A stretch of DNA of 64,000 bases from Flavobacterium palustre (GTDB lineage: Bacteria > Bacteroidota > Bacteroidia > Flavobacteriales > Flavobacteriaceae), in contig NZ_BMGA01000001.1 of the NCBI RefSeq assembly GCF_014639535.1, positions 930,001 through 994,000 of the forward strand, written 5' to 3'. Below, piece by piece: positions 1-64,000 of the stretch. Both the position numbers and the translations under genes were made by a program. Positions within the stretch are counted from its first letter, which is position 1. The number at the start of each line of letters is the position of its first letter. The notes below the pieces were generated by a model. The model ran no database searches. It saw nothing but the letters and a program-made list of their open reading frames with translations, and was not told the DNA's origin.

Positions 1-410
1 ATAAAAAGCTGGTGAATATCCAGTTCGTTTTTGTCAACCGGACTCGGATCAATTCGACTAATTGCGGTGCTGCTTTGAATTTGTGCAAACAGTCGAAAGC
101 TTTTTTTATATTTTGTATCCAAATGAAAAAGAGCTCTGTTTAATAAAAATCCATCAGAATCATTTGGCACATCGCCCCAATTTTCATTGTTGAAATATTG
201 ATATTGGGAACGTAATTCTCCTCCTAAAGACAACTTTAAATTCTCATCTTTTGTCAATGGAATATATTTTATTCTGTCTAAAAATGTGCTGTCAGAATCA
301 TTTTCGATTTTAGAATAATCTTCGTCGTAGCGTAGTGATTTAAAATCCAGACGGTTTTGTGCTAATCCAAATTGAATTGTAATAAGAAACAGGAGAATTA
401 GTTTTTTCAT
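1..410 (-). CDS. Alginate-export-type outer membrane porin, N-terminal part
   Basis: The reading frame is open from the window edge and starts at the ATG read on the minus strand at 408-410, giving about 136 residues of the N-terminus. It begins with a signal peptide (MKKLILLFLITIQFGLAQ) and continues with a stretch (GGELRSQYQYFNNENWG, then RALFHLDTKYKKSFRLFAQI) typical of the alginate_exp beta-barrel family. These are outer membrane channels that are often not specific for alginate. The gene lies only 58 bp downstream of the amidohydrolase on the same strand, so co-transcription is likely. The rest of the barrel is outside the window, so the family call rests on the first third only. Confidence 0.7.
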   Translation of the reverse strand, partial: MKKLILLFLITIQFGLAQNRLDFKSLRYDEDYSKIENDSDSTFLDRIKYIPLTKDENLKLSLGGELRSQYQYFNNENWGDVPNDSDGFLLNRALFHLDTKYKKSFRLFAQIQSSTAISRIDPSPVDKNELDIHQLF

Positions 411-468
411 GATTTTTTCTGTCAAATGAAAGTGTTATCCAATTTGATGATGAATTGAATTATTAAGA

Positions 469-2256
469 TTAGTTTTTTTGGTATCCGCCAAAGAAATTTA
501 TTGGAGACCAATCCGGAATTGCTTTTGGAAGCGGATTTATTAATCCTTTAAAAATACTGTCAGCATAAACAATTTGTCCGTTTACAACTGTCAAATCAGA
601 AGTTATATCCAGTATTTTTTCATCGGCTGTACTAAAATAATCATCCGATAAGATAGCAAAATCTGCAAGATAATTTTCTTTTAATATTCCTCTGTCGCTT
701 TCCAGTTTTACCAGTTTTGCACTTCCTTGTGTATACAATTTCAATGCAGATGTTCGGTCTAAAATATTTCTCTCGCCCTGATGTTTTGTTCCTCCAACAG
801 TTCTTCCGGTAGACAACCAATACAAACCAATCCACGGATTGTAGGAGCTAACGCGGGTTGCATCAGAACCCATTCCAACCGGAATTCCCATTTCAATCAT
901 ATCTTTTACCGGAGGTGTGTTTTCAGCAGCTTTTTTACCATATCTTTTAATAAATGCTTCACCCTGAAAAGCCATTCGGTGTTGAATTGCAATTCCGCCG
1001 CCTAAGTTTTTTACTCTTTTTAAATTTTCAACTGTAATAGTTTCAGCGTGATCAAAAAACCATGTTAAACCGTTTAAAGGAGTTTCTTTATTTACTTCTT
1101 CAATTACATTTAAAAATCGTGTAATGGTTTCGTTGTAAGTAGCATGAATTCTAAATGGCCATTTGTTTTTAACCAATTTACTTAAAACTTCTTTCATTTG
1201 TCCTTCCATTGCAGGAGATAATTCAGGTCTTGGTTTTTCGAAATTTTCAAAATCTGCCGCTGATGCTACAAGACTTTCTCCGCCACCCTGAACATGATAT
1301 TCCAAATGATCTCCGTGATCATCGTCGTGACTGCCAATTTCTACTTCGCTAATCCATTTGGTAAAATCATTTAGTTCCTGCCCCGGTTTTTGCGGATAAA
1401 GATAAAATGGCAAACGAACCGTAAGTTTGTTTTCAGAAGCTAATTTTCCGGTAATTCCGTAATCATCCGGATAATTTTGAAATCCGCCGCCTGCATCCAT
1501 CACAGCAGTAACTCCAAAGCGGTTGTTTTCTGTCAAAAATTGTTGGGTCGAATTGATTTTTTCTTCAGCAGATAATTCCGGAAGTTTAGCAATATTCGAA
1601 TATAAAATATAAGCATTAGGCTCTGCAACCAATAATCCGGTTGGATTTCCCTGTATGTCTTTTTCAATAAGACCGCCATTAGGATTTGGGGTATTTCCGT
1701 CAATTTTTAATTTGGCTAATCCTGCTTTGTTTAAATAAGCATGACCGTATAAATGAAGGATAAATGCCGGAACATTTCCAGTTGCTTCATTGATTTCTGC
1801 TAATGTTGGTAATCTTTTTTCTTCAAACTGATAAGCGTTCCATCCCCCAATTACGCGAACCCATTGTCCATCAGGAGTTCTTTGTGCTTGTTCTTTTAAC
1901 ATTTGCAATGCACGTTTTAGCGAACGAACACCGTCCCAACGCAATTCAGTGTTAAAAAATCTTCCACCGCGAATTACATGCGAATGACTGTCAAATAATC
2001 CGGGAATAATAGTTTTTCCTTTAGCGTCAACTACTTTTGTTTGAGCTGATTTTAATTTTAAAATAGTTTCATTTTTGCCCAATTTTAAAATTTTACCATC
2101 GCTTACCGCTAAAGCTTGTACAATAGAATTTTGATTGTCCAGAGTATGAATTTTGGCATTAAAAATAATAAGTGAAGGAGTTGTCTTTTTTTGTGAGAAA
2201 GCTAAACCACTTAATATTGTAAGTAGTAAAGTGATTATTTTAGTTCTTGTTTTCAT
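469..2256 (-). CDS. Exported amidohydrolase family 3 protein (YtcJ-like)
   Basis: This 595-residue protein has an N-terminal signal peptide ending near residue 21 (GLAFSQ), so it probably acts in the periplasm. After a short beta-sandwich start (IFNAKIHTLD), it shows the metal-binding HxH motif of the amidohydrolase superfamily at about residues 91-93 (GLFDSHSHV). Further on come conserved HA and D positions (DHAETITVENL, GMGSDATRV). This is the YtcJ/amidohydrolase_3 layout and the length is usual. The substrate is unknown; members hydrolyse amides or related C-N bonds. It sits between the porin and the isochorismatase-like gene on the same strand, but a hairpin terminator at 2271-2296 separates it from the latter, so it may have its own promoter. 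Confidence 0.8.
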   Translation of the reverse strand: MKTRTKIITLLLTILSGLAFSQKKTTPSLIIFNAKIHTLDNQNSIVQALAVSDGKILKLGKNETILKLKSAQTKVVDAKGKTIIPGLFDSHSHVIRGGRFFNTELRWDGVRSLKRALQMLKEQAQRTPDGQWVRVIGGWNAYQFEEKRLPTLAEINEATGNVPAFILHLYGHAYLNKAGLAKLKIDGNTPNPNGGLIEKDIQGNPTGLLVAEPNAYILYSNIAKLPELSAEEKINSTQQFLTENNRFGVTAVMDAGGGFQNYPDDYGITGKLASENKLTVRLPFYLYPQKPGQELNDFTKWISEVEIGSHDDDHGDHLEYHVQGGGESLVASAADFENFEKPRPELSPAMEGQMKEVLSKLVKNKWPFRIHATYNETITRFLNVIEEVNKETPLNGLTWFFDHAETITVENLKRVKNLGGGIAIQHRMAFQGEAFIKRYGKKAAENTPPVKDMIEMGIPVGMGSDATRVSSYNPWIGLYWLSTGRTVGGTKHQGERNILDRTSALKLYTQGSAKLVKLESDRGILKENYLADFAILSDDYFSTADEKILDITSDLTVVNGQIVYADSIFKGLINPLPKAIPDWSPINFFGGYQKN

Positions 2257-2270
2257 TTTTAGCTATTTTA

Positions 2271-2296
2271 TAAAAAAGGCGGACATGAAGTCCGCC
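2271..2296 (-). terminator. Intrinsic terminator after the isochorismatase-like gene
   Basis: Read on the minus strand, the stem GGCGGAC, loop TTCAT and stem GTCCGCC are followed by six T. The hairpin lies 14 bp past the stop of the isochorismatase-like gene and just before the amidohydrolase start at 2256. It should end or attenuate transcription between them. Confidence 0.75.
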
Positions 2297-2309
2297 TTCA
2301 GGGTTTTAT

Positions 2310-2996
2310 TTAGTGTTTTAACATTTCCCTTGCGTATTGGATTCCAATACCGTAAGCCCCACCGTATTTTACAGCTAAATCGTTAACAGCTTTGTAAGTT
2401 TCTTTTCTAGACCAGTCTCTTTGTAATTCTAATAAATATTGTAAAGATGTAATAGGTTTTGCGCCTACCTGCACCATTCTTGTAATTGCCTGATTGTGCG
2501 CTTCTGTAGAAATATCGCCACTTGCATCTGTGATTACATACACTTCATATCCTTCGCTTATTGCAGATAATGTTGGTCCTACAATACAAACACTTGTCCA
2601 TAAACCTGCAAAAACAATCTTCTTTTTACCTTTTTCGGTAATTGCTTTGTGAGCGTTTACGTCTTCCCAGGTATTCATTGTTGTTCTGTCAATATATTTT
2701 GTTCTGTCTGGATAGGCTTCTAAAATTTCCGGAAAAACAGGGCCGCTAAAAGAGTGTTCAGCAACGGTTGTTACCACAGTAGGTACATTGAAAATTTTTG
2801 ATGCACCGGCAACTAAGCCTGTATTGTTTCTTAAATCGATAGCATCGATACTTTTTGTAGCAAATGCCATTTGACCTTCATGATCTATTAACACCAAAGT
2901 ATGGTTTGTAGGGTTTAATAAGTTTGGACTTGGTTTTTGAGCAAATGCTGATAAAGACGTTACAGCTAAAACTAGGGATAAGATTATTTTTTTCAT
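2310..2996 (-). CDS. Exported isochorismatase-family hydrolase (YcaC-like)
   Basis: This 228-residue cysteine hydrolase of the isochorismatase/YcaC superfamily shows the expected parts. The first strand carries Asp38 (LVLIDHEGQ) and the candidate nucleophile is Cys137 (GLWTSVCIVGPTL). The C-terminal region (ISTEAHNQAITRMVQVGAKPITSLQYLLELQRDW) is close to YcaC-type proteins of unknown substrate. The first 19 residues (MKKIILSLVLAVTSLSAFA) form a good signal peptide, which is unusual because most family members are cytoplasmic. The neighbouring exported amidohydrolase and porin suggest an envelope amide-hydrolysis module, which is inference. The upstream 584 bp contain palindromes that may be regulator sites. 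Confidence 0.8.
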   Translation of the reverse strand: MKKIILSLVLAVTSLSAFAQKPSPNLLNPTNHTLVLIDHEGQMAFATKSIDAIDLRNNTGLVAGASKIFNVPTVVTTVAEHSFSGPVFPEILEAYPDRTKYIDRTTMNTWEDVNAHKAITEKGKKKIVFAGLWTSVCIVGPTLSAISEGYEVYVITDASGDISTEAHNQAITRMVQVGAKPITSLQYLLELQRDWSRKETYKAVNDLAVKYGGAYGIGIQYAREMLKH

Positions 2997-3089
2997 GTTG
3001 TTAAAATTTAAAATTGTTGTTAATTATTATTTGTTTATAAATTGAGTTTGAGAAGCTAGCTTTTCCCGTACACACTTTCATTTTTGTTG

Positions 3090-3120
3090 CTTGTTCTGTT
3101 TTGTTTTATTCCAGAACAAG
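3090..3120. promoter_or_regulatory. Inverted repeat, possible operator in the isochorismatase-like leader
   Basis: CTTGTTCTG (3090-3098) and CAGAACAAG (3112-3120) are perfect 9-bp inverted arms separated by 13 bp. They lie 94 bp upstream of the isochorismatase-like start. The symmetry fits a dimeric regulator site or an RNA hairpin; neither is proven. Confidence 0.4.
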
Positions 3121-3149
3121 AATGTTTTTATTCTTATTGAAAATTCTGT

Positions 3150-3229
3150 TTTTTATCATTCTTATTTTCAAAATCCAAAATTAGTTGATGAGTTGTTGTT
3201 TGAAACTTAATCTAGATTATGAAATAAAA
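3150..3229. repeat. 80-bp direct repeat, copy 1 of 3, with TAATCTAGATTA palindrome
   Basis: The unit runs from TTTTTATCATTC through CCAAAATTAGTTG to AACTTAATCTAGATTATGAA. It contains the perfect 12-bp palindrome TAATCTAGATTA. Copies 2 and 3 begin 112 and 234 bp later. Confidence 0.75.
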
Positions 3230-3261
3230 ATCCGTTTAATTTTTTGTTAATCTATTTTTTG

Positions 3262-3341
3262 TTTTTCATCATTCACATTTTCAAAATCCAAAATTAGTTG
3301 GTTGCTTGTTGATTAAAACTTAACCTAGATTATGAAATGAA
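3262..3341. repeat. 80-bp direct repeat, copy 2 of 3
   Basis: This copy has the same order of blocks as copy 1, with the palindrome changed by one base (TAACCTAGATTA). The CCAAAATTAGTTGG block is itself an imperfect inverted repeat. The DNA between the copies is not conserved. Confidence 0.75.
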
Positions 3342-3383
3342 TTCTGCTTAGAATTGATGTTTTTTCCAATTGTCAAAATATTG

Positions 3384-3463
3384 TTTTTATCATTCCTAAT
3401 TTCTAAATCCAAAATTAGTTGGTTAGCATTTGTTTTAAACTTAATCTAGATTATGAAATAAAA
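3384..3463. repeat. 80-bp direct repeat, copy 3 of 3
   Basis: This copy matches copy 1 through TTTTTATCATTC, CCAAAATTAGTTGG and the perfect palindrome TAATCTAGATTA followed by TGAAATAAAA. It ends about 105 bp before the holB promoter box. Confidence 0.75.
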
Positions 3464-3568
3464 CTAGGATAGTATGATGCGTTTTTTCAGATGAAAATGC
3501 TAAGATCATTTTACTCTATTAGACCAGAAACTTTATAATCTAAAATTTTAGACTTATCCATTTTCTGC

Positions 3569-3576
3569 TATCTTTG
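3569..3576 (+). promoter_or_regulatory. Bacteroidota -7 box (TATCTTTG) for holB
   Basis: TATCTTTG matches the TAnnTTTG primary-sigma -7 consensus of Bacteroidota. The holB ATG begins 4 bp downstream, so transcription would start at or next to the start codon and the mRNA would be leaderless or nearly so. A clear -33 TTTG is not seen. Confidence 0.55.
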
Positions 3577-3580
3577 CCTT

Positions 3581-4729
3581 ATGCAATTTTCTGAAATTTT
3601 AGGGCAGGAACACATTAAAAACCATTTGAGCCGAAGCGCTGATTTGGGACGAATTCCCCACGCACAATTGTTTGTAGGTCCCGAAGGTAGTGGGACTTTA
3701 GCCATGGCCATTGCTTATGCGCAATACATTTTGTGTGGTAATCAAAACGGGGAAAACAATGGAGAAAATCATGCCTGTAACATAAAGTTTCAAAAACTGT
3801 CTCATCCCGATTTGCATTTTGCTTATCCTACCGTTACCACCGATGAGGTAAAGAAAAATCCTAAGAGTATTGATTTTATTGCCGACTGGAGGGAGTTTGT
3901 ACTTCAAAATCCCTATGGAGGCTTGTTTGACTGGTATGCCGTTTTAGGGGTGCAAAACAAGCAGGGAGAAATTCGTGTTGATGATGCTCAGGAAATCCTG
4001 AAATCACTCTCTTTAAAAGCTTATGAAGGCGGTTATAAAATCATGATTGTCTGGATGGCTGATAAATTGAATATCGCCGCTTCCAATAAATTACTGAAAT
4101 TACTGGAAGAACCACCTGAAAAAACAATATTTATTCTGATTTCCGAAAATGAAGAAGATATCATTCAAACCATTCGTTCGCGTTGCCAGGTATTGCATTT
4201 TAATGGTTTGAGTGAAGCGGTTATTGCTGAAGCTTTGGTTGCCCGTGAACAAATTGATTTAAAATTAGCAACAAAATTAGCCCATCAGGCACAGGGAAAT
4301 TTCAATGCGGCTTTGCATTTATTGCATGATAATGACGAGGAACATCCGTTTGAACAATGGTTTGTAACCTGGGTTCGTGCGGCTTTTAAAGCCAAAAAAG
4401 ATGCAGCAGCTATTCAGGATTTGATTCTTTGGAGTGAAAAAATTGCTGCTTTGGGAAGAGAAGCCCAAAAGAAATTCTTGCAGTTCTGTATGGAAATGTT
4501 CCGTCAGGCATTGTTGATTAATTACGAAACGCCAACTTTAGTATATTTCGAACCAAAAGTCGATAAATTCAAGTTGGAAAATTTTGCCCCATTTGTCAAT
4601 GGTAACAATATTCAGGATATCTTTAAAGAACTTTCGGATGCCATGTACCATATTGAGCGCAACGGAAATGCTAAAATAATTTTAACCGATTTATCAATCA
4701 AACTCACACGTTTAATTCACAAAAAATAA
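3581..4729 (+). CDS. holB: DNA polymerase III subunit delta'
   Basis: This 382-residue protein is the clamp-loader delta' subunit of the replicative polymerase. The N-terminus (MQFSEILGQEHIKNHL, then RIPHAQLFVGPEGSG) is the AAA+ fold of the DnaX/HolB family. The P-loop position reads GPEGSGTLAM without the usual Lys, as expected for a non-ATP-binding delta'. The central part carries EEPPEKTIFILISENE and the SRC motif (TIRSRCQVLHF), which supplies the arginine-finger region. The zinc-module region keeps only a reduced set of cysteines (CGNQNGENNGENHACN), common in this phylum. The start is set by the -7 box immediately upstream. The next gene follows after 5 bp. Confidence 0.93.
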   Translation: MQFSEILGQEHIKNHLSRSADLGRIPHAQLFVGPEGSGTLAMAIAYAQYILCGNQNGENNGENHACNIKFQKLSHPDLHFAYPTVTTDEVKKNPKSIDFIADWREFVLQNPYGGLFDWYAVLGVQNKQGEIRVDDAQEILKSLSLKAYEGGYKIMIVWMADKLNIAASNKLLKLLEEPPEKTIFILISENEEDIIQTIRSRCQVLHFNGLSEAVIAEALVAREQIDLKLATKLAHQAQGNFNAALHLLHDNDEEHPFEQWFVTWVRAAFKAKKDAAAIQDLILWSEKIAALGREAQKKFLQFCMEMFRQALLINYETPTLVYFEPKVDKFKLENFAPFVNGNNIQDIFKELSDAMYHIERNGNAKIILTDLSIKLTRLIHKK

Positions 4730-4734
4730 CGATT

Positions 4735-5118
4735 ATGAATAATCCGGCTTCGCTTTTATTGCTTGTATTTTTCGGAATTACCTTTTTGCAGTCCAGTTAC
4801 GAAAAATTGTTTTATTGGGAAGATAATGTAAACTGGTTAAAAGAGCATTTTGCGAAAACCAGATTGAAAAACCACGTGAAATTAGCCTTAATCAATTTGG
4901 TTGTAATGGAACTGATTTCGACTATTTTGTGTTTTGTGGGTTGCATCGAATTATTAGTAAATAAGGGAAGACTTTTTGGTTATTACGGGGCGTTATTTTC
5001 GGCGATTACTTTGTTGATGATGCTTTTTGGCCAGCGATTAGCCAAGGATTACGATGGTGCCAGAACCATCGTTATTTATTTTATTCCTGCAGTAATGGCG
5101 GTGTATTGGTTGAGTTAG
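4735..5118 (+). CDS. DoxX-like small integral membrane protein
   Basis: This 127-residue protein has four likely membrane segments: the N-terminal LLLLVFFGITFLQ, one around residues 47-70, one around 80-97 and the C-terminal VIYFIPAVMAVYWL. The pattern, including YEKLFYWEDNVNWLKEHF after the first segment, fits the DoxX/DUF6804-like group of small membrane proteins, but no specific function can be assigned. It starts 5 bp after holB and is probably translated from the same mRNA. Confidence 0.65.
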   Translation: MNNPASLLLLVFFGITFLQSSYEKLFYWEDNVNWLKEHFAKTRLKNHVKLALINLVVMELISTILCFVGCIELLVNKGRLFGYYGALFSAITLLMMLFGQRLAKDYDGARTIVIYFIPAVMAVYWLS

Positions 5119-5172
5119 GCAATGTCAATGACAAAAATCAATGACAATTGCAATATCAATTTCAATAATAAA
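5119..5172. repeat. Degenerate CAATGACAA repeat tract
   Basis: The spacer before the thioesterase gene contains repeated units (CAATGTCAATGACA, ATCAATGACAATTG, CAATATCAATTTCAAT). It is a low-complexity tract with no coding value. Confidence 0.45.
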
Positions 5173-5184
5173 ATCTAGAATCAG

Positions 5185-5694
5185 ATGACTCCAAAACATC
5201 CTTCAGAATCTTTAACTGTTTTGACTGATTTGGTTTTGCCAAGTGAGACCAATCATATTAATAATCTTTTTGGAGGTGAATTATTAGCCCGAATGGATCG
5301 CGCGGCCAGTATTGCGGCGCAGCGTCATTCGAGAAATATTTCGGTTACGGCTTCGGTGAATCATGTGGCTTTTACTAAAGCGATTTTACTGGGAAGTGTG
5401 GTAACTATTGAGGCTAAGGTTTCCAGAGCGTTTAAAACTTCGATGGAGGTTTATATTGATGTTTGGGTTGAAGACAGGAACTCGGGAGTTAAAACCAAGG
5501 CTAATGAGGCCATTTATACTTTTGTTGCCGTTGACGAAAAAGGAACGCCCGTAGAAGTTGCCCAAATCATTCCTGAAACCGATTTAGAAAAACAACGGTA
5601 TGATGCGGCTTTAAGACGCAAACAGCTGAGTTTGGTATTGGCAGGAAAAATGAAACCCGAAGAAGCTACGGAGCTGAAAGCATTGTTTATGTAA
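5185..5694 (+). CDS. Acyl-CoA thioesterase, hotdog fold
   Basis: This 169-residue single-hotdog protein resembles YciA/ACOT-type thioesterases, which hydrolyse acyl-CoA to free acid and CoA in the cytoplasm. The characteristic helix and active-site segment are present (NHINNLFGGELLARMDRAASIAAQRHS), with the conserved Asp in MDRAA. They are followed by the beta-strand block VTASVNHVAFTKAILLGSVVTIEAKV. The C-terminal tail is charged and slightly extended. No operon partner is evident; recA follows after about 180 bp. Confidence 0.87.
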   Translation: MTPKHPSESLTVLTDLVLPSETNHINNLFGGELLARMDRAASIAAQRHSRNISVTASVNHVAFTKAILLGSVVTIEAKVSRAFKTSMEVYIDVWVEDRNSGVKTKANEAIYTFVAVDEKGTPVEVAQIIPETDLEKQRYDAALRRKQLSLVLAGKMKPEEATELKALFM

Positions 5695-5874
5695 ACTTTG
5701 TTTTTTTTGGTTATAAAATCTTTTTAAACGAAAAATTTGCATCAAAAAAAGAAGTATTTTTACGAACACAAAAAATGATATGTAATAGGAATTAGAGGAA
5801 GCAAATAGCTTTTTTTAATTTCTACTAGCTATAAAAACAATATTAACTTAATGAAAGAAAAGCTAAAAGAGAAG

Positions 5875-6882
5875 ATGAGTACAGAGAAAGAAGCCAAATT
5901 AAAAGCGTTACAACTTACCCTTGATAAACTGGATAAAACCTATGGAAAAGGGACGGTTATGAAAATGGGAGATAAGGCCATTGAAGAAGTTGAGGTAATT
6001 TCTTCGGGATCTTTAGGTGTGGATTTAGCACTGGGAGTAGGTGGATATCCAAAAGGTAGAATTATTGAGATCTACGGTCCGGAATCTTCAGGTAAAACTA
6101 CTTTAACGCTTCACGCTATTGCCGAAGCGCAAAAAGCAGGTGGAATAGCTGCTTTTATTGATGCGGAACACGCATTCGACAGAAACTATGCAGAGAAATT
6201 AAATGTAGATATCGAAAACTTAATTATCTCACAGCCTGACAATGGTGAGCAGGCTTTAGAAATTGCTGAAAACCTGATTCGTTCGGGAGCTATTGATATT
6301 GTGGTTATTGACTCGGTTGCTGCTTTGACTCCAAAAAGCGAAATTGAAGGCGAAATGGGAGATTCTAAAATGGGTCTTCATGCACGTTTGATGTCTCAGG
6401 CTTTGAGAAAATTAACAGGGACGATTAGTAAAACCAACTGTACTGTATTCTTCATCAACCAGTTGAGAGAGAAAATAGGGGTAATGTTTGGGAATCCTGA
6501 AACGACTACAGGTGGTAATGCGTTGAAGTTTTATGCTTCGGTGCGTTTAGATATTCGTCGTTCTTCTCAAATTAAAGATGGAGAGAATGTTATTGGAAAC
6601 AGAACTAAAGTTAAGATTGTTAAAAACAAAGTAGCGCCGCCGTTTAAAGTAGCCGAATTTGATATCATGTATGGCGAAGGAGTTTCTAAAACAGGAGAAA
6701 TCTTAGATTTAGCTGTAGAATTCGAAATTGTGAAAAAATCAGGATCATGGTTTAGCTATGGTGAAACGAAATTAGGACAAGGTCGTGATGCTGTGAAAAC
6801 ATTAATCAAAGACAATCCGGAATTAGCAGAGGAATTAGAAGAAAAAATCAAAGCCAGAATTAAAGAATTGGCAGAGAATTAA
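5875..6882 (+). CDS. recA: Recombinase A
   Basis: This 335-residue RecA drives homologous recombination and SOS induction. Walker A is GPESSGKTT with Lys74, and Walker B falls in [12 protein letters not shown]. The L2 and ATP-contact segment ([23 protein letters not shown]) is intact. The C-terminus is acidic ([20 protein letters not shown]). An in-frame ATG at 5851 would add eight residues, but family members in this phylum normally start at M(S/T)[17 protein letters not shown], so 5875 is preferred. A strong terminator follows. No LexA-type box was recognised upstream. Confidence 0.97.
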
Positions 6883-6908
6883 AAATTCGTATTGTGTTAT
6901 AAATCAAA

Positions 6909-6938
6909 ATGCTCGTCAATTTGGCGGGCATTTTTTTT
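6909..6938 (+). terminator. Intrinsic terminator of recA
   Basis: Arms ATGCTCGTC and GGCGGGCAT pair over nine positions, two of them G-U, around an AATTT loop. They are followed by a run of T. The hairpin starts 27 bp after the recA stop. Confidence 0.85.
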
Positions 6939-6968
6939 ACAAAAAATTAGAGTCTGAAGTTTTTTTGT

Positions 6969-6980
6969 AAGCAACCTTTT
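6969..6980 (+). promoter_or_regulatory. AAGCAACCTTTT motif upstream of lipoprotein 1
   Basis: The 12-mer AAGCAACCTTTT occurs 50 bp before the start of the lipoprotein at 7030. It occurs again, identical, before its paralogue at 7686. The CAACC core resembles an ECF-sigma -35 element, but the downstream spacing differs between the two copies, so the assignment is tentative. Confidence 0.4.
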
Positions 6981-7029
6981 CATTTTACAACCATCTTGTA
7001 AGTAATTATTAACTTATAAAATTTATAAA

Positions 7030-7437
7030 ATGAAAAATTTGAAATTGAAAGTAGTTGCATTAGTATTGTTCGTATCAGCAGGATTTGTTTCTTGTGATAA
7101 TGACGACGAACCATCAGTGGAAACTAAAACGGCGTTTGTGTCTGTTGTAACCGGAGCAACTACTGCAACTGTAAATCAGGAAATCACACTTGAAGTGACT
7201 TATGCAGTAGAAAACAATTGTGGTGTTTTCAATAAGTTTATTGAAACTACTGCAGCAAACACCAAAACAATTGAAGTACAAACTAAATACGAAGGAAGTA
7301 ATTGTGGGACAACTGCAGCTACTAAAAAAACTTCATACAAGTTCAAAGCTACTGCGGCCGGAACTTATATCTTGAAGTTCAAAAAATCAGCAACAGAGTT
7401 TGTAACTCAAACCATAGTTGTGAGCGTGGCTTCCTAA
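7030..7437 (+). CDS. Small lipoprotein of unknown function, paralogue 1
   Basis: This 135-residue protein has a lipoprotein signal (residues 1-22, lipobox FVSC with Cys22) followed by an acidic DNDDEP linker. Such linkers are typical of exported Bacteroidota lipoproteins. The rest looks like a single beta-sandwich, Ig-like domain with two cysteines (NNCGVF and SNCGTT) that could form a disulfide. It ends with AGTYILKFKKSA and a final beta strand. The protein at 7686 has the same plan (cysteine pair, AGTYTFKFYKGS), so the two are diverged paralogues. No function is assigned. It is followed by its own terminator. Confidence 0.7.
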   Translation: MKNLKLKVVALVLFVSAGFVSCDNDDEPSVETKTAFVSVVTGATTATVNQEITLEVTYAVENNCGVFNKFIETTAANTKTIEVQTKYEGSNCGTTAATKKTSYKFKATAAGTYILKFKKSATEFVTQTIVVSVAS

Positions 7438-7444
7438 ATTTTAT

Positions 7445-7485
7445 AAAAGAGGTTGTTTCATTAAAAATGAGACAACCTCTTTTAT
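7445..7485 (+). terminator. Terminator after lipoprotein 1
   Basis: A long stem pairs AAAAGAGGTTGT with ACAACCTCTTTT around a short A-rich loop. It lies 8 bp past the stop codon and ends in TTTT. Confidence 0.85.
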
Positions 7486-7609
7486 GTTTTCTTTAGACTC
7501 TTATGTTAAAATAATCAATGCTGAAAGATTAAATTTCGTTTGTTTTTTTGTCCTTTTTTGCCTCAAATGAATTTAGATGCAATTTTTTTTGAAAAAAAAC
7601 CGTTTTCTA

Positions 7610-7621
7610 AAGCAACCTTTT
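7610..7621 (+). promoter_or_regulatory. AAGCAACCTTTT motif upstream of lipoprotein 2
   Basis: This is the second identical copy of the 12-mer seen at 6969. It lies 65 bp before the start at 7686 and is followed by TTATCTGTTGTACTC. It suggests shared control of the two paralogues, perhaps by an alternative sigma factor. Confidence 0.4.
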
Positions 7622-7685
7622 TTATCTGTTGTACTCTTTATAGGAAGAACCAATAATAAAATAGTTAATTATAAAATAAAAAAAC

Positions 7686-8132
7686 ATGAAAAAGATCGCA
7701 TTATTTTTAGTCTTGATGACCACATTGTTAAGTTGTAGTTTAGATGATCCGGATAGGTATAATTTTTATGTTTTACCTGTTGAAAGTTATACTATGCCTT
7801 CAACTTTCAAAGTAGGAGTGTCTCACAAAATTGAGTTGAAGTACCAAAGACCCACGGTTTGTTACAATTACGGAGGAGTATATTATGTTTATGGTACCGG
7901 AGCAGATTCATTTACCAGAACAATAGGTATTAATGCTAATACAAAAGTAGGCGACGTTTGTGCCGAAGAACTACCGCCATTATCGGACGCTTATTTTAAT
8001 TTTGTTCCTCAGGAAGCGGGTACTTATACGTTTAAATTTTACAAAGGAAGCGATGAGGATGATGCTGATGGAGATGGAAATAAAGAAGAAGACCTCTTTG
8101 AAGAAGTCGATATTGTTGTTACTAACTCTTAA
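7686..8132 (+). CDS. Small lipoprotein of unknown function, paralogue 2
   Basis: This 148-residue protein has a lipoprotein signal with lipobox LLSC (Cys17) and then SLDDPDRYNF. The mature part is a predicted beta-sandwich with cysteines at VCYNYGG and VCAEEL and the shared segment AGTYTFKFYKGS. A calcium-site-like acidic loop (DEDDADGDGNKEED) is inserted before the last strand and is absent from paralogue 1. Function is unknown. The gene ends in a bidirectional terminator shared with plsC. Confidence 0.7.
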   Translation: MKKIALFLVLMTTLLSCSLDDPDRYNFYVLPVESYTMPSTFKVGVSHKIELKYQRPTVCYNYGGVYYVYGTGADSFTRTIGINANTKVGDVCAEELPPLSDAYFNFVPQEAGTYTFKFYKGSDEDDADGDGNKEEDLFEEVDIVVTNS

Positions 8133-8150
8133 TCATTTGATAAAGTACAA

Positions 8151-8181
8151 AAAAAAATCACCTTGAACGGGTGATTTTTTT
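8151..8181. terminator. Bidirectional terminator between lipoprotein 2 and plsC-like gene
   Basis: ATCACC and GGTGAT arms are flanked by a run of A on the left and a run of T on the right. The hairpin can therefore serve both convergent genes. Confidence 0.8.
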
Positions 8182-8184
8182 GTT

Positions 8185-8946
8185 TTAAGCGGTTTCAGTT
8201 TTTTTTTCGCTTTCAAATTCAAGTAATTGTGTGTAAATAGTCGTTCTGACTGCTTCCCTGATTTCTTTTCTGTGCGATTCATTTTTTCCGAAGGTTTCAA
8301 CCGGTTTGTGGATTTTCACCCGCATGATTCCCGGACTTCCGGCAAAAAAAGTATAAGGGAATCGTTCTTTATTGTCTCCAAAACTAATGGGTAAAATCGG
8401 GATTTGATGTTGTACGGCCAATTTAAAAGCGCCTTCTTTAAAATGATCTAAAAGAATCGCTTCGTCATCGGGAACGCCGCCTTCGGGGAAGATACACACA
8501 CTGAGTCCGCGTTCAATTCGTTTATGGGCTTTGGTGAAAACGGCCATACGACTTTGAGAATTTTTCCGATCGACTAAAATGCAGGTTCTTTTGTAGAAAA
8601 AACCAAAAATGGGGATTTTAGCCAGTTCCTGTTTGCCAACAAATACAAAAGGATTTTTAACAATGGCTAACATTAGCATGATGTCGGTCATCGAAGTGTG
8701 ATTGGCTACAATCATGTAGCTTTTGTGAGAGTCAATTTGTTGTTCGCTATCTACTTTATAATAAAACCCCATACCAAAGAGGATGAATTTAGCCCAAATT
8801 CGAGCCATAATAAAAAAGTAAGGATAGCCTTTTTCAGAAAGAATAGAAAGTATTAAAAACGGAAACATAATGAAAATAGGAACAGCCATTAGGATATAAA
8901 ACCATATGCGCCATAAAATCCAAAAAATTATTTTGATGCTTTTCAT
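8185..8946 (-). CDS. Lysophospholipid acyltransferase (1-acyl-glycerol-3-phosphate acyltransferase family)
   Basis: This 253-residue PlsC-type membrane acyltransferase has the catalytic NHxxxxD motif in VANHTSMTDIMLML and the glycerophosphate-binding motif in CIFPEGGVPDD. The N-terminal 35 residues form a hydrophobic membrane anchor (FWILWRIWFYILMAVPIFIMFPFLIL). It should transfer an acyl chain to lysophosphatidate at the inner membrane. Whether it is the main PlsC or an ornithine- or other lipid-specific homologue cannot be told. A TAAATTTG -7 box lies directly upstream on the minus strand, so its mRNA is probably leaderless. Confidence 0.87.
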   Translation of the reverse strand: MKSIKIIFWILWRIWFYILMAVPIFIMFPFLILSILSEKGYPYFFIMARIWAKFILFGMGFYYKVDSEQQIDSHKSYMIVANHTSMTDIMLMLAIVKNPFVFVGKQELAKIPIFGFFYKRTCILVDRKNSQSRMAVFTKAHKRIERGLSVCIFPEGGVPDDEAILLDHFKEGAFKLAVQHQIPILPISFGDNKERFPYTFFAGSPGIMRVKIHKPVETFGKNESHRKEIREAVRTTIYTQLLEFESEKKTETA

Positions 8947-8951
8947 GTTTT

Positions 8952-8959
8952 CAAATTTA
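8952..8959 (-). promoter_or_regulatory. -7 box (TAAATTTG) for the plsC-like gene
   Basis: On the minus strand, TAAATTTG lies 5 bp before the ATG. A TTTG at 8981-8984, 21 bp further upstream, can be the -33 element. That TTTG is part of the left inverted repeat of the GxxExxY element. Confidence 0.55.
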
Positions 8960-8966
8960 CTTTTTT

Positions 8967-8997
8967 AACCGCAAAGAAAGCAAAGATTTTCGCAAAG
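8967..8997. repeat. Left inverted repeat flanking the GxxExxY gene
   Basis: AACCGCAAAGAAAGCAAAG followed by ATTTTCGCAAAG is matched in inverted orientation at 9461-9490 and again, less exactly, at 9512-9542. The GCAAAG units recur within each arm. Confidence 0.7.
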
Positions 8998-9074
8998 AAT
9001 AAAAGTTAAGCACCTAATTTTAATTATAGATAATTAATTTTTGTAGGTTTAATACATAAAGTAAAAAAGTGATT

Positions 9075-9440
9075 ATGACAGAAAATGAAATTTCAAAAAA
9101 AGTTATTGGTTTAGCAATTGAAGTTCATAAAGCACTTGGACCAGGTTTGCTTGAGAATACTTATAAGGAATGTTTGTTTTATAAAATAAATAAAGCTGGG
9201 CTTTTTGTTGAAAAAGAGAAATCAATGCCGGTAATTTTTGAAGAGGTAAAATTAGATTGCGGATATCGGGTTGATTTGTTTGTTGAAAATAAACTAATTG
9301 TGGAACTAAAAAGTGTGGAGTCTTTGACTGTGATTCATTTAGCACAAACTTTAACTTATTTAAGACTGGGGAATTATAAATTAGGATTGCTTATAAATTT
9401 TAACGAAGTGCTTCTAAAAACGGAATCAGACGAGTTGTAA
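9075..9440 (+). CDS. GxxExxY family protein
   Basis: This 121-residue protein carries the signature GPGLLENTYKECL that names the GxxExxY family. The C-terminal half (YRVDLFVENKLIVELKSVESL and a HLAQTLTYLRLGNYKLGLLINF block) has the D, E-x-K arrangement of a PD-(D/E)xK nuclease-like core. Biological function is unknown; the family occurs sporadically and is often mobile. A GTG at 9069 is in frame, but the ATG at 9075 is the more usual start. The gene lies alone between inverted repeats, which suggests it was inserted between plsC and trpS. Confidence 0.85.
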   Translation: MTENEISKKVIGLAIEVHKALGPGLLENTYKECLFYKINKAGLFVEKEKSMPVIFEEVKLDCGYRVDLFVENKLIVELKSVESLTVIHLAQTLTYLRLGNYKLGLLINFNEVLLKTESDEL

Positions 9441-9460
9441 ATAATTTGTAAAACTTTAAA

Positions 9461-9490
9461 CTTTGAGAAAAACTTTGCTTTCTTTGCGTT
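9461..9490. repeat. Right inverted repeat, inner copy
   Basis: Its reverse complement, AACGCAAAGAAAGCAAAG then TTTTTCTCAAAG, matches the left arm at 8967-8997 closely. It starts 20 bp past the GxxExxY stop. Confidence 0.7.
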
Positions 9491-9511
9491 AAAATAAAAT
9501 AACATTTCGAA

Positions 9512-9542
9512 CTTAGCGAAAACTTTGCAACCTTTGCGGTTT
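9512..9542. repeat. Right inverted repeat, outer copy
   Basis: Its reverse complement, AAACCGCAAAGGTTGCAAAG then TTTTCGCTAAG, matches the left arm with a few changes. It ends 27 bp before the trpS ATG and creates an in-frame TTG that falsely extends trpS upstream. Confidence 0.65.
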
Positions 9543-9569
9543 AAAATTTCAGCTAGAGAAAAATATATA

Positions 9570-10547
9570 ATGGCAAAAATACTTACGGGAGTTCAAAGTA
9601 CTGGAACTCCGCATTTAGGAAACTTACTTGGAGCAATCATTCCGGCAATTCAATTATCAAATAATTCTGAAAATGAATCCTTTCTTTTTATCGCCGATTT
9701 GCATTCGGTTACCCAAATAAAAAATGGGGAGACGTTGAGAAATAATACGTATAGCGTAGCTGCGGCTTGGTTGGCTTTTGGTTTAGATGTGAACAAAGTA
9801 GTTTTTTACAGACAGTCGGATGTGCCACAAACAGCAGAGTTGTCTTGGTATTTGAGCTGTTTTTTCCCTTACCAAAGATTGACTTTGGCGCATTCGTTCA
9901 AAGATAAAGCCGATCGATTAGATGATGTCAATGCAGGATTGTTTTCCTATCCAATGCTGATGGCGGCTGATATTTTATTGTATGATGCCGAGTTTGTTCC
10001 GGTTGGAAAAGACCAATTGCAACATTTGGAAATGACGCGTGATGTGGCTTCCCGTTTTAATCATCAAATGGGGGAAACCTTCGTTTTGCCAGAGGCCAAA
10101 ATTCAGGATGATAGTATGTTGATTCCGGGTACGAATGGAGGGAAAATGAGTAAATCGGCTAATAATATCATTAATATTTTCCTTGAAGATAAAGCCTTAC
10201 GCAAACAGGTAATGAGCATCGAAACCGACAGTACTCCACTGGAAGCACCAAAAAACCCGGATACTTGTAATGCCTTTGCTATTTATTCTTTGTTAGCCAA
10301 TGAAGAGCAAATTGCACAAATGCGTGCTAATTATCTAGGGGGAAAATACGGTTACGGTCACGCCAAACAAGCCTTGTTTGAATTAATTTGTGAAACTTTC
10401 AAAACCGAAAGAGAAAAGTACCATTACTACATTAATAATCTTCAGGAAGTAGATGCTTTGTTGAAAATAGGAGCTGAGAAAGCTTCTGCTGTGGCCAATG
10501 GGGTTTTAGGAAGAGTAAGAGAAAAATTAGGTTTCGAAGCAAGATAA
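9570..10547 (+). CDS. trpS: Tryptophan--tRNA ligase
   Basis: This 325-residue class I synthetase charges tRNA(Trp). The HIGH-type signature is TPHLGN (residues 13-18) and the KMSKS loop is at residues 192-196 (GGKMSKSANN). Other family blocks are present: FIADLHSVTQI, LSCFFPYQRLTLAHSFKDK and LMAADILLYDAEFVPVGKDQLQHLEMTRDVA, each contributing to the active site. An upstream in-frame TTG at 9525 lies inside the repeat and is rejected. A perfect 15-bp hairpin terminator follows. Confidence 0.96.
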   Translation: MAKILTGVQSTGTPHLGNLLGAIIPAIQLSNNSENESFLFIADLHSVTQIKNGETLRNNTYSVAAAWLAFGLDVNKVVFYRQSDVPQTAELSWYLSCFFPYQRLTLAHSFKDKADRLDDVNAGLFSYPMLMAADILLYDAEFVPVGKDQLQHLEMTRDVASRFNHQMGETFVLPEAKIQDDSMLIPGTNGGKMSKSANNIINIFLEDKALRKQVMSIETDSTPLEAPKNPDTCNAFAIYSLLANEEQIAQMRANYLGGKYGYGHAKQALFELICETFKTEREKYHYYINNLQEVDALLKIGAEKASAVANGVLGRVREKLGFEAR

Positions 10548-10571
10548 ATTTTAGAAAAATTGAAGAATAAT

Positions 10572-10610
10572 AAACCCGACAGGTTTCTGAAACCTGTCGG
10601 GTTTGTCTTT
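10572..10610. terminator. Bidirectional terminator between trpS and dprA
   Basis: A perfect 15-bp stem pairs AAACCCGACAGGTTT (10572-10586) with its complement at 10590-10604 around the loop CTG, with T-rich sequence after it. The genes converge here. Confidence 0.9.
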
Positions 10611-10614
10611 TTAG

Positions 10615-11715
10615 TTATATCGCCTCAAACAATTTCCCAGGCAAAGGTCTAATCACACCTTTTAATTCCATGTTCAATAAAATGCTGGAAACCCTATAAA
10701 TAGGAAATTCGCATTCTAAGGCGATAATATCCATTAATTCTTTGCCTGTTTTGATTAGGTAATCGTAAATTTTTTGTTCGTCATTGTCGAGGGATACAAA
10801 CAATTGTTTTTGGACGGCTTTGGGTTCTTCTTTAATGTCCCAATTCAACATGTAAATTAAATCGGCGGCACTGGTGAGTACGTTTGCTTTTTGGGTTTTG
10901 ATAAGGTTGTTGCAGCCTGTGCTGTATTTGTCGGTCGTGCGACCCGGAACCGCAAATACATCCCGGTTGTAATCGTTGGCCATATTGGCGGTAATTAAGG
11001 ATCCGCCTCTTTCCGCCGATTCGATAACTATGGTAGCTTCTGCCATTCCGGCTACAATGCGGTTTCGCTTGACGAAATTTTCTTTGTCCGGATTGGCTGA
11101 ACTCCAAAATTCTGTCATAAAACCGCCGTTTTGTTCCATCTTAGCCATGTATTTCTTGTGGTTTTTTGGGTAAATTTGATTTAAGCCATGAGCTAAAACA
11201 CCAATGGTTTGGAGATTGTTTTCCATTGCTAATTGATGCGCAACAATATCAACTCCATAAGCAAATCCACTGACGATAACCGGATTGAGTGGTATCAAAT
11301 CTTCAATCAACTTTTTACAAAATTCCGTTCCATACGAAGTTATTTGGCGCGTTCCCACAATGCTGATAATCTTTCGGTTTTTTAAATCGATATTTCCTGC
11401 TGTGAAAAGCAAAACCGGTGCATCAACGCAATGTTTAAGTTTGTCGGGATAGTTTTCCTCCTGAAAATAGGCTGTATTAATGTTGTTGTTTTGAATAAAT
11501 TCCAGTTCTTTATTCGCTTTATCAAAAAAGCTTTGGTCTTTCAAATTTTTAAGTAGCATGGTGCCAACACCATCAATGGCTGCCAACTGTTGGGATTTTG
11601 TTTTGAAAACTGCTTCTGCCGAACCACAGTGATTCATTAATTTCTTGGCCATAATATCGCCTACACCTTCTACTTTTAGTAAGGCTAGTGTGTAAAATAA
11701 TTCAGATACTTCCAT
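10615..11715 (-). CDS. dprA: DNA-processing protein DprA
   Basis: This 366-residue DprA/Smf binds single-stranded DNA and loads RecA during natural transformation. It has an N-terminal helix-hairpin-helix region (LLKVEGVGDIMAKKLMNHCG, with IDGVGTMLLKNL). The Rossmann-like core carries VGTRQITSYGTEFC, SGFAYGVDIVAHQLAM, NRIVAGMAEATIVIESAERGG and AVPGRTTDKYSTGCNNLI. A C-terminal winged-helix-like domain covers about residues 305-365 (DLIYDY.. DIIALECEFPIYRVSSILLNMELKG). Length is normal. It converges with trpS and is divergent from the HU/SPOR gene. Confidence 0.95.
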   Translation of the reverse strand: MEVSELFYTLALLKVEGVGDIMAKKLMNHCGSAEAVFKTKSQQLAAIDGVGTMLLKNLKDQSFFDKANKELEFIQNNNINTAYFQEENYPDKLKHCVDAPVLLFTAGNIDLKNRKIISIVGTRQITSYGTEFCKKLIEDLIPLNPVIVSGFAYGVDIVAHQLAMENNLQTIGVLAHGLNQIYPKNHKKYMAKMEQNGGFMTEFWSSANPDKENFVKRNRIVAGMAEATIVIESAERGGSLITANMANDYNRDVFAVPGRTTDKYSTGCNNLIKTQKANVLTSAADLIYMLNWDIKEEPKAVQKQLFVSLDNDEQKIYDYLIKTGKELMDIIALECEFPIYRVSSILLNMELKGVIRPLPGKLFEAI

Positions 11716-11804
11716 GCTAAATATTTGAAATTGAAATGTATAAATTTTCTTCCGGATTGTTAATAAAAATTGTGAATAAAATTTTGATAACTATATTGGA
11801 TGTA

Positions 11805-11812
11805 TAACTTTG
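11805..11812 (+). promoter_or_regulatory. -7 box (TAACTTTG) for the HU-CCDC81/SPOR gene
   Basis: TAACTTTG fits TAnnTTTG. The predicted transcription start falls at about the ATG at 11818, so the upstream ATG at 11800 is unlikely to be on the mRNA. Confidence 0.55.
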
Positions 11813-11817
11813 TATGT

Positions 11818-12774
11818 ATGAATATAGAACATTACATAAGCCAACTATTATATCGTTATCAATGCGTTACCGTTCCTGGTTTTGGCGCTTTTTTGACTGA
11901 AATCCAATCGGCACAATGGGTTGAGAATGCGAATTCTTTTTATCCGCCTAAAAAATTGATTTCTTTTAACACCAATATTAAAAACAATGATGGTTTATTA
12001 GCGAATCATATTGCCAGAGCTGAAAAAACATCTTATGAATATGCTATTAGTGCTATTCAATATCAGGTGTTGAACTGGAAAAAAGAATTGGAACAAAACA
12101 GAGCCTTAATGGTTAAAAATGTAGGTAGTTTTGTTTTGAATGCTACCGATAATCTGATTTTCACCCCTTCTGATCAAAAGAATTATTTGACTTCTTCTTT
12201 TGGATTATCCTCTTTTATTGCTCCGGCGGTTAAAAGAGAATCTTTGGAAGTACAGGAAGAAATTGTCGAAGAAAGAGAAGTTGTTTCTTTAGTTAGCGAA
12301 GAAAGAAGTGGACGTTCGTATTTGAAATACGCAGCTATTTTTATTTTAGGATTAGGTTTAGCGGGTACGGCAGCTTACTCTGTTTGGAATAATCAAATTG
12401 AAACGCAAACGGTTTTAGTTGAAAAAGCGGTTCAGAAAAAAGTAGAGTCTAAAATTCAGGAAGCGACTTTTTTTATCAAAAGTCCAATGGCTCCTGTAAC
12501 GCTTTCTGTAAAATCAGATAAAAAAGAGCTAGAGGAAGTAAAAATGCCTTATCATGTGGTGGCAGGTGCTTTTAGAGATGAAGCAAATGCGCAGCAGGTG
12601 TATAAGAAATTGGTGAAAGAAGGATACAAAGCCAGAAGGTTAGAAATAAACAAACACGGTCTTTATCCGGTACTTTATGGTAGTTTTGCTACCTATTCCG
12701 AAGCTCAGAAACTTAAAAATGAAGTTCGTGAATCAGAAAATCCAGAAGCCTGGTTGCTGGTGGAATCATTATAA
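11818..12774 (+). CDS. HU-CCDC81 and SPOR domain-containing protein
   Basis: This 318-residue protein has two N-terminal HU-CCDC81-type domains (MNIEHYISQLLYRYQCVTVPGFGAF start; KKELEQNRALMVKNVGSFVL), spanning about residues 1-135. A single membrane helix lies at about 168-190 (YAAIFILGLGLAGTAAYSVW). The C-terminal SPOR domain spans about 244-318 (PYHVVAGAFRDEANAQQVYKK) and binds denuded peptidoglycan. The orientation implies a cytoplasmic HU part and a periplasmic SPOR part, so it may link DNA or nucleoid to the division-site cell wall; that role is inference. It has its own terminator at 12782-12811. Confidence 0.88.
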   Translation: MNIEHYISQLLYRYQCVTVPGFGAFLTEIQSAQWVENANSFYPPKKLISFNTNIKNNDGLLANHIARAEKTSYEYAISAIQYQVLNWKKELEQNRALMVKNVGSFVLNATDNLIFTPSDQKNYLTSSFGLSSFIAPAVKRESLEVQEEIVEEREVVSLVSEERSGRSYLKYAAIFILGLGLAGTAAYSVWNNQIETQTVLVEKAVQKKVESKIQEATFFIKSPMAPVTLSVKSDKKELEEVKMPYHVVAGAFRDEANAQQVYKKLVKEGYKARRLEINKHGLYPVLYGSFATYSEAQKLKNEVRESENPEAWLLVESL

Positions 12775-12781
12775 TTTAGAA

Positions 12782-12811
12782 AACTTATTCGTAACAGAAT
12801 AGGTTTTTTTG
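12782..12811 (+). terminator. Terminator of the HU-CCDC81/SPOR gene
   Basis: AACTTATTC and GAATAGGTT pair over nine positions, with one G-U, around GTAACA. They are followed by TTTTTT. Confidence 0.8.
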
Positions 12812-12840
12812 CTTTTAGAGCAAACGAATACCGTTCAGTT

Positions 12841-12918
12841 TGTCATTCCGACGAAGGAGGAATTACATAATAAAAATAAAATAATACTTGATGAGATTCC
12901 TCCTTCGTCGGAATGACA
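12841..12918. repeat. CATTCCGACGAAGGAGGAA palindromic repeat, copy A (intact)
   Basis: Perfect 23-bp inverted arms at 12841-12863 and 12896-12918 share the core CATTCCGACGAAGGAGGAA. A 32-bp AT-rich centre separates them. The repeat lies between the convergent SPOR and AraC genes and could act as a terminator. Related copies are at 21779, 24805, 48744 and 57547. Confidence 0.85.
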
Positions 12919-12939
12919 ATTTTGGGATATGTTCTTCTG

Positions 12940-13890
12940 TTATTTCCTTTTTTTCTGCTGTTGAATTTGGAATTTCCTCGGGCTGATTCCGTTACGCTGT
13001 GAAAAAGTTGAGGTAAAATGCTGTAATGACGAAAATCCGCATACAAAAGCAATATCTGCCATGCTGCTATTTTTGTTATTCTGAATCAATTCGATAGCTT
13101 TTTCCAGTTTTAAACTTATAATAAAACTGTTAGGCGGGAAACCGGTAAGTTTTTTTACTTCATAGGTAAATTTGGTTTTTCCCATATTAAATTCTGAAGC
13201 CAAATCTTCAATATGCCATTTTTTAGTTAAGTCGTTTTGAAGCAATTGGGTCAGTTTTTCAATAAAGCTGTCGTCTTCCTGACTTTTTTGGATTTTATTT
13301 GAAAGCTGTCGGTGTAAATCGATGAAAAGATTCTCCAGAATGTTTTGGACTTTTATTTCAAAACCTTCTTCCTGATAAGCTAATTCATTTCTTAATTCGT
13401 CAAAATATTTTTTAAAATTCTTCGCTTTTTCTAATACTGAATTGCTGGCATCGCCAATCATTTCTCCCAAACTTTGCTGGAATTTTTTAGATAATTTACT
13501 CCAGTTACCAAAGTCCAAAGCAGTTTCTTTTGAGAATTCAGATGGTTTGATAATAATCCAGTTGATCTGACCAATATCCATAATTCCTGAAATACTGCCG
13601 TTTTCATGCCAGGGCGCGGTAACCGATAAATTCTCAGGTAGCAATTCGATTTCTTTGCCTTCGATTACCCAGTCGTATTTTCCGCTGTTGACATAGTGGA
13701 TTTCGATTCCGTCATTCAAATGAGGTCGCATGGTGTCGTCTATGCGGACTTTGGAAAATTTCATGCTACCAAACTGACGTATAAAAGGCAGTTTTTTTAA
13801 AGGTCCGGGATTGTTTTCGTGCCACCAAACACCATAATTACCATGTTCGTCTTTTTCGCTTAAGCTTTTTGGTAATAAAAAGGAATTCAT
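12940..13890 (-). CDS. AraC-family transcriptional regulator
   Basis: This 316-residue regulator has an N-terminal cupin-like sugar-sensing half (about residues 40-130, with GIEIHYVNSGKYDWVIEGKEIELLPENLSV). Its C-terminal AraC/XylS double helix-turn-helix spans about 205-310. Helix one is WHIEDLASEFNMGKTKFTYEVKKLTG and helix two is SSMADIAFVCGFSSLQHFTSTFSQRNG, ending with the usual PRKFQ. It is divergent from the first enzyme gene of the polysaccharide locus with a 285-bp shared spacer, so it probably controls that locus. No hybrid two-component sensor or anti-sigma pair is seen beside the locus, making this the only local candidate regulator. Confidence 0.88.
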   Translation of the reverse strand: MNSFLLPKSLSEKDEHGNYGVWWHENNPGPLKKLPFIRQFGSMKFSKVRIDDTMRPHLNDGIEIHYVNSGKYDWVIEGKEIELLPENLSVTAPWHENGSISGIMDIGQINWIIIKPSEFSKETALDFGNWSKLSKKFQQSLGEMIGDASNSVLEKAKNFKKYFDELRNELAYQEEGFEIKVQNILENLFIDLHRQLSNKIQKSQEDDSFIEKLTQLLQNDLTKKWHIEDLASEFNMGKTKFTYEVKKLTGFPPNSFIISLKLEKAIELIQNNKNSSMADIAFVCGFSSLQHFTSTFSQRNGISPRKFQIQQQKKRK

Positions 13891-14083
13891 AAAATATTTT
13901 ATATTAAATTGGTATAAAGATAATTATTAAATTTATTTATTAGAATTTTATCCTTTTTTATAGAATCGACCGTTGTTTAAAAATATGATTTTTTTTGTAT
14001 TAAAATAGGTATCTTGCCCAGCCCAATTAATTTATTATCAAGAGTATAATTAGAGTCGACAGACTTTTTTTTTATTTCAAAAA

Positions 14084-14097
14084 TGATAACGTTTACA
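14084..14097. promoter_or_regulatory. LacI-type operator-like site in the AraC/beta-helix spacer
   Basis: TGATAACGTTTACA differs at two bases from the perfect palindrome TGTAAACGTTTACA found twice before susC. It lies 79 bp before the ATG at 14176. A 17-bp identical stretch occurs at 35737-35753. Confidence 0.5.
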
Positions 14098-14175
14098 TTT
14101 TGTTTCTTTCGAAGACTAATATGGTATTATAATTGAGGAGAACCAGAATTCAATTTATAATTTAAAATATATTTT

Positions 14176-16689
14176 ATGTTTCTAAAAAATCGACATTCTT
14201 TATTGACTTTTTTAGTGGTGTTTTTCACTGCGTTTTCAATGCAGGCTGCTGACATTTGGGTAGCTACAAACGGAAATGATGCTAATGAAGGTACAAAAGC
14301 CAGTCCGCTGGCAACGGTACACATGGCGTTGAGAAAAGCCAGAGAACTGCGTCGATTGAAAGATGCTTCGGTAAAAGGTGGAATTCATATTATTATAAAA
14401 GACGGAACTTATTATTTTGACGAACCTTTATTTGTAAGACCTGAAGATTCAGGAACTGCAGATAGTCCTACTACTATTGAAGCCGATGCGAATGCAAAAC
14501 CAATATTTCACGGAGGGATTCAAATTAAAAACTGGAAAAAAACAACTACGACAATCAATGGACTAAAAGCCGGAGCTGTTTGGGTAGCCGATGCTCCTCA
14601 AATTGCAGGCGAAGTAATCAATTACCGCCAACTTTGGGTAAACGATGTAAAAGCGGTGCGTGCTAAAAGTACTGCCGGAGACAAAATGGATCGCATTTTG
14701 TCCTGGGATAAGGAAACGGAGACTTGCTGGATTCCTTTTAAAGATAAGTCGGTTAAGTTTGAGCCGGGAATGGAAATGTTCATCGTACAATGGTGGGCTA
14801 TTGCTAATTTACGTATTAAAAATATCGAAGTTGTCAAAGACAGCGCCCGACTTTCATTCGAAAAGCCGGAAAGCCGTATTCAGAGTGAGCATCCGTGGCC
14901 TGCGCCGTGGATTTCTAAGAATAACGGAAATTCGGCATTCTTCCTGAATAATGGGATGTCATTATTGAACGAGGCAGGAGAGTGGTTTTTGGATAGAAAA
15001 AAAGCCAAAATCTATTATATCCCAAGAGCAGGGGAAAATATGGCTTCCGCCAAAGTTACTGCACCTGTATTAGAGAATTTAGTGGATGTAAAAGGTACCA
15101 TCGATTCGCCAGTAAGTTATTTTAAATTCAAAGGAATTTCGTTTCAATACAGTAATTGGTTGCGTCCTTCCCAACAAGGTCATGTGCCATTGCAGGCGGG
15201 AATGTATTTGCTGGATGCTTATAAGTTAAAAGTTCCGGGAACGCCAAATCAGGCTAATTTAGAAAATCAGGCTTGGGTGGGAAGACCACGTGCTGCTGTT
15301 GAAGTGAATTTTGCCAATAATACAGCGTTTGAAAGTTGTAGTTTTGAGCATTTGTCTTCTACTGGTTTAGATTTCAATAAGGGAACTAACCACAATCGTG
15401 TTCAGGGAAATTTATTTAAAGACATTGGCGGAAACGGAATTAATCTGGGCGTTTTCTCCGAAGAGCCTTTTGAAGCCCATTTACCATTGGTTGTAAAAGA
15501 CGAAAGAGAAGTTTGTTCTGACGAATTGGTGGCTGATAATATGATTACCAATGTTGCCAATGAAGATTGGGGATGTTTAGGAATTGCAGCCGGTTTTGTT
15601 AAAGGTCTGACCATTGAACACAACGAGATTTCGGATGTGGCTTACAGCGGGATTTCGATGGGATGGGGTTGGACGCATACTGAAAATGTGATGCGCAACA
15701 ATAAAATATTGGCCAATAAAATCCATCATTATGCCAAACATCTGCATGATGTGGCGGGAATTTATACGCTTTCTTCTCAGGCAGACAGCCGAATTGAAGA
15801 GAACTACATTGACAAAGTGTATTTCAGTCCGTATGCACACGATCCGTTTTTATGGTTGTATTTGTACACCGATGAAGGATCACAGCATTTTACTATTCAA
15901 AACAACTGGATTCCGATTCAGAAAATCTTAAAAAACAACAATGGACCTGCAGGAAATATCTGGAAAGATAATTATGCTTTTGTTGATCCAAAAATCAAGG
16001 AAAATGCAGGTGTTCGCGCTCCTTATGCTAATTTGAAAAAGGAAGTGGTTGTTGACGAAACCTGGGGATTACAGGAAATGCCTAAGTCGGTTGCGATTGA
16101 ATTAGTTGGAAAAGATTTTGATATCGAAAAAATCAAATCGACTATAAAAGGTTTCCGAATTGTAGGTGAAGAGTTGTACCAATGGGAAAATCATTTGGTG
16201 ATTTACGGATTGATGAATCAGCCGGAAAGAACCAAAAAGAAACTGGCTTTGGCTTTCCCGGCATTGCAAATAAAAATTTATGAAAATCCGGTTTATGATT
16301 TTCAAAATTTTGAAAGATGTCCGGGAGTAAAACCAGCTTCGGAATGGGAAAATATTGTTTTGACCGCTAATTTGGTTGAAGATCCAAAAATGCAACAGGA
16401 ATATCTGGATTACCATAAAACCCAATTTGAAAAATGGCCGGAAGTAGCCAAAGGTTTTTGTAATGCCGATTTCCAACAATTGCAGGTTTTCAAAAACGGA
16501 AGACAATTAATGTTGGTGATTAGTATTCCAAAAGGAGAAAGTTTGGATAAGTTAAATCCAAAAACGACCGAAAACAATCCACGTGTCGATGAATGGAATG
16601 CGATAATGAAAAAATACCAAACTGGAGTTGAAGGAACAAAACCCGGAGAAGTTTGGAATTTTTTGAAAAAACTTGAAGAAAAAAAATAG
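14176..16689 (+). CDS. Exported beta-helix glycosidase-like protein fused to an L-rhamnose mutarotase-like domain
   Basis: This 837-residue protein has a signal peptide ending near residue 24 (MQAADIW). Residues about 25-625 form a right-handed parallel beta-helix with an inserted beta domain, and the start WVATNGNDANEGTKASPLATVHMA is typical. The layout recalls GH141, which includes fucosidases and xylanases, but that family call is tentative. Residues about 640-735 are an alpha+beta half. About 736-835 match RhaM/DUF718 rhamnose mutarotases: EYLDYHKTQ with Tyr746 and His747, KWPE with Trp754, and the C-terminal block NPRVDEWNAIMKKYQ..KPGEVW. The spacing between His and WPE is three residues longer than usual. 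Periplasmic location would be unusual for a mutarotase. An oxidoreductase and a symporter follow. Confidence 0.75.
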   Translation: MFLKNRHSLLTFLVVFFTAFSMQAADIWVATNGNDANEGTKASPLATVHMALRKARELRRLKDASVKGGIHIIIKDGTYYFDEPLFVRPEDSGTADSPTTIEADANAKPIFHGGIQIKNWKKTTTTINGLKAGAVWVADAPQIAGEVINYRQLWVNDVKAVRAKSTAGDKMDRILSWDKETETCWIPFKDKSVKFEPGMEMFIVQWWAIANLRIKNIEVVKDSARLSFEKPESRIQSEHPWPAPWISKNNGNSAFFLNNGMSLLNEAGEWFLDRKKAKIYYIPRAGENMASAKVTAPVLENLVDVKGTIDSPVSYFKFKGISFQYSNWLRPSQQGHVPLQAGMYLLDAYKLKVPGTPNQANLENQAWVGRPRAAVEVNFANNTAFESCSFEHLSSTGLDFNKGTNHNRVQGNLFKDIGGNGINLGVFSEEPFEAHLPLVVKDEREVCSDELVADNMITNVANEDWGCLGIAAGFVKGLTIEHNEISDVAYSGISMGWGWTHTENVMRNNKILANKIHHYAKHLHDVAGIYTLSSQADSRIEENYIDKVYFSPYAHDPFLWLYLYTDEGSQHFTIQNNWIPIQKILKNNNGPAGNIWKDNYAFVDPKIKENAGVRAPYANLKKEVVVDETWGLQEMPKSVAIELVGKDFDIEKIKSTIKGFRIVGEELYQWENHLVIYGLMNQPERTKKKLALAFPALQIKIYENPVYDFQNFERCPGVKPASEWENIVLTANLVEDPKMQQEYLDYHKTQFEKWPEVAKGFCNADFQQLQVFKNGRQLMLVISIPKGESLDKLNPKTTENNPRVDEWNAIMKKYQTGVEGTKPGEVWNFLKKLEEKK

Positions 16690-16701
16690 ATTAAAATATT
16701 T

Positions 16702-16765
16702 AGCCACAGATTAAATGGATTAACACAGATTAAAAAAATCCTTTAAAATCTTTTAATCTGTGGCT
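16702..16765. repeat. CACAGATTAA palindromic repeat, copy 1
   Basis: AGCCACAGATTAAA and TTTAATCTGTGGCT form the outer arms, with further internal symmetry (CACAGATTAAAAA, TCTTTTAATC). The hairpin starts 13 bp after the beta-helix/RhaM stop. Related copies lie at 31644, 38190 and 58611. Confidence 0.75.
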
Positions 16766-16846
16766 GAAAATTGAAATCCGACAGCTTAAAAAACCTTTAG
16801 GTTTTCTTGAAAAAACATAAAATAAACAGTAAGAATTTAAAATTTG

Positions 16847-16908
16847 ACCATTAAGTAATTGAGAAAATTAAGGCTGAAAAATCTAAATAAACTTAATCTC
16901 TTAATGGT
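16847..16908. repeat. ACCATTAAG inverted repeat
   Basis: ACCATTAAG (16847-16855) and CTTAATGGT (16900-16908) enclose further matching AATTAAG/CTTAAT blocks. A half copy (ACCATTAAGAAATTAAGG) occurs after 60568. Confidence 0.6.
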
Positions 16909-16936
16909 TTAAAAAATTAATTAATAAAATAAATCA

Positions 16937-18001
16937 ATGTTAAAAATAGCCATTTTAGGTCTTGGAGAAGGACGTAGTACCATGTCGGCAGCGATAGAAA
17001 GCAGCAAAGTAGAACTGGTAAAAGTATGTGACAGAAATGAAGAATTGTGCAAACAAAGAGCAAAGGAATTTGATTTTCCGCACTACACTACAAATTATGA
17101 CGATTTGTTAAAAGACGAGGCTATTGATATCATTGCTATTTACACGCCGGATCATTTGCATGCTGAACATGTAAAACAAGCGTTGTTGCATGGAAAACAC
17201 GTAGTTTGTACCAAGCCTTTTATTGATGATCTTTCGGATGCGAAGGAATTATTGGAACTGAGCGAGAAAACTGGGAAAAAGGTTTTCATCGGACAAAGTT
17301 CCAGATTTTTTGAACCAGCAAAAAGACAAAGAGCCGATTATGAAGCTGGTTTAATAGGTGATTTGATCACGATTGAAGCGCAATATCACGCTGACCACAG
17401 ATGGTTTTTGAAGAAAGAATGGTCTTTGTTACAATCTTTCAAATGGTTGTACGGTGGTTTGAGCCATCCAGTAGATTTTATCAGATGGTATTTGCCCAAT
17501 ATCGAAGAAGTGATGGGTTACGGAATGATTAGCAGCAACGGAAAATCGGCGGGATTGAAGAATGAAGATACAATGCATTTTATCTTCAAAGCGACTGACG
17601 GAAGAATTGCCAGAGTGAGTGGTGTTTATACTTCGCCAACACAGCCAGCTCAAAGAGACAGCGGAATGAGCACTATTTTGAGAGCTACTGAAGGTGCCAG
17701 TCAAGCTGATTATCACGAATTGCGTTATGCGGTGACCGACAAAACCGGTGAAGAAAAAGTAATCACTTGGGGTGATGCGACTTTAAAATATTATTTCCGT
17801 TTTGAGGGACAAAGTCATCATGGAGGGGAATACCAAAACTATTTAGAGTATTTTGCTGATAGTATTGAACAAGGTTTTACTGCTTATCCGGATATGAAAG
17901 AAGGAATTGGAACCGTAGCTTTATTGCAGGCAATGGACAGAACATTACAAACAGGAATGCCAGTAAAAATTGCTGATATTTTAAAAGAATACAACCTATG
18001 A
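16937..18001 (+). CDS. Gfo/Idh/MocA family oxidoreductase
   Basis: This 354-residue NAD(P)-dependent sugar oxidoreductase has an N-terminal Rossmann fold (KIAILGLGEGRSTMSAA) and the family CTKPF motif in place of EKP (GKHVVCTKPFIDDLSDAKEL). The C-terminal alpha/beta domain has GGLSHPVDFIRWYLP, with the conserved His. No signal peptide is seen, so it is cytoplasmic. The stop overlaps the symporter start by 4 bp (ATGA), showing translational coupling. It probably oxidises or reduces a sugar imported by that symporter; the substrate cannot be read from sequence. Confidence 0.85.
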   Translation: MLKIAILGLGEGRSTMSAAIESSKVELVKVCDRNEELCKQRAKEFDFPHYTTNYDDLLKDEAIDIIAIYTPDHLHAEHVKQALLHGKHVVCTKPFIDDLSDAKELLELSEKTGKKVFIGQSSRFFEPAKRQRADYEAGLIGDLITIEAQYHADHRWFLKKEWSLLQSFKWLYGGLSHPVDFIRWYLPNIEEVMGYGMISSNGKSAGLKNEDTMHFIFKATDGRIARVSGVYTSPTQPAQRDSGMSTILRATEGASQADYHELRYAVTDKTGEEKVITWGDATLKYYFRFEGQSHHGGEYQNYLEYFADSIEQGFTAYPDMKEGIGTVALLQAMDRTLQTGMPVKIADILKEYNL

Positions 18002-19581
18002 ATAACAGTATCTACGATAAATTAACTGCTTTAGACTTTATAATTGTTGCTGTTTATTTAGTGATATTATTAGTTATTGGATACATTGTTAGTGTCAAAC
18101 AAAGTAAGAAGAACGAAACCCTATTCATGGCCGGAAATTCATTGAACTGGTACAACATCGGATTCAATATGTGGGGAACTAATGTGGGGCCTTCGTCATT
18201 ATTGGCTTTTGCAAGTATTGGTTACACTACAGGAATTGTAGCCGGAAATTTTGAATGGTATGCTTTTGTGTTTTTATTATTGTTAGCTATTGTTTTTGCA
18301 CCAAAATATATTGCCAGCAAAGTAAGTACAATGCCCGAATATATGGGAAAACGCTATGGCGATAGTACGCAGACTATTTTGGCCTGGTATGCCATGGTGA
18401 AAATTTTGGTAAGCTGGTTGTCATTAGGATTATTTAGTGGAGGAGTTTTAGTCCGCCAAATTTTAGGAATTCCAATGTGGCAAAGTGTAACCGTTTTAGT
18501 TATTTTTTCTGGGATTTTTACTTATGCAGGAGGATTAAAAGCGATTGCTAAGGTAAATGTGTTTCAGATGATTTTGCTAATTGTGGTTTCGCTAACCTTA
18601 TCGTATTTAGGTTTACAACAAGTAGGTGGAATTGATGCATTGATTGCTAAGACGCCTTCGAATTTTTGGAATTTAGTGCGTCCTGCAGATGATGCCCATT
18701 ATCCGTGGCCAGCCATTTTATTAGGTTATCCAGTCGCAGCGGTAGCTTTCTTTTGTACTGACCAATCGATGGTACAAAGTGTATTGGGAGCCAAAAATTT
18801 GGAACAAGGACAATTAGGAGTGAATTTTATCGGTTGGTTGAAAGTAATGGCGTTGCCGTTATTTATTTTACCGGGGATTTTGTGTGCTGTGTTGTATCCT
18901 GAGTTAGGAGAAAATTCAGATTTGGCTTATATGACTATGGTTACGAATTTATTCCCAAGCGGAATGAACGGTTTAGTTATTTGTGTGATGATTGCCGTAT
19001 TAGTAGCGACGATTGGTTCTTCTTTGAATGCTTTGAGTACGGTGTTTACCAATGATATTTATGTGAAAAAAATCAATCCGGAGGCAACTATTAAAGATCA
19101 AATCAAAATTGGACGTTTGACAATTGCTGCCGGATGCGTGTTTTCTATTTTGATTGCAATAGCTATCGATAATATCAAAGGACAGAATTTATTCAATATT
19201 TTTCAGGCTGTTTTAGGTTTCTTAGCACCTTCATTATCTGTGGTGTTTTTATTGAGTATTTTTTGGAAACGTACTACCAAAAAAGCGGTAAATGGAACTT
19301 TGTCTTGGGGTTCAGCCTTTAGTTTGTTCGTTGGGGTTTTGTATTTATGGATTTTTCCGGCAGATGAATACGCAATTTGGCCCCACTTTTTACTAATTTC
19401 ATTCTACATCTTTTTAGTTTTATTGGTATCGGCAATTATGATTTCGTTATTGGATAAAAATCCTGAAACTACTTTTGTAAGCGAAACTGATGTTCCTAAA
19501 ACCAGCAAAAAAGTGAAGTTGTTGTTTGGTTTATTAGGAGTAACAATTATCGTTTTATATCTCATTTTTAATTTTAATTAA
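17998..19581 (+). CDS. Sodium:solute symporter (SSS family) for a sugar
   Basis: This 527-residue inner-membrane protein has about 13 hydrophobic segments and SSS/SGLT features. These include NWYNIGFNMWGTNVGPSSLLAFA in the second segment, the unwound TM1 region, and the family block GGLKAIAKVNVFQM. It is coupled to the oxidoreductase upstream and ends 1 bp before the rhamnosidase ATG, so it belongs to the same operon. It likely brings a monosaccharide or uronic acid from the periplasm into the cytoplasm with Na+. Rhamnose is a reasonable guess from the neighbours but is not shown. Confidence 0.87.
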   Translation: MNNSIYDKLTALDFIIVAVYLVILLVIGYIVSVKQSKKNETLFMAGNSLNWYNIGFNMWGTNVGPSSLLAFASIGYTTGIVAGNFEWYAFVFLLLLAIVFAPKYIASKVSTMPEYMGKRYGDSTQTILAWYAMVKILVSWLSLGLFSGGVLVRQILGIPMWQSVTVLVIFSGIFTYAGGLKAIAKVNVFQMILLIVVSLTLSYLGLQQVGGIDALIAKTPSNFWNLVRPADDAHYPWPAILLGYPVAAVAFFCTDQSMVQSVLGAKNLEQGQLGVNFIGWLKVMALPLFILPGILCAVLYPELGENSDLAYMTMVTNLFPSGMNGLVICVMIAVLVATIGSSLNALSTVFTNDIYVKKINPEATIKDQIKIGRLTIAAGCVFSILIAIAIDNIKGQNLFNIFQAVLGFLAPSLSVVFLLSIFWKRTTKKAVNGTLSWGSAFSLFVGVLYLWIFPADEYAIWPHFLLISFYIFLVLLVSAIMISLLDKNPETTFVSETDVPKTSKKVKLLFGLLGVTIIVLYLIFNFN

Positions 19582-19582
19582 T

Positions 19583-21763
19583 ATGAACCTATTTTCTTCT
19601 TTACGTCAGAGTTTTAAAACGATTGTTTGCGTTTTTGCCTTATTCTTTTTGTCAGAAGCGGCTTCAGCTCAAACCTGGATTTGGTATCCAGGCGATTTTG
19701 AAGTTTGGTTGAGCAATAAAATGCAGGTACGACGTACGGAACGCGAAGCAGTATTTCCACCGCTTTGGCAATATTACAGCCCGTATGCTCTGGTAACTTT
19801 TCAAACAGAAGTTGATATTCCGGAAGCAGATGAGGTGAAAATCTTCACCGAAGGACCTTTTCAATTACTTTTAGATGGTGTTCAAATTTACGGACAGCCA
19901 AAATCATTAAAAATTCCTGCGGGGAAACACAAGATTTCCTTTAAAGTATACAATCAGGAAGTGTTGCCGGCTATTTATATTGCTGGTAAGTTTGTCAAAT
20001 CCGATTCTTCATGGAAGGTTACTAATGAAGATAAACTTTGGATTGATGAAAATGGAAAAGCACAACAATCCGGTACACCATGGGTGCCTGTGGGTTCCTG
20101 GAATTTTGATGCGCCAGAAAATAAGCCTTCTGGTTTTAGATTGGCTACGACTCCTTGGAATGCCAAAAAAACAGAGAAAACTGCTGCCGGTCAATTGGTG
20201 GATTTTGGTAAAGAAACTTTTGGTTATATCAAAATTCACGGTCTAAAAGGCAAAGGAAAAATAGCCTTATATTATGGCGAGTCCCGTGAGGAAGCCTTGG
20301 ATACAGCCAAATGTGAAACCTTAGATCATTTATCATTTGATGGAAAGCAAGCCGAAACCTATACACATACTGGATCCAAAGCATTCCGCTATGTTCAGGT
20401 ACAAGCAGATCCTGCTTTAAAATACGATTCCATTTCAATGGATTATGAATATTTGCCATTAGAATATCGCGGGGCATTCAAATCTTCGGACCAGGAATTG
20501 AATAAAATTTGGGATGTCTCGGCTTACACCATGCATTTAACCTCACGCGAATTTTTTATAGACGGAATTAAGCGTGATCGTTGGGTTTGGTCTGGCGATG
20601 CTTATCAAAGTTATCTAATGAATTATTATTTATTCTTTGATTCGGCTTCAGTAGAACGTACTTTGTTGGCTCTTCGTGGCAAAGAACCGGTGACGGCGCA
20701 TATCAATATCATCATGGATTATTCCTTATATTGGTTTGTAGGTGTTTACGATTATTATTTGCATACCGGCGATACCAAATTTATCAAAACCTTCTATCCA
20801 AGAATGAAATCACTGATGGAATTCTGCTTAGAGAGAAGAAACAAAAACGGATTCCTGGAACCATTAGAAGGCGACTGGGTTTTTATTGATTGGGCAAACG
20901 GATTGCCAAAAACCGGCGAAGTGAGTTTTGAACAAATGCTTTTGGCCAGAAGTCTGGAAGCTATGGCGGTGAGTGCCAAAATTGCCGGTCAAAATGAGGA
21001 TCAAAAGCAATATGATAAATTAGCTGATGATCTTAAAACCAGATTGTTTGAGGTGTTTTGGGACAAAAAAGAAAACGTCATGAAGCACCAGCGTATCGAT
21101 GGTAAAATTCAGGATATTGTAACCAGATACGCTAATATGTTCGGTATTTTCTTCAATTATTTTGATGAAGAACAAAAACAAAGTATAAAAAATAAGGTGT
21201 TACTCAACAAAGATGTTCTTCAAATCACTACACCATATATGCGTTTTTACGAGTTGGAAGCCTTATGCGCTATGGGTGAACAGGATTATGTTTTGAAAGA
21301 AATGAAAGACTATTGGGGCGGAATGTTAAACGAAGGAGCAACTTCTTTTTGGGAAGAATACAACCCAACCAAAAAAGGGGCAGCACATTTAGAAATGTAT
21401 GGACGCCCTTATGGAAAAAGTCTTTGCCACGCCTGGGGTTCCAGTCCAATTTATTTGTTAGGGAAATACTATTTGGGTGTAAAACCAACTGCGCCTGGTT
21501 ATGCTGAGTACGAAATCAAACCAAATTTAGGCGGATTACAATGGATGCAAGGTAAAGTTCCAACACCAAAAGGCGAAGTTGCATTGTATGTAAGCAAATC
21601 TGAAATAAAGGTAAAAGCTGCTGAAGGTGAAGGAAAATTAATTATTGATAGTAAAAGCAAGCCAAAAACCAATTCAGGAACGATTGTTGAGTTAGCAAAA
21701 AACAAATATCAATTAACGGTTAAACCAAATGTTGAGTATAAAGTGAGTTATAAAGCGATTTAA
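19583..21763 (+). CDS. Alpha-L-rhamnosidase (GH78-type), exported
   Basis: This 726-residue protein has a signal peptide ending at ASA-QTW (about residue 29). N-terminal beta domains precede an (alpha/alpha)6 barrel. The GH78 acid region usually reads DCPxR(D/E); here it is DGIKRDRWVWSGDA (Asp327 and Asp332 to Asp339). The base region is GATSFWEEYNP with Glu591, followed by HAWGSSPIYLLGKYYLGV. The protein is shorter than many GH78 enzymes and diverged at the first motif. It would remove terminal L-rhamnose in the periplasm. It is in the operon with the symporter. Confidence 0.82.
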   Translation: MNLFSSLRQSFKTIVCVFALFFLSEAASAQTWIWYPGDFEVWLSNKMQVRRTEREAVFPPLWQYYSPYALVTFQTEVDIPEADEVKIFTEGPFQLLLDGVQIYGQPKSLKIPAGKHKISFKVYNQEVLPAIYIAGKFVKSDSSWKVTNEDKLWIDENGKAQQSGTPWVPVGSWNFDAPENKPSGFRLATTPWNAKKTEKTAAGQLVDFGKETFGYIKIHGLKGKGKIALYYGESREEALDTAKCETLDHLSFDGKQAETYTHTGSKAFRYVQVQADPALKYDSISMDYEYLPLEYRGAFKSSDQELNKIWDVSAYTMHLTSREFFIDGIKRDRWVWSGDAYQSYLMNYYLFFDSASVERTLLALRGKEPVTAHINIIMDYSLYWFVGVYDYYLHTGDTKFIKTFYPRMKSLMEFCLERRNKNGFLEPLEGDWVFIDWANGLPKTGEVSFEQMLLARSLEAMAVSAKIAGQNEDQKQYDKLADDLKTRLFEVFWDKKENVMKHQRIDGKIQDIVTRYANMFGIFFNYFDEEQKQSIKNKVLLNKDVLQITTPYMRFYELEALCAMGEQDYVLKEMKDYWGGMLNEGATSFWEEYNPTKKGAAHLEMYGRPYGKSLCHAWGSSPIYLLGKYYLGVKPTAPGYAEYEIKPNLGGLQWMQGKVPTPKGEVALYVSKSEIKVKAAEGEGKLIIDSKSKPKTNSGTIVELAKNKYQLTVKPNVEYKVSYKAI

Positions 21764-21778
21764 TATTTACACATAGTT

Positions 21779-21850
21779 TGTCATTCCGACGAAGGAGGAA
21801 TCTTCGTTGGTTACTCACGTTGCGGAGATTCCTCCTTCGTCGGAATGACA
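21779..21850. repeat. CATTCCGACGAAGGAGGAA palindromic repeat, copy B (intact)
   Basis: Perfect arms at 21779-21802 and 21827-21850 share the copy A core, with a different 24-bp centre. It sits 15 bp after the rhamnosidase stop, inside the run of locus genes. Confidence 0.85.
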
Positions 21851-21900
21851 AAATTGAGGTTAATTTCAGTAATTAGAAGCCTTTTTAAAAATAAAAACAA

Positions 21901-23583
21901 ATGTTTTCAAAAAACACTACATACAATTTCAAATTAATGACTGCTTTTTTAGTGCTATTTGCAATCTGTACTCAATTTGCAAGAGCACAAAATAAAGCTT
22001 GGCAAGCTGCCTCTTTTGAAGTAATAAAATCCAATTACAAAACTTTCAAAACCACGCAATACGCGCATGTTTTTTCGAATAGTAAAAGCAATATTGTTCG
22101 TCTAGCTTCAGAATTAGAAGGTTTGAAAGGAGTCGAATTGCCTTTGGATAGTTATAAAAGCGGAACCAACGCTCCTTTGAAATTGAAATTCAAGGAAAAT
22201 GTGCAATTGCTTATTGGTGTTTTTCAGGAAAAAGACAATAAAGATTATTTGCAAATTGCTAGTTCCGATAAAGCTAAATTAGTCCTAGAAAATGGAGTTA
22301 CTATTACAGGCTTACCACCGGTAAATGTGTATGCTGTCGCTTTCGCAAAAGGGACTCACACTATTTTACCAAATGCAAAAGGATTGTTTGTGCTTTTAGG
22401 CGCTGTGAAAAGCAATCAAAATTTAACATTCAGAAACGCCGAATTTCCAGATGGTAAACTGTGGAATCCAACTTTTATCGTCGAAGGATTTTCAGATGAG
22501 AAACCATTATTCGAAATTATCGGTGGAGAAAATAAACCGGTTATTGACGAAGGTTTTCCAGGGGTGGACGGCATTCAAGGTGGTTTTGAAGGCGGTCGTG
22601 TGGTAAAAGTGGGCGATACTTACCATATGTTTCCAACCGAAAGAGCCGGTGAAATGGGAGTGCCTTATTATTATGACCGTGTAAAAACTAAAATCGGACA
22701 TTGGACCAGTAAAGATGCCATTCATTGGAAACGCGAATCAACCATTTTACAGGCCAGCGGAACCTATGCCATTACCGAAGATGATAATCCGATGAATGAC
22801 CGTCGTGCAGCCATTTGGTCGTATATGCCGGTTTTCAATGCAAAAGCAAACAAATGGTATGGTTATTATTTGGCTTATACTGTTCATAAAGAAATTGAGC
22901 CAAATCACTCTTTTGGTCGTATTTGGCGTTGCGAGTCAACGGTAGAAGGGATTGACGGAATTGCTGGACCATATAAAGATATCGGCATCATCATGGAACC
23001 AGGATTGGATTCGCAACCTTGGGAAGGACGTCAGGGAGTAGCTTCTTTCTTTCCATACCGAGTGGGGGATAAATTTTATGGATTTTACAGCGGTGCTTAT
23101 CCTTTTGAAAGTTGGAAAGATTATCCTAAAAAATCCGGAAAAGGCTGGTTTGTGGCTTTGGCCGAATCCAATAGTTTGGAAGGCCCTTGGATACGAATGA
23201 ACAAAGGTTTGGAACCTATAAAATCCATTCACCCCATGTTTGTGGAAAATCCAATTGTGAGTCAGCTACCAAATGGCATATACATTGCTGTTTTTGATGG
23301 AGGTCCCGACGGTTGGGGACATCATTTGCCTAATATGATGGGCTATTCTTTGTCTAAGGACGGAGTCAATTGGTCGGAAGCTCGTTATTGGCCTATTGAA
23401 ACCAAAGTAGACAAATGGTGGGACATCATGCGTACGCCTTTGTGCCTGATTCCTGAAGGAAATGATGTGTATACGATTGTGTATAACGCTATCGATTTGA
23501 AACGACGTTTTCACCCGACTGGGATGGTGAAATTAAAATTGAATCGTGAGGTGATGGATGCCCGATTGAAAGAATTGAAATAA
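21901..23583 (+). CDS. Exported beta-propeller glycosidase-like protein, unknown specificity
   Basis: This 560-residue protein has a signal peptide ending near residue 30 (FARAQNK). Residues about 30-190 form an N-terminal beta domain. Residues about 190-550 read as a five-bladed propeller of the GH43/GH32-like kind, with blades such as GGRVVKVGDTYHMFPTERA, IGHWTSKDAIHWKRES and MGYSLSKDGVNWSEARYW. Acidic residues suitable for catalysis lie in FPGVDGIQGGFEGGR and FVENPIVS, but no family signature allows a named activity. It may be an exo-acting glycosidase on pectin side chains. The next gene is another propeller. Confidence 0.6.
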   Translation: MFSKNTTYNFKLMTAFLVLFAICTQFARAQNKAWQAASFEVIKSNYKTFKTTQYAHVFSNSKSNIVRLASELEGLKGVELPLDSYKSGTNAPLKLKFKENVQLLIGVFQEKDNKDYLQIASSDKAKLVLENGVTITGLPPVNVYAVAFAKGTHTILPNAKGLFVLLGAVKSNQNLTFRNAEFPDGKLWNPTFIVEGFSDEKPLFEIIGGENKPVIDEGFPGVDGIQGGFEGGRVVKVGDTYHMFPTERAGEMGVPYYYDRVKTKIGHWTSKDAIHWKRESTILQASGTYAITEDDNPMNDRRAAIWSYMPVFNAKANKWYGYYLAYTVHKEIEPNHSFGRIWRCESTVEGIDGIAGPYKDIGIIMEPGLDSQPWEGRQGVASFFPYRVGDKFYGFYSGAYPFESWKDYPKKSGKGWFVALAESNSLEGPWIRMNKGLEPIKSIHPMFVENPIVSQLPNGIYIAVFDGGPDGWGHHLPNMMGYSLSKDGVNWSEARYWPIETKVDKWWDIMRTPLCLIPEGNDVYTIVYNAIDLKRRFHPTGMVKLKLNREVMDARLKELK

Positions 23584-23640
23584 GAATAGAGAGAAAAGAA
23601 CAAAGATAAGAGACAAAAGAATTGTCCAAAAAAGTAGGAA

Positions 23641-24771
23641 ATGAAGAATTCAGTACAATATTTCGTTATTGCAATGGCAACAATTTTGTTAGCCAGTTGC
23701 GCCACAAAATACAAGAAAAGGGAAATCACCGATGCGGTAATGAATGAAATTTATAATGAAATAAAAACGCCCTACAAATACGGTTTGGTGATGGTGCCAA
23801 CGGATAACTCTTATAAAATGGACTGTCCTTCGGTTTTTCGAAAAGACGGAAAATGGTTTATGACTTATTTGATTTATGATGGAAGAGGTTACGAAACCTG
23901 GTTGGCTGAAAGTGATGATTTATTGAATTGGAAACATTTAGGAAAAGTAATGTCATTTTCAAAAGATGAAAAGGAGTGGGACGTGAACCAAAAAGCAGGA
24001 TATATTTCATTGCAGGATCCGACTTGGGGCGGAAGCTACAAATGGAATAAATATGATGGAAAATATTGGATGAGTTATTTTGGTGGAAATACCACAGGAT
24101 ATGAAGCTGGGGTTTTATCAATCGGGATGGCTTATACGAAAGAGTCTCCAACAAAAGCACACGAATTTGAACGTTTGCCGAAACCGGTTTTAACACCAAA
24201 AGATACTGATGTAAGTTTTTGGGATAACAGTACGATGTATAAAAACTCGGTTATTGAAGACAAAGAACGCATTACCGGAAGTAAATTTATCATGTATTAT
24301 AATGCCCGTGGCGATAGTTTGAATCCGGCTAAAGGTGCAGAACGTATTGGGATGGCAGTTTCTAACGATATGAAAACCTGGAAACGTTACGGAAAAAAAG
24401 CATTGTTGAATCACCATAGAGGAATTACTGGCGATGCCTATATACAAAGAGTTAATGATACTTGGGTGATGTTTTATTTTGGTGCTTTCTGGAGAGATTG
24501 GAATCAGGGAGCGTTTAACAGATTTGCAGTTTCCAACGATTTGGTGAACTGGAAAGAATGGAAAGGCGATAATTTAATTGAATCTTCTGAACCGTATGAT
24601 AATATGTTTGCCCATAAATCATTTGTGGTAAAACACGACGGAGTAGTATATCATTTTTATTGTGCAGTAAATAAAGCGGAACAGCGAGGAATTGCAGTAG
24701 CTACTTCGAAAGATTTAGGGAAAAGCCAAATGAATTTTGTTGCTCCACCGGTGAAAGTTAAGAAGAACTAA
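23641..24771 (+). CDS. Beta-propeller glycosidase-like lipoprotein
   Basis: This 376-residue lipoprotein has lipobox LASC with Cys20 (MATILLASCATK). The mature part is a five-bladed propeller with repeated strand pairs (DGKWFMTYLIYDGRGYETWLAES, DDLLNWKHLGKV, AVSNDMKTWKRYGK, AVSNDLVNWKEWKG). An Asp in KMDCPSVFRKDGKW sits where GH43-clan enzymes carry the base. It resembles GH43- or GH130-like proteins but is not clearly either. As a lipoprotein it may sit on the outer membrane next to SusD. It follows the other propeller gene by 57 bp. Confidence 0.6.
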   Translation: MKNSVQYFVIAMATILLASCATKYKKREITDAVMNEIYNEIKTPYKYGLVMVPTDNSYKMDCPSVFRKDGKWFMTYLIYDGRGYETWLAESDDLLNWKHLGKVMSFSKDEKEWDVNQKAGYISLQDPTWGGSYKWNKYDGKYWMSYFGGNTTGYEAGVLSIGMAYTKESPTKAHEFERLPKPVLTPKDTDVSFWDNSTMYKNSVIEDKERITGSKFIMYYNARGDSLNPAKGAERIGMAVSNDMKTWKRYGKKALLNHHRGITGDAYIQRVNDTWVMFYFGAFWRDWNQGAFNRFAVSNDLVNWKEWKGDNLIESSEPYDNMFAHKSFVVKHDGVVYHFYCAVNKAEQRGIAVATSKDLGKSQMNFVAPPVKVKKN

Positions 24772-24804
24772 GTACCAAGTATTAAGAATTAAGACAAATT
24801 TTGT

Positions 24805-24828
24805 GATTCCTCCTTTGTCGGAATGACA
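24805..24828. repeat. CATTCCGACGAAGGAGGAA repeat, half copy C
   Basis: Only the right arm is present (GATTCCTCCTTTGTCGGAATGACA in two pieces: GATTCCTCCTTTG, TCGGAATGACA), with one C-to-T change. The left arm is missing. Confidence 0.7.
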
Positions 24829-24838
24829 AGAACACTAA

Positions 24839-28153
<3,315 letters not shown>

Positions 28154-28159
28154 TGAGGT

Positions 28160-28206
28160 CATTGCGAGTTTCGATATTTATCGGAACTCCAAATGACAAA
28201 ACAATA
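28160..28206. repeat. GTCATTGCGAG-type partial repeat before GH106
   Basis: The spacer reads GAGGTCATTGCGAG and then GGAACTCCAAATGACAAAAC. It is a degraded member of another dispersed palindrome family with GTCATT/AATGAC ends. It keeps an open frame that falsely extends GH106 upstream to 28153. Confidence 0.45.
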
Positions 28207-28212
28207 ACAACA

Positions 28213-31200
28213 ATGTTTCAAAAAAAGTACCTCTTTCTTTTTTTATTTCTTGTGGGAATGCTTTCCGCACAGGAAGTCCATAAAAAAGAATCATTTCAAT
28301 CCACACTAGAATCCTCAAAAACCTGGGTGTATTGGTATTGGATGAAATCGGCTTATTCTAAAGAAGGAATCACTGCCGATTTAGAAGCGATGAAACAAGC
28401 CGGAATTGCAGGTGCTTATTTGATGACGATTAAAGGTCCGGCAAATCCGCCATTGATTGATCCGCCGGTTTTACAGTTGAGTCCTGAATTTTGGGATATG
28501 GTAAAATGGGCATTTGTAGAAGCCGATCGTCTGGGCTTAAAACTTGCTTTTCATGCTGCTGATGGTTTTGCTGTTGCCGGAGGACCTTGGATAACGCCTG
28601 AAATGTCGATGCAAAAAGTAGTCTGGTCAACAACAGAAATCCTTGGTGGTAAAAAACAAAATATTCAGTTAGCCACTCCGGAACACTATAAAGAGTATTA
28701 TAAAGACATTGCGACTTTTGCCATTCCGATAAAAGAAAACACAATTACTTCGCAACAACAGCTGCCAAAGGTTACGACTTCTAATAACAGCGATGCTTCG
28801 TTTTTAGCCGATGCAAAAAAAGAGGATAATTTTAGATTGGGCGAAAACGGTTGGATTCAATACGAATTCGAAAAACCATTTACGTGCAAATCGATTGTTA
28901 TTGAAACCAAAGGAAGGGATTTTCAGGCACAGCGTTTAATTGTTGAAGTAAGTAATGACGGAGTGAGTTTTAAGTTTCACGAACGAATGATTCCACCGCG
29001 TCACGGCTGGCAGGATATGGATGTGCACCATACACATACAATTAAACCCGTTACGGCAAAATATTTCCGATTCGTGTATGATGTTACTGGGACAGAACCC
29101 GGAGCCGAAGATTTGGATTTTGCCAAATGGAAACAGAATAATTTGAAAGTGAGTAAAATTACACTTTCGAACCAGTCGCTAATTGATAATTATGAAGGAA
29201 AATCGGGAGCGGTATGGCGATTGAGTCCAACAATCACCGAAGAACAAATTCCAAATTCGGATGCGTTCAAAAAATCCGGTATTATCAATATTTCTAAATT
29301 TGTTGATGCCAACGGAAATTTAACATGGAAAGCTCCAAAAGGAAAATGGAAAATTATCCGAATGGGACATACTTCAACCGGACATGAAAATGCAACCGGA
29401 GGAGCGGGAAAAGGCTTGGAAGTGGATAAATTCAATCCTGAGTTAGTTCGTTACCAATTGGATCACTGGTTTGGCGAAGCCATTCGTATTGCCGGTCCTG
29501 AATTGGCCTCAAGAGTATTGGAGATTTTACATTTGGACAGTTGGGAATGCGGTAGCCAGAATTGGTCTTCCGTTTTTCAGGCTGAGTTTTTAAAACGTCG
29601 TGGTTATAATATAGTAGATTATTTGCCGGTAATGGCAGGAATTCCTATCGAAAGTGTTTCGACTTCTGAAAAAGTTTTATACGATGTTCGAAAAACAATC
29701 TCCGAATTAATAGCGGATAATTTTTATGTGACTCTTGCTGATATTGCTAAAAAAGCAAATGTAAAATTCAGTTCTGAGAATGTGGCGCCAACGATGATGA
29801 GCGACGGATTATTGCATTTTAAACATGTCGATTATCCGAGTGGGGAATTTTGGTTAAAAAGTCCTACGCACGACAAACCTTTTGATATGCTGGATGCCAT
29901 TTCAGGCGGACATATTTATGGAAAAGACATTATTCAGGCGGAAGCTTTTACGGCTTTGCGAATGGATTGGGATGAACATCCGGGGAATTTGAAAACCTTG
30001 GCCGATAGAAATTATGCACTAGGAATTAATCGTTTTTTCTATCATGTTTTTGTTCATAATCCTTGGACGGACAGAAAACCGGGAATGACTTTGGACGATA
30101 TTGGAACTTTTTTCCAGAGAGACCAAACCTGGTGGAAACAAGGAAAAGCATGGTTTGACTATTGCCAAAGAGTGCAGTTGCAATTGCAAAAAGGAAAACC
30201 TGTGATAGATTTAGCGGTTTTTATTGGCGAAGATTTGCCTTCGCGTTCGTTAGTCCCAGACCGTTTGTTTCCTTTTATTCCGAATGTTTTTGGAGAAGAG
30301 CGAGTGGCAAGTGAAAAAATGCGATTGGAAAATGTGGGGCAACCAGCAGCCAAAATGCCTAAGGAAGTGACTTATTCTAAAAACAATACCGATTTATCAC
30401 AATGGGTAAACCCAATGAATGGCTATCAATACGACTCTTTTAATGCTGATGTGTTGTTGAACAGAGCTAAAGTGGTGAATGGTAAAGTTGATTTTGGAGG
30501 AGGCATTGAATATGCGGCTTTATTGTTTCCGGGAAGCCGAAGAATGGCACCGAATAAAATTATGTCTTTGGCTGTAGCCGAAAAAATATTGCAATTGGTA
30601 AAAGAAGGAGCCACCGTTTTTATTGACGAAAAACCAATTGATACGCCAAGTTTTCAATCGGATTTAGAAGTTAAAAAATGGCAGACAATTGTTGATGAAT
30701 TGTGGACTGAAGGAAAGGAACTAACTAAAAACGAAAATGGATCTGTTTCCTGGAAATTAGGAAAAGGTACAGTTATTGAACTTCCGTTTTTAGGTGCTGA
30801 TTTTACAAAAATTGGAATTGCACCAGATGTATTGTTTTCGGATTTGAAGCATAATGACAGAGGAACAATTGCCTGGACACACCGACGAAGTGCTGATGAA
30901 GAAGTTTATTTCCTTTCGAATCAGTTGGAAGAAAAAAGAATGATTATGGTGTCTTTTCGCGAAAACGGTAAAAAACCGGAAATGTACAATCCTGTAACAG
31001 ACAAAACTATTGCGTTACAAGAATGGAAAGTGGAAAACGGTCGAACAATTATACCGTTGCAGCTGGATAAAAATGAGTCTTGTTTTGTGATTTTTAAAAA
31101 TGGAAGTAGAGAAAATAGTGTTGCGAAAGGAACGAATTGGTTTGATTTAAAAGCCGTTCAAACTTTAGATGAAAATTGGAAATTACAATTTGATGCTGGT

Positions 31201-31638
31201 TTCAAAGGACCTGAAAAAGAATTGAAGATTAACAAATTGTTTGACTGGAGTACATCGGCAAATGAAAATATTAAATATTATTCAGGAACAGCGGTGTATA
31301 GCAAAGAGTTTACTTGGAATCAAAACACAAATACTGCTGTTTATCTGAATTTAGGTTCGATAGCAAATTTGGCTGAAGTGAGTGTGAACGGAATAGATTG
31401 TGGAACAATCTGGACTTTCCCATATCGTACTGATATTTCGAAAGCATTACAAAAAGGCAAAAACAAAATAGTAATTAAAGTTACAAATACCTGGGCAAAC
31501 CGATTGATTGGTGATCAAAAATTACCGGAAAAGGAACGACTAACATGGACAACGGCGCCTTACAGGTTAGTTGAAACTGAGAATTTATTAAAAGCAGGTT
31601 TGTTAGGACCGGTGACTTTAGAACAAGAAAATAAATAA
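28213..31638 (+). CDS. Alpha-L-rhamnosidase, glycoside hydrolase family 106
   Basis: This 1141-residue protein has a signal peptide ending near residue 20 (FLVGMLSAQE). It has the GH106 start (SKTWVYWYWMKSAYSKEGITADLEAMKQAGIAGAYL). The TIM barrel includes GLKLAFHAADGFAVAGGPWITPEMSM, the long central part contains EILHLDSWECGSQNWS and AEAFTALRMDWDEHPG, and a galactose-binding-like beta-sandwich lies at the C-terminus (KYYSGTAVYSKEFTW). The length matches characterised GH106 enzymes, which cleave rhamnose from rhamnogalacturonans. The ATG at 28153 would place 20 repeat-derived residues ahead of the signal peptide, so 28213 is used. Confidence 0.88.
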   Translation: MFQKKYLFLFLFLVGMLSAQEVHKKESFQSTLESSKTWVYWYWMKSAYSKEGITADLEAMKQAGIAGAYLMTIKGPANPPLIDPPVLQLSPEFWDMVKWAFVEADRLGLKLAFHAADGFAVAGGPWITPEMSMQKVVWSTTEILGGKKQNIQLATPEHYKEYYKDIATFAIPIKENTITSQQQLPKVTTSNNSDASFLADAKKEDNFRLGENGWIQYEFEKPFTCKSIVIETKGRDFQAQRLIVEVSNDGVSFKFHERMIPPRHGWQDMDVHHTHTIKPVTAKYFRFVYDVTGTEPGAEDLDFAKWKQNNLKVSKITLSNQSLIDNYEGKSGAVWRLSPTITEEQIPNSDAFKKSGIINISKFVDANGNLTWKAPKGKWKIIRMGHTSTGHENATGGAGKGLEVDKFNPELVRYQLDHWFGEAIRIAGPELASRVLEILHLDSWECGSQNWSSVFQAEFLKRRGYNIVDYLPVMAGIPIESVSTSEKVLYDVRKTISELIADNFYVTLADIAKKANVKFSSENVAPTMMSDGLLHFKHVDYPSGEFWLKSPTHDKPFDMLDAISGGHIYGKDIIQAEAFTALRMDWDEHPGNLKTLADRNYALGINRFFYHVFVHNPWTDRKPGMTLDDIGTFFQRDQTWWKQGKAWFDYCQRVQLQLQKGKPVIDLAVFIGEDLPSRSLVPDRLFPFIPNVFGEERVASEKMRLENVGQPAAKMPKEVTYSKNNTDLSQWVNPMNGYQYDSFNADVLLNRAKVVNGKVDFGGGIEYAALLFPGSRRMAPNKIMSLAVAEKILQLVKEGATVFIDEKPIDTPSFQSDLEVKKWQTIVDELWTEGKELTKNENGSVSWKLGKGTVIELPFLGADFTKIGIAPDVLFSDLKHNDRGTIAWTHRRSADEEVYFLSNQLEEKRMIMVSFRENGKKPEMYNPVTDKTIALQEWKVENGRTIIPLQLDKNESCFVIFKNGSRENSVAKGTNWFDLKAVQTLDENWKLQFDAGFKGPEKELKINKLFDWSTSANENIKYYSGTAVYSKEFTWNQNTNTAVYLNLGSIANLAEVSVNGIDCGTIWTFPYRTDISKALQKGKNKIVIKVTNTWANRLIGDQKLPEKERLTWTTAPYRLVETENLLKAGLLGPVTLEQENK

Positions 31639-31643
31639 AATTT

Positions 31644-31705
31644 AGTCACAGATTAAGAGGATTAACACAGATTTAAAAATCCTTTAAAATCTTTTAATCT
31701 GTGGC
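31644..31705. repeat. CACAGATTAA palindromic repeat, copy 2
   Basis: It matches copy 1 at 16702 over most of its length (CACAGATTAA.. GGATTAACACAGATT .. TCCTTTAAAATCTTTTAATC). It starts 5 bp past the GH106 stop and ends 17 bp before the esterase ATG. Confidence 0.75.
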
Positions 31706-31722
31706 AAAAAAACAGAAAAGAA

Positions 31723-33147
31723 ATGAAGAATTCAATTATTGCATTTTTAGTGATTTTAACAAGCTTTCAAGTGAATGCTACAATCAAATTGCCGGCTTTG
31801 TTTTCGGATAATATGATGCTGCAGCAGCAAAGCAATGCTCCAATTTGGGGTTGGGCTGATAAAAATCAAAAGATAAAAATCAAAACTTCATGGGATTCTA
31901 AAACCTATCAAGTAAAAGCCGATGATGCAGGAAAATGGAAAATTGCTTTAAAAACTCCGGTTGCCGGTGGTCCTTATGAAATTTCGGTTTCGAACGGGAA
32001 GGAAAACAAATCAATTAAAAATATATTAATTGGTGAAGTTTGGCTGTGTTCCGGACAATCGAACATGGAAATGCCTTTGAAAGGATTTCAGGGACAGCCA
32101 ATTAAAAACGGCAACGAAATTATTGTAAGATCAGCGAATCAAAACATTCGATTGATTACCATTCCGCGTGCTACAGTTTTAGAACCAAAAGACGATTTTG
32201 AAGGAAAATGGGAAGTAGCTTCACCAAAATCGACGGCTAATTTTAGTGCGACAGCTTGGTATTTTGGAACACTTTTGCAGGAAGTATTGAATGTTCCGGT
32301 GGGATTAATTCATGTTTCTTATGGCGGATCGAGTATGGAAGCCTGGATGAATCAGGAAATGCTGAAAGATTTTGCAAGTGCAAAAATTCCAACAACAAAA
32401 GAAGAACTGGTAAAAGACCCAAACCGAGTGCCAACGACTTTGTTTAACGGAATGTTGTCGCCAGTTATTGGTTACGGAATTAAAGGTTGTATTTGGTATC
32501 AAGGAGAATCAAATTATGAAAGAGCTTCAGAATATATGGCTTTAATGAATAAAATGGTTTCAAGCTGGAGAACTCTTTGGAATCAGGGTGAATTTCCGTT
32601 TTATTATGCGCAAATCGCCCCATTTAATTATGCTCAATTTCATCCAAAAGACAATAAAGAAGAATACAATTCGGCTTATTTGAGAGAAGCTCAATTGAAA
32701 GCCGCATCAGTAATTCCGAATTCAGGAATGGCGGTTTTGATGGATGTTGGTGAATTCAATAATATTCATCCAATGGATAAAGAAAAAGGTGGAAACCGAT
32801 TAGCGTTTCAGGCTTTGGCAAAAACGTATGGTGTAGAAGGATTTGAATTTGAAAGTCCAAAATACAAATCGATGGAAATAAAAGACGGTGCGGTAACGGT
32901 TTCTTTTGATAATGTCGAAAACGGAATTACATCGTATGATAAGGAAGTTTTAGGATTCGAATTGGCAGGAGAAGACAAGATTTTCCATCCTGCAAAAACG
33001 GTTGTCAGAAGAAAATCAGTGGTTTTGACTTCGGATAAAGTGACGAAGCCTGTTGCTGTTCGTTATTTGTTTAAAGATTTTGCAAAAGCCGAATTGTTTA
33101 GTGCGGGTGGTTTGCCAGTTTCTTCTTTTAGAACGGATAGTTGGTAA
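31723..33147 (+). CDS. Sialate O-acetylesterase-type carbohydrate esterase
   Basis: This 474-residue SGNH-like esterase has a signal peptide ending near residue 19 (QVNATIKLP). The nucleophile block is GEVWLCSGQSNMEMPLKG with Ser113, and the family GCIWYQGESN block is present (YGIKGCIWYQGESNYE). The catalytic Asp/His region is DVGEFNNIHPMDKEKGG. A jelly-roll insertion at the N-terminus is typical for the SASA family. In a pectin locus it most likely removes acetyl groups from galacturonic acid, rhamnose or side-chain sugars rather than sialic acid. Confidence 0.87.
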   Translation: MKNSIIAFLVILTSFQVNATIKLPALFSDNMMLQQQSNAPIWGWADKNQKIKIKTSWDSKTYQVKADDAGKWKIALKTPVAGGPYEISVSNGKENKSIKNILIGEVWLCSGQSNMEMPLKGFQGQPIKNGNEIIVRSANQNIRLITIPRATVLEPKDDFEGKWEVASPKSTANFSATAWYFGTLLQEVLNVPVGLIHVSYGGSSMEAWMNQEMLKDFASAKIPTTKEELVKDPNRVPTTLFNGMLSPVIGYGIKGCIWYQGESNYERASEYMALMNKMVSSWRTLWNQGEFPFYYAQIAPFNYAQFHPKDNKEEYNSAYLREAQLKAASVIPNSGMAVLMDVGEFNNIHPMDKEKGGNRLAFQALAKTYGVEGFEFESPKYKSMEIKDGAVTVSFDNVENGITSYDKEVLGFELAGEDKIFHPAKTVVRRKSVVLTSDKVTKPVAVRYLFKDFAKAELFSAGGLPVSSFRTDSW

Positions 33148-33169
33148 AATAATTAATATATAATTTTTT

Positions 33170-33293
33170 ACCATATAAGTCATATAAGGTGTAAGTGTAA
33201 AAAGTTTAATAGAGAAGTTAATATAAGTTTTGACTTAAATGAACTAGAAAAGTAACTTAGGTTAGAACGAAAAACTTTTATGACTTATATGGT
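33170..33293. repeat. ACCATATAAGTCATA inverted repeat element
   Basis: ACCATATAAGTCATA (33170-33184) and TATGACTTATATGGT (33279-33293) form perfect 15-bp arms around about 94 bp of AT-rich sequence. The element fills most of the spacer between the esterase and DUF5703 genes. Confidence 0.75.
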
Positions 33294-33306
33294 TAAATAA
33301 AAAACA

Positions 33307-35637
33307 ATGAAAAATACAATATTCCTATTTGCTTTTTTCTTAACGCTTTGTGTCAAAGCGCAAATTCCCATGCTTGAAAATTACAATCAGGTTTGGAATA
33401 CACAAAGCAAAAATTCCTCAGAATCTATGCCTTTAGGTGGCGGTGATATTGGTGCGAATGTTTGGGTAGAAAAAGGGGATTTGTATTTCTATTTTTCCAG
33501 AAGCGGAACTTTTGATGAACACAATACTTTACTAAAATTAGGTCGTGTAAAGATGAGTCTTAGTCCGAATCCTTTTAAAGATAATGAGGGTTTCAAACAG
33601 GAATTGGTTTTGAAAGACGGATTTATTACCGTTTCGCAAAACGGATCAACTGTAAAATTATGGGTTGACGTTTTCAATCCGGTGATTCATGTTGATGTGA
33701 ACAGTAAAGTTCCAACCGAAATGAAAGTTTCTTATGAAAGTTGGAGATATAAAAACAGGGATTCTAAAGGAAAGGCTAACAATGCCAATTCATACAAATG
33801 GGCTCCGCAAGGCGATATTATTACCTACAAGGATTCGATTTCTTTTGAAAATAATGCCATTCAGTTTTATCATAGAAACAGAGCCAATACTGTTTTTGAT
33901 GTAACGGTTAAGCAGCAAAAAATGGAATCGGTTAAAGACCAAATGTTGAATCCTATTGCCAATCTCACTTTTGGAGGACAGCTTTTTGGAAATAATTTAA
34001 AAGCAAACGGAACTTACAACGGAATCTATCAGGATACGGATTTTAAAGGATTTGTTCTTTCGACTATAAGAGCTGCTAAAAAACATCAGTTCCAAATCCA
34101 ATTGCATACCAATCAATCCGCAGATGCAACTTTGTGGAATAAAGAATTGAAAAATCAGATTTCGAGTTATAAAAAAATAGAAAATAAGACGGAGAAAAAA
34201 ACGATTAACTGGTGGAATAATTTCTGGAATCGCAGTTTTATTTACACGCAAAAATCCAAAACGGAAAAAGATTCGATTTACCAAATAGGACAAAACTATC
34301 AGTTATTCCGTTATATGTTGGGCTGTAATGCGTATGGAAAATATCCAACGAAATTCAACGGCGGACTGTTTACGGTTGATCCGGTGCATACTAATAAAGA
34401 GTTGAATTTTACTCCTGATTTTAGAAATTGGGGAGGCGGAACGATGACAGCTCAAAATCAGCGACTAGTTTATCATCCAATGGTGAAAGCTGGTGATTTT
34501 GATATGATGCCATCGCAATTGGATTATTATTTGAGTCTGCAAAAAAATGCCGAATTGCGTTCGGAAGTTTATTGGAAACATGGAGGCGCTTCCTTTACAG
34601 AACAATTGGAAAATTTTGGATTACCAAATCCAGCCGAATACGAATGGAAACGCCCTGCAGATTATGATCCGGGAATGGAATACAATGCCTGGTTGGAATA
34701 CGAATGGGATACGGTTTTTGAGTTTTGTAAAATGATGTTGCAACAAAAAGAATTTGCGGGAGCAGACATTCAAAAATACAATCCGTTTATCATTAGTTGT
34801 CTTCGTTTTTTCGATGAACATTATCAGTATTTAGCAAAGCAGAGAGGTAGAAAAGCGTTGGATGGAAACGGGCATTTGGTATTGTTTCCGGGTTCGGCAG
34901 TTGAAACGTATAAAATGGCTAATAATGCTAATAGTACAATTTCAGCCTTAAAAGTAATTACGGAACAGTTTTTGGTACTATCGGAAAACGAATTGTCAAA
35001 AGAAGATTTGGAGTATTTGAAAGGATTTCAAACCCGAATTCCACCATTGAATTTCAGAGAATTTGATGGACACAAAACATTGGCTCCGGCCAAAACATGG
35101 GAAAGAATCAATAATACCGAAGTGCCGCAGTTGTATCCTGTTTATCCGTGGGGAATTTATGGTATTGGAAAACCGGATTTACAAACGGCTGTAAATACAT
35201 GGAAGTACGATACAGATGCTTTGAAATTTAGAAGTCATGTAGGCTGGAAACAGGATAATATTTTTGCAGCCCGATTAGGTTTGACTGATGAAGCAGCTAA
35301 GTATAATTTGTTGAAAATGGCAAATGCTGATAGACGATTTCCAACTTTTTGGGGACCGGGATTTGATTGGGTTCCGGATCATAACTGGGGAGGTTCAGGA
35401 ATGATAGGAATGCAGGAAATGGTACTGCAAACCAACGGAGATGCTATTTATCTTTTCCCGGCATGGCCAGCACATTGGGATGTACATTTTAAATTGCATG
35501 CACCAAAAAATACAACTGTTGAAGTGCAATTGGAAAAAGGAAAGGTAACTTTGTTGAAAGTTTTCCCAAAAGAGCGAGAAAAAGACATTGTTAATCTGTT
35601 AGGAAAAAGTCTGACCGAAAAAGAAAATTTAAAATAG
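33307..35637 (+). CDS. DUF5703 domain-containing glycosidase-like protein
   Basis: This 776-residue protein has a signal peptide ending at about residue 18 (LCVKAQIP). Residues about 19-270 form the DUF5703-type N-terminal beta domain (ESMPLGGGDIGANVWVEKGDLYFYFSRSGTFDEHN). Residues about 290-700 form an (alpha/alpha)6-like barrel (NWGGGTMTAQNQRLVYHPM, PADYDPGMEYNAWLEYEWD). The C-terminus has a small beta domain (GDAIYLFPAWPAHWDVHFKL). This layout resembles GH95 and GH65. Candidate catalytic acids lie in EVYWKHGGASFTEQLE and LEYEWDTVFE. A glycosidase is likely but activity is unknown. Confidence 0.68.
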   Translation: MKNTIFLFAFFLTLCVKAQIPMLENYNQVWNTQSKNSSESMPLGGGDIGANVWVEKGDLYFYFSRSGTFDEHNTLLKLGRVKMSLSPNPFKDNEGFKQELVLKDGFITVSQNGSTVKLWVDVFNPVIHVDVNSKVPTEMKVSYESWRYKNRDSKGKANNANSYKWAPQGDIITYKDSISFENNAIQFYHRNRANTVFDVTVKQQKMESVKDQMLNPIANLTFGGQLFGNNLKANGTYNGIYQDTDFKGFVLSTIRAAKKHQFQIQLHTNQSADATLWNKELKNQISSYKKIENKTEKKTINWWNNFWNRSFIYTQKSKTEKDSIYQIGQNYQLFRYMLGCNAYGKYPTKFNGGLFTVDPVHTNKELNFTPDFRNWGGGTMTAQNQRLVYHPMVKAGDFDMMPSQLDYYLSLQKNAELRSEVYWKHGGASFTEQLENFGLPNPAEYEWKRPADYDPGMEYNAWLEYEWDTVFEFCKMMLQQKEFAGADIQKYNPFIISCLRFFDEHYQYLAKQRGRKALDGNGHLVLFPGSAVETYKMANNANSTISALKVITEQFLVLSENELSKEDLEYLKGFQTRIPPLNFREFDGHKTLAPAKTWERINNTEVPQLYPVYPWGIYGIGKPDLQTAVNTWKYDTDALKFRSHVGWKQDNIFAARLGLTDEAAKYNLLKMANADRRFPTFWGPGFDWVPDHNWGGSGMIGMQEMVLQTNGDAIYLFPAWPAHWDVHFKLHAPKNTTVEVQLEKGKVTLLKVFPKEREKDIVNLLGKSLTEKENLK

Positions 35638-35698
35638 AATATGTTGTCGTCACTTTGAAATGAGACGATTTATATAAAACCCTAAAATAAATAATTAT

Positions 35699-38167
35699 AT
35701 GAATTTAGTTAAACAACTTGTTTTTTGTGCAGGAACAATGATAACGTTTACATCGATTTTGAGCGCGCAAAATCAGAATGTAAATTCGGCTACAAAATCA
35801 TTAAAAGTAGATTTTGACTTAGCATCACGCAGGACTTTAGAAGTAAATGATCCTAATTATATTTCCTGGCCAATAAGCGAAGGAACTCATTTTGAAAAAG
35901 CTTTTGGAGATATAAAAGTAGCGGTGAACGGAGCGATTAATTCTAGTTGGTACAAAACAGGAATGCAGGCGCCATTTTATGCTCGTTTAACAAGTGATGG
36001 TATAGTTGCTGACAAAAATCTTGAAATGCTTATTAGCGGATTGTCAAAAGGACAACACAGTTTGTTGGTTTTTAGCAATACTTTTGATAGCCCTGAGCTG
36101 GCTAATTATGCTCCTGTAAAAGTGTATGTAAACGGTGTGCTTTCACAAACAATTCAGCCTACAAACAGAGTGACAGCAAGTATTCAGGCAGCTACTGCTT
36201 ATGTTAATTTTACTGCCGAAGCCGGAAAAGAGGTAGTTATTCGATTTGAAGCTGATACAAAAGCTGCAGGGAAAATACAGAAAGTAGTCATTAATGGTTT
36301 CGAATTGGATTTGCCAAACTTAAAAAAGCAGGCTAATACACCAAGTCCGGCTAATAATGACCAACACGTGATTTTAGATGATAATTTCAAATTAACATGG
36401 AATTCACCTGAAGGAACTGTTTCTCGTGATTTTTATTTTGGAGAAAATGAACAGAAAGTTGCCGAAGCCAATCATAATTCACCGGAATTCAAAGGCAATT
36501 TAACAAAGAATGAAGCAATTGTTGATAAGGCTTCATTAAGTAATTTGAAAAATTATTACTGGAGAGTTGATGAAATTGACGGTGCTAAAGAAGTGACTAA
36601 GGGAAAAGTATGGTTTTTTAAACCGGCACAAATTGCTTTCCCGGGTGCCGAAGGTTATGGCCGTTTTGCCATTGGCGGAAGAGGTGGAAAAGTAATTGCA
36701 GTAACTAATTTGAATGACAGCGGACCCGGAAGTTTGCGTGATGCCGTAGATCAGCAAGTAGGACCTAAGACTATTGTTTTTAATGTTTCCGGAAATATCC
36801 AGTTGAAATCCCGTTTGGTGGTGAGTCAGCCTAACGTAACTATTGCAGGGCAAACGGCTCCCGGAAAAGGAATCATGATTAGCCGAGCGCCTATTGGCTT
36901 GACCGGAAATGATGGTATTATCCGATTTTTAAGAGTGCGAATCGGAGCAGGAACTACGTATGACGGAATGGGATTAACAGGTGCTAATCATAGTATTATT
37001 GACCACTGTTCTATTAGCTGGACTATTGATGAATCATTCAGTTCAAGAGGAGCACATAATATTAGTTTACAACGTACTTTAATTGCTGAAGCCTTGAATG
37101 TGGCAGGTCATGATAAATATGCAGCCGGAAAAATGCACGGTTATGCAGCAACTATTGGTGGTGATGTAGGTAGTTTTCATCATAATTTATTAGCGCATAA
37201 TTACGGTCGTAACTGGAGTATCGGTGGCGGATTAAATGGTGATGGTTATTATGGAGGAAAAATTGATATCCGTAATAATGTGGTGTACAATTGGGGTGGA
37301 CGTGCTACCGATGGAGGAGCTAATCAGGTAAACTTTGTCAATAATTATTATAAACCGGGAATTGCCACTAAAATATTTGTGGCTTTAAATGCCCAAATAG
37401 AAGGTGTAGGGAAAGGAAAACAACAATATTATTTTGATGGAAATGTAATGCCTGGCTATTTTGATGTTAAAAATCAGGAAAAAGGAAGAAAGTTTACCGT
37501 GTCTAATAAAGCAATAGTTGATTATGATGTGTTTTTACCAAAACCGTTCTTCGAATCACATGTAAACACACAATCTGCAGAAGCAGCTTATAAAAATGTA
37601 TTGTCTGATGTAGGAGCTAATCAGCCGGTATTTGATATCCATGATCAAAGAATTATCAAAGAAACTTTAAAAGGAGCTTATACATATAAAGGAAGTAAAA
37701 GCGGTTTAGGTGGAATGATTGATCATCAGGATGATGCCGGAAGCTGGGAAAACTATCCAAATGAAACCCGTGATGCTAATTGGGATACCGATCAGGACGG
37801 ATTGCCAAACTGGTGGGAAGAGTCAAAAGGTTTGGATCCAAATTCGGCTCAGGTAGATTTCGCTGATGCAAATGCGGGAACCGGAAATGGTTACACCCAA
37901 TTAGAAGATTATTTAAACTGGATGGCACAGCCACATTATTTTGTGAATGCGGGAGAAAAATTGACTTTCTCTGTTGCGGATTATTTTAAAGGATATGAGA
38001 AAAAACCAATATATTCTTTTTCAGAAGTAAACAATGGAAAAGCTGTTTTAAAAGGAAAAGAATTGGAGTTTACAGCAAACCAAAAAGGATTTGCTTCATT
38101 GGTAATTTCAGTTAAAGATGTTGATGGAGATACAATGAACCGTACAGTTAATTTTTTTGTAAAATAA
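35699..38167 (+). CDS. Multidomain pectate lyase-like protein, exported
   Basis: This 822-residue protein has a signal peptide ending near residue 23 (SILSAQNQ). Residues about 35-205 form a carbohydrate-binding-like beta domain and about 210-305 an Fn3-like domain (NYYWRVDEIDG). From residue 313 comes a PL1-type beta-helix (AFPGAEGYGRFAIGGRGGK, TIAGQTAPGKG, IIDHCSISWTIDESFSS, YNWGGRATDGG). At about 696-730 a calcium-loop motif follows (DTDQDGLPNWWEESKGLDP), then a cadherin-like C-terminal strand domain. It should cut polygalacturonan by beta-elimination. A LacI-operator-like sequence overlaps codons 14-18. It differs from the two lyases at 46142 and 48879 by its added N-terminal domains. Confidence 0.8.
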   Translation: MNLVKQLVFCAGTMITFTSILSAQNQNVNSATKSLKVDFDLASRRTLEVNDPNYISWPISEGTHFEKAFGDIKVAVNGAINSSWYKTGMQAPFYARLTSDGIVADKNLEMLISGLSKGQHSLLVFSNTFDSPELANYAPVKVYVNGVLSQTIQPTNRVTASIQAATAYVNFTAEAGKEVVIRFEADTKAAGKIQKVVINGFELDLPNLKKQANTPSPANNDQHVILDDNFKLTWNSPEGTVSRDFYFGENEQKVAEANHNSPEFKGNLTKNEAIVDKASLSNLKNYYWRVDEIDGAKEVTKGKVWFFKPAQIAFPGAEGYGRFAIGGRGGKVIAVTNLNDSGPGSLRDAVDQQVGPKTIVFNVSGNIQLKSRLVVSQPNVTIAGQTAPGKGIMISRAPIGLTGNDGIIRFLRVRIGAGTTYDGMGLTGANHSIIDHCSISWTIDESFSSRGAHNISLQRTLIAEALNVAGHDKYAAGKMHGYAATIGGDVGSFHHNLLAHNYGRNWSIGGGLNGDGYYGGKIDIRNNVVYNWGGRATDGGANQVNFVNNYYKPGIATKIFVALNAQIEGVGKGKQQYYFDGNVMPGYFDVKNQEKGRKFTVSNKAIVDYDVFLPKPFFESHVNTQSAEAAYKNVLSDVGANQPVFDIHDQRIIKETLKGAYTYKGSKSGLGGMIDHQDDAGSWENYPNETRDANWDTDQDGLPNWWEESKGLDPNSAQVDFADANAGTGNGYTQLEDYLNWMAQPHYFVNAGEKLTFSVADYFKGYEKKPIYSFSEVNNGKAVLKGKELEFTANQKGFASLVISVKDVDGDTMNRTVNFFVK
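35739..35752. promoter_or_regulatory. LacI-type operator-like sequence inside a lyase start region
   Basis: TGATAACGTTTACA is identical to the site at 14084 and differs by two bases from the susC operators. It lies within codons 14-18 of the lyase, so it could be a roadblock site or a chance match. Confidence 0.35.
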
Positions 38168-38189
38168 AGAAAAACATTTATTAAGATAA

Positions 38190-38260
38190 AAATCTGCTAG
38201 AATCTGTTTTAATCTGCGTGCCATATTATTTCACGCAGATTTAGCAGATTTATACAGATA
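38190..38260. repeat. AATCTGC/GCAGATT palindromic repeat
   Basis: Arms AATCTGCTAGAATCTG, TAATCTGCGTG and CACGCAGATTTAGCAGATT pair around CCATATTATTT. The repeat is related to the CACAGATTAA family by its CAGATTA units. It fills the gap between the lyase and GH127. Confidence 0.7.
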
Positions 38261-38277
38261 AAATAAAAACATAAAAA

Positions 38278-40296
38278 ATGAATAGATATATTATCCTATC
38301 GTCAATTTTATTTATTACTGGTTCAATCGCGTTTGCCCAAAACAAAGGTTTGGTAGATAATTCGGCGAGTCCTTATTCTAAATTGAGAAGTGTAGGTTTG
38401 CAGGATGTAAACTGGACTAATGGATTTTGGAAAGAACAATTGAACGTCGAGAACAAGGAAACCCTGCCTTTTATGTGGGACTTGTATCATAATGATGAAG
38501 TTTCACATGCTTACGCCAATTTTGAAATAGCTGCCGGAGACAGAAAAGGAACTTTCAAAGGGCCTTCTTTTCATGATGGAGATTTTTATAAGATTTTTGA
38601 AGGCTTAGCGGCGACTTATGCCGTAACCAAAGACAAAAAATTGGATAAGCAAATGGATGAAGCCATTGCTATGTTTGCAAAAGTGCAACGCAAGGACGGC
38701 TATTTACATACTCCGGTTTTAATTGACCAGCGTTGGGGAACTTTAGGACCTGAAGAAGTGAAAAAACAATTGGGTTTTGAAAAATACAACATGGGACATT
38801 TAATGACTGCGGCCTGTGTGCACTATCGTGCTACCGGTAAAACCAATTTTTTGAATGTCGCCAAAGGAGTAGCTGACTTTTTATATGATTTCTATAAAAA
38901 AGCTTCGCCTGAATTAGCCCGAAATGCGATTTGTCCTTCACATTACATGGGAATTGTCGAAATGTATCGTACTACAAAGAATCCAAAATACCTGGAGCTG
39001 GCTAAAAATTTAATTGATATTAAAGGAACTACAGCAGATGGAACCGATGATAATCAGGATCGAATTCCGTTCAGACAACAAACCACTGCCATGGGACATG
39101 CGGTAAGAGCGAATTACTTGTATGCCGGAGTTGCCGATTTGTATGCCGAAACAGGAGAAAAAAAACTATTGGATAATTTAGAGTCAATCTGGGATGATGT
39201 AGCTTATCGTAAAATGTATATTACAGGTGCTTGTGGTGCTTTGTATGATGGCGTTTCTCCTGACGGAACTTCTTATGATCCAAGCGTAGTGCAAAAAATT
39301 CACCAGGCTTATGGGCGTCCGTATCAGTTACCTAATGCTACAGCCCATACCGAAACCTGTGCTAATATTGGTAATGTATTGTGGAACTGGAGAATGTTTC
39401 AAATCACAGCTGATGCAAAATATACTGATGTTTTAGAATTGGCTTTATATAATAGCGTTTTGTCCGGAATTAATTTGGAGGGAAATAAGTTTTGTTATAA
39501 CAATCCGCTAAACGTTTCAGTCGATTTGCCTTTCGAACAAAGATGGAGTAACGAACGGGAAGGCTACATTGCTTTGTCCAATTGTTGTGCTCCTAATGTA
39601 ACCCGAACTATTCCTGAAGTGAGTAATTATGCCTATAGTTTGTCTAAAGAAGGTTTGTATGTGAATCTTTACGGAAGTAATAATTTGAATACAACGACTA
39701 AAGATGGTGCTGCTATTCAATTACACCAGCAAACCAATTATCCTTGGGATGGGGCGATTACAATTACGATTGATAAAGCTCCAAAAGAGGATTATGCTTT
39801 ATTTTTAAGAATTCCGGGATGGAGCAATGGAGCTACAATTTTAGTTAATAATCAAAAGGTGGAAAGTAATGTTATTTCCGGATCTTATGTAAGCCTTAAT
39901 CGTAAATGGAAGAAGGGAGATGTTATTGCCTTGAATATTCCGATGCCGGTGCAATTGATTGAAGCTAATCCTTTAGTAGAAGAAACTAAAAATCAGCTAG
40001 CCGTTAAGCGCGGACCATTGGTGTATTGTTTAGAGTCAGACGGGATTTCTAAGGAGGCTTCAATTAATAATATCGTGCTGAATACCAATTCTGATTTTAA
40101 AATTGAGCCCATCCAAAAGAGCAATAGAAGTCTGATTGCGATAACAACTGAAGGTTTTTTAGACAATAATTCATGGAATAAGAAACTGTATCAGCCTTTA
40201 AATCAGAGTAAAGAGAAAATTTTCTTACGATTAGTTCCGTATTTTTCCTGGGGGAATGGAACAGCCAAAGAAATGAGCGTATGGTTTTCACATTAA
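38278..40296 (+). CDS. Beta-L-arabinofuranosidase family protein (GH127/DUF1680)
   Basis: This 672-residue protein has a signal peptide ending near residue 20 (IAFAQNK). The (alpha/alpha)6 barrel carries the GH127 metal and nucleophile set: Glu359 and Cys361 in AHTETCANIGN, and Cys436 and Cys437 in LSNCCAPNV. These match the Glu-x-Cys and Cys-Cys cluster of characterised enzymes, in which one Cys is the nucleophile and Zn is bound. The rest is beta-sandwich (PWDGAITITIDKAPKEDYALFLRIPGW). The enzyme would release beta-L-arabinofuranose, a side-chain sugar of complex pectin; related DUF1680 families act on other pentoses. It is the last gene before the susC promoter region. Confidence 0.87.
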   Translation: MNRYIILSSILFITGSIAFAQNKGLVDNSASPYSKLRSVGLQDVNWTNGFWKEQLNVENKETLPFMWDLYHNDEVSHAYANFEIAAGDRKGTFKGPSFHDGDFYKIFEGLAATYAVTKDKKLDKQMDEAIAMFAKVQRKDGYLHTPVLIDQRWGTLGPEEVKKQLGFEKYNMGHLMTAACVHYRATGKTNFLNVAKGVADFLYDFYKKASPELARNAICPSHYMGIVEMYRTTKNPKYLELAKNLIDIKGTTADGTDDNQDRIPFRQQTTAMGHAVRANYLYAGVADLYAETGEKKLLDNLESIWDDVAYRKMYITGACGALYDGVSPDGTSYDPSVVQKIHQAYGRPYQLPNATAHTETCANIGNVLWNWRMFQITADAKYTDVLELALYNSVLSGINLEGNKFCYNNPLNVSVDLPFEQRWSNEREGYIALSNCCAPNVTRTIPEVSNYAYSLSKEGLYVNLYGSNNLNTTTKDGAAIQLHQQTNYPWDGAITITIDKAPKEDYALFLRIPGWSNGATILVNNQKVESNVISGSYVSLNRKWKKGDVIALNIPMPVQLIEANPLVEETKNQLAVKRGPLVYCLESDGISKEASINNIVLNTNSDFKIEPIQKSNRSLIAITTEGFLDNNSWNKKLYQPLNQSKEKIFLRLVPYFSWGNGTAKEMSVWFSH

Positions 40297-40416
40297 AAGA
40301 CTTGTTAAAAAGGGCGAAATATTGTGATAATGAAATTTTAACATAAAAAAAACACGAAAACTTAAAATAAACTTAAAAAAAAATAGATAAAAAGGAGTGG
40401 TGTAATAAAATTTTAT

Positions 40417-40424
40417 TACTTTTG
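40417..40424 (+). promoter_or_regulatory. -7 box (TACTTTTG) of the susCD promoter
   Basis: TACTTTTG fits TAnnTTTG. The predicted transcription start falls at about 40431, inside operator 1. No TTTG -33 element is found at the expected distance, so an activator may be needed. Confidence 0.5.
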
Positions 40425-40429
40425 ATAAA

Positions 40430-40443
40430 TGTAAACGTTTACA
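40430..40443. promoter_or_regulatory. LacI-type operator 1 upstream of susC
   Basis: TGTAAACGTTTACA is a perfect 14-bp palindrome, extended to 16 bp by flanking A and T. The central CG and symmetric arms are the classic form bound by LacI/PurR-family repressors. It overlaps the predicted transcription start. No LacI-family gene is in the window. Confidence 0.7.
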
Positions 40444-40496
40444 TTCTATTTACTTAGCTTGTAGTAATGATTAAATGTTAAGTGGTTTTTAAAAAA

Positions 40497-40510
40497 TGTA
40501 AACGTTTACA
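40497..40510. promoter_or_regulatory. LacI-type operator 2 upstream of susC
   Basis: This is a second perfect TGTAAACGTTTACA, 67 bp after operator 1 and 140 bp before the susC ATG. Two operators at this spacing would allow looping or cooperative repression. Confidence 0.7.
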
Positions 40511-40649
40511 AATTTGTTTTACTCTTAAAATAGTAAACCTTTTAAAAAATAAACAGCATGCAAAATTTTACTTTCGATTTCTCAGTAACAAACAGAAATA
40601 ATAAACCAAACTTAAATAATTAATTTTTTAACCAAAAAGAAACACACTT

Positions 40650-43600
40650 ATGAAACAAGCATTTAAAATGGTGTTTAGTGTATTACTGTTCAGTATTATG
40701 TGTCTGAATGGTTTTGCTCAAAATGCAGCCGAAAGGACTGCAATCACTGGAAAGGTGGTGGATAAAGATGGGCTGGGAGTTATAGGCCTTAATGTTGTCG
40801 AAAAAGGAACAAAACACGCTGTTTTGACTGATATTGATGGTAACTATAAAATTCAAGTTCCTAAAGGAGCGATATTGCAGTTCACTTTTGTTGGTATGAA
40901 AACCCAGGAAAGAACTGTTGGTACAGCTACAACAATTAATATAACTATGTTAGATGATACTTCGACTTTGAATGAGGTAGTTGTAGTAGGTTATGGTACT
41001 CAGAAGAAAGCAAATTTAACAGGTGCTATTGCAACAATTAATCCGGAAACAGTTCAGGATTTACCAGTGTCTAATTTGTCAGAATCATTGAGAGGTTTGA
41101 TTCCTGGACTGTCAGTTAGTAGTGCTAATGGATCGAGTCGTCCGGGTGGAGCCGCAGATATTCAAATTCGTCAAAGTTACGGGTTTTCTAAAGATGGGCA
41201 TTCAAATGTTCCATTAATTGTAATCGATGATATGGTTCAGATTGATCCGGAGACAGGAAAACCAACACAAGAAACTTTTAATAGATTAGATCCATCAGAA
41301 ATTGAAAGTATTACTATTTTAAAAGACGGTTCTGCTGCAATTTATGGTTCTAGAGCTTCACAAGGAGCAATAATTGTGAAAACTAAAAGAGGTAAGGAAG
41401 GAAAGGCTAAATTTACTTATTATTCTCAATTTGCAGTTAACGATGCTATTAGTCATGTAAAAACGATGAGTGCTTATGAGCATGGAATTTGGAAAAATAG
41501 ATTTTTAAATTCTAATTTGAATCCAACTCCGGCTAATTATTTTTCTGCTGATGAGTTAGAACAAATGAAGGGTTTAGATTATGATTGGTTGAAAGAAGCA
41601 TGGAGACCGGCTACACAACAAAGACATGTGTTGAATGTGAGTGGTGGAACAGATAAGGCTACTTATTTTGCAGGATTAACTTATTTTACTCAGGGAGCTA
41701 ACTTAGGAGAACAGGATTATAATAAATGGAATTTCCGTACAGGAACTAATGTAAAAGTAAGTAACAGTTTGGATTTTTCAGCTTCTATTGCTGTTAGTAC
41801 ATTAGATTTGCAAAAATCATTTTCAAAAGCTTCGGCAAACTTGAATGATAGTAGTTTTGGATCACTAGGAGGAGGTGAACAAGCAGATTACATGTATTTA
41901 TTGCATATGCCTAAATATGTGCCTTGGCAAACAACTTATAATGGAAGAGAGTATTGGATGTCTCCATTCCCTCGTACAGATCGTAACTTAGGTAGTGCTA
42001 ATGCAAATACAACTATTGCAGGGTGGAATTACTTTGCTGCACAGGAAGCTGGTAAACAAATCGATCAGGAATTCTCATACAATGTGAATTTGAATTTGAC
42101 TTATAAAGTGCCTTTTGTTAAAGGGATGTCGGTTAAAGGAAGTTATGCCAGAAGTCAATCTAGTGCCAATACTGAACAAGTTCAGTTACCTTATGACTTG
42201 CTTAGAATTACAAATCATCATTTAGAGGGTAATCATCTTTTGAATCCTAATTCTACTTATGCGAATAGCGGTAATCCTGAGACTAACATTCGTGGATCAA
42301 GAGTGTATTATAATACTGATTTGACTAATTTAGAGCAAGCTAATATTTTTGCTAATTATTCAAGAACTTTTGGAGATCACTCTGTAGACGCTATGGTGGG
42401 TATGGAGCGTTCGGAGTCAGATTTTAAAACAGTACGTTTAGCTTATGAAGGAACTGGTAAAGATTATTTAGGTTCCAGTACTTCTGCAGGGCCTCTGAGT
42501 TCAAATTCACTTTCCGACAAGGGAGAGGCTGGAACACTATCTTATTTAGGGCGTTTGAACTATAGTTATAAAGATAAGTATTTGTTATCATTGATTTTTA
42601 GAAGTGATGCTTCTACAAAATTTGCTCCAGAAAATTATTGGGGCTTTTTCCCAGGTGCACAAGTGGGTTGGGTTGTCTCAAAAGAAAATTGGTTTGCAGA
42701 TAATGTATCATGGATAGATAATTTGAAATTACGTTACTCTATTGGTAAAACAGGAAATGATAATTTACAGATGTGGCGTTGGTTACAATTATGGGAGCCA
42801 ATTGTTGATAAAGGAGCTCAGTTTGGATCAGCCGGAGGTACTTTGGGAACAGGTATAACGCCTAGAGTCACTCCTAATAGAGATGTAAGATGGGACTCTA
42901 CGATAAAACATAACTACGGTATTGATTTAGCTCTATTAGATAATAGGTTGCAAATTACTGCAGATTATTATTTTGATAAGAAAACAGATATGCTGGTTAC
43001 TTTAGCCAGTCAGGCCGGTACTCCTATTTCTGTAGGAGGTGCAACAGCTGAGTCAAATTATGCAGCACTGAATACGTGGGGAAGTGAGTTCAGTGTAAAT
43101 TGGAGAGACAATATAAAAGATGATTTCAGTTATAATGTAGGAGTGAACTTTGGTTTTTCTAATAATGAAATTAAAAAGTATCCTGAGGCAGCTTTGACTG
43201 ATCCTTCGACTAATCCTAGGGTTGCAGGTAACTCATTAATAACTCCAGTTTGGGGATTCAAAACGTGGAAAGAAACTTCAACTGGAGACGGTATTTTGCG
43301 TACAGATGAAGATGTTGCTAACTATTGGCAATATCTAACAGAGCGTGCTACGGCAGTTGGGGGAACTCCAAATTATATGAATATTACAAGTGTAACCAAT
43401 ATGAGAAAAGGGATGCTTGCATATGAAGATGTTGGAGGTGCTTTTGATGCAGCTACCGGTCAAAGACGTCCAGCTGATGGAAAAATTACTAGAAATGATG
43501 ACTATCAAAAGTTAGTCAATCAAAACAGGACTTATGGGTTTACAACAAACTTAGGAATGAAATACAAAAGTTTTTATATGAGAACCCAAATTGCAACTTC

Positions 43601-44003
43601 TTGGGGTGGTTACAATAGTTTAGATATGGTAAAACAAGGAACTTCTTCTGCCCACAATGATTGGGCGCATGAAAGTTTTTGGACTGATATGTATGATGCT
43701 ACTGATAATCCTGACGGTAAATACCCTAATATGGGGCAACAAGATTATATTTTTGCACCATCCGATTTCTGGCAGTTGAATACATTCAGATGTGTGGTGA
43801 GAAATTTAACAGTAGGTTTCGCTATTCCAAAAGAGGCGCTTAAATCTATAAAAATTGATGGACTTAATTTTGGTATTACAGGTCAGAATCTATGGGATTT
43901 ATATAATCCATATCCTGATAAATACCGTAATATGTACGATGATTCATCTACAAAATATCCTACACTAAGAACTTGGTCATTGAGTATGAATGTTTCATTC
44001 TAA
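40650..44003 (+). CDS. SusC/RagA-type TonB-dependent outer membrane transporter
   Basis: This 1117-residue protein has a signal peptide ending near residue 24 (LNGFAQNA). A carboxypeptidase-D-like N-terminal extension spans about 32-110 (ITGKVVDKDGLGVIGLNVVEKGT). The TonB box/plug start is LNEVVVVGYGTQKKANLTGAI, and the plug runs to about 235 (SITILKDGSAAIYGSRASQG). The 22-strand barrel ends in a terminal Phe (SLSMNVSF). It imports oligosaccharides with its SusD partner, which begins 19 bp after its stop. This is the only SusC/SusD pair in the window. Confidence 0.94.
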   Translation: MKQAFKMVFSVLLFSIMCLNGFAQNAAERTAITGKVVDKDGLGVIGLNVVEKGTKHAVLTDIDGNYKIQVPKGAILQFTFVGMKTQERTVGTATTINITMLDDTSTLNEVVVVGYGTQKKANLTGAIATINPETVQDLPVSNLSESLRGLIPGLSVSSANGSSRPGGAADIQIRQSYGFSKDGHSNVPLIVIDDMVQIDPETGKPTQETFNRLDPSEIESITILKDGSAAIYGSRASQGAIIVKTKRGKEGKAKFTYYSQFAVNDAISHVKTMSAYEHGIWKNRFLNSNLNPTPANYFSADELEQMKGLDYDWLKEAWRPATQQRHVLNVSGGTDKATYFAGLTYFTQGANLGEQDYNKWNFRTGTNVKVSNSLDFSASIAVSTLDLQKSFSKASANLNDSSFGSLGGGEQADYMYLLHMPKYVPWQTTYNGREYWMSPFPRTDRNLGSANANTTIAGWNYFAAQEAGKQIDQEFSYNVNLNLTYKVPFVKGMSVKGSYARSQSSANTEQVQLPYDLLRITNHHLEGNHLLNPNSTYANSGNPETNIRGSRVYYNTDLTNLEQANIFANYSRTFGDHSVDAMVGMERSESDFKTVRLAYEGTGKDYLGSSTSAGPLSSNSLSDKGEAGTLSYLGRLNYSYKDKYLLSLIFRSDASTKFAPENYWGFFPGAQVGWVVSKENWFADNVSWIDNLKLRYSIGKTGNDNLQMWRWLQLWEPIVDKGAQFGSAGGTLGTGITPRVTPNRDVRWDSTIKHNYGIDLALLDNRLQITADYYFDKKTDMLVTLASQAGTPISVGGATAESNYAALNTWGSEFSVNWRDNIKDDFSYNVGVNFGFSNNEIKKYPEAALTDPSTNPRVAGNSLITPVWGFKTWKETSTGDGILRTDEDVANYWQYLTERATAVGGTPNYMNITSVTNMRKGMLAYEDVGGAFDAATGQRRPADGKITRNDDYQKLVNQNRTYGFTTNLGMKYKSFYMRTQIATSWGGYNSLDMVKQGTSSAHNDWAHESFWTDMYDATDNPDGKYPNMGQQDYIFAPSDFWQLNTFRCVVRNLTVGFAIPKEALKSIKIDGLNFGITGQNLWDLYNPYPDKYRNMYDDSSTKYPTLRTWSLSMNVSF

Positions 44004-44022
44004 TTTTAATTTAATTGCAATT

Positions 44023-46017
44023 ATGAAAACAAAAATTAATAAATATATAGTACTATCGCTTTTGCTGGTTCTGGGGACTTCTTCTTGTAGTGATGATTTT
44101 TTAGAAGATAAAAAGCAATATAAGTATTATGACGAAGAGTTTTATCAAGGTGAAGATCGTGTCACTCAGTATGTGAATAATTTATATTATGATTTTTTTG
44201 ACGGATATAAAACACCTACAGCAATCAGAGTAGGTTCTTTTACTACAACTGAAACTTCATATACAGAAGAAGTAGGGGGGATTTCAAATCTAATTAATCC
44301 TAATGTTACTTTGGTAAATGCACAAGATGGTTCAGGTTATTATGGACCAGCCTTGAGAGATGCTTTTGATAATGTGCCTTACAATAGAATTAGAGATTGT
44401 AATGCTATGTTAGAAAATATTGATGTCTTAGGGAGTAATTTGCCACAGCTTTTCCGTGATAGAATTAAAGGTCAGTTGTATTATTTAAGAGCAATACAAT
44501 ATTTTGATTTAATGCGTACTTTTGGTGGAGTGCCTATTGTAACAAAGGTTCAGGTCGCTACAAATACTGATGAATCTATCAAATTGCCTAGAGCTACGGT
44601 GACGCAAGTGGTGAATCAGATAGTTGCTGATTTAGATCAGGCGGCTGCTTTATTGCCTCCAAACTGGGATAATGCTAATTATGGACGCTTTACAAAAGGT
44701 GCAGCAATGGCTCAAAAATCTCGTGTATTATTGACTTATGCGAGTCCTTTGTTTAATAAAAACTGGGACACTGATAATAGTCGTTGGGATGCTGCTTTAG
44801 CAGCCGGATTAGCAGCTGAAACTCAGTTAACCCAAGATGGTTATGGCTTGTATGGAACAAATGCAAAACAATGGGGTGAAATGTTTTATATTAATAATAA
44901 TGCTTTTAACAAAGAGGCAATTACTATTAAACTTTTATCTGATGGTAATACAGGGTCATTGTTTTCAAATAATTCTTGGGAGAGAACAATTCGTTTGGCT
45001 AGTCAAGGTGGTCAAGGTAGTGGAGGTGTTGATGTTCCAAAAAGTATGATTGATTTATTTCCAACAAATACCGGAGCAAGACCTGTGGCTGGGACTAATT
45101 ATGATCCATTCCTTTTCTTTAAGGATCGTGATCCTCGTTTTTACAGAACATTTGGTTTTTCTGGTTGTGTATGGCCTTATAATAATACCCTTGGAAATAC
45201 TACTCAGCCGACAGTATGGGCATACCGTTGGTCAACTAATGCAACTACAGGTGTAGCTTATAGTATGGGTAATGATGTGTCAAGTCCAGCTTTTGTTCGT
45301 AAAATGTCAAGCCCTACTGTTAGTAATGCTTCTAATTTCCAGTTTTCAGGTACCGATATTATTGAATACCGTTATGCCGAATTGTTGTTGAATATTGCTG
45401 AATGTTATGCAGCTAAAAATGATATTTCAAAAACTTTAGAGTATTTAGGTAAGATTAGAAACCGTGTAGGAATTCCTGCTGCTAACAATTATGGTATTGG
45501 TACATTAGCAACTAAATATGCTGCTTTAGAAGCTTGTTTGTATGAGCGTAGAGTAGAATTAGCTTATGAAGGGAAACGTTTTTATGATATACAACGTTGG
45601 ATGTTGTATAGTGATGATGCTGCTATAAATGATAATACAAATACTAAGCTTGGTATTCCTGTAATAAATGGTACGCAACGTATAGGTAACTATTTACATT
45701 ATAAACTTGGGACTAGTGCTGCTAATACAGATCCATTGACTGCTGCACGTGCTTCGATTTCAGTAGATCCGGATGCTGCAAATTTTGCTACTCAAATTGC
45801 GGCTTTGGCAACTTTTTATACAAATAATTTTGAATTACGTTCTCCTCCAGCACCAATGGATCAAGTAGGTAATGTGGCAACTAATATTGATTGGAAATCA
45901 CATTATTACATTATGGGACTTAATCTTACAGTTTTGTCTCAAAATCCATGGTTGACTCAAACTAAGGGCTGGAATGATGCTTCTGGTAATCTAGGAACTT
46001 TTGATTACCAAGAATAA
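44023..46017 (+). CDS. SusD/RagB-type outer membrane lipoprotein
   Basis: This 664-residue lipoprotein has lipobox TSSC and then the acidic SDDFLED start usual for SusD. TPR-like helices follow (DRIKGQLYYLRAIQYFDLMRTFGGVPIV, GAAMAQKSRVLLTYASPLF), and the C-terminal SusD block includes YRYAELLLNIAECYAAKN and LYERRVELAYEGKRFYDIQRW. It caps the SusC barrel and binds glycans at the cell surface. The start at 44023 gives a clean lipoprotein signal; an in-frame ATG at 43990 overlapping susC would add 11 residues. A terminator at 46033 follows. Confidence 0.94.
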   Translation: MKTKINKYIVLSLLLVLGTSSCSDDFLEDKKQYKYYDEEFYQGEDRVTQYVNNLYYDFFDGYKTPTAIRVGSFTTTETSYTEEVGGISNLINPNVTLVNAQDGSGYYGPALRDAFDNVPYNRIRDCNAMLENIDVLGSNLPQLFRDRIKGQLYYLRAIQYFDLMRTFGGVPIVTKVQVATNTDESIKLPRATVTQVVNQIVADLDQAAALLPPNWDNANYGRFTKGAAMAQKSRVLLTYASPLFNKNWDTDNSRWDAALAAGLAAETQLTQDGYGLYGTNAKQWGEMFYINNNAFNKEAITIKLLSDGNTGSLFSNNSWERTIRLASQGGQGSGGVDVPKSMIDLFPTNTGARPVAGTNYDPFLFFKDRDPRFYRTFGFSGCVWPYNNTLGNTTQPTVWAYRWSTNATTGVAYSMGNDVSSPAFVRKMSSPTVSNASNFQFSGTDIIEYRYAELLLNIAECYAAKNDISKTLEYLGKIRNRVGIPAANNYGIGTLATKYAALEACLYERRVELAYEGKRFYDIQRWMLYSDDAAINDNTNTKLGIPVINGTQRIGNYLHYKLGTSAANTDPLTAARASISVDPDAANFATQIAALATFYTNNFELRSPPAPMDQVGNVATNIDWKSHYYIMGLNLTVLSQNPWLTQTKGWNDASGNLGTFDYQE

Positions 46018-46032
46018 TAAATTTTAAAACAA

Positions 46033-46069
46033 AAGAAATGCCTGAAATAAATCAGGCATTTCTTCTTTT
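46033..46069 (+). terminator. Terminator after susD
   Basis: AAGAAATGCCTGA and TCAGGCATTTCTT pair over 13 bp around AATAAA and are followed by CTTTTA. It separates susCD from the lyase block. Confidence 0.85.
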
Positions 46070-46141
46070 ACAAAACCAAACTTTAATCTAATTAATAGCA
46101 ATTCTAACCCAATTTTTTTATTAATTAAGAATAATTTTAAA

Positions 46142-47860
46142 ATGAACAAATTAAATTTTTTATTGGCTTTTTTAGTTTTGGGAAGTGCGAATTGTTTTGC
46201 ACAATATCCAAAAATATCTCCTGAGGTTCAGGCAAGAGAAAATGCGATTAAGGCAGAAGCGGAAAAGCTTTCTAATGAGGCTTGGGAAAAAGCAAAAGTA
46301 ATTGTAGAACAGCAAGAAAGAGAAGGAAAACCTTTTGTCCCATGGGCATCCAGACCTACTGATTTACCACAGGCATCCATTCCTGCTTTTCCAGGTGCTG
46401 AAGGAGGAGGAATGTATAGTTTTGGTGGACGTGGCGGTAAGATTTATACCGTTAGCAGTTTGGAAGACAGAGGAAAAGGAACTTTGCGTGAAGCTTTGGA
46501 GCAAGGTGGAGCCAGAATCATTGTTTTTAATGTTTCGGGGATTATTAAATTAAAAAGTCCGTTAATTGTTCGTGCGCCTTATGTTACTATTGCAGGTCAA
46601 ACAGCTCCCGGAGACGGAATTTGTGTAGCCGGAGAAACCATTTGGATTGATACTCATGATGTTGTGATTCGTCACATGCGTTTCCGCAGAGGAGAAACTT
46701 TTGTAGGTCGTCGCGATGATGCTATTGGAGGAAATCCGGTTGGAAATATTATTATCGACCACGTTTCGGCTACCTGGGGATTAGACGAAAACATGTCTTT
46801 TTACCGACACATGTATGATGATGGAACAGGTATTGCTGAGAAAAAATTCCCAACAGTAAATGTTACTATTCAAAACAGTTTGTTTGCGGAAGGTTTAGAT
46901 ACTTATAACCATGCTTTTGGTAGTACATTAGGTGGTGAAAATTGTTCTTTTGTTAAAAACTTATGGTCTTCTAATACGGGTAGAAATCCATCAATTGGTT
47001 GGAATGGTATTTTTAATTTTGCTAATAATGTCATTTTTAACTGGGTAAACCGTTCTATTGATGGAGGTGATTATACAGCGCAATACAACATTATCAACAA
47101 CTATTTCAAACCGGGACCGGCTACTAATTTGAATGAACCAATTAGCTACCGAATTTTAAAACCGGAATCAGGAAGAAGTAAATTGCCTTATGTGGTTTTT
47201 GGCCGTGCTTTTGTAGAAGGAAATGTGGTAGAAGGAAACGAAAAAGTTTCTAAAGATAACTGGAATGGCGGAGTACAATTAGAAAATAAAAAAGGAGAAG
47301 CAATGAGTTATGAAGAAGCTTCGACTTATTTTGCTAAGATGAGAGTAAAACAACCGATGCCAATGCCATGGTTGAAAAAATTCATGTCGGCTAACGAAAG
47401 TTATGATTATGTACTTAAAAATGTAGGTGCTACATTGCCAATCAGAGACAAAGTTGATACGCGAATTGTAAGAGTGGTAAAAACAGGAAAGCCTGAATAT
47501 GCCGAAGGTTTGGATCCAAAATCGTTCTATCAGTTTGAACACCGTCGTTTAGGTCAGGATTCGTATAAATTAGGAATCATAACTGATATTTCTCAGGTAG
47601 GCGGTTATCCTGAATACAAAGGAAAAGCGTATAAAGATTCGGATAATGATGGAATTCCTGATGCTTGGGAAAAGAAATTTGGTTTGAATCCAAAAGATGC
47701 TTCTGATGCTAATTTAGACTTGAACGGTGATGGATATACTAACATTGAAAAGTACATTAATGGCATAGATCCTACTAAAAAAGTAGATTGGAAAAACTTG
47801 GATAATAATGAAGATACTTTGGCTAAAATCGAACAAGGATTAGCTGAATATAAGAAATAA
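46142..47860 (+). CDS. Pectate lyase (PL1-like) with C-terminal calcium-loop domain, copy 1
   Basis: This 572-residue protein has a signal peptide ending near residue 20 (NCFAQYP). A helical linker spans about 25-75. The beta-helix starts at about residue 82 (AFPGAEGGGMYSFGGRGGK) with TIAGQTAPGDGI, VIRHMRFRRGE, RRDDAIGG, IIDHVSATWGLDENMSFYRH and NRSIDGGDYT. A calcium-loop segment at about 499-540 (DSDNDGIPDAWEKKFGLNP) ends the protein. It should cleave homogalacturonan by beta-elimination. It is paralogous to the lyase at 48879 over its full length, and each is followed by a DUF3826 gene. Confidence 0.85.
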   Translation: MNKLNFLLAFLVLGSANCFAQYPKISPEVQARENAIKAEAEKLSNEAWEKAKVIVEQQEREGKPFVPWASRPTDLPQASIPAFPGAEGGGMYSFGGRGGKIYTVSSLEDRGKGTLREALEQGGARIIVFNVSGIIKLKSPLIVRAPYVTIAGQTAPGDGICVAGETIWIDTHDVVIRHMRFRRGETFVGRRDDAIGGNPVGNIIIDHVSATWGLDENMSFYRHMYDDGTGIAEKKFPTVNVTIQNSLFAEGLDTYNHAFGSTLGGENCSFVKNLWSSNTGRNPSIGWNGIFNFANNVIFNWVNRSIDGGDYTAQYNIINNYFKPGPATNLNEPISYRILKPESGRSKLPYVVFGRAFVEGNVVEGNEKVSKDNWNGGVQLENKKGEAMSYEEASTYFAKMRVKQPMPMPWLKKFMSANESYDYVLKNVGATLPIRDKVDTRIVRVVKTGKPEYAEGLDPKSFYQFEHRRLGQDSYKLGIITDISQVGGYPEYKGKAYKDSDNDGIPDAWEKKFGLNPKDASDANLDLNGDGYTNIEKYINGIDPTKKVDWKNLDNNEDTLAKIEQGLAEYKK

Positions 47861-47880
47861 TTTAATTGTAAATGGCACAC

Positions 47881-47917
47881 TTCTTGCTTCGTCTGTAACC
47901 GATGAAGCAAGAATTTT
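47881..47917 (+). terminator. Weak terminator-like hairpin after lyase copy 1
   Basis: TTCTTGCTTCGTC and GATGAAGCAAGAA pair over most positions around TGTAACC and are followed by TTTT. It may reduce transcription into the DUF3826 gene. Confidence 0.55.
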
Positions 47918-48049
47918 GCTTTATAATATTAAAGTTTTAAAAACAAAGAAGATGAAATCGCCAGTATTAAAATCTTTGCGCGAGCAAATAGCAATGATTT
48001 AAAAAAGGCGATAAATCTGTCATCATTAAAAAAATTAAAATCCAAACAG

Positions 48050-48718
48050 ATGAAAATGTACAAAAAATTAGTAGCAGTTGCTTTATTCCTTTTTTTGGGT
48101 TCCAATATCCTTTTGGCACAAAAGGGATTTGATCCGGAATATGTAAAAGTGACCAATGAAAGAGCACAAAAAATTGTTGACGATTTGAAATTAAATTCAA
48201 AAGAAGATCAATTAGCTGTTAGAGATATAATTGCTGAGCAGTATCGTTCTTTGAATACTATTCATGAATCCCGTGATGCAAAAATTGAAGCAGTTAAAAA
48301 AGCAGTTAGCGATAAAGAACAACAACAAAAGCAAGTTGATAAACTAAAAAATGATGCCGATAAAAAAATCCTGTCGCTTCATAAATCCTATCTGAAAAAA
48401 CTAAGCAAAAAACTAACGAACAGCCAGATTGTTCAGGTAAAAGACGGAATGACTTATGGCGTATTGCCAATTACCGTTTCAGGTTACAACGATATGTTGC
48501 CTAATTTAACTGTTGAGCAAAAAAAATACATCTACGATGCTTTGGTGGAAGCCAGAGAGCACGCTATGGATGGAGGAACTTCTAAGGAAAAGCACGCCTG
48601 GTTTGGTAAATACAAAGGAAGAATCAATAATTATCTTTCTAAACAGGGTTACGACTTAAACAAAGAAAGTGCTGATTGGCACAAACGTTTGGAAGAAAGA
48701 CAGAAAAACAAAAAATAG
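48050..48718 (+). CDS. DUF3826-like exported protein, copy 1
   Basis: This 222-residue protein has a signal peptide ending near residue 23 (LLAQKGF). The mature part is mainly helical and strongly charged, with coiled-coil-like stretches (EQYRSLNTIHESRDAKIEAVKKAVSDKEQQQKQVDKLKNDADKK). The end of the protein (GGTSKEKHAWFGKYKGRINNYLSKQGYDL) is well conserved in its paralogue at 50564. It resembles the DUF3826 family found next to pectin lyases; the family has no known function. It may be a structural or regulatory companion of the preceding lyase. Start at the first of two nearby ATGs. Confidence 0.7.
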   Translation: MKMYKKLVAVALFLFLGSNILLAQKGFDPEYVKVTNERAQKIVDDLKLNSKEDQLAVRDIIAEQYRSLNTIHESRDAKIEAVKKAVSDKEQQQKQVDKLKNDADKKILSLHKSYLKKLSKKLTNSQIVQVKDGMTYGVLPITVSGYNDMLPNLTVEQKKYIYDALVEAREHAMDGGTSKEKHAWFGKYKGRINNYLSKQGYDLNKESADWHKRLEERQKNKK

Positions 48719-48743
48719 TTTAAATTGATTTAATCGATTTTTG

Positions 48744-48812
48744 GTCAATCCGACGAAGGAGGAATCACATAACGTGAGTACCTGCTGTGATTCCTAATGC
48801 TTTGGAATGACA
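48744..48812. repeat. CATTCCGACGAAGGAGGAA repeat, degraded copy D
   Basis: The left arm is GTCAATCCGACGAAGGAGGA and the right arm is changed (ATTCCTAATGCTTTGGAATG). The repeat lies between copy 1 of DUF3826 and lyase copy 2, at the junction of the duplication. An ATG at 48807 inside it would extend the next gene falsely. Confidence 0.65.
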
Positions 48813-48878
48813 AAATCTTATTGTTTATCTTATTCCATTTATTGTACTCAATTAGCAATAATCCTAAAAAATCCTCAA

Positions 48879-50564
48879 ATGAAATACACTATAAAAACGG
48901 TTTTCAGCCTTGGAATTATTTTATTAAGTTCTGCGGCTATTTACGCTCAATATCCGGATATTCCAAAAGAAGTTCAGGACAAAACCGATGCTGTTTTAGC
49001 ACAGGAAGAAGCAAGATTGGCCAAAATTTGGGCTGATAATGCTGAAGTAATAAAAAAAGAGACACTGCAAGGTCGTCCTTATTTGCCTTGGGCATCTTAC
49101 CCAAAAGATTTTGTACATGCCAGTATTCCTGCTTTTCCAGGAGCCGAAGGTGGTGGAGCATTTACCCCGGGAGGCAGAGGCGGAAAAATATTTGTAGTTA
49201 CAAGTTTGGAAGATAGTGGTGCGGGAACTTTTAGAGAAGCTTGTGAAGCTGTTGGAGCAAGAACCATTGTTTTTAATGTTTCGGGAATTATCCAATTAAA
49301 GAAACCAATCACCATGCAGGCTCCTTATGTTACCATAGCAGGCCAAACGGCTCCCGGTGACGGAATTTGTATTGCCGGAGAATCATTATTGATAGATACT
49401 CATGATGTTGTTATCAGGCACATGCGTTTTAGAAGAGGAGCTACCGAGGTAACTCGCAGAGATGATGCGCTGGGTGGAAATGTAATTGGGAATGTTATTA
49501 TCGATCATTGTTCGGTAAGTTGGGGATTAGACGAAAATATTTCGTTGTACCGCCACCAGTTTCAGGCTAATCCAACATCTAAATTGGAGAAATTACCGGC
49601 TTGTAATATTACCATTCAAAATACCATTTCGTCAGAAGGCTTAGATACTTACAATCATGCTTTCGGAAGTACCATTGGTGGATTGAACAGTACTTTTATG
49701 CGTAATCTTTGGGCTAATAATATCTCCAGAAACTGTTCTATCGGGATGTATGGCGATTTTAATTTTGTCAACAATGTCGTTTTCAACTGGTGGAATCGTT
49801 CTTTGGATGGAGGCGATTATCGTTCGATGTTTAATATCATTAACAATTATTTCAAGCCGGGCCCTATCACTCCTAAAGATGAGCCAATCCGTTACCGAAT
49901 CTTAAAACCGGAATCAGGTTATATGGTTCCAAAAACTTTTGGACGTGCTTATGTCAACGGAAATTATATTGATGGTGTTCCTGAAGTGACTAAAGACAAC
50001 TGGAACGGCGGGATTCAATTAGAGAATCTTTCTTTTGAAGAATCCAAAGATAAATTGGCTTATATCAAACAAAATAAAGCATTCCCGATGCCGCAGATTA
50101 CAATAATGAGTGCAGAAGCAGCTTATGAATTTGTGTTGAACAATGTAGGAGCTACGTTGCCAAAAAGAGATGCCGTTGATGAAAGGGTGATTAAACAAGT
50201 TCGTACAGGAACGATTGAGTACAAAGACGGTTTAGAAAACAGCATAGGTGCAGCATTCATCAAAAGAAGATTGCCTGCTGATTCTTATAAAAAAGGAATT
50301 ATAACACATCCGGATCAGGTAGGTGGTTATCCTAATTACAAAGGGAAAGCCTACAAAGATTCAGATAATGACGGAATTCCAGATGCCTGGGAAAAGAAAT
50401 TTGGTTTGAATCCTAAGGATGCTTCTGATGCTAATAACGATTTGAATGGAGACGGTTACACTAATATTGAAAAATATTTTAACGGAATCGATCCTACTCA
50501 AAAAACAGATTGGACTAATCCGGTGAATAACAAGGAAACTTTAAATCATTCATTGTTAAACTAA
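48879..50564 (+). CDS. Pectate lyase (PL1-like) with C-terminal calcium-loop domain, copy 2
   Basis: This 561-residue protein has a signal peptide ending near residue 23 (AAIYAQYP). It has the same plan as copy 1: helical linker, beta-helix with AFPGAEGGGAFTPGGRGGK, TIAGQTAPGDGI, VIRHMRFRRGA, IIDHCSVSWGLDENISLYRH and NRSLDGGDYR. It ends with DSDNDGIPDAWEKKFGLNP. An ATG at 48807 lies inside a repeat and precedes a second hydrophobic stretch, so 48879 is chosen. Its stop overlaps the ATG of the next DUF3826 gene (TAATG). The two lyases may differ in substrate, for example in their preference for methylated regions. Confidence 0.85.
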   Translation: MKYTIKTVFSLGIILLSSAAIYAQYPDIPKEVQDKTDAVLAQEEARLAKIWADNAEVIKKETLQGRPYLPWASYPKDFVHASIPAFPGAEGGGAFTPGGRGGKIFVVTSLEDSGAGTFREACEAVGARTIVFNVSGIIQLKKPITMQAPYVTIAGQTAPGDGICIAGESLLIDTHDVVIRHMRFRRGATEVTRRDDALGGNVIGNVIIDHCSVSWGLDENISLYRHQFQANPTSKLEKLPACNITIQNTISSEGLDTYNHAFGSTIGGLNSTFMRNLWANNISRNCSIGMYGDFNFVNNVVFNWWNRSLDGGDYRSMFNIINNYFKPGPITPKDEPIRYRILKPESGYMVPKTFGRAYVNGNYIDGVPEVTKDNWNGGIQLENLSFEESKDKLAYIKQNKAFPMPQITIMSAEAAYEFVLNNVGATLPKRDAVDERVIKQVRTGTIEYKDGLENSIGAAFIKRRLPADSYKKGIITHPDQVGGYPNYKGKAYKDSDNDGIPDAWEKKFGLNPKDASDANNDLNGDGYTNIEKYFNGIDPTQKTDWTNPVNNKETLNHSLLN

Positions 50565-51211
50565 TGGATGTATTTATGTTGAAAAAAATCAATAAATTAC
50601 AGCTGTTATTTTTAATGTGTATTTGTTTTGTTGCCAATGCACAACAGCATGAGGTTAAGGATTATATCAATGATATTGATGAACGGGCTTCGGCTATTGT
50701 ATCCCAATTGGATATAAACGATGCTGATAAAAAGGAAATCAAAGGAATTGTTCTTAAACAGTATGTTCATATTGAAAAAATTGAAGCTAAAAGAGATGCT
50801 CAATTAGAGAAGCTAAAAAAAACAATCGCTGATCAGGAGAAACAGAAAATAAAATCAGAGGAAGTTTGGACAAAATACAAGGTTTCGATTAGTAAATTGC
50901 ATGATGACTATTTGGATAAACTGTCTAAAAAACTGACCGAATCGCAAATAGTTCAAGTCAAAGACGCAATGACTTATCAGGTAATGCCAAAAACCTATGC
51001 TAACTTTCTGGACATGTTTCAGAATCTCAATGAAGAGCAAAAAAAGATGATTTATGATCATTTGGTGGAGGCAAGAGAAAATGCTATGAATGTGGGAACT
51101 CATAAATGGCAGTTTCAATGGTTTGCCAAGTACAGAGGAAAAATAAATAACATTCTGGCTTCGCAAGGAATAGAATTGCATCATACCAGCAAAGCTTGGG
51201 AAAAAAAGTAA
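50564..51211 (+). CDS. DUF3826-like exported protein, copy 2
   Basis: This 215-residue paralogue of 48050 shares the blocks IEAKRDAQLEKLKKTIADQEKQ, DDYLDKLSKKLTESQIVQVKDAMTY, LVEARENAMNVGTHKWQF and WFAKYRGKINNILASQGI. A signal peptide (LLFLMCICFVANAQQ) is best read from Met5 (50576), but the ATG at 50564 overlaps the lyase stop codon, which supports coupled translation. Function is unknown; conserved pairing with a lyase suggests a joint role. Confidence 0.7.
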   Translation: MDVFMLKKINKLQLLFLMCICFVANAQQHEVKDYINDIDERASAIVSQLDINDADKKEIKGIVLKQYVHIEKIEAKRDAQLEKLKKTIADQEKQKIKSEEVWTKYKVSISKLHDDYLDKLSKKLTESQIVQVKDAMTYQVMPKTYANFLDMFQNLNEEQKKMIYDHLVEARENAMNVGTHKWQFQWFAKYRGKINNILASQGIELHHTSKAWEKK

Positions 51212-51271
51212 TTAGAGAAAAAAGAATTATCAAAATAGTTCTTTTAAATCAAATATTAAAACCACTTTAAC

Positions 51272-54200
51272 GTGAATTTTATAAAACTCAAATACAGAAT
51301 ACTATCAAAACAGGATGTAATGATTATTTCCTGTTTTGTTTTGTTCTTTAGTTTCAAAAATAGTTTTGCGCAAAATAGTTTTCCAACGATAGTTAAAGAT
51401 AAAACATCAAAAGTAGTCCGAACTCAGGACAATTCAGGAAATCAAATTCCTGACTTTTCTTTCGCAGGCTATCGTGCGGGAGCAGAAGCAATTCCTGGCA
51501 TAGCTGTTAAAGCTTATGTATCACACATTTCAGGAGATGCTACAGCGACAATTCAGGCAGCAATAGATTATGTGGCCACACTCAAACCCGATGCCAACGG
51601 TTTTAGAGGAACCGTACTTCTGGACAAAGGAATTTTTAAGGTTTCTGGTGTTTTGGAACTAAAAGAAAGCGGAATTGTTTTAAGAGGAAGCGGAGCCGGA
51701 AATAACGGAACAGTTTTATTAGGAACCGGAACGAATAGAGAAGCTATTGTCAATATTTCAGGAATAAACAATCGTGTCCTAAAAGATAAATTTCAATTAG
51801 CCGATGAATTTACAGCTTTAGGTGCGACTACATTAGCTTTAAAAAATACTGCGAATATTAAAAAAGGCGATCGTATTTTAGTGAATACTCCTATCACCCA
51901 ACAATGGATTGATAAACTAGGCATGGTTGATTTTGGAGCTGAAACAGGATGGATTGGTTGGAAAAAAGATGATTTTGTCATTCGTGCCGATAGGGAAGTA
52001 ACTCAGGTACAGGGTAACAAAATTACTATTGATGCTCCATTGACGAATGCTTTAGACGAAAAATTATCGCAATCAGAAGTGGTGGTTTACAATTGGTCTG
52101 GACGAATTCATAATGTGGGTGTTGAAAATTTGACTTTAAAATCGGAATTTGACACAACAAATCCAAAAGACGAACAACATCGCTGGCATGGAATTTCGAT
52201 TCAAAATGCAGAGGATATTTGGGTAAGACAAATTAATTTTGAACAATTTGCCGGTGGCGCCGTTTCGATTTTGAAATCGGTAAAAAGAATCACCGTTGAA
52301 GATTGTATTTCGTTGAATCCCATTTCGGAAATCGCAGCACATAGAAGAAATACGTTTTATACCGAAGGGCAACAAACTTTATTTCAACGTTGCTATTCGG
52401 AATATGGTTATAATGATTTTGCGGTTGGCGGTTATGCTACAGCAGGACCAAATGTCTTTTTACAATGCCAATCCTATTTGCCATATAGTTTCAGTGGTTC
52501 TATAGGAAGTTGGGCTACAGGAATACTTTTTGACGTAGTATTAATTGACGGAAATGCCATTAGTTTTAAAAACAAAGAGCAAGATGCCCGCGGACTGGGA
52601 TGGAACGCTGCTAATAGTGTCATCTGGGAATCTTCGGCTTCAAAAATTGAAAATTACAGTCCGCCTACGGCTGACAACTGGGCTTTTGGAGTTTGGGCAC
52701 AATGGGCTGGAAACGGTCATTGGGCTGATGTAAACAATCACATTTCGCCTAGAAGTTTGTATTATGCTTTATTGGAACAACGTTTGGGTAAATTACCAAT
52801 GCCCGCTCAAATTTTAGATTTGGGTACTGAACCTTCTTCGAGCCCAACAGTTCAACAAGCCGCAATTTTAACAGCCGAATCGAGAAAGCCACAAACTACT
52901 TTAAAGCAATGGATTATTGAGGCCGCGGTTAGAAATCCAATTGCTGTGAATCCCTCAAAAGCAAAAGTTTTTAATGAAGTAAAGTCAGGAGCTAAATCAA
53001 CCGAAGTTGCTGCAACAATAACCATTAAAAACGGACTTTTAGTTTCGGATAAAGGATTGCTTACAGGCGAAACTATCGATGTGCCTTGGTGGAGAGGAAG
53101 TTTGCGTGAATCTGAAATTGCAAAATCAAGACCACATATTACCCGTTTTGTACCGGGACATTACGGATTGGGGTATACTGATAGTTTATCAGAAACGGTT
53201 CAGTTTTTAGTGGATAATAACAAAGTGGCTTTGGATCATAATTATGGTTTATGGTACGAACAACGTATGGCCGATCACGAACGCATTCGAAGAATGGATG
53301 CCGATGTCTGGGCTCCGTTTTACGAACAGCCATTCGACAGAACCGGTCAGGGAACGGCTTGGGATCATTTGAGTAAATACGATTTAACGAGATTCAATAC
53401 CTGGTATTGGGAGCGTTTGAAAACTTTTGCTGATTTGGCGGCTCAACAAAATAAAATATTGATGAACCAACAGTATTTTCAGCATAATATTTTAGAGGCA
53501 GGAGCACACTGGTCCAGCTCACCTTGGCGTCCGGCCAATAATATCAACAATACAGGTCTTCCTGAACCGCCGCCTTATATGGGGGATAAGAGAATCTTTA
53601 TTGCAGAACAATTTTATGATGTTAAAAACGAAAATATCAAAAAATTACATCAGGGTTTTATCGAAAAAAGTTTAGACAATTTTAAAGATAATTCCAATGT
53701 ATTGCAGTTTACCAGTGCCGAATATACCGGACCGTTAACGTTTATGCAATTTTGGATAGATGTAGCAGCTAATTATCAAAAAACACATTCCGGTAAATCT
53801 AAAATAGCTTTGAGTGCTACTAAAGATGTTCAGGATGCCATCTTGAATGATTCAAAAAGAGCCGCTGCAGTTGACGTAATTGATATCAGATATTGGTATT
53901 ACAAAGAAGACGGAAGCCTGTATGCTCCGGAAGGGGGTAAAAATTTAGCACCAAGACAGCACGCCCGACAAATGAAAGTGGGCAAAGAAACCGAGGTACA
54001 AACTTACAGAGCAGTTCGTGAATACCGTGATAAATATGTTGATAAAGCCGTAATTTATAACACTCCGGGAGCTAATAGATTGGGTTGGTCAGTTTTAATG
54101 GCAGGAGGTTCATTACCTGCGCTTCCTAAAATTACTGTTCCGGGTTTTTATGAATCACTGGTAAACATGAAAACTGCTCAGGATGAAAATTACGATAGTG

Positions 54201-54430
54201 CTGTTTGGACTTTAAAAGAGGAAGGCAAAGGATACCTTTTTTATCTGTCAAAAACCAATAAAACGTCTGTTGATTTAGCAAAATATTCAGGTACTTATGA
54301 GGTGTTTTGGATTAATCCTGAAAACGGAAATGTTATTTCCAAAGAAACAATTCAGGGGAAAAACATTGCTACTTTAACAGCACCGCAGGCAAAAGAAACT
54401 AAAATTGTAGCATATATTAAAAAGAAATAA
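51272..54430 (+). CDS. Large exported protein: N-terminal beta-helix fused to a C-terminal TIM-barrel-like domain
   Basis: This 1052-residue protein has a signal peptide ending near residue 34 (NSFAQNSF). Residues about 60-540 read as a pectin-lyase-type beta-helix (DATATIQAAIDYVATL, GTVLLDKGIFKVSG, GIVLRGSGAGNNGTVLLGTG). Residues about 605-970 read as a TIM-barrel-like domain (PWWRGSLRESEIAKSRPHITRF, LWYEQRMADHERIRRMDADVWAPFYEQ). A C-terminal beta domain ends it (YEVFWINPENGNVIS), similar in style to the collagen-binding-like domain of GH140. It may correspond to the DUF6298 family; this is uncertain. It ends 3 bp before GH140, so the two are probably co-expressed. Activity is unknown. Confidence 0.6.
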   Translation: MNFIKLKYRILSKQDVMIISCFVLFFSFKNSFAQNSFPTIVKDKTSKVVRTQDNSGNQIPDFSFAGYRAGAEAIPGIAVKAYVSHISGDATATIQAAIDYVATLKPDANGFRGTVLLDKGIFKVSGVLELKESGIVLRGSGAGNNGTVLLGTGTNREAIVNISGINNRVLKDKFQLADEFTALGATTLALKNTANIKKGDRILVNTPITQQWIDKLGMVDFGAETGWIGWKKDDFVIRADREVTQVQGNKITIDAPLTNALDEKLSQSEVVVYNWSGRIHNVGVENLTLKSEFDTTNPKDEQHRWHGISIQNAEDIWVRQINFEQFAGGAVSILKSVKRITVEDCISLNPISEIAAHRRNTFYTEGQQTLFQRCYSEYGYNDFAVGGYATAGPNVFLQCQSYLPYSFSGSIGSWATGILFDVVLIDGNAISFKNKEQDARGLGWNAANSVIWESSASKIENYSPPTADNWAFGVWAQWAGNGHWADVNNHISPRSLYYALLEQRLGKLPMPAQILDLGTEPSSSPTVQQAAILTAESRKPQTTLKQWIIEAAVRNPIAVNPSKAKVFNEVKSGAKSTEVAATITIKNGLLVSDKGLLTGETIDVPWWRGSLRESEIAKSRPHITRFVPGHYGLGYTDSLSETVQFLVDNNKVALDHNYGLWYEQRMADHERIRRMDADVWAPFYEQPFDRTGQGTAWDHLSKYDLTRFNTWYWERLKTFADLAAQQNKILMNQQYFQHNILEAGAHWSSSPWRPANNINNTGLPEPPPYMGDKRIFIAEQFYDVKNENIKKLHQGFIEKSLDNFKDNSNVLQFTSAEYTGPLTFMQFWIDVAANYQKTHSGKSKIALSATKDVQDAILNDSKRAAAVDVIDIRYWYYKEDGSLYAPEGGKNLAPRQHARQMKVGKETEVQTYRAVREYRDKYVDKAVIYNTPGANRLGWSVLMAGGSLPALPKITVPGFYESLVNMKTAQDENYDSAVWTLKEEGKGYLFYLSKTNKTSVDLAKYSGTYEVFWINPENGNVISKETIQGKNIATLTAPQAKETKIVAYIKKK

Positions 54431-54433
54431 AAA

Positions 54434-55837
54434 ATGAAATTAGCTAAGACGATTGGAAGAATAATTACTCTTGTAGGATTGAGTTTGGTAACAGTTTCTG
54501 CTCAGGCACAGAAATCGGTGAAACCTTTACAAAAACTTCAAGTTTCTAAGAACCAACATTACTTTGTTACTGAAGATGGAAAACCATTTTTCTGGTTGGG
54601 TGATACAGGCTGGTTAGCCTTTGGAAAATTAGACAGAGACGGCATTGTTCAGTATTTGCAGGATCGAAAGGCAAAAGGATTCAATGTAGTTCAGGTGATG
54701 GTTTTGCACAACATCAATGCAGTGAATGTATATGGCGATAAAGCTTTGGTCAATGATGATGTCTCAAGACCAATAACCACTCCAGGCAATGATTTCAATA
54801 ATAAGGAAGAATATGATTATTGGGATCATGTTGACTATACTTTGGATGTGGCTCAAAAAAACGGAATCTATGTTGCCATGGTACCGGTTTGGGGAACTAA
54901 TATTAGCAGTAAAGACAGCAAAGTAACTTTGGCTCAGGTTGAAAAATATGCAAAATTTTTAGCCGATAGATATAAAAACAGAACCAATGTGATTTGGCTT
55001 AACGGAGGTGATACTTATGGCGATAAATTCACAGATATCTGGAATGCTATAGGGAATATTTTAAAGACGAATAATCCGGATCAATTAGTGACTTTCCATC
55101 CATTTGGTCGCACGGATTCTTCTGAAAATTATCATAATGCAAGTTGGCTGGATTTCAATATGTTCCAATCCGGTCACAGAAGATACGATCAGGATACGGT
55201 AAAAACGGCTTTCAAAGAAGACAATTACAAATTTGTGCATAGAGATTGGGATTTAAAACCAACAAAACCAACATTAGACGGAGAGCCATCTTATGAAGGA
55301 ATTCCACACGGTTTGCACGATACCTTACAACCAAAATGGAATGCCGGTGACGTAAGACGTTATGGATATTGGTCTGTTTTTGCAGGTGGTGCAGGTTATA
55401 CTTACGGACACAATGCCGTAATGCAAATGTTTAGAAAAGGAGACAACCCAGCCTACGGCAATAAAGAATTATGGACATCAGCTATTAATGCACCGGGAGC
55501 GGGACAAATGGTGTACATCAAAAAATTAATGCTGGAATTTCCTTATTTAGAACGTGTTCCGGATCAATCATTAGTTGCTAATCAAGGAGAGAAATACGAT
55601 TATCTGATAGCAACCAGAGGGAAAAATTACGCTTTTATTTACACATACACAGGCAGAAAAATCGCCGTGAATATGGGTAAAATTGCAGGAAATAAAGTAA
55701 CGGCAACTTGGTACAATCCAAGAAACGGACAAAAAACTAAAATAGGAACTTTTGAAAATAAAGGAATTAAAGAATTCCAGTCTTCCGGCAAAAAAGAAGA
55801 CGGAAATGACTGGGTATTAATTTTAAAATCAAAATAA
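54434..55837 (+). CDS. GH140-type apiosidase (DUF4038 + collagen-binding-like domain)
   Basis: This 467-residue protein has a signal peptide ending near residue 25 (SAQAQKS). A TIM barrel at about 35-360 carries the GH140 blocks KPFFWLGDTGWLAFGKLDRDG, VIWLNGGDTYGDKF with candidate Asp193, and TLDGEPSYEGIPHG with candidate Glu284. The C-terminal beta domain (about 380-467) resembles the collagen-binding-like module of the family. Characterised GH140 enzymes release apiose-linked side chains from rhamnogalacturonan II. It lies next to the beta-helix fusion and before GH28. Confidence 0.82.
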   Translation: MKLAKTIGRIITLVGLSLVTVSAQAQKSVKPLQKLQVSKNQHYFVTEDGKPFFWLGDTGWLAFGKLDRDGIVQYLQDRKAKGFNVVQVMVLHNINAVNVYGDKALVNDDVSRPITTPGNDFNNKEEYDYWDHVDYTLDVAQKNGIYVAMVPVWGTNISSKDSKVTLAQVEKYAKFLADRYKNRTNVIWLNGGDTYGDKFTDIWNAIGNILKTNNPDQLVTFHPFGRTDSSENYHNASWLDFNMFQSGHRRYDQDTVKTAFKEDNYKFVHRDWDLKPTKPTLDGEPSYEGIPHGLHDTLQPKWNAGDVRRYGYWSVFAGGAGYTYGHNAVMQMFRKGDNPAYGNKELWTSAINAPGAGQMVYIKKLMLEFPYLERVPDQSLVANQGEKYDYLIATRGKNYAFIYTYTGRKIAVNMGKIAGNKVTATWYNPRNGQKTKIGTFENKGIKEFQSSGKKEDGNDWVLILKSK

Positions 55838-55854
55838 AGCTATATAAACGATAT

Positions 55855-55930
55855 TTTTTCGGTTTCGATTCCCTTGCCTTTGGAAAGGGATTGGGTGAGG
55901 TTCCTGAAGAGTTTTTGTTAGAACACATAT
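55855..55930. repeat. CCCTTGCCTTTGGAAAGGGA-type intergenic repeat
   Basis: CCCTTGCCTTTGGAAAGGGA is a near-perfect palindrome followed by TTGGGTGAGGTTCC. It lies between GH140 and GH28 and produces a false upstream ATG at 55891. Confidence 0.55.
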
Positions 55931-55944
55931 TTAAAAGTCATACT

Positions 55945-57522
55945 ATGAGAATTAAAAATATACTACTGGTACTTTGTTTTCTTATCGGATTCAATGTTGC
56001 CAATGCTAAAAATGAAGGTTGGATCAACATTCTGAATGCAGGCGGAAACAACAAAGGCCTTCTTTGTACTGAAGCCATCCAAAAAGCCATTGATATAGCT
56101 TCTAAAAATGGAGGCGGAACTATCTATTTCCCTGCCGGAGAATATTTAACAGGAGCTTTAAAATTAAAAAGTAATATCTGTATTTATGTAGATGCAGGGG
56201 CTGTTTTAAAATTCTCTGATAATTTTGATCATTATCTCCCTTATGTAGAAATGCGTTACGAGGGAATTATGATGAAAACGTTTTCACCATTATTTTACGC
56301 TAAAGATGCCGAAAATATTAGTATCAAAGGAAATGGTGTTATCGACGGACAGGGGAAAGCCTGGTGGAATGAAGTGTACCGAATTGAAAGTGCCAAAGGT
56401 CCAATTCCGGAGACTAAATACCAAACTATGTGGGTTGAACAAAATAAAGGAATTGAGTATGAGGCTTATTACAAAAGAACTATTGATAAGCATTTTTTCA
56501 GACCTTCTTTTTTCCAGGTGCTGAATTGTAAAAATATATTGATCGAAGGAGTTACGTTCAAAAATTCTCCTTTTTGGACCATAAATCCGGAGTTTTGCGA
56601 TAATGTTACCATTACAGGAATTACGATTAACAACCCGCATTCGCCTAATACCGACGGAATCAATCCGTCTTCCTGCAAAAATGTTCATATTTCTAATTGT
56701 CATATTAGTGTGGGTGACGACTGTATTACCATCAAATCAGGAAGAGATGCCGATGGTAGAAAATATGGCATGGCGACTGAAAATGTTACGATTACCAATT
56801 GTACAATGTTAAGTGGTCATGGTGGAGTGGTGATTGGAAGCGAAATGTCGGGCGGAATTAAAAAAATTACGATTTCCAACTGTGTTTTCGATGGTACCGA
56901 CAGAGGAATCCGTTTGAAATCGGCTCGTGGTCGTGGTGGGGTTGTTGAAGATATCCGTGTGGATAATATTGTGATGAACAACATCAAAGAAAATGCTATT
57001 ATAATGGATTTGTTCTACGATAAATCAAGCAAAGAAGAACCGGTTTCGGAAAGAACACCTATTTTTAGAAACATCCATATTAGTAATTTAACCGGAACGA
57101 AGGTTAAAAAAGCAGGAACGATTAATGGAATTACTGAAATGCCGGTTCAAAATGTTTCTTTTTCCAATATCAACATTCAGGCAGAAGATGGATTTTCATT
57201 GAACACCGCTGATAATGTAGAATTTCATGATGCAAAAATCACTACTACTATGGGAGCTTCATTTAAAATTGAAATTTCCAATAATTTGATTTTGGATAAT
57301 GTAGCTACCATGAAACCGATTGTCAATACACCATTGATTAAATTAACGGATGTTTCTAATGTGATGATTAATAATAACTTCCCAATGTTTGCTACGGATG
57401 TTTTCTTAGAAGCTGATGGTGCTAAAACTAAAGGAATCTATTTGAAAAACAACGTTTTTAATAATGTGAAGAAAGTAGTCAATAAAGGAGCTGCTTTGAG
57501 TGATGGTGCTGTTGTTGAATAA
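55945..57522 (+). CDS. Polygalacturonase-type glycoside hydrolase family 28
   Basis: This 525-residue protein has a signal peptide ending near residue 22 (FNVANAKN). The GH28 beta-helix carries all family motifs: NTDG (235-238), GDDC (257-260, catalytic Asp258 and Asp259), GHGG (291-294, His292) and RLK (323-325) in the place of RIK. A helical insertion with WNEVYRIESAKG lies before the motifs. It hydrolyses alpha-1,4-galacturonan or terminal galacturonate; exo-acting types are common in such loci. The ATG at 55891 lies in a repeat and is not used. Confidence 0.93.
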   Translation: MRIKNILLVLCFLIGFNVANAKNEGWINILNAGGNNKGLLCTEAIQKAIDIASKNGGGTIYFPAGEYLTGALKLKSNICIYVDAGAVLKFSDNFDHYLPYVEMRYEGIMMKTFSPLFYAKDAENISIKGNGVIDGQGKAWWNEVYRIESAKGPIPETKYQTMWVEQNKGIEYEAYYKRTIDKHFFRPSFFQVLNCKNILIEGVTFKNSPFWTINPEFCDNVTITGITINNPHSPNTDGINPSSCKNVHISNCHISVGDDCITIKSGRDADGRKYGMATENVTITNCTMLSGHGGVVIGSEMSGGIKKITISNCVFDGTDRGIRLKSARGRGGVVEDIRVDNIVMNNIKENAIIMDLFYDKSSKEEPVSERTPIFRNIHISNLTGTKVKKAGTINGITEMPVQNVSFSNINIQAEDGFSLNTADNVEFHDAKITTTMGASFKIEISNNLILDNVATMKPIVNTPLIKLTDVSNVMINNNFPMFATDVFLEADGAKTKGIYLKNNVFNNVKKVVNKGAALSDGAVVE

Positions 57523-57546
57523 GAAATGTTTTTTAGACATAATATT

Positions 57547-57616
57547 TGTCATTCCGACGAAGGAGGAATCTCATTAAGTACTCACATTATGTGATTTCTC
57601 GTTCCTCGAAATGACA
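57547..57616. repeat. CATTCCGACGAAGGAGGAA repeat, degraded copy E
   Basis: The left arm is intact at 57547-57570. The right arm is changed (TTTCTCGTTCCTCGAAATGACA in two pieces: TTTCTCGTTCCTC, GAAATGACA). It sits 24 bp past the GH28 stop. Confidence 0.75.
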
Positions 57617-57687
57617 AACGGATAGTTTTGGAGAATAAATTGAACCTTTTTTTAGTCATTCCAAATGTATTAATACAGAAATTAGTA

Positions 57688-58602
57688 ATGAAAAAAATAA
57701 TACTTATACTAATAGTTAGCTTATCTGTTTTGAGTTGTTCCAATTCGAAACAAGCTTATCTGTTCACTTCTTTCAGGGAACCGGCAACAGCAGGTTTATA
57801 TCTGGCTTCCAGCGAAGATGGTTACCATTGGAAAGATTTGGGCGGTCCTTATTTAAAACCCGAAGCTGGGAAAAGTAAAATCATGAGAGATCCTTCCATT
57901 GTAAAAGGTAAAAATGATGTGTATCACATGGTTTGGACTACCGATTGGAAAGGTGGAGACGGTTTTGGCTATGCCAGTTCCAAGGATTTAATTCATTGGT
58001 CAGAGCAACAATACATTCACGTGATGAAAAACGAACCAGAAGTGGTGAATGTCTGGGCACCTGAAATTTTCTATGATGATGAGCAGGATCAATACATCAT
58101 TATTTGGGCTTCTACCATTCCGTTTCGATATGCAAAAGGACAGGAAGAAGAGAAAAACAATCATCGTATGTATTATGTTACGACTAAAGATTTCAAAACG
58201 TTTTCGGATACCAAATTGTTTTTCGAACCTGGTTTCAGTGTGATTGATTGTGTACTTTTAAAGCGAGCTAAAAACGATTATGTTTTGGTTTTAAAAGACA
58301 ACACCCGACCAATGCGAAACATAAAAGTGGCTTTTGGAAAAACACCTTTAGGGCCATTCGAAAATATCTCTGAACCATTAACAGCTTATCTTTCTGAAGG
58401 ACCTACAGTTTTAAAGAAAGATAATGATTGGTTGATTTATTATGATAATTACGGAGCCAAAAATTATCAGGCAATCCGTACTTCGGATTTCAAGAATTTT
58501 GAAAACGTAAGTTCAAAAATTCAACTTCCGGAAGGACACAAGCACGGAACGATTACAACTATTTCAAAGAAAAAGTTGAAAAAGCTAATAGAAAAAAAGT
58601 AA
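57688..58602 (+). CDS. Glycoside hydrolase family 43-type lipoprotein
   Basis: This 304-residue lipoprotein has lipobox VLSC (Cys17). The five-bladed propeller has the GH43 base position in KIMRDPSIVKG (Asp). Further catalytic acids are in NVWAPEIFYDD and SEGPTVLKKDNDWLIYYDNYG (Glu). Blades repeat the pattern GYHWKDLGGP, DLIHWSEQQYI and KDFKTFSDTKLF. It would act as an exo-arabinofuranosidase or galactosidase on pectin side chains, exposed on the envelope surface. An in-frame TTG at 57628 would place 20 residues ahead of the lipoprotein signal and is rejected. Confidence 0.8.
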   Translation: MKKIILILIVSLSVLSCSNSKQAYLFTSFREPATAGLYLASSEDGYHWKDLGGPYLKPEAGKSKIMRDPSIVKGKNDVYHMVWTTDWKGGDGFGYASSKDLIHWSEQQYIHVMKNEPEVVNVWAPEIFYDDEQDQYIIIWASTIPFRYAKGQEEEKNNHRMYYVTTKDFKTFSDTKLFFEPGFSVIDCVLLKRAKNDYVLVLKDNTRPMRNIKVAFGKTPLGPFENISEPLTAYLSEGPTVLKKDNDWLIYYDNYGAKNYQAIRTSDFKNFENVSSKIQLPEGHKHGTITTISKKKLKKLIEKK

Positions 58603-58610
58603 AATACAAT

Positions 58611-58670
58611 GCCACAGATTTTACAGATTAAAAGGATTAGAAATCTTTAAAATCCGTGAAATCTGTGGCA
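58611..58670. repeat. GCCACAGATT palindromic repeat
   Basis: GCCACAGATTTTACAGATT and AATCCGTGAAATCTGTGGC form the arms around an AT-rich centre. It belongs to the CACAGATTAA group and fills the gap between the GH43 and propeller genes. Confidence 0.7.
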
Positions 58671-58687
58671 AAAAAAATTAAATAACA

Positions 58688-60562
58688 ATGATTTTATTTC
58701 AAAACATAAAAAGCAATATTGCAACGGCAACAACAATTTTGTTGACTTGCGGAGCAATCCAATCTGTTGTTGCACAAAACGATACGGTAAAATATGTTGG
58801 AAAAACCCTTTCTAATATCGATTATCATCATGGGCAATTGAGTCCGGCAGTGGGAGTTCATGCTACGCAAATTATGCGTGCCAGCCGTGAACATCCTGAA
58901 AAAGCCGACGGTTTTGGCTGGACTTACAATCACCAGCCGATGATGGCCTATTGGAATAATACTTTTTATTTGCATTATCTGAGTGATCCATCGGGAGAAC
59001 ATATTCCGCCAAGTCAAACGCTGATTATGACTTCTAAAGATGGAAATATCTGGACAAAGCCTAAGGTGATTTTTCCTATCTATCGCATTCCTGACGGTTG
59101 GAAAAAAGAAGGTGTGGAAGGTGTAGCTAAAAATTTGGATGCCATCATGCACCAGCGTATGGGATTTTATACTTCTTCGGATAAAAAATTGTACGCCTTA
59201 GGATATTATGGCATTGCGATGGATGAAAAAGACGATCCGAATGACGGAAAAGGAATCGGTCGTGTGATTCGTGAGATCAAGAAAGACGGAAGTTTTGGTC
59301 CTATTTATTTCATTCGATACAATAAAACCTGGGATAAATCTAAATCGGCATTTCCATTTTATACGCAGTCAAATGACAAATATTTGAAGAAAGCTTGTGC
59401 CGAAATCCTTTCTAAACCACTGGTTTTACAACAATGGGTGGAAGAAGCCGATCGCGATGACGAATTGATTCCGTTACAAAAACCGTATAAAGCTTTTAGT
59501 TATTACCATTTGCCAAATGGAAACGTAGTAGGTTTATGGAAACACGCTTTAACTTCGGTGAGTAAAGATGGCGGGAAAACCTGGGGATATACACCTTTAC
59601 GCGCACCCGGTTTTGTGAACAGTAATGCTAAAATCTGGGGACAAAAAACATCGGATAATCGTTATGCTACCTTGTACAATCCGTCTGAATATCGTTGGCC
59701 ATTGGCTATTTCAACTTCTGACGATGGGTTAAATTATAAAGATTTATTATTGGTTCATGGAGAAATCAGCCCAATGCGATACGGAGGAAACTATAAATCA
59801 GCTGGTCCGCAATATGTTCGCGGAATTACCGAAGATAACGGAACACCGCCTGATGGAAAAATTTGGGTAGGTTATAGCGTGAACAAAGAAGACATTTGGG
59901 TGGCTTCGATTCCAGTTCCGGTGACTTCAGTTGTGAAAGAAAATGTAAACGATGTTTTCAATAATTTGGCTAATGGCGAAGAATTGAAGATGTGGAATAC
60001 CTATGATCTTTCTTGGGCTTCGGCTAAAATTGAAAAGAAAGCCGATGGCGTAAAATGGCTGACTTTAAGAGACCACGACATGTTTGATTATTCCCGTGTG
60101 GAGCGAGTGATTCCTTTTGCTCAAAAAATGGAAGCTACGTTTACAGTAAAACCGGAACAAAATAATCACGGTGTATTACAAGTTGAATTTCAAAACCGTC
60201 AAGGACTTCCTGCGGTACGATTAGTATTTGATTCGAATGGAGAAATAACGGCAAAAAATGGTGCCCGCTCTGGCGGTGTTGCCAAATACGAAGCTGGGAA
60301 AGAATATACCGTTACGGTTAAGTTAGATGTAAAAACACGTTCTTACACAGTAAAAGTAAATGATGGTAAAGAATCAACACGTATTTTTTATGCTCCAGTT
60401 GATGGTTTTGAACGCATCATGTTTAGAACCGGGGAACAACGTTACAATCCAAATCCGGATACAGCGCCTGATACAGAAGATTATGATGATTTAAAAAACA
60501 CAGGTATGGAAATCCCGGATGCTGTTTTTAATATTAAATCATTGGTCACAAAAAAGTTATAG
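58688..60562 (+). CDS. Asp-box beta-propeller protein with C-terminal lectin-like domain
   Basis: This 624-residue protein has a signal peptide ending near residue 30 (QSVVAQND). Residues about 60-420 form a six- or seven-bladed propeller with three Asp-box motifs: TSKDGNIW, SKDGGKTW and SDDGLNY. A YRIP segment (IYRIPDGW) recalls sialidases but is placed later than their usual RIP motif. Residues about 430-600 form a beta-sandwich (MEATFTVKPEQNNHGVLQVEF). Activity is unknown; propellers of this kind include sialidase-like hydrolases and the GH145/PL42 enzymes of rhamnose-glucuronate linkages. It lies next to a rhamnosidase, which fits action on a rhamnose-bearing side chain. Confidence 0.6.
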   Translation: MILFQNIKSNIATATTILLTCGAIQSVVAQNDTVKYVGKTLSNIDYHHGQLSPAVGVHATQIMRASREHPEKADGFGWTYNHQPMMAYWNNTFYLHYLSDPSGEHIPPSQTLIMTSKDGNIWTKPKVIFPIYRIPDGWKKEGVEGVAKNLDAIMHQRMGFYTSSDKKLYALGYYGIAMDEKDDPNDGKGIGRVIREIKKDGSFGPIYFIRYNKTWDKSKSAFPFYTQSNDKYLKKACAEILSKPLVLQQWVEEADRDDELIPLQKPYKAFSYYHLPNGNVVGLWKHALTSVSKDGGKTWGYTPLRAPGFVNSNAKIWGQKTSDNRYATLYNPSEYRWPLAISTSDDGLNYKDLLLVHGEISPMRYGGNYKSAGPQYVRGITEDNGTPPDGKIWVGYSVNKEDIWVASIPVPVTSVVKENVNDVFNNLANGEELKMWNTYDLSWASAKIEKKADGVKWLTLRDHDMFDYSRVERVIPFAQKMEATFTVKPEQNNHGVLQVEFQNRQGLPAVRLVFDSNGEITAKNGARSGGVAKYEAGKEYTVTVKLDVKTRSYTVKVNDGKESTRIFYAPVDGFERIMFRTGEQRYNPNPDTAPDTEDYDDLKNTGMEIPDAVFNIKSLVTKKL

Positions 60563-60685
60563 TTTTTTACCATTAAGAAATTAAGGAAATTTAGCTGAAT
60601 GCACCTAATGATATTAATGTCTTAATTAAAGATCTACAAAAATAAATCGGCGTAAATCTGCAAGATCTGCGTGCAACTAAAAATT

Positions 60686-63481
60686 ATGAAATATATAAAA
60701 AACATATTTTTCTTATTTTCACTTCTAATCGTTTCCATAACTAACGGACAGATTACTGCTGGTCATTTAACTTGTGAAATGAATGAAAATCCATTGGCGA
60801 TAAATACTAATCAACCAAGATTAAGCTGGCAATTGGTTTCAAAAGAAAACAACGTATCCCAATCAGCTTACCAGATTTTGGTAGCTTCTTCTGAAGAAAA
60901 ACTGAAAAAAGACAATGGCGATATCTGGAACAGCGGAAAAGTAATTTCAACTAAAAATCTGCAAATTGACTTCGGCGAATCTTCTTTAAAGAACGAAACG
61001 AAATATTTCTGGAAAGTCAAAGTCTGGAATCAGGATGGTGTTGCTTCAGGATGGAGCAGTCCGGCTTCTTTTAGAATAGCACCTTTCGTAAAAGATTTAA
61101 ATCCTATTTGGATTGGGGCGATTACAAAGGCAGATAGTCATTTACCGGAAGGCCGAAATTACCATACGGCAACTTTCAACAAAGAGAAAAAAGCATCGCT
61201 AATCAACGCTGCTGATTCGTTGTCACGCAGAAGTATTATGATTCGCAAACCTTTTGAAGTTAAAAAAGAAATCAAGGAAGCTGTAGTTTACATTTCCGGT
61301 TTGGGACATTATGAATTGACGATAAACGGAAAGAAAATTGGCAACAGCGAGTTTGCACCTTTGTGGACCGATTATGACAAAACCGTCAATTACAATACTT
61401 ACGAATTAAATGCTTCGCAATTGCAAAAAGGTGAAAATGTAATTGGAGTTTTGTTGGGTAATGGAATGTATAACACGCTTGCCGAACGCTATTCGAAGTT
61501 TTATGTGAGTTTTGGACCACCGACTTTATTTTTCAAAATGAAAGTGATTTATAAAGATGGTTCTTCAGCAATTATTAAATCAGACGAAAGCTGGAAATAC
61601 AGCAAAAGCCCGATTACCTATAACAGCATTTTTGGAGGCGAAGATTACAATGCTAATTTGGAACAAAAAGGTTGGAACAACAAAGGTTTCAATGATTCCA
61701 ATTGGAAAAAAGTGGTTGTTCAGGAAGCGCCTAAAGGAATTTTGAGAGCACAAACGGCATCACCAATTATTGTTCAAAAACAATATGAGGTTAAGGAAGC
61801 AAAAGAACTGAAACCTAACTTTTATATTTTTAATATGGGGCAAAATCTTTCCGGTTTTCCAACTATTAAAGTGAAAGGAAAAAAAGGACAAACGGTTCGT
61901 GTTTGGGTGGGCGAAAGCCTGAATGAAGACGGAACTGTGGGTCAGGGAAAAACAGGGAAGCCGTATTATTATGATTACACTTTAAAAGGCGAAGGCATCG
62001 AAGAATGGCGACCTAATTTTAGTTATTATGGTTATCAATACGTTCAGATTGAGAACATCAATTACAAAGAAGACAAGGACAAAAATCTTCCGACATTGGT
62101 TGATTTGAAATCAAATTTCATTTACAATTCGTCTGGCGAAGCGGGAACTTTTGAATGTTCTAATGACATTTTCAACAAAACACACTGGCTGATTAATAAT
62201 GCTATAAAAAGTAATTTTCAAAGTGTTTTCACCGATTGTCCGCAACGTGAAAAATTGGGTTGGATTGAGGAAATTCATTTAAACGGACCAGGATTGTTTT
62301 TTAATTACAATCTGGAAAGTTTCATTCCGGCTACCATGCAGAATATTTCAGATTCACAACGTGACAATGGTTTAATTCCAACGATTGTTCCTGAATATGT
62401 TGTCTTTGGAGGTGATTTTACCGATTCGCCTGAATGGGGTGTGACGGGAGTGATTTTGCCTTGGATGTATTACGAATATTATGGCGACGTTTCTTTGTTG
62501 GAGAACTATTATCCCGTAATGAAAAAGTATGTAGATTATTTAGGCACAAAAGCCACAGGCCATATCGTGTCACACGGATTGGGCGATTGGTATGATTACG
62601 GGACACACGCAGCGGGGTATTCTAAAAATAGTCCGATTGCACTTTCGGCGACAAGCCATTATTTCTATGGAGCAAGTTTGCTTGCCAAAGCGGCGAAATT
62701 GCTGAATAAAACGGAAGATATTGCGAAATATGAAACCCTGACTTCGGAAATTAAAAAGGCATTTAACGATAAATTTTTTAATGCGGAAACCAAACAATAC
62801 GGTACGGGAAGTCAGTTTAGTAACGCCGTTCCGATTTTTATGGATATCGTAGAACCACAATACAAACAAGCGGTAATGCAAAATTTGTTGGCCGATATCA
62901 AAGCCAAAGGCGACCGATTGACAACCGGAGATGTAGGGAACCGTTATTTGTTTCAGACATTGGCACAAAATGGCGAAAACGAAACGATGTACAAAATGAA
63001 CAATCATTATGATGCACCGGGTTATGGTTTTCAAATCAAATTTGGTTTGACCACTCTCACAGAACAATGGGATCCAAGAAAAGGAAATTCATGGAACCAT
63101 TTTATGATGGGACAAATCGAAGAATGGTTTTATAAAAGTCTGGTAGGGATTGTTCCGGATGTTGAAAATCCGGGGTTTAAGCATTTCTTTATCCAACCGG
63201 AGTTGGTAGGCGATATGACTTTTGCGAAAGCGGATTACCAATCGATTTATGGAAAAATTGCTTCGTCTTGGGAAAAGAAAGATGGAAGATTAATTCTGAA
63301 AGTTGAAATTCCTGTTAATACTACGGCAACAATAAAAATGCCGGTAAAAAAGAACGCTGTTATCAAAGTAAATGGAAATATACTAAGCGATTCTAAAAAC
63401 GTTCTGAAAGTTTTGGATAATGAAGAAAAACCTTCATTTGTCTTAGGTTCAGGTATATATGTGTTAGAGTGTGCTTTGTAA
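60686..63481 (+). CDS. Alpha-L-rhamnosidase, glycoside hydrolase family 78, second copy
   Basis: This 931-residue protein has a signal peptide ending near residue 21 (VSITNGQIT). It has the canonical GH78 order: Fn3-like domain (about 25-115, LTCEMNENPLAINTNQPRLSWQL), two beta domains, an (alpha/alpha)6 barrel and a C-terminal beta-sandwich. The acid region is intact (FTDCPQREKLGWIEE), and the base region reads TLTEQWDPRKGNSWNH. It should remove alpha-linked rhamnose in the periplasm. The in-frame GTG at 60671 lies in a degraded repeat, so the ATG at 60686 is the start. Confidence 0.93.
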   Translation: MKYIKNIFFLFSLLIVSITNGQITAGHLTCEMNENPLAINTNQPRLSWQLVSKENNVSQSAYQILVASSEEKLKKDNGDIWNSGKVISTKNLQIDFGESSLKNETKYFWKVKVWNQDGVASGWSSPASFRIAPFVKDLNPIWIGAITKADSHLPEGRNYHTATFNKEKKASLINAADSLSRRSIMIRKPFEVKKEIKEAVVYISGLGHYELTINGKKIGNSEFAPLWTDYDKTVNYNTYELNASQLQKGENVIGVLLGNGMYNTLAERYSKFYVSFGPPTLFFKMKVIYKDGSSAIIKSDESWKYSKSPITYNSIFGGEDYNANLEQKGWNNKGFNDSNWKKVVVQEAPKGILRAQTASPIIVQKQYEVKEAKELKPNFYIFNMGQNLSGFPTIKVKGKKGQTVRVWVGESLNEDGTVGQGKTGKPYYYDYTLKGEGIEEWRPNFSYYGYQYVQIENINYKEDKDKNLPTLVDLKSNFIYNSSGEAGTFECSNDIFNKTHWLINNAIKSNFQSVFTDCPQREKLGWIEEIHLNGPGLFFNYNLESFIPATMQNISDSQRDNGLIPTIVPEYVVFGGDFTDSPEWGVTGVILPWMYYEYYGDVSLLENYYPVMKKYVDYLGTKATGHIVSHGLGDWYDYGTHAAGYSKNSPIALSATSHYFYGASLLAKAAKLLNKTEDIAKYETLTSEIKKAFNDKFFNAETKQYGTGSQFSNAVPIFMDIVEPQYKQAVMQNLLADIKAKGDRLTTGDVGNRYLFQTLAQNGENETMYKMNNHYDAPGYGFQIKFGLTTLTEQWDPRKGNSWNHFMMGQIEEWFYKSLVGIVPDVENPGFKHFFIQPELVGDMTFAKADYQSIYGKIASSWEKKDGRLILKVEIPVNTTATIKMPVKKNAVIKVNGNILSDSKNVLKVLDNEEKPSFVLGSGIYVLECAL

Positions 63482-63492
63482 ATGAAAATAAA

Positions 63493-64000
63493 ATGATAAA
63501 TTTAAGGATGAAACGGAATCAAATGAAAAGGCTGTTGCTGATGGTGTTTTTGTTTTTGGCTGTGCCAAAAATGGAGGCTCAGACATCAGATAACAATTAC
63601 AGAGCGCCAATAGCAAAAACAATCAGTACGATTGCTTCTATTTTTAAAGTGACTATCAATGATAAAGATGGTTTGCTTAAAGATAAAGAATTGGATTATG
63701 CCGATTGGAGAATCCGTCAGGGGAATTTAGAAGTTTCATTGACAGCGGTTTTGTCTCCTTTTGAGTTGACTTATTTCAAAGAAAACGATTCGACTTATGT
63801 GATTCGAAAATTTGAATATGCCAGAAGATCGGTAACTGTGGGCAAAGAACGTTTGGAATATTTGGCTGATTTGTATCCTAATCTAAAAGCCTGGGAAACC
63901 AGAAAAGCCGAATTAAAACAATGTATTATCAGTTCGATTGGTTTAGACAAAGCTCCGGCAATGCCAAAGACAAAACCAATTTTGACTTCAAAAAGAATTT
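63493..64000 (+). CDS. Acetyl-xylan-esterase-like hydrolase, N-terminal part
   Basis: The open frame runs past the window edge, giving about 169 residues. In-frame ATGs at 63493, 63508 and 63523 are possible starts; the last gives the cleanest signal peptide (MKRLLLMVFLFLAVPKMEAQ). The region KELDYADWRIRQGNLEVSLTAVLSPFELTYFKEND, then VIRKFEYARRSVTVGKERLEYLADLYPN and AMPKTKPILTSKR, is the N-terminal part of Bacteroidota alpha/beta-hydrolases annotated as acetyl-xylan or glucuronoyl esterases. The catalytic part is outside the window. It starts 11 bp after GH78 and so belongs to the same operon. Confidence 0.65.
   Translation, partial: MINLRMKRNQMKRLLLMVFLFLAVPKMEAQTSDNNYRAPIAKTISTIASIFKVTINDKDGLLKDKELDYADWRIRQGNLEVSLTAVLSPFELTYFKENDSTYVIRKFEYARRSVTVGKERLEYLADLYPNLKAWETRKAELKQCIISSIGLDKAPAMPKTKPILTSKRI

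Follow-up and report, generated by a model that had tools for sequence, protein, structure and literature searches.

The gene at positions 14176 to 16689 (+ strand) raises the question of what a mutarotase-like domain does at the end of an exported glycosidase, two genes away from a sugar transporter. The window, that is, the whole 64 kb stretch of Flavobacterium palustre DNA that was analysed, carries this gene as a single open frame from ATG to stop, encoding 837 aa. An earlier note had described the product as an exported beta-helix of about 625 residues fused to an L-rhamnose mutarotase-like domain of about 100 residues. On the translation and profile matches described below, the protein is an exported GH141 enzyme followed by a C-terminal module.

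The GH141 enzyme and its C-terminal module

The translation begins with a predicted Sec-type signal peptide (residues 1-24; 14176..14247, +, upstream of 14248), for which cleavage after SMQA was judged by eye; a script found a hydrophobic 11-mer (mean 2.6) behind two basic residues, and no lipobox is present in the translation. The putative catalytic beta-helix follows at residues 25-622 (14248..16041, +). In a phmmer search of the PDB the best match was 5mqp, BT_1002, a Bacteroides thetaiotaomicron fucosidase acting on rhamnogalacturonan-II, the most complex of the plant pectins, with E 1.3e-195 over residues 22-622, and Pfam searches returned Beta_helix (PF13229, E 2.2e-9) as well as the GH141_M insertion domain at residues 133-284 (PF21231, E 4.5e-65; 14572..15027, +). 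Asp525 and Asp566 (15748..15873, first to last codon, +) are the putative equivalents, by alignment to 5mqp, of the BT1002 catalytic pair D523/D564 named in a passage of PMC10154630, if D528/D569 of the PDB chain are taken as that pair and the review numbers BT1002 five lower. Assignment to GH141 thus rests on the BT_1002 match, the GH141_M domain and the catalytic Asp pair, all of which were found, and the exported beta-helix of the earlier note is borne out; an NCBIfam profile search of the fusion protein gave nothing useful.

The module is longer than had been thought, at about 197 residues (about 637-834) rather than about 100, and is predicted by AlphaFold2 to consist of two ferredoxin-like halves, each of order beta-alpha-beta-beta-alpha-beta (pLDDT 91.2, pTM 0.87). 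Its second half (residues 724-837; 16345..16686, +) matches the rhaM profile PF05336 over residues 731-831 with 44.1 bits, above the curated cut-off of 23.4; six separate copies of the module score 36.9-48.9 bits. In every one of the 80 loci listed from 109 relatives, F. johnsoniae (L068) among them, the alignment runs from residue 12 or earlier to at least residue 827. Given the score above cut-off and these long alignments, we reject a chance resemblance. The proposed fusion to a PF05336 domain stands, as does its predicted ferredoxin-like fold, which is read from the succession of strands and helices along the model. The first half (residues 637-710; 16084..16305, +) has no Pfam match and no hhalign match to the second half. 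We considered whether it might be a recognisable RhaM repeat and rejected this on sequence, the two halves being alike only in predicted fold. Searches of the PDB with the module sequence alone, and with a 12-row profile of the second half, gave no match.

Alignment places Tyr743 and His747 (16402..16416, first to last codon, +) opposite RhaM Tyr18 and His22, which we take to have catalytic roles, and both are the same in 20/20 aligned rows. Together with the Trp754-Pro755-Glu756 motif (16435..16443, +) and Trp807, they are invariant in all 30 aligned modules. Substrate contacts in RhaM are presumably Tyr41, Trp76 and Trp77; here Tyr41 is replaced by Leu769, and Trp807-Asn808 (16594..16599, +) lies opposite Trp76-Trp77, so that one contact of the three is retained. 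As had been noticed before, the spacing from His to Trp-Pro-Glu is three longer than usual, 6 residues as compared with 3 in RhaM. It had been suggested that the site might for this reason be altered or dead. However, the spacing is also long (5) in L003, a relative without export signal from the same genome as the fusion, so the longer spacing need not mean a dead site, and we do not accept that conclusion from spacing alone.

These data bear on whether the module might be a non-catalytic one, binding or tethering freed sugar near the enzyme or transporter. The two altered contact positions and the three-residue insertion after the catalytic His would agree with such a role, yet the positions listed above are invariant, a relative from another branch likewise has a longer spacing, and the module can occur free-standing (see below). 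The second half is also the best-conserved part in distant homologues, with 62-75% identity in five class-level homologues and better conservation than GH141 in all five; within Flavobacterium the two are about equally conserved. We consider a non-catalytic role quite unlikely.

Place of the module within PF05336

In our tree the module is split from characterised RhaM by a branch of 99/95, and sits on a long stem; the bootstrap of this tree had not fully settled. By hhalign, the second half matched a Bacteroidota branch of stand-alone PF05336 proteins with E 4.6e-27 and true RhaM with E 4.3e-4. By these comparisons the domain groups with the Bacteroidota branch, some members of which lie near fucose genes, and is not a true RhaM. 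The rhamnose specificity assumed earlier is unsupported, because the branch is separate, Tyr41 and Trp77 are altered and the fusion partner is a fucosidase; we reject it on the tree, the hhalign scores and the contact positions. An RhaM-type protein distinct from the fusion, L002, is also encoded in the source genome, next to a gene that we take to be rhamnose-isomerase-like. In L160, the gene for an exported single-domain relative comes directly after an SSF transporter gene.

The grouping invites a specific form of the explanation that we prefer below, namely that an alpha-L-fucosidase and a mutarotase for L-fucose have simply been combined in one protein. Both the hhalign preference and the tree split agree with it, as does the location of stand-alone members: L003 sits between GH29/GH97 and GH95 genes, and L013 adjoins genes for GH29, FAA hydrolase, amidohydrolase and SDR proteins, a set that fits the non-phosphorylating L-fucose route in a passage of PMC11199699. 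But the specificity of the branch is read from gene context, and the context of a further member, L001, contains no fucose gene. Also, 7byu, the one validated L-fucose mutarotase in the tree (FucM; 7byu/7byw), does not join this branch but falls toward RhaM, on a long branch (1.81) and with unsure placement. The source genome already has two copies of the stand-alone branch without export signal, and 11 genomes have this GH141 without the module, though a fucose unit should still be freed in them. L-fucose specificity is possible, if rather doubtful.

Split copies, export signals and linked genes

The comparative evidence proved decisive, in that there are separate genes for the module, each with its own export signal. 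At 16 loci of a related family the module has a gene of its own, adjoining the GH141 gene in 15 and nearby in the other, L234 (end of contig C107, genome G746), where the genes for the module, a Gfo/Idh oxidoreductase and an SSF symporter are consecutive and apart from GH141. An export signal was found in all 16 split copies, in 15 by script and in L241 by eye because the script scanned only starts in the first 70 residues; signals were also seen by eye in three further stand-alone copies with a different gene order. Eight of the ten fused proteins that were scored passed the script; L107 (0.43) and L109 (no in-frame ATG) failed it, although a long hydrophobic start is visible by eye. A lone fusion or assembly artefact is rejected, since a search for the fusion elsewhere found fused copies in several families, with split copies in others.

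The two partner genes follow the fusion gene directly in the window. The first encodes a Gfo/Idh/MocA oxidoreductase (16937..18001, +; PF01408, E 1.6e-24), a conserved neighbour that appears to lack a signal peptide, since its domain begins at residue 2, and for which PDB comparison indicated the broad family only. The second, two genes beyond the fusion gene, encodes the sodium:solute symporter anticipated by the earlier note (17998..19581, +; PF00474, 1.1e-52), SGLT-like by its PDB matches to SGLT1 (3e-60) and the sodium/glucose cotransporter 2xq2 (1.8e-50). A GH78-like putative alpha-L-rhamnosidase gene (19583..21763, +; PF21209, 4.2e-80; PF17389, 5.9e-29) comes next; with GH106 and an additional GH78, the adjoining rhamnosidases are accounted for. 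On the other side, an AraC-family regulator gene (12940..13890, -; PF12833, 1.7e-16) is divergent from the fusion gene. By Pfam and profile matches, the region 21901..63481 (+) is the remainder of a rhamnogalacturonan-II-type PUL, with glycosidase-type genes for GH137-like, GH2, GH106, GH127, apiosidase (GH140-type), GH28 and GH78 proteins, the numbers GH137 and GH140 presumably following from model names. Other genes in it encode an SASA esterase, DUF5703, SusC/SusD, two DUF3826, DUF6298, a BT_1020-like propeller and unassigned proteins.

Both partner genes are present at 30/30 fused and 15/16 split loci, as compared with 2 of 14 stretches without the module, and in 46/49 genomes with the module as compared with 1/11 without it; these counts are not independent because the loci are related, and 46 of the 49 module-bearing genomes belong to two families. 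Among the named loci with more than 3.5 kb downstream (from the 80 of 109 relatives listed), 75 of 76 have both. In keeping with this linkage, the split locus L231 has a broken module frame and both partners are missing from its 15 kb stretch. Departures occur in both directions. L246 has both partners and no module found in its genome. In the fetched stretches, G513 has the module and neither partner near it or GH141, and G469 has the module and an SSF gene (51%) and no Gfo/Idh.

A proposed role in sugar uptake, and known systems

On balance, we lean toward the explanation that the module is a periplasmic mutarotase of PF05336 fold acting between glycosidase and importer. Export signal, fold prediction, residue conservation and gene linkage rest on calculation; catalysis, pseudo-dimer, substrate and link to transport are inferred. 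The module would be an internal pseudo-dimer in which the divergent first half replaces a partner subunit and the second half bears the Tyr/His/Trp site. The GH141 domain would release a 2-O-methyl-xylosyl-fucose unit from chain A of rhamnogalacturonan-II, and the module would equilibrate the anomers of the freed sugar, either L-fucose or, after xylosidic cleavage, 2-O-methyl-D-xylose. The SGLT-like symporter may then import the equilibrated sugar, with the cytoplasmic Gfo/Idh starting its breakdown. That the released sugar is prepared for uptake had been proposed in the earlier note; the idea is strengthened by the co-occurrence of the module with SSF and Gfo/Idh genes and by the split copies having export signals of their own. 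RhaM-like specificity was not supported. Because free sugars mutarotate spontaneously in minutes, we can only assume that an enzyme is needed.

As to the sugar, the module might instead be a mutarotase for 2-O-methyl-D-xylose, or for the disaccharide methyl-xylosyl-fucose, and make up with SSF and Gfo/Idh a cassette that takes up the methylated sugar, BT1002 being reported in a passage of PMC10154630 to free 2-O-methyl-xylose-fucose. Three genomes with the module (G469, G513 and G666) each have a GH31 gene near GH141, that of G469 matching alpha-xylosidase best in NCBIfam (480 bits, below the cut-off of 606). They also share relatives of a 356-aa unassigned protein and of a 238-aa protein weakly matching the end of MetH; two of the three have a B12-binding corrinoid-type protein and one an MtaA-type methyltransferase. 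By script, none of these genes was found in stretches of the 11 genomes without the module. However, they did not turn up at the 30 fused or the 16 split loci either (stretches of 11-20 kb), nor in the 64 kb window, the hints come from three genomes only, and G556 has a second GH141 locus with a weakly similar GH31 nearby (29% identity) and no module. We regard such a cassette as unlikely. For D-apiose as substrate, nothing relevant appeared among the matches listed (12 of 13, as titles and abstract starts).

A dimeric alpha+beta barrel supports many chemistries, and another reaction, such as a lactone, isomerase or ether-cleaving step, would suit the long stem in the tree and an oxidised sugar that Gfo/Idh could produce. 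Yet Gfo/Idh has no export signal and the module is exported, and the PF05336 match and site residues are retained; we think a different reaction most improbable. Returning to the mutarotase, a broader proposal, which is speculative and doubtful as a whole, would have an exported two-domain family of pseudo-dimers serve uptake of methylated sugars from rhamnogalacturonan-II chain A, from GH141 through mutarotase and dedicated SGLT-like symporter to Gfo/Idh or corrinoid O-demethylation, depending on the genome. We did not meet such a route in the parts of the literature covered, and found no mention of a GH141-mutarotase fusion in the titles and passages of the matches listed.

If the mutarotase reading is true, a second unrelated fold has been recruited to the same periplasmic place, and the module has been joined to or parted from its glycosidase more than once; this would suggest that anomer exchange between hydrolase and importer is under selection. 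The module also offers a handle on whether SGLT-type bacterial importers select anomers, and singles out a small cassette of mutarotase, Gfo/Idh and SSF for a little-studied rhamnogalacturonan-II sugar.

Comparison with known systems places the protein as follows. BT_1002 (GH141, 5mqp) is 624 aa long and stops close to the point at which the additional module begins here; residues 22-622 here align to its chain residues 22-624, with the Asp pair retained. RhaM (YiiL, 1x8d; RhaU, 2qlx) has in common with the module PF05336 and the positions of Tyr18, His22, Trp26-Pro27-Glu28 and Trp76, whereas the module is exported, has a divergent extra half, lies on a separate branch and lacks equivalents of Tyr41 and Trp77. 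Stand-alone Bacteroidota proteins (L001, L003) share the motifs NPxVxEW and PGExW; they are frames of about 110-150 aa, and only L135 of those scored has a signal. Periplasmic mutarotases seem to be rare, the documented case that we found being NanM (YjhT), a sialic-acid mutarotase acting upstream of an importer according to a passage of PMC10017367. The role proposed here resembles that of NanM, which is exported and placed between glycosidase and inner-membrane importer, but NanM is a beta-propeller separate from its glycosidase and works with the importer NanT, and in these respects the module differs from it.

Architecture and affiliation of the fusion protein

The frame at 14176-16689 (+) encodes an 837-aa protein of Flavobacterium, with its nearest match in F. 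glycines (96%), and the opposite strand carries one frame of at least 100 aa (134 aa, TTG start). The protein begins with a Sec-type signal that lacks a lipobox, and residues 22-622 constitute a GH141 domain, as judged from matches to PF21231 (E 4.5e-65) and to the Bacteroides thetaiotaomicron fucosidase BT_1002 (PDB 5mqp; E 1.3e-195). A review (PMC10154630) describes BT1002 as acting on chain A of rhamnogalacturonan II (RG-II), from which it releases 2-O-methyl-xylose-fucose, and names a critical pair of Asp residues. This pair would be retained as Asp525 and Asp566, if the review numbering equals that of the PDB chain minus five.

The earlier note had predicted a C-terminal RhaM-like domain of about 100 residues. 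The likeness holds for the second half of the module, or tail, which matches the rhaM model with 44.1 bits (cut-off 23.4), but the length does not, as the tail occupies about 197 residues. AlphaFold2, applied to residues 625-837 with 30 sequences (pLDDT 91.2, pTM 0.87), predicted the expected ferredoxin-like fold as two consecutive beta-alpha-beta-beta-alpha-beta units, at about 637-710 and 724-832. No Pfam model matches the first unit, and profile comparison showed no similarity between the two units. Since RhaM proteins are dimers, a natural reading is that the first unit may be a built-in dimer partner for the second.

We observed that Tyr743, His747, Trp754-Pro755 and Trp807 are identical in 20 of 20 aligned rows and Glu756 in 19, and that all six are invariant across 30 aligned tails. 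In contrast, Tyr41 and Trp77 of RhaM, which we take to be substrate contacts, are replaced by Leu769 and Asn808; the stand-alone Bacteroidota branch of PF05336 proteins also differs there. Alignment bore out the three additional residues after His747 that had been taken as a possible sign of an altered or non-catalytic site, yet spacing alone says little, because L003, a stand-alone relative, has two additional residues as well. Among five class-level homologues with full-length matches, identity to the window protein was 53-59% for GH141, 24-36% for the first half and 62-75% for the second. Within Flavobacterium, the second half is about as conserved as GH141, which is slightly ahead in the closest relatives, so that the argument from conservation is valid between families and not inside the genus.

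In a 56-row tree whose bootstrap values are not fully settled, the tail clade and L135, a stand-alone relative with an export signal, group with the Bacteroidota stand-alone branch, and a 99/95 branch sets them apart from true RhaM. Profile comparison of the second half agrees (E 4.6e-27 to the stand-alone branch, 4.3e-4 to RhaM). We read the genomic context of three Flavobacterium members of that branch: L003 is flanked by GH29/GH97 and GH95 genes; L013 adjoins GH29, FAA hydrolase, amidohydrolase and SDR genes; and L001, with MFS, BNR-repeat, CutC and peptidase neighbours, is uninformative on fucose. The validated L-fucose mutarotase 7byu falls outside the branch; it sits on a long branch and its placement is unsure. 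The 'fucose-type' label thus has its basis in some of these gene contexts. Close upstream of the window (genome 922401-928948; L150:8401-14948), consecutive genes encode GH29, GH97, a stand-alone PF05336 protein that lacks an export signal, and GH95. They form a fucoside cluster of their own, some 15 kb upstream of the fusion gene.

Fused and separate forms of the tail

Searching a sample of 395 genomes of the phylum with the second-half profile (E <= 1e-8) gave two sets only, namely 15 fused frames (833-872 aa), full-length in 15 genomes, and stand-alone frames of 111-153 aa scoring at most 75 bits. In one order (201 genomes), 75 genomes have this GH141; 17 matches stop near residue 620-640 and the others reach the end. 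We compared 60 stretches from 60 genomes, comprising 38 of these 75 (all 17 short and 21 of 58 full-length matches), complete further sets of 11 and 10 genomes, and one genome from the 395. The tail was fused in 30, a separate gene within the stretch in 16, and absent from the stretch in 14. On a GH141 tree of 63 loci, the starred branches alone require at least two changes for 'fused' and at least three for 'split'; GH141 and tail have therefore joined or parted more than once.

In all 16 separate copies the first half is present, together with the second or at least its start, and all have a predicted export signal (15 by script, hydrophobic score >2.1; L241 by eye). The script found a lipobox in seven, and one was read by eye in L241. 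The copy at L231:7924-8475 has a frame broken inside the second half, and its 15 kb stretch also lacks Gfo/Idh and SSF genes; joint loss of tail and partner genes, or a sequencing error, is possible. Eight of 10 fused proteins scored pass for export; the script rejected the other two, L107 and L109, because neither has a good in-frame ATG start, though by eye both open with a hydrophobic stretch. Among 37 stand-alone relatives (seven of RhaM type, two of these repeats of one gene), only L135 has a signal.

Linkage to Gfo/Idh and SSF genes

The fusion gene is followed by genes for a Gfo/Idh oxidoreductase (16937-18001, +), which lacks a signal and matches in the PDB only a broad family of relatives, and an SSF symporter (17998-19581, +), SGLT-like by sequence. 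Counted within the stretches, both genes accompany all 30 fused loci, 14 of the 16 split loci and two of the 14 tail-less loci. One of the two split exceptions, L234, is a truncated stretch: extended to the contig end, it shows Gfo/Idh (75%) and SSF (65%) directly behind the tail gene and at a distance from GH141. This brings the split loci to 15 of 16, and in L234 the two genes accompany the tail, not GH141. Genome searches found a full tail elsewhere in three of the 14 tail-less cases (G469, G513 and G666), each with a signal by eye. By genome content, both genes occur in 46 of 49 genomes with a tail versus one of 11 without; two families supply 46 of the 49 tail-bearing genomes, so these counts are not independent. 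Exceptions with a tail are the broken L231, L247 (G513) and L250 (G469), the last with SSF alone; the one exception without a tail, L246, has both genes. G556 and G655 each have a second GH141 locus, which lacks both genes and the tail. Among the 80 relatives listed of 109, both genes occur in 75 of 76 loci with >3.5 kb downstream; L089 has SSF only. In L160, an SSF gene is directly followed by an exported single-domain relative, with genes of aldo/keto reductase and enolase type alongside. These linkages, like the export signals and residue conservation, are established by calculation.

Upstream of GH141, L152:13295-16758 and L154:12085-15737 both encode a xylose-isomerase-like TIM barrel protein and a BNR-repeat protein, with a third protein that is esterase-like in L152 and without Pfam match in L154; frames of similar size precede GH141 in many other loci. 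In the window itself, a 376-aa protein (23641-24771) matches only positions 4-366 of the 1400 in the NCBIfam beta-glucuronidase/beta-L-arabinofuranosidase model, whose two parts seem to be separate proteins here. Large proteins of this polysaccharide locus (560-822 aa) at 35699-38167, 46142-47860, 48807-50564 and 21901-23583 have no Pfam match at the thresholds used; the last matches the final part of an alpha-galacturonidase model (8.5e-19).

Candidate substrates and proposed role

The GH141 partner and the placement with the stand-alone branch slightly favour L-fucose as the substrate of the tail, although 11 genomes have this GH141 and no tail was found in them. The other candidate, 2-O-methyl-xylose, is hinted at by the three genomes of the 10-genome set that carry a tail elsewhere, where corrinoid-type methyl-transfer genes, GH31 and a 356-aa protein lie beside GH141 (L293:6340-14606 in G469; L251:1752-9246 in G666; L247:11437-15000 in G513). 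All three have GH31 (in G469, best NCBIfam match alpha-xylosidase, 480 bits, below the cut-off of 606), together with relatives of two proteins: the unassigned one of 356 aa, truncated in G513 where the stretch ends, and one of 238 aa that weakly matches the end of MetH (17 bits). A B12-binding corrinoid-type protein is present in G469 and G666, and an MtaA-type methyltransferase in G469. From sequence, this set would suit the O-demethylation of 2-O-methyl-xylose and is a candidate system for demethylating methyl sugars of RG-II, with the 356-aa protein a candidate for its first methyltransferase. However, the window, the fused and split stretches and those of the 11 tail-less genomes did not yield the set, though a GH31 gene with weak similarity occurs at the tail-less second GH141 locus of G556.

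We infer that the tail is catalytic and linked to transport: GH141 would free a sugar unit, the tail would equilibrate its anomers in the periplasm, SSF would import it and Gfo/Idh would oxidise it. The fusion of GH141 with a PF05336-type module stands as first reported, and is richer than was noted then; our searches of open-licence papers gave no description of it. The module is a variant of a known fold and role, located in RG-II-type loci of several Bacteroidota families, and a precedent for the periplasmic role proposed here is NanM, described as a periplasmic mutarotase that acts upstream of the importer (PMC10017367).
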